Part shown: one piece after another, positions 1-29,480 of the stretch
Layout: every line of letters starts with the position of its first letter
Position numbering within the stretch: position 1 is the stretch's first letter
Virus record (IMG/VR): IMGVR_UViG_3300030109_000596
Span: 1 to 29,480 of that record
Length of the DNA stretch: 29,480 nucleotides
DNA from: a virus
Strand: one strand, 5' to 3'
Notes under the pieces: model-generated
What the model saw: only the letters and a program-made list of their open reading frames with translations
The model's database searches: none
Told to the model about the DNA's origin: nothing
Position numbers and translations under genes: made by a program

Positions 1-175
1 TAAATGGCTAAAAAAATTAGTTCAAATACTTACAAATCTTCTAGGAAGAAAAGAAAAGGAGTTCATTCCAAAAACGCTTCCAAAGGACAAAATGCTTACA
101 AACAAGAATACAGAGGTCAAGGGCGTTAATCTTTTAATTTTAAGAGATACGTTTACTGAAGAATCGACAATTGGA
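1..175. repeat. Terminal direct repeat, left copy (circular junction)
   Basis: These 175 bases recur at 29306-29480 with a single difference: C at 99 here, T at 29404. Everything upstream of the right copy reads into it without breaking a gene, so the window most likely covers a circular assembly of about 29,305 bp with its ends overlapping. A true short terminal repeat of a linear virion genome is the alternative, but a terminal repeat would normally be identical in both copies. The mismatch fits sequence variation in a phage population. Confidence 0.93.
4..129 (+). CDS. Small basic protein, 41 aa, unknown function
   Basis: The frame starts at ATG 4 directly after the TAA that ends the holin-like gene in the other copy of the repeat (29306-29308), and stops at 127-129. 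It encodes 41 residues, very rich in Lys, Arg and Ser, including SSRKKRKGVHSK and ending in YRGQGR. No membrane segment or known domain is visible. The only base that differs between the two repeat copies falls at the third position of a Tyr codon (TAC/TAT) and is silent here, which supports real coding. The charge suggests nucleic-acid or membrane-surface binding, but that is inference. From memory, similar short basic proteins ending in GQGR occur in other flavobacterial phages. It overlaps the next gene by 38 bases. Confidence 0.7.
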   Translation: MAKKISSNTYKSSRKKRKGVHSKNASKGQNAYKQEYRGQGR

Positions 176-526
176 GAATTATTTCTAAATGGGGAAAGAT
201 TTTGTGATACTTTAGAACTACCTTATAGAGATAATCAAAGAAGCATATCTTGTATTCCAATAGGTCAATATAAAGTAAGATTAAGACCAGCAAGACAAAG
301 TGCTACAAGAGATTATTTGCATTTATTAGTGCAAAACGTAAAAAATCGTTCCCATATATTATTCCACAAAGGTAATACAGCTAAAGATACAAGGGGTTGC
401 ATTCTAGTAGGACAAGGAAGTCAACACAATATTGTTCACAATTCTTCTTTAGCAATGTCATTACTGATAAAAGAGATACTAAATTTGGGAGGAGAAAATA
501 TTAACTTAATAATCAAAAATAAATAA
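92..526 (+). CDS. DUF5675 family protein, possible lysis-associated protein
   Basis: The protein has 144 residues. It carries the pattern I associate with DUF5675: a TLELPYRDN segment at 40-48, CIPIGQYKV at 54-62, and ILFHKGNTAKDTRGCILVG around 89-107 with a His and a Cys that could be catalytic or structural. DUF5675 has no proven reaction; family members often sit in phage lysis or tail-end regions. Here the gene lies between two small membrane proteins, so it is the best candidate for a lysis enzyme in a genome that shows no other endolysin. ATG 92 is the only plausible start and overlaps the preceding basic gene by 38 bases. The variable base in the terminal repeat would change residue 3 (Thr to Ile), so the first few residues look unconstrained. 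Confidence 0.75.
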   Translation: MLTNKNTEVKGVNLLILRDTFTEESTIGELFLNGERFCDTLELPYRDNQRSISCIPIGQYKVRLRPARQSATRDYLHLLVQNVKNRSHILFHKGNTAKDTRGCILVGQGSQHNIVHNSSLAMSLLIKEILNLGGENINLIIKNK

Positions 527-528
527 TT

Positions 529-720
529 ATGAAATTTTTAGAAAACTTTTTAATCGGACAAATGTTTAAATCCAAGAAGTTTTGGTATGCTGTAAGTTCT
601 GTGGTTGTACCTTCCATTGTTACCTATTTAGGTGTTGATGAAATGACTGCTAATAACTTATATTATGCTTTATTAACTTTAGTTCTTGGACAAGGAATAG
701 CAGACATTGCAAAGAAATAA
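529..720 (+). CDS. Small membrane protein, holin-like, 63 aa
   Basis: A 63-residue protein with two hydrophobic stretches, about residues 18-34 and 43-60, separated by a short acidic turn (GVDEM) and flanked by lysines at the start (KSKK) and end (AKK). Two membrane passes, small size and a position two bases after the DUF5675 gene fit a class II holin or other lysis-accessory membrane protein. The fold alone cannot prove this. The second small membrane protein at 29150-29308 is an alternative holin, and the two could work as a holin and antiholin pair. Its end overlaps the TTG start proposed for the next gene. Confidence 0.6.
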   Translation: MKFLENFLIGQMFKSKKFWYAVSSVVVPSIVTYLGVDEMTANNLYYALLTLVLGQGIADIAKK

Positions 721-1447
721 AAAAGCTGATTCATATAATCGTTATAGATTAAAACCACATGAGATTGTGGCATTAGAAAAGATGCGAGAAGCTGACACTA
801 GGAACATCCTAGTTGTTGGCGACTTGCATGAACCCTTTTGTCTTGATGGATATTTGGAATTTTGCCAAGAGCAATATGAAACTTACAACTGCAATCAAGT
901 AATTTTTATTGGCGACATTTTAGATAACCACGCATTTTCATATCACGAACCTGACCCAGATGGAATGTCGGCAGGAAATGAATTAAAAAAAACCATAAAA
1001 AAAGTTGCTGCTTGGTATAAAGTATTTCCTGAAGCTGATGTGTGTATAGGTAACCACGATAGAATGTGTTCTAGGAAAAGATTTACAGCAGGTATTCCTA
1101 GTGCTTGGATTAAATCTTACAATGAAGTCTTAGGGACTCCTAAGTGGAATTGGGTAGAATCAATAGTATATGATGGTGTTCTATATGAACATGGAGAAGG
1201 AGGACAAGCGCAAACAAAAGCAAAAAACAACCTAATGTCTAGTGTCTGTGGTCATACCCATACTGAAGCATATTGTAAATGGTTTGTAGGAAAAAGGTTT
1301 AAAGTTTTTGGATTACAGACAGGATGTGGAGTTGATTCAACTACTTACGCAGCAGCTTATGCTAAAAATTTTAAAAAACAAGCCATAGGATGCGCTGTTG
1401 TCCTTAATAATGGTACACTACCAATAAATCTTTTAATGCCTTTATAA
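707..1447 (+). CDS. Calcineurin-like metallophosphoesterase
   Basis: Numbered from TTG 707, the protein of about 246 residues has the full metal-ligand series of the calcineurin-like superfamily: GDLH at 38-41, GDILDNH at 69-75, GNHD at 115-118, a His in YEHGEGG near 162 and GHTH at 182-185. These residues usually bind two divalent metals and hydrolyse phosphomonoesters or phosphodiesters. The substrate cannot be read from sequence; nucleotides, nucleic acid ends or a signalling nucleotide are all possible. The start is uncertain. TTG 707 overlaps the previous gene by 14 bases; ATG 782 is in frame, gives 221 residues and still keeps every metal motif, but would remove the RYRLKPHEI segment. 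Phage copies often lie with late or lysis genes, as here. Confidence 0.85.
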   Translation: MQRNKKADSYNRYRLKPHEIVALEKMREADTRNILVVGDLHEPFCLDGYLEFCQEQYETYNCNQVIFIGDILDNHAFSYHEPDPDGMSAGNELKKTIKKVAAWYKVFPEADVCIGNHDRMCSRKRFTAGIPSAWIKSYNEVLGTPKWNWVESIVYDGVLYEHGEGGQAQTKAKNNLMSSVCGHTHTEAYCKWFVGKRFKVFGLQTGCGVDSTTYAAAYAKNFKKQAIGCAVVLNNGTLPINLLMPL

Positions 1448-1524
1448 TGAAGCTAAACAATCATACAAAGCTTTCTATATTTTATATGGCACTAATAATA
1501 ATAGTTTTACTTCTAACCATATAG
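1447..1524 (+). CDS. 25-residue single-pass membrane micropeptide (candidate)
   Basis: ATG 1447 overlaps the stop of the metallophosphoesterase by one base (TAATG), the usual coupling in this genome. The frame runs 25 codons to TAG at 1522-1524. A short polar start is followed by a continuous hydrophobic stretch, FYMALIIIVLLLTI, long enough to enter a membrane. It could be a lysis accessory peptide or chance coding in AT-rich DNA, because Leu/Ile codons are favoured by composition. Only the coupling and the hydrophobic pattern support it. Confidence 0.35.
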   Translation: MKLNNHTKLSIFYMALIIIVLLLTI

Positions 1525-1531
1525 ATTTTAG

Positions 1532-1550
1532 TTAACACCTTAATTGTTAA
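1532..1550. promoter_or_regulatory. Inverted repeat TTAACA-N7-TGTTAA, operator-like or weak hairpin
   Basis: Perfect 6-base arms (1532-1537 and 1545-1550) lie in the 109-base gene-free stretch before the early promoter. A related GTTAATAA word recurs nearby (1546-1553 and 1570-1577). The stem is too AT-rich to be a good terminator. A protein-binding operator for the early promoter is possible, but AT-rich DNA gives such repeats by chance. Confidence 0.3.
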
Positions 1551-1577
1551 TAACTTTATTAATATTTATGTTAATAA

Positions 1578-1609
1578 TTGTATTAATTAAAGGATTTGTT
1601 ATATATTTG
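1578..1609 (+). promoter_or_regulatory. Bacteroidetes-type promoter (TTG, 21-base spacer, TATATTTG)
   Basis: TATATTTG at 1602-1609 matches the TAnnTTTG -7 element known for Bacteroidetes primary sigma promoters, and TTG at 1578-1580 lies at a suitable -33 distance. Transcription would begin near 1615, about 20 bases before ATG 1634. This is the longest gene-free leader in the genome and it precedes the block of small early genes, so it is the likely host-recognised early promoter. Confidence 0.6.
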
Positions 1610-1633
1610 TACCATAATTAAAACAAATACAAA

Positions 1634-1930
1634 ATGACAAAAGAAGAAAAAACAATGGACAATTTAAGAAAACAAACATCTGACTTTGAATGTACTACAC
1701 ACGAAAACGGATTGAGACAACCTGAAAAAACATGGATAACATTTTTACACGCAGGATTTGAAGAACACTGGTTACCATTAACAGATTGGGATGGAAATGA
1801 TATATTCTGGAGTACAGAAAATATGAGAATAGCTAAGACAATAGCACATCAAAAATTTGGAGGAGCAAAGTTTGGACTATCTCCTTGCAATCAAAAAAAA
1901 ATAGGAAACTCCTGTGTAGATAATTTCTAA
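1634..1930 (+). CDS. Hypothetical early protein, 98 aa
   Basis: The first gene after the early promoter. The 98-residue product is soluble-looking, with aromatic-rich segments (TWITFLHAGFEEHWLPLTDW) and several His, Cys and Trp residues. I recognise no family. The position, first behind the strongest promoter candidate, is typical for proteins that act on host defence or host takeover, but that is positional inference only. ATG 1634 is preferred because it sits directly behind the promoter leader; ATG 1655 is an in-frame alternative. Confidence 0.65.
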   Translation: MTKEEKTMDNLRKQTSDFECTTHENGLRQPEKTWITFLHAGFEEHWLPLTDWDGNDIFWSTENMRIAKTIAHQKFGGAKFGLSPCNQKKIGNSCVDNF

Positions 1931-1967
1931 ACAAAATTTATTAATTTAATAACTAAAAACAAATAAA

Positions 1968-2219
1968 ATGAAAACAACTTACAAAATGAAAGAAGCAGTA
2001 AATGTACAAGAAGCAAAAATCTCAATACTTGATGTAATGGAAGAAAATCCATTATGGTTAAATAAAGTAACAAGCAGCTTATCTATATTAATTAAAAATA
2101 TAGAACCAGAACACAGACAATTTATTTTAGATAAATCAATAGATGAACAAGTGCTTGATTTATATGTTAAACTAAAAAGCGAATATTATAACTATAAAGA
2201 GAATACACAATGGAGTTAA
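1968..2219 (+). CDS. Hypothetical early protein, 83 aa
   Basis: An 83-residue, mostly helical-looking protein with mixed charge and no Cys. No motif or family is recognised. It starts 37 bases after the previous gene behind an A-rich leader (aaaaacaaataaaATG), the common start context in this genome, and its last ten bases overlap the next gene. Overlap and shared strand place it in the early operon. Confidence 0.6.
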   Translation: MKTTYKMKEAVNVQEAKISILDVMEENPLWLNKVTSSLSILIKNIEPEHRQFILDKSIDEQVLDLYVKLKSEYYNYKENTQWS

Positions 2220-2557
2220 TTTGTCAAGATTTCCATTTCTATAACAATGGAATATATAGGTCAATTTCAAAACATTCTCCTGATGGTTGGTTTAATGATT
2301 TAGAAAAAGTAGAGCCAAGTATTAGAATCTTTGGAACTAAAAAACAAATAGATGAAGCTCTTGATACTTATATTGAATTAACAGGAATGAATCTTAATGA
2401 AGTTTATAACTATAAAGTAGAAAAGAAAGGAGATTACTATTATGATTTAGGAATTATAACTGATAAAGATAATAAGGTAATTAAAAAGAACCTTATTTTA
2501 TATAAAGAAAAATACAATAAACTAAGTAATAACAAAGCATTAATAACAACGATATGA
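2210..2557 (+). CDS. Hypothetical early protein, 115 aa
   Basis: A 115-residue protein that starts inside the end of the previous gene and overlaps the next by four bases. It has an aromatic N-terminus (ICQDFHFYNNGIYRSISKH) and a Lys-rich C-terminal third. No conserved domain is evident. It belongs to the tightly coupled early gene cluster at 1634-3143 and may contribute to host takeover, which is inference from position. Confidence 0.6.
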   Translation: MELICQDFHFYNNGIYRSISKHSPDGWFNDLEKVEPSIRIFGTKKQIDEALDTYIELTGMNLNEVYNYKVEKKGDYYYDLGIITDKDNKVIKKNLILYKEKYNKLSNNKALITTI

Positions 2558-2823
2558 TACCAATACCATTAACTGATAAAATAACTGCCTTAGAAGAAGG
2601 ATTAGACCATAAAGGCGAAATGGAGGAAATTGAAAAACACAAATGGCTTCATAATATTAATACCTTTCAAGCACATAAAAATGAAATGTGTCTAAGAGGA
2701 ACAGATGAAGATGGAAAAGATATAACAATTTGGTTTGATAGTTATGATTTTCTCAATTGGATAGATAAAGAACAAATAGAATATATAAAACAACAACTAA
2801 TTAAATACATAAAACAAAAATGA
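2554..2823 (+). CDS. Hypothetical early protein, 89 aa
   Basis: An 89-residue acidic protein with alternating charged and aromatic residues (TIWFDSYDFLNWIDKEQIEYI). No Cys pairs or nucleotide-binding motifs are visible. It overlaps the genes on both sides by four bases (ATGA type), which indicates translational coupling within the early operon. Family and function are unknown. Confidence 0.6.
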   Translation: MIPIPLTDKITALEEGLDHKGEMEEIEKHKWLHNINTFQAHKNEMCLRGTDEDGKDITIWFDSYDFLNWIDKEQIEYIKQQLIKYIKQK

Positions 2824-3143
2824 AAAAAACAGTAAATTTTTACGAATTCAGTAGATGGTTTGAACAACACAGACCAAACAATTTTAGCAGGGTTGGGTTA
2901 CAAGAGTTATTTGATTACCTTGAAGAATATGAGGACAGCACAGGGGAATCAATAGAATTTGACCCAATAGCTTTATGTTGTGAATATACAGAATATGATG
3001 ATTTAGATGAATTCAAATCTAATTATACTTGCGAACAATATCAAGACATAGAAGATTGGGATGGATTAGAAGATTATACAATGACAATTCCTTTAGGATG
3101 TGGTATGGATTCTAAAAATGGTTGTATAATTCAGAATTTTTAA
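2820..3143 (+). CDS. Acidic hypothetical early protein, 107 aa (ArdA-like charge pattern)
   Basis: A 107-residue strongly acidic protein with runs such as YLEEYEDSTGESIEFDP and EYTEYDDLDEFKSNY. The order FYEFSRWF, then acidic helices, then ALCCEYTEY, then DLDEF recalls short phage proteins related to antirestriction and DNA-mimic folds, but I cannot confirm homology. It ends the early cluster; 47 A/T-rich bases follow before the recombination gene. Acidity and early position make a DNA-mimic anti-defence role worth testing. Confidence 0.6.
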   Translation: MKKTVNFYEFSRWFEQHRPNNFSRVGLQELFDYLEEYEDSTGESIEFDPIALCCEYTEYDDLDEFKSNYTCEQYQDIEDWDGLEDYTMTIPLGCGMDSKNGCIIQNF

Positions 3144-3190
3144 AATAATTTTATTATTTTTAACATAATTACTAACAAAAAAAAACTAAA

Positions 3191-3592
3191 ATGAAAACGG
3201 AAAAATTAAAAGAAAAGTATATCAAGTATGAATTAACTAAAGATGATGTATTTAAGCATCAACATTATGTCATAATTACAAGAAGTGGTATAGAGAAGAT
3301 ACAAGCATTAGAAAATATACATATTAATTATGATGTTATAAAATGTGAACCCAATTTTGCTTCAGTAAAAGCAACAGCAATCAAAGAAGAGAATACAATA
3401 CAAACTTTCGGTTCAGCGCTTAAAGGTAATAACTTTAAAGATGGAAATACTAATACTTGGTATGTATTAGAAATGGCTGAAAAACGAGCAATGAGTAGAG
3501 CAGTATTAAAATTGACAGGCTTTTATGAACTTGGAGTATTTGGAGAAGATGAATCAGAAGATTTTAAAAACAATATGGATAGGGGGGCTTAA
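3191..3592 (+). CDS. Probable single-strand annealing / recombination protein (Erf/Sak-like)
   Basis: The 133-residue protein has an N-terminal alpha/beta region and a C-terminal AEKRAMSRAVLKLTG motif at 96-110, preceded by a QTFGSA segment at 71-76. This AE-RA--RA helix occurs in phage annealing proteins of the Erf/Sak type and in related phage proteins. Placement directly before a single-strand binding-type protein is the classic context for an annealing protein. The length is shorter than Erf, so it may be only the core domain. Its last codons form the left arm of a terminator hairpin. An unrelated phage protein with a similar helix is the main alternative. Confidence 0.5.
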   Translation: MKTEKLKEKYIKYELTKDDVFKHQHYVIITRSGIEKIQALENIHINYDVIKCEPNFASVKATAIKEENTIQTFGSALKGNNFKDGNTNTWYVLEMAEKRAMSRAVLKLTGFYELGVFGEDESEDFKNNMDRGA

Positions 3593-3638
3593 CAAATTGG
3601 ATAAAACCTACGGTAAACTAGCTACCCTATCCTTTTTT
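3577..3638 (+). terminator. Rho-independent terminator / attenuator overlapping the end of a gene
   Basis: The left arm GGATAGGGGGGCT (3577-3589) overlaps the final codons of the recombination gene. It pairs with AGCTACCCTATCC (3620-3632) over 13 positions with one mismatch and one G-U pair, and TTTTTT follows at 3633-3638. The loop contains alternative partners: GGATA at 3599-3603 can also pair with TATCC, and GGTA/TACC (3612-3615, 3623-3626) can form a small inner hairpin. Partial termination here would lower expression of the downstream replication genes. Confidence 0.7.
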
Positions 3639-3662
3639 AATAATTAAATAAATAAATAAACT

Positions 3663-4004
3663 ATGGAAATTAAAGGAACAATCGTAAAAATTTTACCACT
3701 ACAAAGTGGAACAAGTAAAGCAGGAAATGAATGGAAAAAGCAAGATGTAATATTACAACAGTTTGATAAATATAGCAAAGAAGTTTGTGTTACCGCCTTT
3801 GGGGATGAAGCACTACAATCACTAAGTAAATTTATTGTTGGAGATACTGTTGATATTAAGGTTAATGTAGAAAGTAGAGAATACAATGGAAAATATTACA
3901 CCAATCTTAATGGGTATTGGTGGGCTAATAAAAATGCAGATAAGATGGCAAATGAAAAAGCAGACACATTTGTAACTACTGATGATAATGATTTACCATT
4001 TTAA
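3663..4004 (+). CDS. ssb: DUF3127 OB-fold protein, single-strand DNA-binding type
   Basis: The 113-residue product matches DUF3127, an OB-fold family common in Bacteroidetes: KGTIVKILPLQSGTSKAG near the start, WKKQDVILQ, then a VESREYNGKYYTNL core and a linker ending in the acidic tip DDNDLPF. That tip is the SSB C-terminal signature that docks replication partners. It probably coats single-stranded DNA and recruits host replication and repair proteins. It follows a probable annealing protein and precedes the initiator genes. ATG 3663 is chosen because it begins the conserved beta strand; the upstream 24 bases are pure A/T after the terminator. Confidence 0.85.
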   Translation: MEIKGTIVKILPLQSGTSKAGNEWKKQDVILQQFDKYSKEVCVTAFGDEALQSLSKFIVGDTVDIKVNVESREYNGKYYTNLNGYWWANKNADKMANEKADTFVTTDDNDLPF

Positions 4005-4006
4005 TT

Positions 4007-4516
4007 ATGACAGAGGAATTAAATTTTAAATCAATTTGTAATATTGCTATAAGCGTATTGCAAATCTCTAAAGATGATTTGTTTTCTAAAAGCAGAAAAA
4101 GACAAATCCAAATAGCTAGGGCGGTTATTTCATGTATTGCAATAAAGGAAGAAGATATATCAAGAAATGTTATTGCTAACATATTAAATAGAGATAGGTC
4201 ATCAACATATCATTATGAAAAAAAGCATAAACAAGATTATTTAAGTTCTCGTGTTTATCGTAATGCATTTAATAATATCTATAAAGCATATAAAGATATT
4301 GATGGTGCAAAGGATATTTTTTTAGATTCCCATTATATGAAGTCCTTTTTATTAAAAAATGGAGTTAAAGAAAAATTGGATTATGATTTATTATTAGAAA
4401 TAAACAGTGGAGAAGTTAAATGTATTATCAAAACTTCTTATTTTGATTTTTCTACACAAGTAGAAAATATTAATTTAGCACTTAAAAATTATCACTTTAC
4501 AATTAAAATGAAATAA
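4007..4516 (+). CDS. DnaA domain IV-like DNA-binding protein without ATPase domain
   Basis: In this 169-residue protein the first half looks like the DNA-binding domain of DnaA (Bac_DnaA_C): SKSRKRQIQIARAV at 27-40 matches the basic helix, and NRDRSSTYHYEKKH at 61-74 matches the DnaA signature around GRDHTTV-HA that reads DnaA boxes. There is no Walker A or other ATPase part; residues 80-169 are unrecognised. The protein could bind a phage origin, occupy host DnaA boxes, or regulate transcription. It starts two bases after the SSB-type gene, and its final A is the first base of the winged-helix gene's ATG, consistent with a replication operon. Confidence 0.75.
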   Translation: MTEELNFKSICNIAISVLQISKDDLFSKSRKRQIQIARAVISCIAIKEEDISRNVIANILNRDRSSTYHYEKKHKQDYLSSRVYRNAFNNIYKAYKDIDGAKDIFLDSHYMKSFLLKNGVKEKLDYDLLLEINSGEVKCIIKTSYFDFSTQVENINLALKNYHFTIKMK

Positions 4517-5154
4517 TGATTAAAACAAAACGTTATGTAATACCGAACTATTACGCTATATTATCAGCAGAAGTTAGATACGATAATAACCTTAGGGCAA
4601 ATGTTAAACTGTTGTATGCGGAGATTACAGCGTTATGCAATATGAATGGTGAATGCTTTGCAACCAACAAATATTTTGCTAAATTATATAATAAAAGCAA
4701 GGGGGCAATATCAGGTTGGATAAGTGAATTAGTAAAATATGGATATATAAAAGTTGAATATACATATAAGGAGGGTAGTAAAGAAATTGAACATAGGTAT
4801 ATCAAAATTTTGAAGGGGGGTATATCAGAAAACAATAATGGACTATTAAAGAAAACATTAAAGAATAATACTACAAATACTAATACTAATATTACATATA
4901 GTAATAATAATGGTATAAGTAAATTATTAGAAGAAGTTAAAGCATTTGATACAACCGAACAACATAAAAAAGATTTTTTAGAATATTATTTAGAAACAAA
5001 TTCAAAAGGGAAAACTAAATATCAAATGCAAAAGACTTGGAGTACAAGTAGAAGATTAAAAACTTGGATTAAAAATTATAATAATTGGAATAATAATAAA
5101 TCTAAAGTAGATGAACAATTAAATGAATACTTAAAAGGAAAAGAATACTTATGA
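4516..5154 (+). CDS. Winged-helix replisome organiser / replication initiation protein
   Basis: A 212-residue protein. Residues about 8-95 form the winged-helix domain common at the start of phage replication proteins: YYAILSAEVRYDN, then LLYAEITALCN, FATNKYFAKLYNKSKGAISGW and LVKYGYIKV. A low-complexity Asn/Thr linker (about 115-132) leads to a basic C-terminal part with KYQMQKTWSTSRRLKTWIKNY, a pattern seen in replisome organisers that recruit helicase. It would bind the origin and load host helicase. The DNA encoding the linker contains repeated AATACTA-like words and a small palindrome, a common location for phage origins. It overlaps both neighbours by a few bases. Confidence 0.7.
   Translation: MIKTKRYVIPNYYAILSAEVRYDNNLRANVKLLYAEITALCNMNGECFATNKYFAKLYNKSKGAISGWISELVKYGYIKVEYTYKEGSKEIEHRYIKILKGGISENNNGLLKKTLKNNTTNTNTNITYSNNNGISKLLEEVKAFDTTEQHKKDFLEYYLETNSKGKTKYQMQKTWSTSRRLKTWIKNYNNWNNNKSKVDEQLNEYLKGKEYL
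4871..4909. other. Candidate replication origin inside the replisome organiser gene
   Basis: This stretch is almost pure A/T. It has three overlapping near-copies of the word AATACTA (4868-4887), then the perfect inverted repeat TATTAC-ATATA-GTAATA (4890-4906), then AATAA runs. It encodes the Asn/Thr linker. Phage origins often lie inside the initiator gene as iterons next to an AT-rich melting region. Composition alone could explain it, so this is a suggestion. Confidence 0.3.
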
Positions 5155-5483
5155 AAGAAAAATGTTATGATTTAATAGCTAAAACCTCTATTGAATTAGG
5201 ATTAAAAACAGATGGAAAAACAATGGCATCATTAGCAAAAATATTAGCAGAAGATTTGCAACAAGAAAAAAGATTCAAAAATCTTACTTTTGACCAAATA
5301 AATGATGCATTTAGACAAGGAGTTAGGTTTGGAAATTTTGAGCCATTTTTAAATATTAGAACATTTTATAAATGGATTATTGCACATAAGAAAGTTATAA
5401 ATGATGCAACCTATCAAGTAACGACAATGGGGAAAAACCCAAAAGAAGTACCTTTTTATAAATCATTAAAATTACTAAAATGA
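5151..5483 (+). CDS. Hypothetical replication-cluster protein, 110 aa (possible helicase-loader partner)
   Basis: A 110-residue, largely helical protein with a GLKTDGKTMASLAKILAEDL segment followed by FDQINDAFRQGVRFG and FLNIRTFYKWI. The pattern of helices, with a central F-DQI-DAF-G unit, resembles small phage proteins that accompany replisome organisers, but no Walker motif is present and I cannot name the family. It overlaps the replisome organiser by four bases and the following gene by four, so it is very likely co-translated with replication genes. Confidence 0.6.
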   Translation: MKEKCYDLIAKTSIELGLKTDGKTMASLAKILAEDLQQEKRFKNLTFDQINDAFRQGVRFGNFEPFLNIRTFYKWIIAHKKVINDATYQVTTMGKNPKEVPFYKSLKLLK

Positions 5484-5671
5484 ATATTAAAACATTAAGA
5501 AAAATAATACCTGAATTAGACATGGCATTACACATTAATAAATCCAATTGCCAAAAATTAGATTGGTATGATGATTTTGTGGATTATATACAAGAAATTA
5601 ACATTAATATATATAATGAAGCATGTGAATATGCTGATAAAAAACAAGAAAATGAAAACGATAACAATTAA
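5480..5671 (+). CDS. Hypothetical protein, 63 aa
   Basis: A 63-residue acidic protein with an aromatic core (KLDWYDDFVDYIQEI) and an Asn/Glu/Asp-rich C-terminus. No family is recognised. ATG 5480 overlaps the preceding TGA by four bases, and the last 20 bases overlap the helix-turn-helix gene. It is kept because coupling on both sides fits the operon; the product may be a small partner of replication proteins. Confidence 0.5.
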   Translation: MNIKTLRKIIPELDMALHINKSNCQKLDWYDDFVDYIQEININIYNEACEYADKKQENENDNN

Positions 5672-5942
5672 AGCACAAGAAGTAAAATGTCAAGCTGATG
5701 CAGTTTTATGGCATTTAAAAAAATATGGTAATATAACAAGTTATGAAGCTATTAAAGAATATGGAGCAACACGACTTTCAGCTATTATATTTAATCATAG
5801 AAAAAACGGATATGATATTGATAGCATGCCCCTAACCAAAAAAACTAGATTCGGCAGAACAACTAAAATAGCTAAATATATCTATACTGCACCACCTAGT
5901 AAATTATTTGAACAATTAGGAATGTTTTGTGAAATCAATTAG
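5652..5942 (+). CDS. Helix-turn-helix protein (HTH_39-like), 96 aa
   Basis: A 96-residue protein. Residues about 12-60 follow the pattern of a phage helix-turn-helix domain: VLWHLKKYGNITSYEAIKEY, then GATRLSAIIFNHRKNGYDI, then a basic KKTRFGRTTKIAKY wing. Proteins of this kind (HTH_39 group) probably bind DNA as small regulators or replication accessories. An in-frame ATG at 5568 exists, but the 28 added residues are hydrophobic and lie entirely inside the previous gene, so ATG 5652 is the chosen start. It overlaps the NinG-like gene by 14 bases. Confidence 0.7.
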   Translation: MKTITIKAQEVKCQADAVLWHLKKYGNITSYEAIKEYGATRLSAIIFNHRKNGYDIDSMPLTKKTRFGRTTKIAKYIYTAPPSKLFEQLGMFCEIN

Positions 5943-6333
5943 TAAATTAAAAAAAGAATTAGACAAATGGTTCAGTCTATATATCAGATTGAGAGAATCA
6001 ACTGAAGAAGGAGTATGCCAATGTTTTACATGCACTAAGGTAGACCATTATAAAAAGATGCAGTGTGGCCATTTTCAAAGTCGAAGGCATCATTCTACTA
6101 GATGGAATGAACAAAACTGTCAAGTGCAATGTGTAGCTTGTAATATGTTTAGAAGTGGGGAACAATGGAAATTTGGTCTTAGATTAGATTTTAAATATGG
6201 CGAAGGAGTTTCTGAAGAATTACAAACTTTAGCTAACACAACACATAAAAAAGCAAAATGGGAATACGAGGATGATATAAGTTATTACAAAAACTTTGTT
6301 AATAATTTAAAAAAGGAAAAAGGAATAGAGTAA
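5929..6333 (+). CDS. ninG: NinG-like recombination protein (HNH-like zinc fold)
   Basis: The 134-residue product carries the NinG/Rap signature: CQCFTC at 30-35, MQCGHFQSRRH at 44-54, TRWNEQN, and QCVACN at 67-72, so two zinc-binding Cys pairs flank a His-rich core. In lambda, Rap (NinG) binds branched DNA and directs recombination. Here it would act with the annealing protein at 3191 and the OB-fold protein. GTG 5929 is used as the start because it leaves the conserved ISKLKKELDKWFS helix intact; no ATG lies upstream in frame. It ends the replication and recombination block. Confidence 0.85.
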   Translation: MKSISKLKKELDKWFSLYIRLRESTEEGVCQCFTCTKVDHYKKMQCGHFQSRRHHSTRWNEQNCQVQCVACNMFRSGEQWKFGLRLDFKYGEGVSEELQTLANTTHKKAKWEYEDDISYYKNFVNNLKKEKGIE

Positions 6334-6355
6334 ACATTTCTATTAAATTTGGCGT

Positions 6356-6715
6356 ATGCACAAACCAATATATTCAAATCAAGAGCATAAAGCTATTCTT
6401 GAATTATATATAAATATGTGTAAAGAATTTGCTAAAGATGTAAGTAGTAGGTCAAGATACAATGCATATCTTGATGTTTTGGATACAATCATAGAATATC
6501 ATAATAACTATGGGAAAGGTATGAGAGAAAACGGAAATTTTTATGATTGGATTATGATTATCCCTACAAATGTAGCAGTAGCAACAAATGGATTTTTTGC
6601 AGGATTGGAAACAAAAAGAAATGCGGCTACAATTAGAAGTTATAAGGTAATACTTGAACAACTTTTATATGACTCAGTAGATAAAATAGACAAGATAGAA
6701 CCTACGAATGACTGA
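6356..6715 (+). CDS. Hypothetical protein, 119 aa
   Basis: A 119-residue protein with a helical first half (EHKAILELYINMCKEF, then RYNAYLDVLDTIIEYH) and a middle stretch IMIIPTNVAVATNGFFAG that is moderately hydrophobic but probably buried, not membrane. No family is recognised. It starts 22 bases after the NinG-like gene and overlaps the sigma factor by eight bases, so it is probably co-expressed with it. Confidence 0.55.
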   Translation: MHKPIYSNQEHKAILELYINMCKEFAKDVSSRSRYNAYLDVLDTIIEYHNNYGKGMRENGNFYDWIMIIPTNVAVATNGFFAGLETKRNAATIRSYKVILEQLLYDSVDKIDKIEPTND

Positions 6716-7280
6716 TATTTATATTGAAATATCTCAATTAACAGATGCATTTAAAAGAGTAGCATATCGTAATACTAAAGATAAAGATAAAGTTAATGAA
6801 GCGGTACAAGAACTAATGTTATATTTTCTTAGTATGAATCCAAATACTTTGAGGGCTATTTGGGAAAAGGATGGAAGAACTGGTATTATTAAATATGGAA
6901 CAGTTGCTTTGAATAGAGCTTTAACAAGCAAAAGGTCAAATTTTTATTATAAATATGAAAAATATTACACACATATTGTCAATATTAATTATACTAATAA
7001 TAGTTCTGTCATTCAACTTGATTATGATTGCGATAGTAAGTATTATAAAACTTTATCAAATATTCCTGAACAAAAAGAAGAATATCAATGGGAGAAATTA
7101 GAACAAATAGATAAAGAATTAGACAAATTATATTGGTATGATAAAAAATTATTTGAATTATATTATTATGAATCTAATACATTAGATAGTTTAGCAACAA
7201 AAACTAAAATAAGTAGAAATAGCTTATTTACCACAATAGATAAAGTAAGGGAAATCTTGAAAAAAGAATTAAATGAGTAA
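6708..7280 (+). CDS. Phage RNA polymerase sigma factor (sigma-70-like)
   Basis: The 190-residue protein has the layout of a small sigma factor. An N-terminal region with VQELMLYFLSMNP could be region 2, and a C-terminal region has LEQIDKELDKLYWYDKKLFE, then YYYESNTLDSLATKTKIS and NSLFTTIDKVREILKK, a clear sigma region 4 type helix-turn-helix. It would direct host RNA polymerase to phage promoters, most likely late ones. An AT-rich motif with a TCTATA core occurs before several structural genes and is a candidate target. It overlaps its neighbours by eight bases on each side. Confidence 0.7.
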   Translation: MTDIYIEISQLTDAFKRVAYRNTKDKDKVNEAVQELMLYFLSMNPNTLRAIWEKDGRTGIIKYGTVALNRALTSKRSNFYYKYEKYYTHIVNINYTNNSSVIQLDYDCDSKYYKTLSNIPEQKEEYQWEKLEQIDKELDKLYWYDKKLFELYYYESNTLDSLATKTKISRNSLFTTIDKVREILKKELNE

Positions 7281-7677
7281 GTGGTTTGCAACATCTGAAG
7301 TATATAAAGAGAGAATGTCTATTTGTAGGGATTGTGTTTATTATTTTAAGTTAACAGGGAATTGTAAAGTATGTGGATGTTTTATGAAAGTAAAATCAAG
7401 GATAGGGTCAATGTCTTGCCCTAAAGGTAAATGGGATAAAAGTCATGACAGGATAAATACTCCTAATGAATTACCCCAAGAAATTATAGATGAAATTATT
7501 AATCTTTATCCTGATATTAAAGGACGTAGAGCAAAAGATTACGAAACTAAATTTAAAATGATAGACTTATACAATACAATTCATAGAACACGTCACAATA
7601 AAGGGACAAGTTGTAAGCCTTGTTTGTCAGAAATTTTCAATTCAATAAATAAATTATATAATAAATACAAAAAATGA
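7273..7677 (+). CDS. Zinc-ribbon-like Cys-rich protein, 134 aa
   Basis: Residues about 13-52 contain seven Cys: MSICRDCVYYFKLTGNCKVC, then GCFMK and SMSCPKGKW. This spacing suggests one or two bound zinc ions. The remainder has a helical middle (ELPQEIIDEIINLYPDI) and a late CKPC pair. Such short zinc proteins are common in flavobacterial phages near a sigma factor, with no known role. DNA or RNA polymerase binding is a plausible guess. It overlaps the sigma gene by eight bases and the next by four. Confidence 0.6.
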   Translation: MSKWFATSEVYKERMSICRDCVYYFKLTGNCKVCGCFMKVKSRIGSMSCPKGKWDKSHDRINTPNELPQEIIDEIINLYPDIKGRRAKDYETKFKMIDLYNTIHRTRHNKGTSCKPCLSEIFNSINKLYNKYKK

Positions 7678-7880
7678 GCTACTTAACACATTTAAAAAGA
7701 ACAAATATGCACCACTCAGAAAGGTGGATAGTAAAATATGATGATAAAGGATTAGTAAGGGAAGTCAAATTGGTTTATAACCCTGAAGAATATAGAAAAG
7801 GTAAAAGGTCAAGAACATTAAATACACAAAACGGTTTAATAAAAATATTAGAAAATGACAAAGAAAAAAGAAATTCCTGA
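7674..7880 (+). CDS. Hypothetical basic protein, 68 aa
   Basis: A 68-residue basic protein with an aromatic beta-rich core (RWIVKYDDKGLVREVKLVY) and a Lys/Arg-rich end (GKRSRTLNTQ). No family is recognised. It is coupled by four bases to the zinc-ribbon gene and overlaps the DUF3310 gene by 26 bases. Charge suggests nucleic acid contact, which is inference. Confidence 0.5.
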   Translation: MSYLTHLKRTNMHHSERWIVKYDDKGLVREVKLVYNPEEYRKGKRSRTLNTQNGLIKILENDKEKRNS

Positions 7881-8079
7881 ATATTATAAAGGCAAGAATG
7901 GGTATATGGCTAAAGATGTTGTAGCTAATTTTGACTTAACTTATAATGTAGGTACAGCAGTTACTTATTTATTAAGAAGTAAAAACAAACATGATGATGG
8001 GGGGATTGAAGATATAAGGAAAGCAATACATCATCTACATTTTGAATTAGATAAATTATATCAAGATGACACTATATAA
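7855..8079 (+). CDS. DUF3310 family protein, 74 aa
   Basis: The 74-residue protein follows the DUF3310 pattern: PEYYKGKNGYMAKDVVANFDLT, then YNVGTAVTYLLRSKNKHD and a final EDIRKAIHHLHFELDKL helix. The family includes T7 gp1.7, described as a nucleotide kinase that alters sensitivity to dideoxythymidine, and S. aureus SaV1-type proteins. A role in nucleotide metabolism during phage DNA synthesis is therefore possible. It overlaps genes on both sides. Confidence 0.75.
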   Translation: MTKKKEIPEYYKGKNGYMAKDVVANFDLTYNVGTAVTYLLRSKNKHDDGGIEDIRKAIHHLHFELDKLYQDDTI

Positions 8080-8320
8080 ATGTGAATGTGGTAAAAGTAA
8101 AGAAATAGGGAAGTCTACTATTGCATTAAGGGATGGTAAGTGGAGAACTATCCAAGCTATATGTGATTGTGGTAAATGGATGGATAGTGAACCTGAAGAA
8201 GGAATACCTAATCTAAAAAGGACTGAAGAATCACTAAGCAAAAAGAAAAGACACGATAAACTATGGGATGGGGCAAAAGAAAAATTATGTGGAGAAAGAG
8301 GAATTAATGAATCATTTTAA
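8066..8320 (+). CDS. Zinc-ribbon-like protein, 84 aa
   Basis: An 84-residue protein with CECGKSKEIGKS near the start and CDCGKW after about 25 residues, four Cys in two C-C pairs typical of a zinc ribbon. The C-terminal half is charged and Lys-rich (SLSKKKRHDKLWDG). Family not named. It overlaps the DUF3310 gene by 14 bases. It may be a nucleic acid-binding accessory. Confidence 0.6.
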   Translation: MTLYKCECGKSKEIGKSTIALRDGKWRTIQAICDCGKWMDSEPEEGIPNLKRTEESLSKKKRHDKLWDGAKEKLCGERGINESF

Positions 8321-8321
8321 A

Positions 8322-8519
8322 ATGAAGAAAAAAAGGTCAAGTACATATTTAAAAAGTCAAAGAAATAAAGCAGTAAAATATTATTTCATAAATCCTGATA
8401 CTACATTAAAATGTTTAGCAGAAAAATTTAGAGTTAATCAAGATAAGTTAAGCAAAGACATAAGTCAAAAATTAGAACAAAGATTCAAAAACAGTATCTC
8501 TCAAAAATATAAAAAATGA
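8322..8519 (+). CDS. Small helix-turn-helix protein, 65 aa
   Basis: The 65-residue protein has a basic start (MKKKRSSTYLKSQRNKAVKY) and then TLKCLAEKFRVNQDKLSKDI, a likely helix-turn-helix in which the second helix would contact DNA. In-frame starts also exist at 8268 and 8307, but they lie inside the previous gene. ATG 8322 sits one base after its stop and gives a compact domain. It precedes the ParB-like gene with a four-base overlap and could be a transcriptional regulator. Confidence 0.55.
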   Translation: MKKKRSSTYLKSQRNKAVKYYFINPDTTLKCLAEKFRVNQDKLSKDISQKLEQRFKNSISQKYKK

Positions 8520-9112
8520 AAAAACAAATAAAAATTTATAAAATAAAGGGGAATCCAAAAAACCCTAGAATAATTAAGGATAATAAATTTAGAAAACTTG
8601 TAAAAAGTATAAAAGAATTTCCTGAAATGTTAGAAAAAAGACCAATTATAGTTGATGAAAACATGATGGTTCTTGGTGGCAACATGAGGTTAAAGGCAAG
8701 TAAAGAAGCTGGGTTAAAAGAAGTTTGGATAGATATTGCTGAAGGATGGACACAAGAACAAAAAGATGAATTTATAGTAAAAGATAATGTTAACTTTGGT
8801 GATTGGGAGTGGGATGTGTTAGCTAATGATTGGGATAGTGTACAACTTACTGAATGGGGTTTAGATGTTTGGCAGAATTTAGATGATAATGTAAATAAAG
8901 TAAATGATATAAATGGAGAATGGGTGGGAATGCCTGAATTTGAAGCAGTAGATAGTCCGTATAAAATCACTATAAGTTTTGAAAATAAAGAAGATAGGGA
9001 ATTATTTGATAAGCAATTTAAAATAAAAATATCATCAAAAGGAGATAGGACTTGGTCTACTTGGTTCCCGTATAAAGAAAAACAAGATATAAAATCATTA
9101 AAATATGAATAA
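8516..9112 (+). CDS. ParB/Srx-type domain protein
   Basis: The 198-residue protein starts with the ParB N-terminal-like fold: NPKNPR at 13-18, FPEMLEKRPIIVDE, GGNMRLKA at 54-61, then WTQEQKDEFIVKDNVNFGDW. This version usually occurs in phages next to or fused with DNA methyltransferases, with the GGN-R motif binding a nucleotide. Here no methyltransferase follows; residues 125-198 form a separate small domain ending in STWFPYKEK. The gene overlaps the glycosyltransferase by eight bases, so it is probably part of a DNA-modification or packaging step. Chromosome partition is unlikely because there is no ParA. Confidence 0.75.
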   Translation: MKKQIKIYKIKGNPKNPRIIKDNKFRKLVKSIKEFPEMLEKRPIIVDENMMVLGGNMRLKASKEAGLKEVWIDIAEGWTQEQKDEFIVKDNVNFGDWEWDVLANDWDSVQLTEWGLDVWQNLDDNVNKVNDINGEWVGMPEFEAVDSPYKITISFENKEDRELFDKQFKIKISSKGDRTWSTWFPYKEKQDIKSLKYE

Positions 9113-9977
9113 GTACCCTATTTATATACCATCAAAAGGAAGAGCAGATGTTTGTTATACAGCACAATGCTTTTTAAAAGATAAAGTAAATTTTAAAATT
9201 GTAGTTGAGCCTGCACAATTAGATGAATATAAAAAACATTATAATGAAAACTTAATTTTAGTATTGCCTGAAAATGGATTAAGATTGTTGGGTTCAAGAT
9301 TATGGATAAGAGAACACTCTAAAAAAAACGGCTTTGATAGACATTGGCAATTTGATGATAATATTAAAGTATTTAGAAGATTACATAAAGGGAAAAGAAT
9401 AAGATGTAATGCAAATATAGCTATTAAAGTAGTAGAGGATTTTACTGACAGGTATGAAAACATAGGACTGTCAGGATTTAATTATACTTTTTTTGCAGTA
9501 AATGAAAAAAAAACACCTTTTACTTTAAATTGTCACGTTTATTCAGCATCATTAATAAACAACACAATTCCTTATAAGTGGCGTTTATATTATAATGATG
9601 ATACTGATTTATGCTTGCAGATTTTAACAAGTAAAGAAAAATTATGTACAGTTTTATTTCACGCTTTTTTAGTAGACAAAATGGCTACAATGGTAGTTAA
9701 AGGAGGTAATACAGAGGATTTATATAAAAAAGATGGCAGATTAATAATGGCAAGAGCATTAGAAGAAGTATGGCCTGAATTGGTAAAAACGAAATGGAGA
9801 TTTGGAAGGCCCCAGCATGTAGTTAAAAATTCGTGGAAAGATTTTAAGAACCCCTTAATAAGAAGAACCGATATTGATTGGGATGAAATAGAACATAGAA
9901 AATATGATATTAAATTAAAACAAGTAAAAGAAATAAAAAGTAAAAATTTAAAAGAATTTTATAAAAAAAATAAATGA
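9105..9977 (+). CDS. Probable TAGT-family DNA base glycosyltransferase (GT-A fold)
   Basis: A 290-residue protein. IYIPSKGRAD near residues 6-15 is the nucleotide-sugar-binding start of GT-A enzymes; FDDN at 83-86 is the likely metal-binding DxD equivalent; LSGFNYTFF, YNDDTDLCLQ (163-172) and GGNT (200-203) follow, then RFGRPQH (232-238). This order agrees with the TET/JBP-associated glycosyltransferases (TAGT) described in phages, which are thought to add sugars to oxidised bases. An NDP-sugar epimerase directly follows (four-base overlap) and could supply the donor. No TET dioxygenase or base hydroxymethylase is encoded, so the acceptor is unclear. A virion-protein glycosyltransferase is the alternative. 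Confidence 0.68.
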   Translation: MNKYPIYIPSKGRADVCYTAQCFLKDKVNFKIVVEPAQLDEYKKHYNENLILVLPENGLRLLGSRLWIREHSKKNGFDRHWQFDDNIKVFRRLHKGKRIRCNANIAIKVVEDFTDRYENIGLSGFNYTFFAVNEKKTPFTLNCHVYSASLINNTIPYKWRLYYNDDTDLCLQILTSKEKLCTVLFHAFLVDKMATMVVKGGNTEDLYKKDGRLIMARALEEVWPELVKTKWRFGRPQHVVKNSWKDFKNPLIRRTDIDWDEIEHRKYDIKLKQVKEIKSKNLKEFYKKNK

Positions 9978-10882
9978 AAAAGATATTAGTAACAGGAGGG
10001 GCAGGATTTATAGGAACAAATTTAATAGAAGAATTGCTTACTAAATATAAGAAAGAACAAATCACAGTATTAGACAATCATTTTACAAGTAGTAATAAAA
10101 ATCATATAGAAGGTATAAAATATATCTATGGAAACACTTGGGATATTGATGAGATATTTAGACCTATTGGAAAATTTAAAACTAAATTTGATATTGTTTT
10201 CCATTTTGGAGAATTTTCAAGAATAGTTAGGTCGTTTGAAGATATTGAATATGTAATAGATACTAATTTAACGGGAACAGCTAAAGTTTTGCAAATGTGT
10301 AGTAAATGGAATGCTAAATTTATATATTCAGCTTCAAGTTCTAAATTTGGAAACGAAGGGAAAGATGAAAATTTAAGTCCTTATGCTTGGTGCAAAGCTA
10401 AAATGGTTGAGTTAATAAAAAATTTCAATAAATGGTATGATTTACAATATGAAATATGTTATTTTTTTAATGTGTATGGGGAAAATCAAATTGTAGAAGG
10501 AAATTATAAAGCAGTAATAGCAATATTTGAAGAACAATATAATAGTGAAAAGCCTATGACAATAGTAAATCCAGGAACACAAACAAGACATTTTACATAT
10601 GTAAAAGATATTGTAAAAGGAGTTATCAAAACAATAGATATTAATATGAATCACGAATGGTTCTTCCAAAATGAAAAAGAATATAGTATTTTAGAGGTAG
10701 CTAAATTATTTCATCAACAAGACAATTACTATAATCAAGAAATAGTTATTATACCATCCCGAAAAGGGGAAAGGTTTAATTCAATGATAATAAATAATGA
10801 CACAAGAAAAATATTAAATTGGAAACCTGAATATGAATTACATCAATGGATAAATAAAGTAAGAATTAATGGAACAAAATAG
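9974..10882 (+). CDS. NAD-dependent nucleotide-sugar epimerase/dehydratase (extended SDR)
   Basis: A 302-residue protein with the extended short-chain dehydrogenase layout. TGGAGFIG at 7-14 binds NAD, SASSSKFG (119-126) supplies the active-site Ser, and YAWCK at 137-141 is the catalytic YxxxK. YFFNVYGENQ and TRHFTYVKDIV match the sugar-binding half of UDP-glucose 4-epimerase and related enzymes. It probably converts one NDP-sugar to another in the cytoplasm. Its four-base overlap with the glycosyltransferase suggests that the product is that enzyme's donor. Which sugar is made cannot be read here. Its stop overlaps the terminase small subunit. Confidence 0.87.
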   Translation: MKKILVTGGAGFIGTNLIEELLTKYKKEQITVLDNHFTSSNKNHIEGIKYIYGNTWDIDEIFRPIGKFKTKFDIVFHFGEFSRIVRSFEDIEYVIDTNLTGTAKVLQMCSKWNAKFIYSASSSKFGNEGKDENLSPYAWCKAKMVELIKNFNKWYDLQYEICYFFNVYGENQIVEGNYKAVIAIFEEQYNSEKPMTIVNPGTQTRHFTYVKDIVKGVIKTIDINMNHEWFFQNEKEYSILEVAKLFHQQDNYYNQEIVIIPSRKGERFNSMIINNDTRKILNWKPEYELHQWINKVRINGTK

Positions 10883-11222
10883 AACACAAATAGCAAAAAA
10901 AAGAATGTTAGAAGCACTAGAGAAAAGTCTAGGAGTTGTAACAACAGCATTGAAGTCAACAGAATTATCAAGAACAAATTATTATAAGTGGCTAAAAGAG
11001 GATGAAGAATTTGCAGTTAAAGTTCAAGAAATAGAAAACATATCAAAAGACTTTGTAAAGTCAAAGTATTATGAATGTGTAAAAGATAAAGTACCATCAG
11101 TAGTGATACATGCTGCAAAAACAAAATTAGGATGGAACGAAACTAATAACATAGATATAACGTCAGGCAACAAACCAATTAATATGCCTGTAATAAAATT
11201 TGTAGAAACTGATACTGAATAA
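10869..11222 (+). CDS. terS: Terminase small subunit (HTH type)
   Basis: A 117-residue protein with a helix-turn-helix start, KKRMLEALEKSLGVVTTALK followed by STELSRTNYYKWLKEDEEF, typical of small terminases that recognise the packaging site. Then comes an oligomerisation helix and the conserved-looking PSVVIHAAKTKLGWNETNNI. Position directly before the large subunit supports the call. It overlaps the epimerase by 14 bases and the proposed start of the large subunit by eight. Confidence 0.85.
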   Translation: MEQNRTQIAKKRMLEALEKSLGVVTTALKSTELSRTNYYKWLKEDEEFAVKVQEIENISKDFVKSKYYECVKDKVPSVVIHAAKTKLGWNETNNIDITSGNKPINMPVIKFVETDTE

Positions 11223-12411
11223 AAAATATAACGCTTTATTTAATTCCGATGCTAGATACTTTATAATTACAGGGGGGAGAGGTTCTGGTAAGTCTTTTGC
11301 TGTTACGGTATTTCTAACTTTACTCACAATGACTCAAGGCATTAGAATTCTTTTTACAAGATTCACAATGGTGTCTGCTCACTTATCTATTATTCCAGAA
11401 TTTTTAGAAAAAATAACATTATTAGGATTTGAAGATATTTTTAATATTAATAAAGCAGAAGTGTTAAATATGAGTAATCAATCCGACATATTATTTAGAG
11501 GAATAAAAACATCATCAGGTAACCAAACAGCAAGACTAAAATCTTTACAAGGGATAAGTTGTTGGGTATTAGATGAAGCAGAAGAACTTATTGACGAGGA
11601 TATATTTGATACTATTGATTTAAGTATAAGGGAGAAAGGAGTACAAAATAGAGTGATTTTAATTTTGAATCCTACAACTAAAGAGCATTGGATATATAAT
11701 AGATTCTTTCAAGACAAAGGAATAGAAGATGGATTTAATGGCGTTAAAGACAATATATGTTATATCCATAGTAACTATTTAGATAATAAAGATAATCTCT
11801 CTAAGAGCTTCCTAGAGCGTATAGAAGGGTTAAAGCATACTAATTTTAAAAAGTACCAACATAAAATACTTGGAGGATGGTTAGATAAAGCAGAAGGAGT
11901 TGTGTTTGAAAATTGGAGTTTTGGAGAATTTAATCCTAATGATTTACAAACATCTTGTGGAATGGACTTTGGTTTTAGTATAGACCCTGATAGTCTTGTT
12001 GAAGTAGCTATTGATAAAAAACACAAAAGAATATATGTCAAAGAACATATTTATCAAAATGGTTTAAAATCACACGAATTAGCAAAAATAGTTTTAGATA
12101 AGGTAGATGATAAGTTAATAATAGCAGATAGTGCAGAACCAAGACTGATAGAAGATTTAAGACATTTAGGAGTTAATATAAAACCTGTAAAAAAAGGAAC
12201 GATTGAAAGTGGGATAACAAGGATGCAAGATTATGAATTAATAGTAACACCTGAATCAACAAACATAGCTAAGGAATTAAACAATTATGTCTATGCAGAC
12301 AAAGGTTCAAAATTATATGTAGATAATTACAATCATTCAATTGATGCTATCCGTTATAATTGCATATACCATTTAGATAATCCTAATGCAGGAAAGTATT
12401 TTGTACAGTAA
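11215..12411 (+). CDS. terL: Terminase large subunit, proposed non-ATG (CTG) start
   Basis: Read from CTG 11215 the protein has 398 residues. Walker A is GGRGSGKS at 20-27 and Walker B is VLDEAEE at about 118-124. The nuclease part has acidic residues in GMDFGF (D251), IADSAEP (D305) and NHSIDAIRY (D377), as in Terminase_3-type subunits. The first ATG in frame (11329) would remove Walker A, so translation must begin upstream. The frame is open back to a TAG at 11203-11205, and that stretch holds no ATG, GTG or TTG. CTG 11215, CTG 11209 or ATA 11212 are the only near-cognate starts. The protein cuts and pumps phage DNA into the prohead. Confidence 0.88.
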   Translation: MNKKYNALFNSDARYFIITGGRGSGKSFAVTVFLTLLTMTQGIRILFTRFTMVSAHLSIIPEFLEKITLLGFEDIFNINKAEVLNMSNQSDILFRGIKTSSGNQTARLKSLQGISCWVLDEAEELIDEDIFDTIDLSIREKGVQNRVILILNPTTKEHWIYNRFFQDKGIEDGFNGVKDNICYIHSNYLDNKDNLSKSFLERIEGLKHTNFKKYQHKILGGWLDKAEGVVFENWSFGEFNPNDLQTSCGMDFGFSIDPDSLVEVAIDKKHKRIYVKEHIYQNGLKSHELAKIVLDKVDDKLIIADSAEPRLIEDLRHLGVNIKPVKKGTIESGITRMQDYELIVTPESTNIAKELNNYVYADKGSKLYVDNYNHSIDAIRYNCIYHLDNPNAGKYFVQ

Positions 12412-12546
12412 ACCCCCAACATTAATAAGGAAGAACGACAAGAGAAGAATTAGGGGATTTACTGAATCACAACTAAAATGAGCAACAAATATATATAAAT
12501 ATTTCAAACAATAAACTAAATTACTAATTTTTCTATAATATAATAT
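12412..12546. other. 135-base intergenic gap between packaging and tail genes
   Basis: No convincing gene is present; the longest ATG frame is six codons (12478-12498). CCCCC (12412-12416 area) and GGGG (12461-12464 area) can form a loose stem, but there is no T-run, so it is not a clear terminator. The last 20 bases hold the TCTATA-core motif found before other virion genes. Confidence 0.5.
12527..12546 (+). promoter_or_regulatory. AT motif ATTTTTCTATAATATAATAT before tail operon (candidate late signal)
   Basis: This word lies immediately before ATG 12547. A near-identical word occurs at 24958-24975 immediately before another structural gene, and shorter versions (TCTATA core) at 21802-21817 and 22543-22557. 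It could be a late promoter for the phage sigma factor, which would give leaderless or very short-leader transcripts, or a translation-initiation leader. Confidence 0.4.
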
Positions 12547-13146
12547 ATGAAAGTCAAGATTAAAAAGAAGGGAAAGACAAAAGAATTTAAACTAATTAAT
12601 AATTGGTCAGAAGTAACCTTTGAAAAATGGTTAAAATTAATTGACTTTAAAACAGGAACGAAAAGCCAAGAAGCTAATGATACGATAGAATTATTATCAG
12701 ATATTCCTAAAAAATTAATTAATCAATTAGAAATAAAGGATGTAGCTATAATGATGAGTTATATAGCAGAGTTGCAACAAAAGGAAAATACAACATTAAA
12801 AAAAATAATTACAATCAAAGGAATAGAATATGGCTTTCATCCTGATTTGGATAGTATAACTCTTGGGGAGTATGCAGATTTGGAAACATTTATAAAAGAT
12901 AATATGGAAAAGAATTTACCTCAAATTATGGCAATTTTGTATAGACCAATAAAGGAAAAGGGAGAAAATGGGGTGTATACTATTGATGCTTATGATGGAG
13001 ATATACGGATAAGGACGGAGGAAATGAGAAAGATGGTAGCTGAACAAGTGCAAAGTGCGCTGGTTTTTTTTTATCATTTAGGGAAAATGTTATTAGGGAC
13101 TTTGCCATTATCTTTGATGCAGCGGATAAAGGAAATGAATCAGTGA
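12547..13146 (+). CDS. Tail assembly chaperone, upstream frame (gpG-like)
   Basis: A 199-residue protein matching, in size and position, the first of the two tail assembly chaperones found before tape measure genes. It has NNWSEVTFEKWLKL near the start, IELLSDIPKKLI, a central GFHPDLDSITLGEYADLE, and AEQVQSALVFFYHLGK near the end. The family is recognised from similar flavobacterial phages, not from a catalytic motif. At codons VFF a U_UUU_UUU heptamer (13065-13071) allows -1 frameshifting into the next frame. Chaperones of this kind coat the tape measure protein before tail polymerisation. It follows a gap with a candidate late signal. Confidence 0.75.
   Translation: MKVKIKKKGKTKEFKLINNWSEVTFEKWLKLIDFKTGTKSQEANDTIELLSDIPKKLINQLEIKDVAIMMSYIAELQQKENTTLKKIITIKGIEYGFHPDLDSITLGEYADLETFIKDNMEKNLPQIMAILYRPIKEKGENGVYTIDAYDGDIRIRTEEMRKMVAEQVQSALVFFYHLGKMLLGTLPLSLMQRIKEMNQ
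13065..13071 (+). promoter_or_regulatory. Programmed -1 frameshift site U_UUU_UUU
   Basis: T TTT TTT is in register with the zero frame (GTT TTT TTT TAT, residues VFFY), inside a run of nine T (13064-13072). Slipping back one base moves ribosomes into the frame that continues open, with no stop, through 13071-13322 and ends at TAA 13323-13325. The shift gives a fusion of about 175 + 84 = 259 residues. Tail chaperone pairs of this layout (lambda G/GT) use -1 frameshifting. Confidence 0.72.
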
Positions 13147-13325
13147 AAGTATCAGAATCATTTGCAGACAAGTGGGGATGGTTTGGAGTAATGTATAGAT
13201 TAGCAAATAGTGAAATAATAAATTTAGAAAAAATAACAAGACTTAATTTGTTTGAATGTTTAACTTGGTTAAGTTATGAAACGGATTTAAACTTACAAAA
13301 TAAAGTACAATATGGCAGTAACTAA
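13071..13325 (+). CDS. Tail assembly chaperone, frameshift extension (gpGT-like)
   Basis: This frame has no ATG near its beginning. Its first usual start is GTG 13143, which overlaps the upstream stop, but the frame is already open from the slippery site at 13065-13071, so it is annotated as the extension part of a -1 frameshift product. The extension contains FADKWGWFGVMYRLANSEI and then ECLTWLSYETDLNLQNKV, a short helical domain typical of the second chaperone part that binds tail tube subunits. A separate 60-residue protein from GTG 13143 is possible; an AAAGGA word lies about 10 bases upstream of it. Confidence 0.65.
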   Translation, partial: LSFRENVIRDFAIIFDAADKGNESVKVSESFADKWGWFGVMYRLANSEIINLEKITRLNLFECLTWLSYETDLNLQNKVQYGSN

Positions 13326-13860
13326 TAAAACTTATAATAATGTAATAGATACATTAACAGAAATAGCAGAAGATTATCATCAAATATCTACTGTTTCAGT
13401 TGGAGATATTTACGATATTAATTTGGAGAAGATGCAAAAATTCCCTTTGATGCATATAAATCCTATAAATGTAGAAACAGGTGATGCTACATTAACTTAT
13501 AATTTTCAAATATTCATAATGGATATGGTAACTGAAAAAAGTGATTGGCCTACACATGACCAAAGAGAAAATAGTAAATTAATTTACAATAAGACTAATG
13601 AACAAGAAGTATATAATCAAACGCTACATATAGGAATAGATATAATTGGAATATTAAGACATAGTTCCAAAATGTCAGCTTATGGTACAACTGATATTAA
13701 TGCTCCTATATATCATACAGAAGGTCAATATACTTTAGAGCCATTTCAAGAAAGATTTGACAACCTTTGTTGTGGGTGGGTTTTTAATTTGAATGTAGAA
13801 GTATTAAATGATTTTCAAACTTGTGATATACCATCTAATATGCAGGGGATAGGAAGATGA
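13312..13860 (+). CDS. Structural protein, probable tail/neck component, 182 aa
   Basis: A 182-residue protein without catalytic motifs. Its layout (VIDTLTEIAEDYHQISTVSVG, then MHINPINVETGDATLTYNFQ, and a C-terminal LCCGWVFNLNVEVLNDFQTC) is that of a beta-rich phage structural protein seen in flavobacterial siphoviruses near tail chaperones. A tail completion or terminator role is possible. It overlaps the chaperone frame by 14 bases and is coupled to a 22-codon frame at its end. Confidence 0.6.
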   Translation: MAVTNKTYNNVIDTLTEIAEDYHQISTVSVGDIYDINLEKMQKFPLMHINPINVETGDATLTYNFQIFIMDMVTEKSDWPTHDQRENSKLIYNKTNEQEVYNQTLHIGIDIIGILRHSSKMSAYGTTDINAPIYHTEGQYTLEPFQERFDNLCCGWVFNLNVEVLNDFQTCDIPSNMQGIGR

Positions 13861-13925
13861 TAAAATTTAAAATAGGTAAATATAAAATAGAAATAGGATT
13901 TTTTAAAATAACAATAAGATTATGA
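13857..13925 (+). CDS. 22-residue micro-ORF coupled on both sides by ATGA overlaps
   Basis: ATG 13857 overlaps the stop of the upstream gene (ATGA), and its own TGA (13923-13925) overlaps the ATG of the next gene (ATGA). It encodes 22 residues with an alternating Lys/hydrophobic pattern, including KIGKYKIEIGFFKITI, that looks like two or three short beta strands. Without it there would be a 61-base gap in an otherwise overlapping operon. The double ATGA overlap is unlikely to be chance. Confidence 0.55.
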   Translation: MIKFKIGKYKIEIGFFKITIRL

Positions 13926-14272
13926 AATATGAAGATGTATTAGAAGAATTAGAATCAATAAGTATAAAATTAGAATCTTATAATGATTATCCTCAGTCAG
14001 CAACTAACAATGCTAAACGTGCAAGAAAATGGAAAAAAGAAAATGGTAGTAAATGTGGCACAAGAGTTGGGTGGACAAGAAGTTCACAATTGGCAGATAA
14101 AAAACCTATAAGCAGAGATACAATAGCACGTATGGCATCATTTAAAAGACATCAACAACATAAAGATGTACCATATTCAGAAGGGTGTGGTGGTCTGATG
14201 TGGGATGCTTGGGGTGGGACTTCAGGTGTTAATTGGGCAATAAATAAATTAAAACAAATAGATAAAAAATAA
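13922..14272 (+). CDS. Conserved phage protein with TR-GWTRSSQLA / WGG motif, 116 aa
   Basis: The 116-residue product has an ordered set of motifs that I have seen in many phage head-region proteins: YPQSATNNAKRARKWKKENG, then GTRVGWTRSSQLADK, DTIARMASFKRHQQH and LMWDAWGGTSGVNWA. The segment occurs alone or fused to portals and proteases; its job is unproven. It follows the 22-codon frame with an ATGA overlap and precedes a structural gene by five bases. A role in head-tail assembly is inferred from context. Confidence 0.65.
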   Translation: MKYEDVLEELESISIKLESYNDYPQSATNNAKRARKWKKENGSKCGTRVGWTRSSQLADKKPISRDTIARMASFKRHQQHKDVPYSEGCGGLMWDAWGGTSGVNWAINKLKQIDKK

Positions 14273-14277
14273 AAATT

Positions 14278-14727
14278 ATGGCAGATTTAGTAACAACAAT
14301 AAGTGAGAGTGTCACTTTAAACGGAGCAGTCAGAGGTTCTACTAACTCAGTAACAACTTCAAATATTACTGATGTAATGGAGAGAATAGTAACTTGTGCG
14401 CACACAAATACAACAACAATAGCAATCTTTAATTCTACATCGCATGGAGCAGCAGGAGCATTAGATTTAGAGAACTGTAAATATATTCGTGTAACGAATT
14501 TAAGCGTTACGGAACATATGGATTTAGCAGTTGTAACCGAAAACACAAATTATCAAGTAGTAATAACAGCAGGGAATTCACATATATTATGTCAAGCAGA
14601 TACAGCGGCAATAGGTGAAGAAGATACAACTCCAGCTTTTGGAACTTTAGAAGATGTTACAAGTTTACAAATACGACCTAGAGGAACAGAAGATATTCAG
14701 GTTGAATTGTTTGTTGGATTATTGTAA
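14278..14727 (+). CDS. Virion structural protein, 149 aa
   Basis: A 149-residue beta-rich protein with repeated Thr-rich strands (MADLVTTISESVTLNG, TSNITDVMERIVTCAHTNTT) and VELFVGLL at the end. There is no enzyme motif. Composition and position among tail genes support a small virion protein, maybe a decoration, tail or fibre-associated subunit. It is coupled to the next gene by a one-base overlap (TAATG). Specific role unknown. Confidence 0.6.
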   Translation: MADLVTTISESVTLNGAVRGSTNSVTTSNITDVMERIVTCAHTNTTTIAIFNSTSHGAAGALDLENCKYIRVTNLSVTEHMDLAVVTENTNYQVVITAGNSHILCQADTAAIGEEDTTPAFGTLEDVTSLQIRPRGTEDIQVELFVGLL

Positions 14728-15260
14728 TGAAAACACAAAATATAGAAAGGTATTTGAATAGCTTTGGTAAATATATTATCAAGCAATCAAGAACAAATCT
14801 TACTAAAGGTAAAAAAAACGTAAGTAAAGACTTATACAATTCTTTGCAATTTCAAGTTTTACCTGATAAAAAAGGATTTGTAATACAATTTTCTATGGCT
14901 GAATATGGAACATTTGTAGACAAAGGTGTTTCAGGAAATGATAAGAAAAGGGAATACAAGGATTATCTTGGCAAAAAAGTATCTAGTCCTTATAAGTATA
15001 CAACAAGACAACCTCCTTCAGGAATATTAGAAAAGTGGATAAGTGCAAGAGGATTAAAAGGAAGAAATGCAAAAGGTAGATTCATAACAAATAAATCATT
15101 TGCTTTTTTAATAGCAAGAAGTATCAAAGCAAAAGGAATAAAAGGAATTAGCTTCTTTCAAAGGCCAATGGAATTAGGATTAAAAAAGTTTGGTGGTGAT
15201 TTATTAAATGCACTAAAGGGAGATATTAAAGAAAGTTTAAATAAAACAATAGTAAAATAA
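14727..15260 (+). CDS. HK97 gp10-like neck / tail completion protein, 177 aa
   Basis: A 177-residue protein. SMAEYGTFVDKGVSG around 57-71 and SFAFLIARSIKAKGIKGISF followed by FQRPMELGLKKF match the pattern of gp10/HK97-like minor tail or neck proteins, which join the head to the tail. The gene lies between a small structural gene and the large tail proteins, consistent with this. It overlaps the next gene by one base. Confidence 0.7.
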   Translation: MKTQNIERYLNSFGKYIIKQSRTNLTKGKKNVSKDLYNSLQFQVLPDKKGFVIQFSMAEYGTFVDKGVSGNDKKREYKDYLGKKVSSPYKYTTRQPPSGILEKWISARGLKGRNAKGRFITNKSFAFLIARSIKAKGIKGISFFQRPMELGLKKFGGDLLNALKGDIKESLNKTIVK

Positions 15261-16681
15261 TGGCAACATCAATAATAGAACAAGAACCAAAATATTATTC
15301 GCTACCTGTAGGACAACCTATAATATTTGTAATCTCAAATGATACAGCAGTCGCTAATGAATCAAATGTAATGTTTTTCGCAGATGTACATATATCATCA
15401 GAAGGCCCTCCTAATTTAAGTGTAGGAGATAAAATTATTGGTAGATTCCAAACTACACCTAACAATAAAGGTGTCGGAATGTTTGACTTTTCTAGTGTGG
15501 TTGAAAATTTTGTAAGTGCAGATGTCGGTGCTAGTCCTAACGCAAAGCATGATGAGTTTGGTGCAGCATCTGCCACTTTAAATGAGTCATATCCAATACA
15601 TATAATAGACAAATATTCTTATAGTTTAAACTCTGTAAGATTTATGAAGATTCAATTTGGTGTACAATATTTAGATACAACAAGTACCCCTCCTGCTGTT
15701 GTGGTTGATACTACGACATTAGTTAATACAACAGGTACTTATAAATTAATGAATGGCTATTTGAAAGAAACTGATGAACTGGAAACAACATCTACTAAAT
15801 TCGGATATAATATAATTTCTAAATTCGCATTAGCAACTACCTCAAAGTCTTTTTTATCAAATATGCCTACTACATTATATTGCGATATTGATGACTATGG
15901 TACAATAGCAATGTATACTCCTAATTCTACTTCAGGGGGCTTCACTCATATGGAATTAGAATACGTATGGGGAGATGGTTCAGGCTCTCAAACTGTAGAT
16001 GTAAATAGAGGAAATGGTAATGGAGCTTGGGCTGCATGGAGTTTAATAGCTACAAACTGTCAATTATATTTTTCTCCTTTCCCTGCTAATTTAAATGCGT
16101 GGGAACCTATTTTTCAAGGGGAATATACTTCAGGGAAAATTAAAGGAGGTTTGATAAGAGTTAGGGCAATGAATGGTGTTCAGCAATATAGTAAACAATA
16201 CACTATAAAAGTAAATTGTGATGAAGAGAAAGGATATGAACCTATTAGATTAGCTTGGTTAAATCAGTGGGGTGCTTATGATTATTGGACATTTAATAAA
16301 AAATCAATCAACAGTATTAATAGTTCACCTACTACTTGGAATCAATTATCGGGAACTTGGGGTGAATCTAAATATGCACCAAGATGGCAGGGAGGAGAAA
16401 AGAATCTTAGAATGAATAGCAAAGAAAGATATAGAATCAATACAGATTTTATTGGAGAAGAGTATAATGTTATGTTTGAGGAAATGATAAATAGTCCAAT
16501 AGTATACAAAATAAGGCCATATCATTTAACTAATTTTAATTATGCACATAATTCAAAACTAGTACAATCTGTAAGAGTTTTGACAAATTCATTTACTAAA
16601 AAAACAAGAGCAAATGACAAATTAATCCAATATGGTTTTGAGATAGAATTGTCTAAAACATTAAAAACTCAATCTGTCTAA
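15260..16681 (+). CDS. Tail structural protein, 473 aa
   Basis: A 473-residue beta-rich protein with no signal peptide. Recognisable stretches are EPKYYSLPVGQPIIFVISND, a GTYKLMNGYLKETDELETTS region, WLNQWGAYDYWTFNKKS and a C-terminal RVLTNSFTKKTRANDKLIQ. It is the type of protein found before the tail-tip gene in flavobacterial siphoviruses; the WLN-WGAYDYWTF segment is conserved among them as I remember it. A distal tail or baseplate component is likely. It overlaps the next gene by one base. Confidence 0.6.
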   Translation: MATSIIEQEPKYYSLPVGQPIIFVISNDTAVANESNVMFFADVHISSEGPPNLSVGDKIIGRFQTTPNNKGVGMFDFSSVVENFVSADVGASPNAKHDEFGAASATLNESYPIHIIDKYSYSLNSVRFMKIQFGVQYLDTTSTPPAVVVDTTTLVNTTGTYKLMNGYLKETDELETTSTKFGYNIISKFALATTSKSFLSNMPTTLYCDIDDYGTIAMYTPNSTSGGFTHMELEYVWGDGSGSQTVDVNRGNGNGAWAAWSLIATNCQLYFSPFPANLNAWEPIFQGEYTSGKIKGGLIRVRAMNGVQQYSKQYTIKVNCDEEKGYEPIRLAWLNQWGAYDYWTFNKKSINSINSSPTTWNQLSGTWGESKYAPRWQGGEKNLRMNSKERYRINTDFIGEEYNVMFEEMINSPIVYKIRPYHLTNFNYAHNSKLVQSVRVLTNSFTKKTRANDKLIQYGFEIELSKTLKTQSV

Positions 16682-19425
16682 TGGCATTGCAATTAATAGT
16701 TTATAATCAAAATACTAAACAAGGGTTTGGTTCTGATATTAATACTGAATTTGAATTAACAACAGATGGACAAATATTTGTTACTGTAAATGATGTGCCA
16801 ATTGAAACAAACACCACAGCTTTTGGAATGTTAGCAAATTGGAATAATCTTGATGTACCTATAAATACTTGGCGCAAATTTTCATCTGATGCTACTGACC
16901 CCATTACTGCAAGTGATAATACTGTAACCTTTGCAGATGCTGGTTCAGGTATTGCTCAAACAATTTCTCAATTAGAAATAGGACAAACTTATAATGTAGA
17001 TTTAAATACTGCTTCAGGAAGTTTTAAAACTACAATAGGATATAATATTGAAGGTCAAGTACAACTTCTTAATTCTGATTTTCTTGGTTTTCAGACCTCA
17101 GAGATAGGAAACAACATATTTAGTTTTACTGCACCGACTACTGAAATGTTTATGTTTTTTGAAGCAACAACACCAGCAACTGTTTTAAATTCGGTTTCTA
17201 TTACAGGGGCACCAGTAGTGCCATCAGGAGCAATTGGAGTTTTATATGGTGAAAAAAGCATATGTGACTTATATACTGAAGAATCTATTCCTTTAGTGCT
17301 TAGTATAGATGATTTTAAAAATGCAGCAGAACAAACTCAATCATATTCCAAAGCATTTGATTTGCCAGGCACAAAAAAAAATAATGTTATATTTAGCTAC
17401 ATATTTGAAATAACTAGAAGTTGGCAATCTATTAATTTCAATCCTTATATAAAAACAAAATGTGAGTTAAAAGAAGATGGTTTTTTAATCTTTGAAGGTT
17501 ATCTACAATTATTAAATATTAAAGACAAAGAAGGTGAAATAAGTTATAGTGTTAATATTTATTCTGAAGTTATTACTCTTGCCGATATTTTAAAAACTAG
17601 AACCTTTGCTCAATTAAATACAGTATTTGAGGAATTAGAACACCCATATGATAAAAATCAAATCAAATATAGTTGGAATGATTCAGGAACAGGAATAACT
17701 TGGGATAACCCAAGTACATCAGGGTTTAGAGATTATGCTACTTTAAAATATCCTTTTGTAGATTGGACACATCAATATTCTACAGATATTTTAGGACAGC
17801 CAATGTTATCTACTTTAGAAACAGCATTTAGACCTTGGATTCAAATATACTATTTAATAAATGTAATATTTGAAAGTTTACCACAATTCAAATATACAAG
17901 TACATTTTTTGAAACTGATGAATTCAAAAAGTTATATATGGATTTTAATTGGGGTTCAGGGAATGGCCCTTTGAATATATCTAATACAGTTGGGGCAAAT
18001 TGGATGAATGTAGGTTCACCATGGTATGCAGGAAATGGAGTGTGGACACCTTTGTTATTAAATACACCACAACAAGAATTATTAGATATTGGGTACAGTT
18101 CTTCCCCTATTTCTGGAACATTTACATCTTCAAATGATAATACAGTCTATTCTATTAATTATACTTGGTATTTAGAATTGAATTCTACAGCAGATGTTAA
18201 TTTTAGATGGTTAATAACAAGAGTAAGTGGTTTAACAGAAGAAATAGCACTAGAAAATAATGTAGGAGTAGGTATGGGATATTTTACAATATCAGGCTGG
18301 TATGATTTTACCTTAAATCAGGGAGATACTTTAGTCCCACAATTCATGAGTAATGATGTATTTGTTCTTGAAGAAGTTGTTAATTTACAATCTGTATCTA
18401 TTCAAGCAACAGTAGCTAGTACAACATCATCTTCTATGCTTCAAAATTTAAGAGGGGAATTAAATCAATGGGATTTTCTTAAAGGGATAATGACTATGTT
18501 CAATTTAGTGAGTGTTCCTGACAAAGATAATCCAAATAATATTATAATTGAAACATATGATACTATTTTCAATAATAGCACAAACACAGGGACTACTTCA
18601 GATTTATCATTAGCAGGTAGAGGAATTAAGCATGATTGGACAGAAAAAATTGATGTATCACAAATATCTTTAACACCTTTAGATATTGCTGCAAAAGTTG
18701 TATTAAAATATGAAAATGATACTGGAGATTATATTGCACAAAGTTATAAAAGTGGAACAGGAGGAATAGAATATGGGGCTTATTATCAAGACTTTAGCTC
18801 TTTTTATAATATATTAGAAGGAACAAATGAAATAGTTGCATCACCTTTTGCTCCTACAATTTCAAAAATGTTAGACCCATCTTGGGCTCAATTAGTAACT
18901 CCTGCAATTTATTCTTATAATTCTGATGATGATACTTCTGAAGGGTTTGATAATTTACCAAGAATATGCTATAACAATGGGAAAGTAACTATGAATTCTT
19001 TTACCTATTACATACCTGCACAAGCAGGATTTGCAAGTGAAGACCAACCAGGATATTTGCAATTCAGTCATTTAACAGATGTACCCACAATTGTAAGTAC
19101 TCCTCCTGCTTCAACTGACACTAATGATTTTAATTTTGGTGAATCTCAATATTTGTTAGGTCTTGGGGATACTTCAGTAAATAATTTAACTAATAGATTT
19201 TGGTTACCTTATTTAATGGAACTGTATCATCCTGACACTAAAACAATGACATTAAAAGTTAACTTAACTCCTTCTGATATAGCAACATTTAAATTTAATG
19301 AAACTGTATTTATAAAAAATAGACAATTTAGAGTAAATAAAATAGAATACCAAGCAGGTCAATTATCTACAGTGGAATTTGTTTTAATAAATGATTGGCT
19401 AAAAGGTAGAATTGGAGATGGATAA
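16681..19425 (+). CDS. Large tail-tip / hub-like protein, 914 aa
   Basis: The largest protein in the genome (914 residues). Around 197-310 it has YTEESIPLVLSIDDFKNAAE, then YSKAFDLPGTKKNN and KTKCELKEDGFLIFEGYLQL, a hub/baseplate-like beta domain. The N-terminal 190 residues contain an IEIGQTYNVDLNTASGSF-type carbohydrate-module-like insertion (about 75-175). The C-terminal part (about 600-900) has WDFLKGIMTMFNLVSVPD and KNRQFRVNKIEYQAGQLST, typical of tail hub proteins. It likely forms the tail tip that contacts the host. No peptidoglycan hydrolase motif is visible. Confidence 0.65.
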   Translation: MALQLIVYNQNTKQGFGSDINTEFELTTDGQIFVTVNDVPIETNTTAFGMLANWNNLDVPINTWRKFSSDATDPITASDNTVTFADAGSGIAQTISQLEIGQTYNVDLNTASGSFKTTIGYNIEGQVQLLNSDFLGFQTSEIGNNIFSFTAPTTEMFMFFEATTPATVLNSVSITGAPVVPSGAIGVLYGEKSICDLYTEESIPLVLSIDDFKNAAEQTQSYSKAFDLPGTKKNNVIFSYIFEITRSWQSINFNPYIKTKCELKEDGFLIFEGYLQLLNIKDKEGEISYSVNIYSEVITLADILKTRTFAQLNTVFEELEHPYDKNQIKYSWNDSGTGITWDNPSTSGFRDYATLKYPFVDWTHQYSTDILGQPMLSTLETAFRPWIQIYYLINVIFESLPQFKYTSTFFETDEFKKLYMDFNWGSGNGPLNISNTVGANWMNVGSPWYAGNGVWTPLLLNTPQQELLDIGYSSSPISGTFTSSNDNTVYSINYTWYLELNSTADVNFRWLITRVSGLTEEIALENNVGVGMGYFTISGWYDFTLNQGDTLVPQFMSNDVFVLEEVVNLQSVSIQATVASTTSSSMLQNLRGELNQWDFLKGIMTMFNLVSVPDKDNPNNIIIETYDTIFNNSTNTGTTSDLSLAGRGIKHDWTEKIDVSQISLTPLDIAAKVVLKYENDTGDYIAQSYKSGTGGIEYGAYYQDFSSFYNILEGTNEIVASPFAPTISKMLDPSWAQLVTPAIYSYNSDDDTSEGFDNLPRICYNNGKVTMNSFTYYIPAQAGFASEDQPGYLQFSHLTDVPTIVSTPPASTDTNDFNFGESQYLLGLGDTSVNNLTNRFWLPYLMELYHPDTKTMTLKVNLTPSDIATFKFNETVFIKNRQFRVNKIEYQAGQLSTVEFVLINDWLKGRIGDG

Positions 19426-19437
19426 AAAACAAAAAAT

Positions 19438-20292
19438 ATGACACAAATACCTTATTTACCAAATTATAAAATAAAACCAAAAGTTGTTTCGCGAGTTGGT
19501 CAAGTTACATTTACAGATGGAACAAATGATGTTATGCCTAACCAAAAACAATGTGAAGCTTATGGCTACACTTATGATAAAGCAACAGGGACTTGTAGAG
19601 CTTTCACATATAACTCACAATTAATACAAAGAACTAGTGAAACTAATAATAGGAAGCAGGGTGATAATAATGTAACTGAAGCAGGAACTTTAAATGCTTC
19701 AATAATGGGGGAAGATAATTTTATTAGAAGGGGTTCAAAAAATAATTCAGTAACAGGAACAAATAATGAAGTAAATAAAAAAGTATTAAATACAGCAAGT
19801 ATAGGACAAGGCGCAAATGCAATAATGAATAATTCTATTGTATTAGGTGGTAATAATTCCACAGATAGAATAGGCACAAGACAAACTTGGACAGTTATGT
19901 ATGGAGGTCAGACTACAGACAATTCAACAGTAGATATTTATCCAAACAACACAGCATTAACTTTTTTTCAGCCACAAGCAAATAGATTATATTATTTCCA
20001 ATCAGAAACAATGGCAGTAAGAATAGGGGGTGCAAGTGGTTCAGGAGCAGTTGGTGACTTTAAGGCTTGGGTTGAACGTGGGGTTGTTAAGTGTAATGGA
20101 ACAGGAACACTAAGTATAGAAAGGTCAAGAACATCTCCTGCTAGTAATGGGACAACAACAGGATGGGTTGCTACTAATGCAGTAAGTGGTTCTAATTTTA
20201 GACAAACAGTAAAAGGAGTAAATAATATGACAATAGAATGGGTAAGCACAATTAAATTTATGCAATTAAGTACAGGTGTAACATTACCTTAA
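19438..20292 (+). CDS. Trimeric fibre-like protein with YadA/Hia-type repeats, 284 aa
   Basis: A 284-residue protein. Residues about 85-145 contain a run of short turns (ASIMGEDN, NSVTGTNN, ASIGQGAN, SIVLGGNN) like the left-handed beta-roll repeats of YadA-type adhesins and trimeric phage fibres. Two Cys (CEAYGYTYDKATGTC) precede them. The C-terminal half, rich in Gly, Thr and Trp, could be a receptor-binding head. A receptor-binding fibre at the tail tip is the best reading, supported by the tail-tip gene just before it. Confidence 0.6.
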   Translation: MTQIPYLPNYKIKPKVVSRVGQVTFTDGTNDVMPNQKQCEAYGYTYDKATGTCRAFTYNSQLIQRTSETNNRKQGDNNVTEAGTLNASIMGEDNFIRRGSKNNSVTGTNNEVNKKVLNTASIGQGANAIMNNSIVLGGNNSTDRIGTRQTWTVMYGGQTTDNSTVDIYPNNTALTFFQPQANRLYYFQSETMAVRIGGASGSGAVGDFKAWVERGVVKCNGTGTLSIERSRTSPASNGTTTGWVATNAVSGSNFRQTVKGVNNMTIEWVSTIKFMQLSTGVTLP

Positions 20293-20305
20293 AAAAAATA
20301 AAGAT

Positions 20306-21781
20306 ATGGCAAGTAAATCAGATACATATACATTTAATGTAAAATCAAATATAGGAGAAACAACTAAAGATGCTAGTTCATTAGCAGGTGAGTTTAAAAT
20401 AATGGGTGTGTCATTAAATTCTGTTAAAGCAGGATTTGTATCAGTTGGTAAAACAGCAAAAGCATCATTTGCAACTATTAAAGCAGGTATAATGTCAACA
20501 GGTATAGGAGCATTACTTATTGCTGTTGGTTCTTTAGTTACATTTTTTACAAATACTAAACGAGGAGCTGACCAATTAGACCAAGCATTCACAGCAATGG
20601 GAGCTACTATTGATGTGTTAAAAGATAGGTTAAGTAAAGTGGGAGAAGCATTATCATTTGTATTTTCAGGAGAGTTTAAAAAAGCAGGAGAAGCTTTAAA
20701 AGGAACATTTTCAGGTATAGCTGATGAAGTAGAACGAGAAGTATCAGCGATGGTTGCATTAAAGAAAAGAACACAAGAACTTAGAGATGCAGATATGGAG
20801 TTTATGGTTCAAAAAGCTAAGACTAGACAAGAGATAGAAAAGGCTAGATTAATTGCAGAAGATGAAACAAAATCAGCATCAGAAAGATTATCTAATCTTA
20901 AAAAAGCATTAGAATTAGAAGCAGAAACAACACAACAAGAACTTGTACTTGCTAGAGAAAGAATGAAAATTCAAGAAGAAGAAATGGCATTAAGTGAAAA
21001 CTCTGCTGAAGATGAACAAAGATTAGCACAATTAAAAACAGAAATTATAGAAAAGGAAACTGCATCTATTAAAATGAGAAGAAGGGTTGTTACTGAAGTT
21101 AATAGTTTAGAAAGAGAAATACAAGCAGAAGAAAAAGCAAGAGCTGATGAAAAACAAGCAATATTAGATGCAGAAATTGCTGCACAAATAAAAGCTAATG
21201 ATGAATGGAATAAAGCACAAGAAGAAAAATATAAGAAAGAAGTAGAAGCAGCAAAAAAAGCAGCAGATGAAAAGATAGCAGAAGCAAAAAGAGTAGCAAA
21301 AGAAGAAGAAGATATTTCAAAAGCTGTTGAAGATGCAAAAATTGGATTAATAAAACAAGGATTTGGAATGGCACAAAGTTTAGCAGGAGAAAATGCTGCA
21401 TTATCAAAAGGAGTTGCCGTTGCACAAACAGTATATTCTACTCAACAAGCAATAATGGCAGCATTAGGAGCAACTTCTGTTGGTGATAAATTACTTCCTT
21501 ATCCTTTGAGATTAGCTAATGCAATTGGGGCAGGAGTTATGGGAGCAGCATCTATAGCTAAAATTATGTCAACAAATCCTACTGGTGGAGGTGGTGGTGG
21601 AGGAGGAGGAGTATCAGGAGTAAGTGCTTCAAGTGGAACACCATCTCCTCAAATGATGTCAGGCGAAGTAGATTTAACAGGATTATCTGCTCCTGAACCT
21701 GTAAGGGCTTATGTAATGACAGATGAAATGACTAATAGTCAAGAGCAACTTGCTAGTATAAGACGTAGGGCTACAATTTAA
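20306..21781 (+). CDS. Tape measure protein, 491 aa
   Basis: A 491-residue protein with the usual order: an N-terminal GEFKIMGVSLNSVKAGFVSV-type segment, a hydrophobic stretch GIGALLIAVGSLVTFF near 66-81, a long charged coiled coil from about 120 to 360 (Glu/Lys/Arg/Ala heptads), then a Gly/Ala helical region and nine consecutive Gly near 431-439. Tape measure proteins set tail length; at about 1.5 A per residue this one would give a tail of roughly 70-75 nm, which is a rule-of-thumb estimate. It follows the fibre gene, an unusual order because tape measure usually precedes the tail-tip genes. Confidence 0.85.
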   Translation: MASKSDTYTFNVKSNIGETTKDASSLAGEFKIMGVSLNSVKAGFVSVGKTAKASFATIKAGIMSTGIGALLIAVGSLVTFFTNTKRGADQLDQAFTAMGATIDVLKDRLSKVGEALSFVFSGEFKKAGEALKGTFSGIADEVEREVSAMVALKKRTQELRDADMEFMVQKAKTRQEIEKARLIAEDETKSASERLSNLKKALELEAETTQQELVLARERMKIQEEEMALSENSAEDEQRLAQLKTEIIEKETASIKMRRRVVTEVNSLEREIQAEEKARADEKQAILDAEIAAQIKANDEWNKAQEEKYKKEVEAAKKAADEKIAEAKRVAKEEEDISKAVEDAKIGLIKQGFGMAQSLAGENAALSKGVAVAQTVYSTQQAIMAALGATSVGDKLLPYPLRLANAIGAGVMGAASIAKIMSTNPTGGGGGGGGGVSGVSASSGTPSPQMMSGEVDLTGLSAPEPVRAYVMTDEMTNSQEQLASIRRRATI

Positions 21782-21801
21782 AAATCAAATAAATAATAAC
21801 T

Positions 21802-21817
21802 TAATCTATATATAAAT
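21802..21817 (+). promoter_or_regulatory. TCTATA-core AT motif before protease gene
   Basis: TAATCTATATATAAAT lies directly before ATG 21818, in one of the few gaps (36 bases) of the late region. It resembles the words at 12527-12546 and 24958-24975. It may be a late promoter or translation leader, and the match is short. Confidence 0.3.
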
Positions 21818-22543
21818 ATGCCGTGTAAAAAATGTAAAGATGGAAAAGTCAAATGGGGAAACACAGGAAGCTGTGAATATGATACCATTGAAGAATGTGA
21901 AGAAGCAAATAAAGATTATTACGAAAATCTAAAAACAACAGGGATTAGAGAATTAATTATTGCAAATGAAAATGAAGAATTAGCTATTGATGCTATTTCT
22001 TTAGTATCATCTCCTGCAATTGAACAAGATTTTGTTTTTTTTGGCAAAGAGAAAAATAACTTAACTTTTGCAAAGGTAGATGAAGAAAAGAGAATGTTAG
22101 TTTCTCCTGCATTGATACCTAATAAGCAAATATTTAGATACGACCCAAATACTGATTCTGAATACTATGTTTATTTTAGTCCTGAAACAGTACGTAAGGC
22201 TTCTGAACTTTATTTAAAGCATAACAATCATCATAAAGCAACGTATGAACATCAAGACAGAGTTAGTGGAGTTTTGACAGTTGAATCTTGGATAAAAGAA
22301 GGCGACCAAGATAAATCAAAGTTATACGGATATGATTTACCTAATGGAACTTGGTTTGTAAAAATGAAAATTAACAATGATGAATTATGGTCTAAAGTTA
22401 AGGATGGTTCTTTAAAAGGATTATCTATTGAAGGCTACTTTACAGATAAGATGGAAAAAATGGCTGAAAAAGAACCAACAAATGAAGAAATACTATCAGC
22501 ACTTAACGAAATAATAAACGAAAATCAAACAAAATCAAAATAA
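21818..22543 (+). CDS. Prohead maturation protease (XkdF / Peptidase_S78_2-like) with N-terminal Cys domain
   Basis: A 241-residue protein. Residues 48-215 fit XkdF-like putative prohead serine proteases: AIDAISLVSSPAIEQDF, EKRMLVSPALIPNKQIFRYD, a candidate catalytic His in KATYEHQDRVSG (H145) and Ser in GSLKGLSIEGYF (S203). It should cut scaffold and capsid subunits during head maturation. The first 30 residues form an extra Cys motif (MPCKKCKDG, GSCEYD, EECEEAN; four Cys) not needed for the protease and maybe binding zinc. It is followed by scaffold and capsid genes, as expected. Confidence 0.8.
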   Translation: MPCKKCKDGKVKWGNTGSCEYDTIEECEEANKDYYENLKTTGIRELIIANENEELAIDAISLVSSPAIEQDFVFFGKEKNNLTFAKVDEEKRMLVSPALIPNKQIFRYDPNTDSEYYVYFSPETVRKASELYLKHNNHHKATYEHQDRVSGVLTVESWIKEGDQDKSKLYGYDLPNGTWFVKMKINNDELWSKVKDGSLKGLSIEGYFTDKMEKMAEKEPTNEEILSALNEIINENQTKSK

Positions 22544-22567
22544 ATCTATAATATTAAAAAAGAAACT

Positions 22568-23245
22568 ATGGACATTAAAGAAAAAATTTTAGTAGCACTT
22601 GGTCTTAATAAAGAAGATGAAGTGAAATTAGCTTGGCAGGGAAAATCAGAAGATGGAACAATTTTTGTTTCTACTGCTGAAGAATTAGAATCAGGTGTAG
22701 ACATTTCGGTATTAACTGAAGATGGTACTACAATTTTATTACCTGTAGGAACTTATAAAACAGATACAGGAATATCTTTTAGAGTAGATGCTGAAGGTAT
22801 TGTAGCTGAAGTTATTGAATCAGAAACAGAAGAAGAAGTTGAAGCATCAGATGAAGAATTAGCAGTAGACGATGGTAAAGAAGCTGATGTTGATGACTGG
22901 GCAGGTATGGAGAAAAGAATCCAAAACCTAGAAGATGCGGTAGCAAAATTAAAAGAAGATAAGATTGGTGGAGATGATGATGTTGAAGAAATGACTGAAG
23001 AAGTTATTGAACCATCTGATAAACCAAAAACAATAACAACAAAAGAAGTTAAAGAATTTTCAGCAGAAGATGAAGTAGCAAATTTAAAATCTGAGAATGA
23101 AAAACTTAAAACAGAATTGGCAGAAAGTCCTGCTGATACTCCAATAAACACAAATAAATTTAGCTCACAACGACCTGTAATTTCAAGAAGGGATTACAAT
23201 AAATTGTCTAAAAGAGAGAAATTTTTACACGACTTAAACAAATAA
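22568..23245 (+). CDS. Capsid scaffold-like acidic protein, 225 aa
   Basis: A 225-residue protein, very acidic in the middle (ESETEEEVEASDEELAVDDG), with a predicted coiled coil (MEKRIQNLEDAVAKLKED and EVANLKSENEKLKTELAES) and a basic tail (RRDYNKLSKREKFLHDLNK). The combination of acidic core, coiled coils and basic C-terminal helix is typical of scaffold proteins, and its place between protease and major capsid gene agrees. A TCTATA-core AT word (22543-22557) lies in the leader. Confidence 0.72.
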   Translation: MDIKEKILVALGLNKEDEVKLAWQGKSEDGTIFVSTAEELESGVDISVLTEDGTTILLPVGTYKTDTGISFRVDAEGIVAEVIESETEEEVEASDEELAVDDGKEADVDDWAGMEKRIQNLEDAVAKLKEDKIGGDDDVEEMTEEVIEPSDKPKTITTKEVKEFSAEDEVANLKSENEKLKTELAESPADTPINTNKFSSQRPVISRRDYNKLSKREKFLHDLNK

Positions 23246-23269
23246 ATAATAACCAAAAAATAAAAAAAA

Positions 23270-24217
23270 ATGGCTTTTAGCGTAACAAGTAATTTCAGAG
23301 GAAAGGCGGCAGGATTTTATATCAGTGCTGCATTAAACCAAGCAACATCACTTGACTATCTTACAATGATAGAAAATGTGAAATATGAATCTAATATTCA
23401 ACGTATGGCAATAACTGCAGATTCAACTCCAGCAGGGCCAATTACGGCAGCAAGTTGTGATTTCACAACAGCAGGAGATTTAGATTTAACAGAAAAAGTA
23501 TTAAAACCAACCAATCTACAAGTTAACTTACAACTTTGTAAAGCTAATCTTCTTTCAAGTTGGGAAGCTCTACAAATGAGAGCAGGAGCAGGAGCACCAC
23601 CACCAGCATCTTTTGAAGACTATCTAATTTCTTATATGGGAGAAGTTATAGCAGATGCAACTGAAACTTCAATATGGGCAGGAGATGCAGTAACAGGAGG
23701 AGATTTTTATGGCTTTACAGGAGGAACAAATGGTTACCTTAGAGCAACAGGAGCTAATGCTGATGCAACAGTTAATCAAGCTGTATTATCAGGCGGAGCA
23801 GGTGTTGCACCAGTAGTAGGAACTATTATAGCAGATTTACAAGTTGCTTTAGATGCTACTCCATCATCAATTATTGGAAAAGAAGATTTACATATCTATG
23901 TAAACCAAAAAAATTACCAACTTTATATTCAAGCAGTATCTTTATTAGGTTACATGAACGCTTACAATATGAATAGTGATTACGAGCCAAGAGTTAATGG
24001 AGTAAGAATTGCAGTTTGTAATGGATTACAGGATGCAGAAATTGTAGCAGCTCAAAAATCTAACATGTTCTTCGGAACTGACTTGCTTTCAGATGCAACT
24101 AGAATCCAACTTTTAGACATGGCTGAGCTAGATGGTTCAGACAACATGAGAATGGTTGCAAGATATTCTGCAGGTGTTCAAACTGGAGTTGGTGCTGATA
24201 TAGTATTAGTATCGTAA
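23270..24217 (+). CDS. Major capsid protein, HK97-fold type, 315 aa
   Basis: A 315-residue protein in the scaffold-capsid position. It shows a loop-like N-terminal region, then LQLCKANLLSSWEALQMRAG, a FEDYLISYMGEVIADATETS spine-helix-like segment and a C-terminal ADLQVALDATPSSIIGKEDL / MFFGTDLLSDATRIQLLDM part, consistent with the HK97-fold P- and A-domains. It would form the capsid shell after scaffold removal. It is preceded by 24 A-rich bases and followed by a UUCG hairpin, which may help give it high, discrete mRNA levels. Confidence 0.85.
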   Translation: MAFSVTSNFRGKAAGFYISAALNQATSLDYLTMIENVKYESNIQRMAITADSTPAGPITAASCDFTTAGDLDLTEKVLKPTNLQVNLQLCKANLLSSWEALQMRAGAGAPPPASFEDYLISYMGEVIADATETSIWAGDAVTGGDFYGFTGGTNGYLRATGANADATVNQAVLSGGAGVAPVVGTIIADLQVALDATPSSIIGKEDLHIYVNQKNYQLYIQAVSLLGYMNAYNMNSDYEPRVNGVRIAVCNGLQDAEIVAAQKSNMFFGTDLLSDATRIQLLDMAELDGSDNMRMVARYSAGVQTGVGADIVLVS

Positions 24218-24230
24218 TAAACTAATTAAT

Positions 24231-24258
24231 AGATGCAAGGGCTTCGGCTCTTGCTTCT
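24231..24258 (+). terminator. UUCG-tetraloop hairpin after capsid gene (terminator or mRNA end)
   Basis: GCAAGGGC (24235-24242) pairs with GCTCTTGC (24247-24254) around a TTCG loop, with one G-U pair. AGA/TCT extends the stem by three pairs past a T-T mismatch. The downstream tail TTAACCCTT is only partly U-rich, so termination may be partial or the hairpin may instead protect capsid mRNA. Confidence 0.65.
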
Positions 24259-24282
24259 TTAACCCTTAAAAAATAAAAAACT

Positions 24283-24867
24283 ATGGCATGTACAGCACTA
24301 AGCAGAGCAAGAGTATTAGATTGCTCCAGAACAGCAGGGGGTATTAAATATGTTTATTTTTCAGTGTATTCAAATTTTGAAAGAGAGGATTGGTCAGTAG
24401 ATGGTACTAATGCAATGGAAATTGATGTTATTGACTTTAAAACTTCAAACATTTATAGATATGCATTTCCAGTAGGTTCAGCATCTTTTACGGATACAAT
24501 AACTGCATCAGATGAAAATGGAACAATATCTTATACTCCTACATTAAATCTTGTATTATCAAGAATTAATAAAGAAGACCAAAACGAAATAAAATTATTA
24601 TGTCAATCCAGAGTTCGTGTGTTTATTCAACTACAAGAAGAATTATCAACAGGAACTAATGTTATTTTGGCGGCAGGAATGATTAATGGGATGTCAGTAA
24701 CTACAGGGAGCATTGATTCAGGTCAAGCACTTGGAGATAAAAATGGTTACACATTGACACTCACAGGACAGGAGCCAACTCCTTCTTATTTATTAGAAGA
24801 TTATGCATTAGCAACAGGTCCTTTAAGCAATACAGGATTTACAAATGACACTTTAGTTATTGAGTAA
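24283..24867 (+). CDS. Probable major tail tube protein, 194 aa
   Basis: A 194-residue protein with the beta-rich, Thr/Ser-rich composition of tail tube subunits. It has IKYVYFSVYSNFEREDWSVD, a TLNLVLSRINKEDQNEIKLL segment and KNGYTLTLTGQEPTPSYLLE near the end, as in known flavobacterial phage tail tube candidates. It lies after the capsid gene and its hairpin and before a strong terminator, so it is probably expressed at high level as tail tube should be. A head decoration protein is the alternative. Confidence 0.6.
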   Translation: MACTALSRARVLDCSRTAGGIKYVYFSVYSNFEREDWSVDGTNAMEIDVIDFKTSNIYRYAFPVGSASFTDTITASDENGTISYTPTLNLVLSRINKEDQNEIKLLCQSRVRVFIQLQEELSTGTNVILAAGMINGMSVTTGSIDSGQALGDKNGYTLTLTGQEPTPSYLLEDYALATGPLSNTGFTNDTLVIE

Positions 24868-24908
24868 CTAATAAAATTTTTAGTAGTTTCCTTATATATT
24901 CTTAGATT

Positions 24909-24939
24909 AGAGTGGTTTTATGCCACTCTTTTCTTTTTA
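24909..24939 (+). terminator. Rho-independent terminator
   Basis: AGAGTGG (24909-24915) and CCACTCT (24923-24929) form a 7-pair stem around a TTTTATG loop, followed by TTTTCTTTTTA. It lies 41 bases after the tail tube candidate and is the clearest terminator in the genome. It separates the capsid and tail tube block from accessory structural genes. Confidence 0.85.
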
Positions 24940-24957
24940 TAAGCAAATAAAAACAAG

Positions 24958-24975
24958 ATTTTTCTATATTATAAT
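24958..24975 (+). promoter_or_regulatory. AT motif ATTTTTCTATATTATAAT after terminator (candidate late promoter)
   Basis: This word ends directly at ATG 24976 and matches that at 12527-12546 in 17 of its 18 bases. Because a strong terminator ends about 19 bases upstream, transcription of the next gene needs either a promoter here or read-through. That makes this copy the strongest argument that the motif is a promoter for a phage sigma factor. Confidence 0.45.
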
Positions 24976-25455
24976 ATGATACAAGCTATAACTGAAACTA
25001 ATTTAGATGTTTACCTGCAAACGTTAGATAATAAAATCAGTTTGTTAGCAAATGGACAGTTAAGATATTTATGGAAGTTCACTAATAAAATGAGTAAACA
25101 GGTGTATTATAATTATGCAGCTACAGAAGGGAAAAAAGAAAGATATAATACTTTTGGATTTAGTTATAATGAAACAAGAGGGATATATACTGGTAGAATA
25201 AATTTTATTCCTTCAGGCTATTGGACTTATGAAGTATATGAAGTGGCTTGGATTGGGACAGTTACTATTTCTGATGGTTATGCTCCAAAAAATGAAACTG
25301 ACGTTTTGTTTCCTCCAGCAAATGATAAAGGAATAACACAAGGACTTGTAACAAAAGGAATTATGTATGTTGCTGATAAAGCAGGCGAAGAACAAGTACA
25401 ATACACGCAACATCCTCAAACTAGTGGAACAAATTACATTTGGTATGGTGATTAA
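24976..25455 (+). CDS. Structural protein, 159 aa, unknown role
   Basis: A 159-residue protein with aromatic-rich beta strands (LRYLWKFTNKMSKQVYYNY and NFIPSGYWTYEVYEVAW). No catalytic motif. It resembles proteins conserved among flavobacterial phages next to virion genes, which suggests a fibre, tail or head-decoration part. It begins immediately behind the TCTATA motif and ends 24 bases before the next gene. Confidence 0.6.
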   Translation: MIQAITETNLDVYLQTLDNKISLLANGQLRYLWKFTNKMSKQVYYNYAATEGKKERYNTFGFSYNETRGIYTGRINFIPSGYWTYEVYEVAWIGTVTISDGYAPKNETDVLFPPANDKGITQGLVTKGIMYVADKAGEEQVQYTQHPQTSGTNYIWYGD

Positions 25456-25479
25456 ATTAAAAAATAAAAAATAAAAAAA

Positions 25480-25773
25480 ATGAGTATAGATAATGTACAA
25501 CAATTATTAGATGAACAATTAGGAAAAAGAAAAGTAGATGTTATTTCTACAGAGACAATTTTAGTAGGTGCTGGTAAAAGTTATTATGCACTTCATTTCT
25601 TAACAGATACAATAGTATCGGCTATTACAATAGCAAATGATTCAGGAGCTACTGAATCTACTCCAGGCGCATTAGTAAGAACATATACAGCAGGAACAAC
25701 CTTATTTTTAAATGTAACTGCTATTACGACTACGAATGGCTTAGTTATAGGTTATTACGAGCAAAATTCATAA
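25480..25773 (+). CDS. Small structural protein, 97 aa, possible decoration protein
   Basis: A 97-residue protein. The first 25 residues are helical (VQQLLDEQLGKRKVDV) and the rest is Thr/Ala/Gly-rich beta (AGKSYYALHFLTDTIVSAIT and TLFLNVTAITTTNGLVIGYY). Size and composition fit a capsid decoration or fibre-associated subunit. It is preceded by a long A-rich leader and followed by the LamG-like gene after one base. Confidence 0.55.
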   Translation: MSIDNVQQLLDEQLGKRKVDVISTETILVGAGKSYYALHFLTDTIVSAITIANDSGATESTPGALVRTYTAGTTLFLNVTAITTTNGLVIGYYEQNS

Positions 25774-25774
25774 T

Positions 25775-26488
25775 ATGAAATTAGGATTAGACCTTAGTTT
25801 AACAGATGAAGCAACTGCATTAACTTGGCAACCTTCTGATGAAGCTGATTGTGTAGGTTGGTATAAATATAACACTGGATTTACGACAGTAAGTGATAAT
25901 GTTTCTGAATGGGCTGACCAATCAGGAAATGGTAATGATGCCACTCAAACTGATGCGGCTAATAGACCTGCATTGGAGGAACATAGTCGAGTTGTATTTG
26001 ATGGAGATGAGACACCTGGAGGAGACCCAGACCATTTAGATATACCTCAACTCACAATAGCAGGAGATTTAACAATTGGGGTATCTATGAATTTAAACGA
26101 AGCAGGGGGGGTATTATTAGGAGATAATACTACTTCTAATGAATTTATACGTTTTACAGCAACACAAGAACTTAGAATAAGAAATACAGGTAACACTGCA
26201 ATAAATATAGATTTATTAGCTGGCAATAGTTTTGTTGATTCAGGATTTATGGTTTTAACTAGGGGGACATTTTTTGGATTAAATAATATGTGGAGATTAT
26301 ATTGGAATGGAGTACTGCAAAACATTAACCAATTAGCCGACACTTGTTTGTTTGATGCAATTGGAGTAAGGAAGCCAACTAATAATCCTTTGAATGGTAA
26401 TATATATGAATTATCTATATTTACTTCAGCTAGTGATGCATTAATCGATAATCTTAATTCAAGGTTAGGTTCAATACCAAGAAAATAA
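25775..26488 (+). CDS. LamG / concanavalin-like lectin domain virion protein, 237 aa
   Basis: A 237-residue protein with the laminin-G / concanavalin A-like start typical of phage fibre or head decoration domains: WYKYNTGFTTVSDNVSEWAD followed by QSGNGNDATQ (about 49-58), then RVVFDGDETP, a TIGVSMNLNEAGGVLLGD strand, and MWRLYWNGVLQN. These domains usually bind glycans. It is likely displayed on the virion for attachment to host or surrounding polysaccharide. It precedes the portal gene by four bases. Confidence 0.7.
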   Translation: MKLGLDLSLTDEATALTWQPSDEADCVGWYKYNTGFTTVSDNVSEWADQSGNGNDATQTDAANRPALEEHSRVVFDGDETPGGDPDHLDIPQLTIAGDLTIGVSMNLNEAGGVLLGDNTTSNEFIRFTATQELRIRNTGNTAINIDLLAGNSFVDSGFMVLTRGTFFGLNNMWRLYWNGVLQNINQLADTCLFDAIGVRKPTNNPLNGNIYELSIFTSASDALIDNLNSRLGSIPRK

Positions 26489-26492
26489 AAAT

Positions 26493-28511
26493 ATGAAAGA
26501 CAATATCATTAATATTAATTTAGAAACATCAACATCACCGATAGTGCAAGAAGTTCGTGGCCGTGACTGGATAGAATATGGCACAGAAAATTGGAAAAAT
26601 TTATACCCTCAATTCCTTATAGATTTATACTATTCTAGTTCAATATCTGCTGCAATTATAAATGCAACAGCCGAAATGATTGCAGGAGAAGATTTAGTAA
26701 TTGAAGATGATGATGATAGAAATTTAGAAGCAAGAATTAAGTTACAGAATTTTATGAATAGAGCAAATGGAAATGAGAGTTTGCACGAAGTCTTAAAAAA
26801 GGTAGCTTTTGATTTTAAACTACAAGGAGCATTTGCTTTGAATATTGTATGGTCAAAAGACCGTACTCAAATAGCTGAAATTTATCACGTTGGAGTTGAG
26901 AAAGTAAGATGTTGCAGACCTGATGAGTTTGGAAAGACTAAAGGTTATTACATCTCAGCAGATTGGTCAAATACTAGACAAAACAAACCTTATTATGTTC
27001 CTGCCTTTAATACTAATGATAGAACATCTGCTAATCAAATAATGTATTCGGGGCTTTATTCTCCTAATATGAATAGCTACTACACTCCTGATTATGTTAG
27101 TTGTAATAATTGGGCATTAATAGATTCTAGAGTATCAGAATACCATCTAAACAATATATCTAATGGCTTTGCAGGTAGCTTTATGATTAGTTTTGCTAAC
27201 GGAGTACCGACACAAGAAGAAAGATTTCAAATAGAACAAAGTTTAACAGAAAAGTTTTGTTCAGAATCCAATGCAGGTAAATTTGTATTAACTTTTAGTG
27301 ATGACAAAACAAGAACTCCAGAAATAACTCCTATAAGTACAAGCGACTTAGACAAAAGCTATTTAGCATTACAAGAATTACTCACGCAGAACATACTTTC
27401 AGGACACAGGTGCACCTCACCTATGTTAATGGGTATAAAGTCCGATACAGGGCTTGGAAACAATGCTGACGAGCTTAATTCGGCTGCAAACTTTTACCTC
27501 AATACAGTAGTTAAACCATATCAAGACCAAATCGTTAAACAATTAAGAAAAATATTTCAAGTTAATGATATGGATATGCCTGTGAATTTTGTTCAACTCA
27601 AACCTATTACAGTTAAATTTACAAGTGAAGATTTAAAAGCTGTAATGACACAAGATGAAATAAGAGAGGAATTAGGATTAGAACCATTAGAAACAAGGGT
27701 AGATGTAGATTTAAGTAAAGTAGGAATGATAGATGGAAAACCTGTTTTTAGTACAATAGAAGAAGCTGAAGCACACGCAAAGACTTTAGGATGTGAAGGG
27801 TACCATATACACGAATATGAAGGGAAAACTGCTTATATGGCTTGTAAAGACCATTCAGAGGCCACTACTCTTAAGGTTGAAAAAACAGAGTTAGAAAGTT
27901 TTATTGAAGAATTTGGTGAAGATATTCCTGAAGGATGGGAGATGATAGATGAAGAAATAGTAGATGGAGAGCATCAAGATTTTGATTTTGAAAAAGAATT
28001 AAATAAAGTAGCTTCTGAAAAATTTGATTTTGTTTCAACAGGAAGAGCAACTCCTAATACTAGAAGTGAGCAAGATGGATTAAATAAAAAGGGAGATGCT
28101 TTTTATAAAGTGAGATATGTTTATACCAAAAATAATTCTTTAAGTCAAGAAGGAAGTACAAGGGATTTTTGCAGACTTATGATGGCATCTAAAAAAATAT
28201 ATAGAAAGGAAAATATAATAAATATGGGAAGCAAGCCAGTAAATGCAGGTTGGGGTCCTCGTGGTGCAGCTACTTATTCTATATGGTTATACAAAGGCGG
28301 AGGAAATTGCCACCATTTTTGGAAACGAAGAATATTTAAAGCACCTGCTAGTGATGAAGGGTTTGTAGTTTATCCTGATAATGTAACAACTGATAAAATT
28401 ATTACAGCTACAAAAGCAAAAAGTGAAGGATTTACAATTAAAAGAAATGACAGTCTAGTCGCAAGAGCACCTAAGACTATGAAGAACCAAGGATTTTTAG
28501 AACCAAGATAA
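26493..28511 (+). CDS. Portal protein with C-terminal fusion (Cys/His and CHH-W domains), 672 aa
   Basis: Residues 1-405 fit a phage portal: IEYGTENWKNLYPQFLIDLY, SISAAIINATAEMIAGEDL, a helical stem-like region and STSDLDKSYLALQELLTQNI, then the crown-like KPYQDQIVKQLRKIFQ. The DNA-filled capsid enters and leaves through this ring. Residues about 434-454 form a Cys/His motif (GCEGYHIHEYEGKTAYMACK, then DH) that could bind zinc. Residues about 512-672 form another domain with YKVRYVYTKNN, STRDFCRLMMASKKIYRKEN, VNAGWGPRGAATYSIWLYKG and NCHHFWKR. A usual portal is about 400-520 residues, so this is a fusion. Protein-processing or internal-capsid roles are possible. Confidence 0.85.
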   Translation: MKDNIININLETSTSPIVQEVRGRDWIEYGTENWKNLYPQFLIDLYYSSSISAAIINATAEMIAGEDLVIEDDDDRNLEARIKLQNFMNRANGNESLHEVLKKVAFDFKLQGAFALNIVWSKDRTQIAEIYHVGVEKVRCCRPDEFGKTKGYYISADWSNTRQNKPYYVPAFNTNDRTSANQIMYSGLYSPNMNSYYTPDYVSCNNWALIDSRVSEYHLNNISNGFAGSFMISFANGVPTQEERFQIEQSLTEKFCSESNAGKFVLTFSDDKTRTPEITPISTSDLDKSYLALQELLTQNILSGHRCTSPMLMGIKSDTGLGNNADELNSAANFYLNTVVKPYQDQIVKQLRKIFQVNDMDMPVNFVQLKPITVKFTSEDLKAVMTQDEIREELGLEPLETRVDVDLSKVGMIDGKPVFSTIEEAEAHAKTLGCEGYHIHEYEGKTAYMACKDHSEATTLKVEKTELESFIEEFGEDIPEGWEMIDEEIVDGEHQDFDFEKELNKVASEKFDFVSTGRATPNTRSEQDGLNKKGDAFYKVRYVYTKNNSLSQEGSTRDFCRLMMASKKIYRKENIINMGSKPVNAGWGPRGAATYSIWLYKGGGNCHHFWKRRIFKAPASDEGFVVYPDNVTTDKIITATKAKSEGFTIKRNDSLVARAPKTMKNQGFLEPR

Positions 28512-28513
28512 CT

Positions 28514-29074
28514 ATGGCATACGTATTATTCATCAGTGAAAGTAAATTAAAAGATTCTACAGCAATCAATTTGAATGTAGATGTTAACCTATTATTGCCT
28601 TATGTAAGACAAGCGCAAAAACTTTATGTAGAACCTAAATTAGGAACAGATTTATATGAAGCATTAAAGACTAAAATTACAGGAAGTACATTAACAGGAG
28701 CTTATAAGATTTTAGTAGATGATTATATAGGTGACATGCTTCCAAATTGGGCATTTTACCACGCTATTCCATTCCTTAGATTTAAAATAGAAAATGGAAA
28801 TATATATTCTAAAACTTCAGAAACAGGTTCTCCATTAAGTACCGAAGAAGCTCAACATCTTAGAGAGGAAGTTAGAAATACAGCAGAATATTATACAGAA
28901 AGAATGATTGAGTATGTAACTAATAATACAGGTAGTTTTCCTGAGTATAATACAAATAGCGGAGCAGAAATAAGTCCTGATAGGAACGCATACTATAATG
29001 GAATGAATCTTGAAAGACCAACTCCACAAGGCACTAAATTAACATTAAGAAACTTTTTAAGCGCAGGAGATTAA
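28514..29074 (+). CDS. Head-tail connector (DUF6712-like), 186 aa
   Basis: A 186-residue helical protein with the motif order seen in DUF6712-type connectors: LLLPYVRQAQKLYVEPKLGT, then LYEALKTKITG, YIGDMLPNWAFYHAIPFLRF and a C-terminal SAEISPDRNAYYNGM-type stretch. These proteins attach beneath the portal and seal the head. Position after the portal (two bases) agrees. Its TAA overlaps the next ATG by one base. Confidence 0.75.
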   Translation: MAYVLFISESKLKDSTAINLNVDVNLLLPYVRQAQKLYVEPKLGTDLYEALKTKITGSTLTGAYKILVDDYIGDMLPNWAFYHAIPFLRFKIENGNIYSKTSETGSPLSTEEAQHLREEVRNTAEYYTERMIEYVTNNTGSFPEYNTNSGAEISPDRNAYYNGMNLERPTPQGTKLTLRNFLSAGD

Positions 29075-29190
29075 TGAAGAAACATTATAAACCAAAGAAA
29101 AAAAATATAATTAAGCTAAAATCCTACTTGGATAAAAAACCAAAAAAAAATGACAGACCTGAAAGACACAATACAAGTAGGAATAGCTAA
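29074..29190 (+). CDS. Small basic protein, 38 aa
   Basis: ATG 29074 overlaps the stop of the connector by one base (TAATG). The 38 residues are mostly Lys, Arg and Asn (KKHYKPKKKNIIKLKSYLDK). No domain. The last 41 bases overlap the holin-like gene, so at least part of the frame is constrained by it. It resembles the basic 41-residue peptide at 4-129 only in charge. It is probably translated with the connector. Confidence 0.45.
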   Translation: MKKHYKPKKKNIIKLKSYLDKKPKKNDRPERHNTSRNS

Positions 29191-29308
29191 CGGTTCAGCT
29201 ATTGGAGTTTCATTAGTTGAAGCTAATGAGATATTAACCTTTATTTCATTAGGGTTAGCAATAGCATTTACAATATATAAATTCATCAAATTTGAAATTA
29301 AAAAATAA
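29150..29308 (+). CDS. Single-pass membrane protein, holin-like, 52 aa
   Basis: The 52-residue frame runs from ATG 29150 to TAA 29306-29308, directly before the basic gene in the repeat. Residues 28-44 (ILTFISLGLAIAFTIYKF) form one membrane segment, with an acidic/polar N-terminus (MTDLKDTIQVGIANGSAIGV) and basic end (KFEIKK). One pass, short length and proximity to the DUF5675 gene suggest a holin or pinholin. I recall similar short proteins in flavobacterial phages. The two-pass protein at 529-720 is the alternative holin. Confidence 0.6.
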   Translation: MTDLKDTIQVGIANGSAIGVSLVEANEILTFISLGLAIAFTIYKFIKFEIKK

Positions 29309-29480
29309 ATGGCTAAAAAAATTAGTTCAAATACTTACAAATCTTCTAGGAAGAAAAGAAAAGGAGTTCATTCCAAAAACGCTTCCAAAGGACAAAATGC
29401 TTATAAACAAGAATACAGAGGTCAAGGGCGTTAATCTTTTAATTTTAAGAGATACGTTTACTGAAGAATCGACAATTGGA
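29306..29480. repeat. Terminal direct repeat, right copy (circular junction)
   Basis: This copy matches 1-175 with one difference (T at 29404, C at 99). It contains a second copy of the 41-residue basic gene (29309-29434), complete, and the first 84 bases of the DUF5675 gene (29397-29480), which the window's end cuts off. These are not extra genes: they are the same locus seen twice if the molecule is circular. Confidence 0.93.
29309..29434 (+). CDS. Second copy of the 41-residue basic gene (repeat duplicate)
   Basis: This has the same reading frame as 4-129, with one silent difference (TAT for TAC, Tyr). It follows the holin-like stop without a gap, and shows the natural upstream context of the gene that the left copy lacks. 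Count it once in a gene total. Confidence 0.7.
   Translation: MAKKISSNTYKSSRKKRKGVHSKNASKGQNAYKQEYRGQGR

Follow-up and report, generated by a model that had tools for sequence, protein, structure and literature searches.

The window, a linear and possibly incomplete IMG/VR contig of 29,480 bases, contains three genes on the plus strand, with ORFs of 198 (8516-9112), 290 (9105-9977) and 302 residues (9974-10882) that overlap by 8 bases between the first and the second and by 4 bases between the second and the third. The next ORF shares 14 bases with the 3′ end of the third gene and, like the large one downstream, matches a terminase subunit, which confirms the arrangement of three overlapping genes before terminase described in a sequence-only reading of this DNA. 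The features of the locus are the following.

8516-9112, plus strand: ParB-like N-terminal module and C-terminal WGMP domain, 198 residues (PHROG 620, E = 3.5e-19; PHROG 498, E = 4.8e-22; Pfam ParB_N, E = 8.4e-5, below cut-off)
8912-9109, plus strand: WGMP domain (match to model A6 in the window record, E = 9.7e-23)
9105-9977, plus strand: TAGT-family glycosyltransferase (PF20691, E = 5.8e-40; PHROG 842, E = 2.4e-33; Pfam domain at 9114-9707; pI 9.55)
9974-10882, plus strand: extended SDR acting on a nucleotide sugar, i.e., epimerase, dehydratase or decarboxylase (Epimerase PF01370, E = 1.9e-38; GGAGFIG and YxxxK present)
10869-11222, plus strand: small terminase subunit, a neighbour that fixes the genomic position (PHROG 4044, E = 4.8e-5)
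11329-12411, plus strand: large terminase subunit (TerL), also a neighbour (PF04466, E = 9e-27)

Translation from 11191 shows that the Walker A motif of TerL precedes the called ATG by a short distance, in the same frame.

The first gene had been read simply as ParB-like, which is correct for its N-terminal module (PHROG 620 and 498) and overlooks a separate C-terminal domain in the last ~65 residues. The module is the one found on phage DNA methylases; its match to PHROG 620 is clear, and that to Pfam ParB_N is sub-threshold (23 bits for a cut-off of 26.3). We named the C-terminal domain WGMP; it displays the pattern W-x-G-M-P-x-F followed by a W-[YF]-P block. Neither Pfam nor PHROGs nor NCBIfam contains a model dedicated to WGMP, and we found no mention of it in the literature searched, where an unnamed domain is not findable by name. 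The match of the window protein to PHROG 940 extends about 30 residues into WGMP. Among proteins in which WGMP lies well within the ORF (the window protein and 38 of 43 picked proteins), all 39 matched PHROG 620 (ParB) and PHROG 498 (DNA methyltransferase, ParB part), and 28 of the 39 matched Pfam ParB at E 0.01. The ParB reading of WGMP carriers rests on these two results, a whole-record search with Pfam ParB_N at E 0.001 giving a match in only 6 of 35 WGMP records. Nuclease and NTPase activities are described for some ParB-like domains (PMC5512222), and in one locus (L003) a ParB::N6/N4-methylase sits beside TAGT. The window ParB-WGMP protein is acidic, with a pI of 5.37.

The middle gene belongs to the TAGT family. 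In the HMM search its product scores 137.9 bits against Pfam TAGT (PF20691), for which the curated cut-off is 27.5, and the four motifs noticed earlier are all in place, at residues 9 (PSKGR), 83 (FDDN), 163 (YNDDTDL) and 200 (GGNT), so the identity first proposed stands. Its best 19-residue hydropathy mean, 1.67, is borderline and falls inside the glycosyltransferase core. Against PDB sequences, the window TAGT has no credible match (best E, 0.12). The fold was assessed on an AF2 model of a natural WGMP-TAGT fusion, L118 (pLDDT 92, pTM 0.88), in which the window protein is a row of the alignment and not the protein modeled. A fold search assigns this model to the GT-A class, the 50 matches listed (Z 12.4-14.4) being nearly all GT-A enzymes by title. 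Since these neighbours are mixed, with many polypeptide or polysaccharide transferases, the fold is no pointer to a DNA acceptor. Modeled alone, WGMP reaches only a pLDDT of 79 and a pTM of 0.49, compared to 92 and 0.88 in the fusion; because this lone model is weak, the two Foldseek matches obtained with it, both at E 8 or more, are uninformative on its fold.

The third gene encodes an extended SDR whose best PDB match is a UDP-glucose 4-epimerase (4zrm, E = 1.1e-20) and which is 53-54% identical to the SDRs found behind TAGT in L142 and L094. Its earlier description as an NDP-sugar epimerase is upheld as far as an extended SDR acting on nucleotide sugars is concerned (PF01370), which may be an epimerase or another extended SDR. 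Since the SDR cluster occurs in only 14 of 91 distinct TAGT loci, the window included, SDR is an optional accessory, and the idea that TAGT and the epimerase form the core pair was rejected.

The constant partner of TAGT, as far as sampled, is WGMP. All of the at least 102 WGMP loci found by a DNA-pattern scan have a TAGT, 101 of them within the locus piece examined and the last (L058, identical to G012) in its whole record. Conversely, WGMP is present in 53 of 58 bacterial TAGT loci (52 by HMM and one divergent copy by eye); four of the other five are cut at a contig end, and the TAGT of the fifth is only a C-terminal half. Locus L183 lies in a prophage region of Chryseobacterium daeguense. 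Among the 90 distinct TAGTs besides that of the window, 85 have WGMP in the piece examined, always on the same strand. Those counted as lacking it are L002, L023 and L026, in which the piece starts at or near TAGT, L034, and L073, in which only the start of WGMP is kept, in the TAGT frame. Four arrangements of WGMP were observed: a free-standing protein, the terminal part of a ParB-like protein, a fusion to TAGT, and a ParB-WGMP-TAGT triple fusion (L057 and L172). L096, a candidate for the last class, was rejected: it contains a second, degenerate WGMP and has no ParB match. A quick tree, with SH-aLRT support but no bootstrap and with T6 on a very long branch, implies 11 gains or losses of the fused form; starred branches force at least 5 of these. 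Gene linkage and fusions thus show that WGMP and TAGT are coupled, and the predicted structure of the fusion supports this.

Next, we consider the acceptor. The claim that no base hydroxylase is encoded holds for the window record: a Pfam scan of 28 of its 47 ORFs found no hydroxylase, DNA methyltransferase or thymidylate-synthase (TS) match, and none of PF12851, PF00303, PF13640 and PF00145 was matched in whole-record searches, which also cover the 19 other ORFs, located almost exclusively in the structural region. The T-even dCMP hydroxymethylase (PF00303), for which the T6 control is positive, is therefore absent from the record, as is a C5 DNA methyltransferase that would supply 5mC (PF00145), the latter being a weak test since phage P12024L is also unmatched. 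Because the contig is linear and may be incomplete, this absence applies to the record and not surely to the phage. This contig is not alone in lacking a hydroxylase. TET/JBP was found in none of 31 WGMP records, with P12024L as a positive control, and in none of 13 host genomes. A TS-family gene is present in 5 of the 31 records and missing from 26 (9 of 35 have one when four Aeromonas records are included), and a PF13640-type 2OG oxygenase in two IMG/VR records; 24 of the 31 have none of TET, TS family and PF13640. The cultured Vibrio phages 1.124.O and 1.076.O (48 kb), which have WGMP-TAGT, likewise match none of the three. The T4-type α-glucosyltransferase was found in none of 35 WGMP records, PF11440 matching only T6 among 37 records. 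RefSeq names several such TAGT genes β-glucosyl-HMC-α-glucosyltransferase, a doubtful label since α-glucosyltransferase and hydroxymethylase are missing.

These data make it extremely unlikely that the window belongs to a classic TET-TAGT-methylase system with TET encoded outside the contig, which the linear and possibly incomplete record would allow. Besides the lack of TET in WGMP records, WGMP is absent from all 22 loci of the complementary set (19 via a TET query and 3 via the P12024L TAGT, L238 and L241 being one contig), and the quick tree keeps TET-linked and WGMP-linked TAGTs apart. The FDDN motif also differs, with DDN in 100 of 101 first-copy TAGTs and DDD in 5 of 5 TET-linked TAGTs, as in T6. 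DDN as a mark of WGMP-linked copies alone was rejected because it is also found in 6 of 8 second-type TAGTs. Nonlabens phage P12024L illustrates the difference: like the window, it has a TAGT-family gene in a compact cassette of a small flavobacterial phage, but it encodes Tet_JBP (E = 2.8e-29), which the window record lacks, together with a gene annotated as methyltransferase, it has no WGMP, and the two TAGTs are 28% identical.

A more serious possibility, still an unlikely one in our estimation, is that TAGT performs a second step, extending a sugar or modification already placed on DNA by an unrecognised enzyme or by the host. The precedent is the T6 β-glucosyl-HMC-α-glucosyltransferase, reported to act on DNA (PMC13216743) by adding a second glucose (PMC13216743, PMC13390438). 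It shares Pfam PF20691 with the window protein, but as a remote match (E = 4.8e-11), lies beside a gp42-type hydroxymethylase in a genome with an α-glucosyltransferase, and has no WGMP. The 2OG oxygenases in two records are in line with a second step, and so are the TS-family genes, which are present in all nine large named WGMP phages tested. Since PHROGs cannot split thymidylate synthase from hydroxymethylase, we read the N/D position of nine copies by eye: it is N in six (henriette, Kuja, the first PTm1 copy, 65, phiAS5 and avDM6) and D in T6 gp42, and the POP12 copy ends before this position. In the second PTm1 copy, which looks hydroxymethylase-like, the motif is missing and D was read by eye. 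Against a second step stand the 24 records with no such gene and the loci with two TAGTs (e.g., L012, L015, L017, L024 and L103), in which one copy falls inside the WGMP clade and one outside on the quick tree, so that the WGMP type looks like the first step. The RB69-type arabinosyl-hydroxycytosine pathway resembles the window in combining sugar-nucleotide genes with one or two transferases, but is described as requiring a TS-family 5-hydroxy-dCMP synthase (PMC13390438), and none is present in the window record. Aeromonas phages Aeh1 and 65 likewise have WGMP-TAGT and no α-glucosyltransferase, and TET was searched for in phage 65 and is absent; unlike the window, both are much larger, have a TS-family gene and a WGMP fused to TAGT, and have no ParB or SDR annotated next to TAGT.

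That the acceptor is DNA is suggested indirectly, by fusions, genomic position and charge. The median pI of first-copy TAGTs, 9.3 (n = 101), is basic, and their paired charge excess over neighbouring proteins is 3.73 per 100 residues (n = 87, p = 5e-13); a basic charge would suit any polyanion. The T6 enzyme, the one TAGT whose activity on DNA is known, has a pI of 7.25 and is thus not basic. One TerL cluster is found within 4 kb of TAGT in 25 of 91 loci and another in 7 of 91, and in Vibrio phage 1.124.O the TAGT gene is part of a replication operon and stands one gene away from that of a DNA adenine methylase. ParB near terminase together with a glycosyltransferase, the latter of RfaB type, is also described for phage DLP3 (PMC7326821).

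The same features bear on whether the acceptor is instead a virion or host protein, with ParB-WGMP as scaffold or substrate, as would be the case for GREB1 in animals. Human GREB1 has the TAGT-type domain. According to PMC10908778, GREB1 catalyses O-GlcNAcylation of a receptor; moreover, ppGalNAc-transferases and collagen galactosyltransferase are among the nearest GT-A folds, and the module often adjoins packaging genes. We nevertheless consider a protein acceptor improbable, since WGMP-TAGT is fused or linked to the ParB module of DNA methyltransferases, occupies a replication operon in 1.124.O, and includes a basic TAGT. Modification of a cell-surface glycan, for O-antigen conversion or receptor masking, appears very unlikely: PMC7824862 interprets sugar clusters of jumbo phages in that way, but the ParB fusion argues against it, and inspection of the neighbourhoods viewed revealed no flippase or GtrA-type gene.

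The explanation that we favour, with a probability of about 0.58, is that a ParB-tethered WGMP-TAGT module puts a sugar onto phage DNA without the known hydroxylases, SDR tailoring the donor. Its core would be a two-part enzyme, TAGT plus WGMP, in which WGMP is carried here by the ParB-like protein and elsewhere is free or fused to TAGT. The ParB-like domain would bind and scan phage DNA, as supposed for phage DNA methyltransferases, and WGMP would dock on TAGT and shape or present the acceptor site. The GT-A TAGT would then use a nucleotide sugar to glycosylate a DNA base, the preferred donor being made by SDR from a host nucleotide sugar. The genes of some relatives suggest that a second sugar, a sulfate or a methyl group could also be added in them. 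Since no known hydroxylating step was found, the sugar would be attached either to a base that an unrecognised enzyme of phage or host has prepared, or directly to an unprepared one. A specific form of the latter is a long shot: WGMP might open or present the base so that the sugar is added directly to a canonical nucleobase (e.g., on an exocyclic amine), the ParB-like domain moving the enzyme along the genome before packaging. If true, DNA glycosylation would have a third route, in addition to nucleotide-level hydroxymethylation/hydroxylation and TET oxidation.

Solitary TAGTs are already in print. In a 2026 study (PMC13216743), 288 of 753 phage genomes have TAGTs but no T-even glucosyltransferases, and these TAGTs are called “potential novel transferases”; PMC8056088, after Iyer 2013, lists an Aeh1 glucosyltransferase that “presumably modifies DNA, unknown base,” under an ORF name that leaves its identity with the WGMP-TAGT gene unproven. 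Within the sample studied here, solitary TAGTs acquire a constant partner together with a domain architecture and a genomic signature, and most of the records lack the acceptor-making enzymes that were searched for. Their substrate thereby becomes a testable question in cultured, small phages, and the module may point to a new way for viruses to disguise their genomes.

The ParB-like protein of the window has two parts, the second of which was overlooked in the sequence-only reading. ParB PHROG matches cover the first ~125 residues. For the remainder (EWVGMPEFE...TWSTWFPYK), which we name WGMP, neither Pfam nor NCBIfam nor PHROGs has a dedicated model, although the PHROG 940 ParB match extends ~30 residues into it. 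Standalone copies from three related loci (L016, L017 and L020; L-numbers denote loci in viral contigs, named phages or bacterial genomes) match no PHROG (0/3), and the two tried gave no NCBIfam match and none over the Pfam cut-off. In the window, a linear IMG/VR virus record, the genes concerned are as follows.

8516-9112, ParB-like gene, C-terminal part WGMP (ParB PHROGs)
9105-9977, TAGT glycosyltransferase gene (PF20691)
9974-10882, extended SDR gene (PF01370)
starts at 10869 and 11329, terminase genes

The three-gene chain previously claimed ahead of terminase is thus borne out, successive reading frames overlapping by 8 and 4 bases, and the TAGT-like assignment of the middle gene is upheld by HMM (137.9 bits versus a cut-off of 27.5). 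The third gene, read as an NDP-sugar epimerase, is indeed an extended SDR (PF01370, 1.9e-38; best PDB match UDP-glucose 4-epimerase, 1.1e-20), but "epimerase" is a class name, unproven as an activity since no NCBIfam model shown exceeds its cut-off. Within 11191-11329, the large-terminase Walker A (GGRGSGKS) lies in frame 5' of the called ATG, with no ATG, GTG or TTG start listed in that interval; this gene may start at an unusual codon.

WGMP and TAGT are closely linked. Among related loci, 30 of which came from searching viral contigs for TAGT, WGMP is seen alone beside TAGT or joined to its start. Scanning viral contigs with a DNA pattern for W-x-G-M-P-[DE]-F yielded at least 118 loci. Among the 118 listed, 102 have a WGMP HMM match, and 101 of these have a TAGT inside the piece examined; the sole WGMP-only locus listed, L058, is a 2.6 kb piece whose whole record has a TAGT. 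Fifteen listed loci with neither are taken as chance matches, and L073 has a TAGT with only the first portion of a WGMP. Where both occur, each WGMP counted lies within 1.5 kb of a same-strand TAGT or is fused to one. Because the motif came from TAGT neighbours, the converse search from TAGT was made. Bacterial genomes gave 58 TAGT loci, 52 with WGMP by HMM and one (L215) with a divergent WGMP recognised by eye; of the remaining five, four start right at the edge of their contig, and in L222 just the C-terminal half of a TAGT is present. A search of 50,697 named phage records gave 24 matches with the window's TAGT as query (E 1e-5) and 20 with a WGMP consensus (E 0.01), all 20 within those 24. 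The remaining four are two Kuja and two P12024L records; in the one of each tested, Kuja has WGMP by HMM, and P12024L, a Nonlabens phage with a TET-TAGT cassette, has TET and lacks WGMP. Plasmid records gave no match.

WGMP occurs in several architectures: of 132 matches, 59 lie deep within a longer protein, 59 are short or alone and 14 are fused to TAGT, with a triple ParB-WGMP-TAGT fusion in L057 and L172. Additional degenerate copies lie in or beside WGMP-TAGT proteins (L096 6558-8114; L038 8885-9019). From 43 proteins chosen solely by WGMP position in the frame and E-value, we scanned 38 plus the window's. All 39 match PHROG 620 (ParB) and PHROG 498 (DNA methyltransferase, ParB part), and 28 match Pfam ParB_N at 0.01. 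ParB_N at 0.001 was positive in 6/35 whole WGMP records, many of which have solo or fused WGMP. Not all long N-terminal parts are ParB, since that of L195 matches no PHROG. An AlphaFold2 model of a natural WGMP-TAGT fusion (pLDDT 92, pTM 0.88; blocks over WGMP 78-97) suggests that WGMP packs onto TAGT; lone WGMP gave 79 and 0.49 with a different alignment. Fold matches are GT-A enzymes with mixed acceptors.

In a quick maximum-likelihood tree of 118 TAGTs, 103 form one group including the window (SH-aLRT 95), and TET-linked TAGTs form a separate group outside it. Where a locus has two TAGTs, the second copy falls either outside the window group (e.g., L012, L015, L017, L024, L103) or inside it (L036, L205, L093). 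The DDN motif is present in 100/101 first copies, DDD in 5/5 TET-linked TAGTs and in T6, whose TAGT has known DNA activity; second-type copies are mixed (DDN in 6/8). Multiple TAGTs in a single locus, as in L093 6144-9291 with four HMM matches and L012 2924-4657 with two in one protein, hint at stepwise sugar chains.

The base hydroxylase proposed to be missing was sought in other records too: of 32 whole records, 31 with WGMP, only P12024L has TET/JBP. TET was likewise absent from 13 bacterial genomes carrying the module (0/13), the same model being positive in P12024L. Most records are contigs, perhaps incomplete, which weakens any single absence more than the overall pattern. A 2OG oxygenase (PF13640) occurs in 2/35 WGMP records, a C5 methylase in 3/32 records and an alpha-GT in 1/37 (T6 only). 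TS-family genes occur in 5/31 WGMP records, each of at least 107 kb, and in four further Aeromonas records. We take Asn at the N/D position to indicate thymidylate synthase and Asp hydroxymethylase. Among nine copies read, T6 gp42 has Asp, six have Asn and one is cut; the second TS-like gene of Tenacibaculum phage PTm1 (L227 75-749) is Asp-type by eye. Because the copies of Kuja, 65 and avDM6 look atypical elsewhere in sequence, hydroxymethyl-dUMP is possible in these phages. RefSeq names the WGMP-TAGT genes of L036, L037, L039, L161 and L162 beta-glucosyl-HMC-alpha-glucosyltransferase; in these genomes no alpha-GT was found, and most of the TS-family copies inspected carry Asn. A hydroxylase from a family beyond those searched is possible.

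The sugar seems to vary between loci and the SDR to be optional, since the sugar genes differ and L119 has the same upstream clusters without SDR. L142 repeats the window order (ParB-WGMP, TAGT, SDR, TerS, TerL), the SDRs being 53% identical. Of 91 distinct TAGT loci, 14 have an SDR blast cluster no more than 4 kb from TAGT, 6 a SAM methyltransferase cluster, 4 a nucleotidyltransferase cluster and 3 a UDP-glucose-dehydrogenase-like cluster. Genes inserted between WGMP and TAGT in some loci encode a DXD glycosyltransferase (L008, L051) or an FkbM methyltransferase (L009). Sulfotransferase genes at this position (L123 2155-2778, L056 1203-1904) hint at a sulfated sugar, and in three loci ParB-WGMP and TAGT are separated by a radical SAM gene (L007 628-1590, L014 9004-9993, L104 665-1705), which possibly provides an acceptor- or sugar-modifying step.

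We consider DNA the probable acceptor (about 0.75 in all), action at a first step being somewhat better than an even bet and at a second step rather improbable. In favour are the ParB module common to WGMP proteins and DNA methylases, packaging genes as neighbours, and the 1.124.O gene, which lies within a replication operon near DNA adenine methylase and dUTPase. TAGTs are also basic (median pI 9.3 versus 6.96 in neighbours), with a paired charge excess of 3.73 per 100 residues (n=87). Against this or neutral are the T6 TAGT, which is not basic (pI 7.25), the hydroxyl source not being found, the mixed fold neighbours and GREB1. DNA glycosylation by hydroxylase-free chemistry is a bold, unproven reading.

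Solitary TAGTs are already known, since cited reports cover them. PMC13216743 describes TAGT without alpha- or beta-GT in 288/753 phage genomes, as potentially novel transferases, and T2/T6 TAGT lengthening the glucose modification; PMC8056088, citing Iyer 2013, says of one glucosyltransferase of Aeh1 that it "presumably modifies DNA, unknown base". PMC13390438 reports TAGT in T6-like phages and arabinosyl-hydroxycytosine depending on a TS-family synthase, and PMC5512222 reports nicking activity of a ParB-methylase. As far as the literature found shows, what is new here is WGMP as a partner of TAGT, together with the fusions it forms and the survey of records for hydroxylases. The association of WGMP with TAGT is real, widespread and open to testing.

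Follow-up and report, generated by a model that had tools for sequence, protein, structure and literature searches.

A conserved run of nine Ts appears to join two overlapping frames of a tailed-phage gene, possibly through transcriptional slippage

The window, by which we mean the whole stretch of DNA analysed (29,480 nucleotides, positions 1 to 29,480 of IMG/VR record IMGVR_UViG_3300030109_000596, one strand, 5′ to 3′), is tailed-phage DNA, judged by its gene content, and the host of the phage is probably a member of the Bacteroidota. ORF A, which follows the gene for the terminase large subunit, is crossed by a run of nine Ts (T9), from which a second frame, B, continues in the −1 register (Table 1). 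The A codons across the run are GTT TTT TTT TAT, which bears out the reading of T TTT TTT in the correct register by an earlier note on this DNA. The −1 frame is open up to position 13325, also as that note had it, and the open stretch begins at 13044, upstream of the run. Residues 1-175 of A form the N-terminal part of a predicted A-B fusion, to which the −1 frame would add 84 residues, giving 259 aa (175 + 84), in agreement with the length of about 259 residues proposed before. Read with the predicted shift, the site encodes V-F-F-L-S-F-R. The head of the second frame carries no ATG, as stated earlier; to this we add a GTG that overlaps the TGA of A, because of which B is called as a separate ORF of 60 aa.

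Table 1. Coordinates of the features at and around the A/B locus
Feature	Position	Strand	Description
Terminase large subunit	11329-12411	+	Directly 5′ of A/B
ORF A	12547-13146	+	ATG to TGA (13144-13146), 199 aa; short product
Terminator-like hairpin	13047-13061	+	AGTGCA-AAG-TGCGCT, then GG, then T9
T9, predicted recoding site	13064-13072	+	T TTT TTT at 13065-13071 in A register
B, −1-frame part of predicted fusion	13071-13325	+	84 residues, LSFRENVIRDF...GSN, then stop 13323-13325
Reduced synonymous change	13119-13145	+	B codons +17 to +25, around GGAnCnGCTGAAGGAAATGAA; 50-75 nt past T-run
GTG at TGA of A	13143-13145	+	Apparent start of 60-aa ORF; overlap GTGA
Tape-measure-like protein, candidate	20306-21781		~7 kb from A/B
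Protease	21818		
Capsid-like protein	23270		Assignment mainly by sequence character
Tail-tube-like protein, candidate	24283-24867		~11 kb from A/B; assignment mainly by sequence character
Portal	26493		

The plus-strand ORFs of the window contain 94 sites of the form X XXY YYZ (Y = A or T), and a long −1 extension, running 179 nt past the stop, is found at the T9 site only. Two adjacent sites in a 134-aa ORF at 5929-6333, with A AAA AAG at 6309, have a −1 extension of 80 nt past the stop and mark a possible second recoding site. The head and tail genes of the window genome are rearranged. Specifically, the order from 11329 to 28511 is odd, with terminase first, followed by A/B, tail genes with the tape-measure candidate, protease, capsid and the tail-tube candidate, and with portal last. 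A gene resembling NAD-dependent epimerase/GDP-mannose dehydratase (9974-10882) lies just upstream of the packaging genes.

Among annotated phages, a tblastn search matched only the Nonlabens (Persicivirga) phages P12024L and P12024S of the genus Inhavirus, at ~30% identity. In these two phages, the homologues (genes 40/41 and 38/39) are annotated as two separate hypothetical proteins right after the large terminase gene, so that the terminase large subunit adjoins A/B there as in the window; A is ~30% and B ~32% identical, and the T9 and TTTTTTTTTATCATTTAGGGAA are identical. Scans of IMG/VR added hundreds of relatives that fall into three families, namely the window family, a P12024-like family and a third family. 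Neither the scan of the third family nor the second scan of the window family selected for the run, as their peptide patterns lie outside it; among the patterns of the P12024 scan, one (FFYHLGND) spans the run. The loci that span the site number 275, of which 273 were located by script and two (L246 and L277) were read directly; they derive from 272 distinct contigs (three pairs are the same contig), fall into 136 clusters when grouped at 95% identity and into 36 when grouped at 70%, reach down to ~30% protein identity and include the isolates P12024L and P12024S. Three loci (L145, L146 and L147) carry the gene pair on contigs in metagenome-assembled genomes labelled Euryarchaeota and Pseudooceanicola; these are probably phage contigs that were wrongly binned, and hence give no evidence of the host.

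All 275 site-spanning loci have nine Ts or more in a row, with T9 in 272 and T10 in three (L103, L135 and L156); of the 207 loci in the first two families, all 207 have T9 or T10. The earlier note had proposed comparing the slippery site in related phages and had named a broken T-run with both frames kept as the case against it; among the 275 relatives there is no such case. Two registers of the run are seen. In the window family, parsimony gives about nine changes of register or length, none of which leaves fewer than nine Ts, as exemplified by GCT TTA CGG TTT TTT TTT GTT and by GCC CTT TTT TTT TTC TAC, in which the last T is lost and the run is longer upstream. Even after such register changes, runs of seven or eight Ts are absent from the 275 loci. 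The shifts of register may owe their spread to recombination.

The third positions of the two Phe codons inside the run show no change on the tree, and both codons are TTT in all relatives. Elsewhere, Phe third positions change 18-25 times at the four most variable columns, and 1-6 times at three columns just downstream, in the overlap. Position 13071 (T or C), the only base free in both frames, has changed twice, as compared with a mean of about six changes at comparable Leu sites, which makes it a weak discriminator. As most bases of the run are also fixed by the encoded amino acids (V-F-F in A, F-L in B), the exact T9 is only partly independent evidence.

Protein conservation follows A up to the run and B after it. 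In particular, A is conserved in all relatives up to the FF at the T-run, while conservation of B sets in with the first residue past the run, in the pattern FFLxFRxRI..DFAIIFDG...ESFAEKWGYFGVMYRL...TWLSYETDL. Within the frame overlap, window-family sequences vary most at position 3 of the B codons (diversity 0.484 vs 0.417 and 0.298); B codon position 3 is also the most diverse beyond the stop of A, and upstream of the run it is position 3 of the A codons. Given that nine Ts or more are kept in 275/275 loci and that conservation of B starts at the T-run, the fusion is not due to chance. Judged by sequence comparison, it is close to certain that the locus would yield A plus an A-B fusion by −1 recoding at the T-run. 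A and B would then be one gene with two products, the 199-aa A by itself and, in smaller amount, the 259-aa A-B fusion.

The same comparison bears on an account with no recoding, in which translational coupling at the GTGA overlap (13143-13146) would let B be made alone. Consistent with coupling, a GTG overlaps the stop of A in the window, and a frame-B start codon of some kind is found no more than 30 nt from the stop of A in 36 of 64 window-family relatives. Among relatives, however, the distance from the slip site to the stop of A ranges from 55 to 259 nt while B stays open and constant, the segment FxxFR..I..DFAIIFDG, upstream of any such start, is strongly conserved, and coupling would leave the invariant T9 without a reason; we therefore regard coupling as highly improbable. 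The GTG/TGA overlap itself is not conserved among relatives, and the GTG at 13143 was rejected as the real start of B, given that the stops of A vary and that B is conserved before the GTG.

Homopolymers are prone to sequencing error, and an error of sequencing or assembly in the T-run might split one real gene into two apparent ones. Against such an error, an identical T9 and frame break recur in 272 distinct contigs, those of the isolates P12024L and P12024S included, and the tail of A past the slip site varies in both sequence and length and is not the remnant of a single gene; this explanation is extremely unlikely. With recoding as the preferred reading, a hypothetical gene pair that is annotated apart even in isolates would amount to a single recoded gene across hundreds of environmental phages, members of a large group of aquatic tailed phages that is very common, and gene callers will split every gene recoded in this manner.

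A second stretch of constraint lies in the overlap, downstream of the run (Table 1). The ratio of observed to expected synonymous change at 13119-13145 is 0.41 and 0.22 in two subgroups that have different A stops. As the A tail beyond this stretch is unconstrained in the long-stop subgroup, selection on the A tail alone does not explain the dip, and RNA folding does not explain it either. The depletion of synonymous change is broader in the P12024-like phages, where it covers the first part of the overlap.

Since a ribosomal slip and a transcriptional slip give the same protein, protein evidence alone cannot decide between them. The earlier note had called the site a canonical −1 frameshift; its claim that recoding joins the two frames holds, with no broken run among the 275 loci, whereas its ribosomal mechanism is less secure, as transcriptional slippage gives the same protein and agrees better with the conserved run length, the hairpin 5′ of the run and the absence of structure 3′ of it. 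In a classical −1 ribosomal frameshift of the lambda G/GT kind, two tRNA-Phe would slip on T TTT TTT (13065-13071), again giving A and A-B. A low rate would be enough, the ratio in lambda G/GT being ~30:1. In agreement with a ribosomal slip, every relative keeps a perfect X XXY YYZ heptamer with two TTT codons in the A register, and −1 ribosomal shifts are in wide use in lambda-type tail genes (PMC5009743). Four observations speak against it: seven Ts would serve a ribosome, yet runs of seven or eight are missing from the 275 loci; a downstream hairpin is not found by single-strand or alignment folding (pseudoknots lie outside both); the hairpin that is conserved is 5′ of the run, and so near that a ribosome at the site would melt its stem; and in E. 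coli, ribosomes slip poorly on U_UUU_UUU (PMC5009743). We consider a ribosomal frameshift a real but less probable alternative.

A downstream stimulatory RNA structure is common in −1 ribosomal frameshifting and is not obligatory. RNAalifold predicts no pair downstream of the run in two families, pseudoknots being outside the folding, and the mean z score of downstream folding is −0.16 for 65 window-family sequences and −0.07 for 35 P12024-like sequences. The downstream sequence of the window folds worse than its own shuffles in single-strand folding. A downstream hairpin was accordingly rejected as a stimulator, neither kind of folding, pseudoknots aside, having given one.

The run has the features of a site of transcriptional slippage, being an uninterrupted A/T run of about nine that is conserved in length and free in register. 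Nine A or T residues are an efficient length for slippage (PMC5009743), and 9T is the slippage-prone length in many bacteria, length nine being avoided in many genomes (PMC1088944). Insertion by E. coli RNA polymerase on T7/T8 amounts to ~5-10% and is biased to poly(T) (PMC6260861); this rate and the weakness of the ribosomal slip site are E. coli values, and the host here is probably one of the Bacteroidota. Transcriptional slippage is favoured because U_UUU_UUU is weak, no downstream structure is found, the register moves never leave fewer than nine Ts, and the 5′ hairpin abuts the run. Given that the fusion is made, polymerase slippage is in our view somewhat more likely than not to be its main route.

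The RNA:DNA hybrid in RNA polymerase is ~9 bp. In the proposed mechanism, RNA polymerase would realign on the T9 and add one U (U9 to U10), and the U10 transcripts would be read through V-F-F-L-S-F-R into the B frame. One gene giving two proteins by programmed transcriptional slippage at T9, likely a pair of the G/GT type, is in our judgement the best explanation of the locus, and we hold it with some reserve.

The sequence immediately upstream of the run forms a terminator-like hairpin, one of two terminator-like sites found in the region where 0.3 are expected. In the window clade, the stem scores 11.7, as compared with 3.7 after synonymous recoding, and the two synonymous sites that could break the stem are both biased toward pairing. 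Specifically, Val is encoded by GTG at the stem in 56 of 58 sequences, against a background of ~5% for this rare codon, and Ala is encoded by GCA or GCG (GCR) in 56 of 58, against a background of ~59%. We found no two-sided covariation in the stem, and so the case for the hairpin is carried by codon choice. The hairpin is absent from the P12024-like phages, the isolates P12024L and P12024S among them, and from the third family. In the window clade, this nascent-RNA hairpin, which ends 2 nt before the run, would probably aid slippage by pausing the polymerase.

The hairpin and the T9 might instead be an intragenic attenuator or terminator, with slippage as a by-product. The combination does score as an intrinsic terminator, and codon choice holds the hairpin in place in the window clade; the other two families, however, keep the T9 without the hairpin, and an attenuator leaves the conserved −1 frame unexplained, which makes this alternative very unlikely.

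Polymerase slippage in A/B would resemble that in known slippage genes, including Thermus dnaX, Shigella spa13/mxiE and IS elements, in which about nine A or T residues in the coding region likewise link two frames and no translational stimulator is needed. The likeness to the window clade extends to a Roseiflexus IS, in which a 5′ nascent-RNA hairpin beside the slip run stimulates slippage (PMC5009743). These are cellular or IS genes, unlike the phage pair A/B, and a literature search returned no example of transcriptional slippage in phage tail genes and no prior report of the A/B family. If polymerase slippage is the true route, two unrelated ways of decoding would have led phage tail genes to the same two-product design, and the ratio of the products could follow transcription conditions and not the ribosome.

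As to function, the earlier note had named A and B a tail chaperone pair. A/B shares its predicted two-product design with G/GT; no homology to known chaperones was found, and A/B does not lie beside a tape-measure or tail-tube gene. Like lambda G/GT, A/B has one start from which a short protein and a −1 fusion with a small C-terminal domain would be made, belongs to a tailed phage with a tape-measure-like gene, and has a −1 fusion frame that is conserved among relatives. Lambda G/GT is a −1 ribosomal frameshift conserved in long-tailed phages, and differs from A/B in having a mixed heptamer in place of T9, in its shorter frame overlap and in its position between tail tube and tape measure, while A/B adjoins terminase and no downstream RNA structure is found in it. 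Nor does A/B lie between the candidates for tail tube and tape measure in the window, which are 11 and 7 kb away.

No similarity of A/B to known tail chaperones was found in sequence or fold (Pfam, NCBIfam, PDB), and neither A nor B has any match in these three collections. The only family matches are to PHROGs of unknown function, namely phrog_32199 for A (E 1.5e-14) and phrog_38404 for B (E 1.6e-5). The structure models, with pLDDT 62 for A and 55 for B, are too weak to decide function, and Foldseek searches with them returned only P12024S and uncharacterised phage proteins, with nothing in PDB. Owing to the lack of a chaperone family match and to the unusual place, A/B is not filed as a member of G/GT. 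By analogy, a role of A and A-B as tail chaperones is plausible, most likely as a tail assembly pair of the G/GT type in which A would be in excess and A-B would be the scarcer, linking partner. More tentatively, and with a chance that we would put somewhat short of even, a G/GT-like protein ratio may be set by polymerase slippage on the invariant T9, boosted by the hairpin in one clade, as a transcriptional counterpart of the lambda G/GT frameshift.

The fold searches also gave a weak match of A (E 2.9e-3) to AGN89393 of Flavobacterium phage 6H, which was set aside, there being no clear T9 and no matching B. At the 6H locus matched by A (L211, complement of 10352-10927), a CDS ends at TTTTTTC and is followed by an unannotated gap, with frames that are not clearly resolvable; the gene may be a distant recoded homologue.
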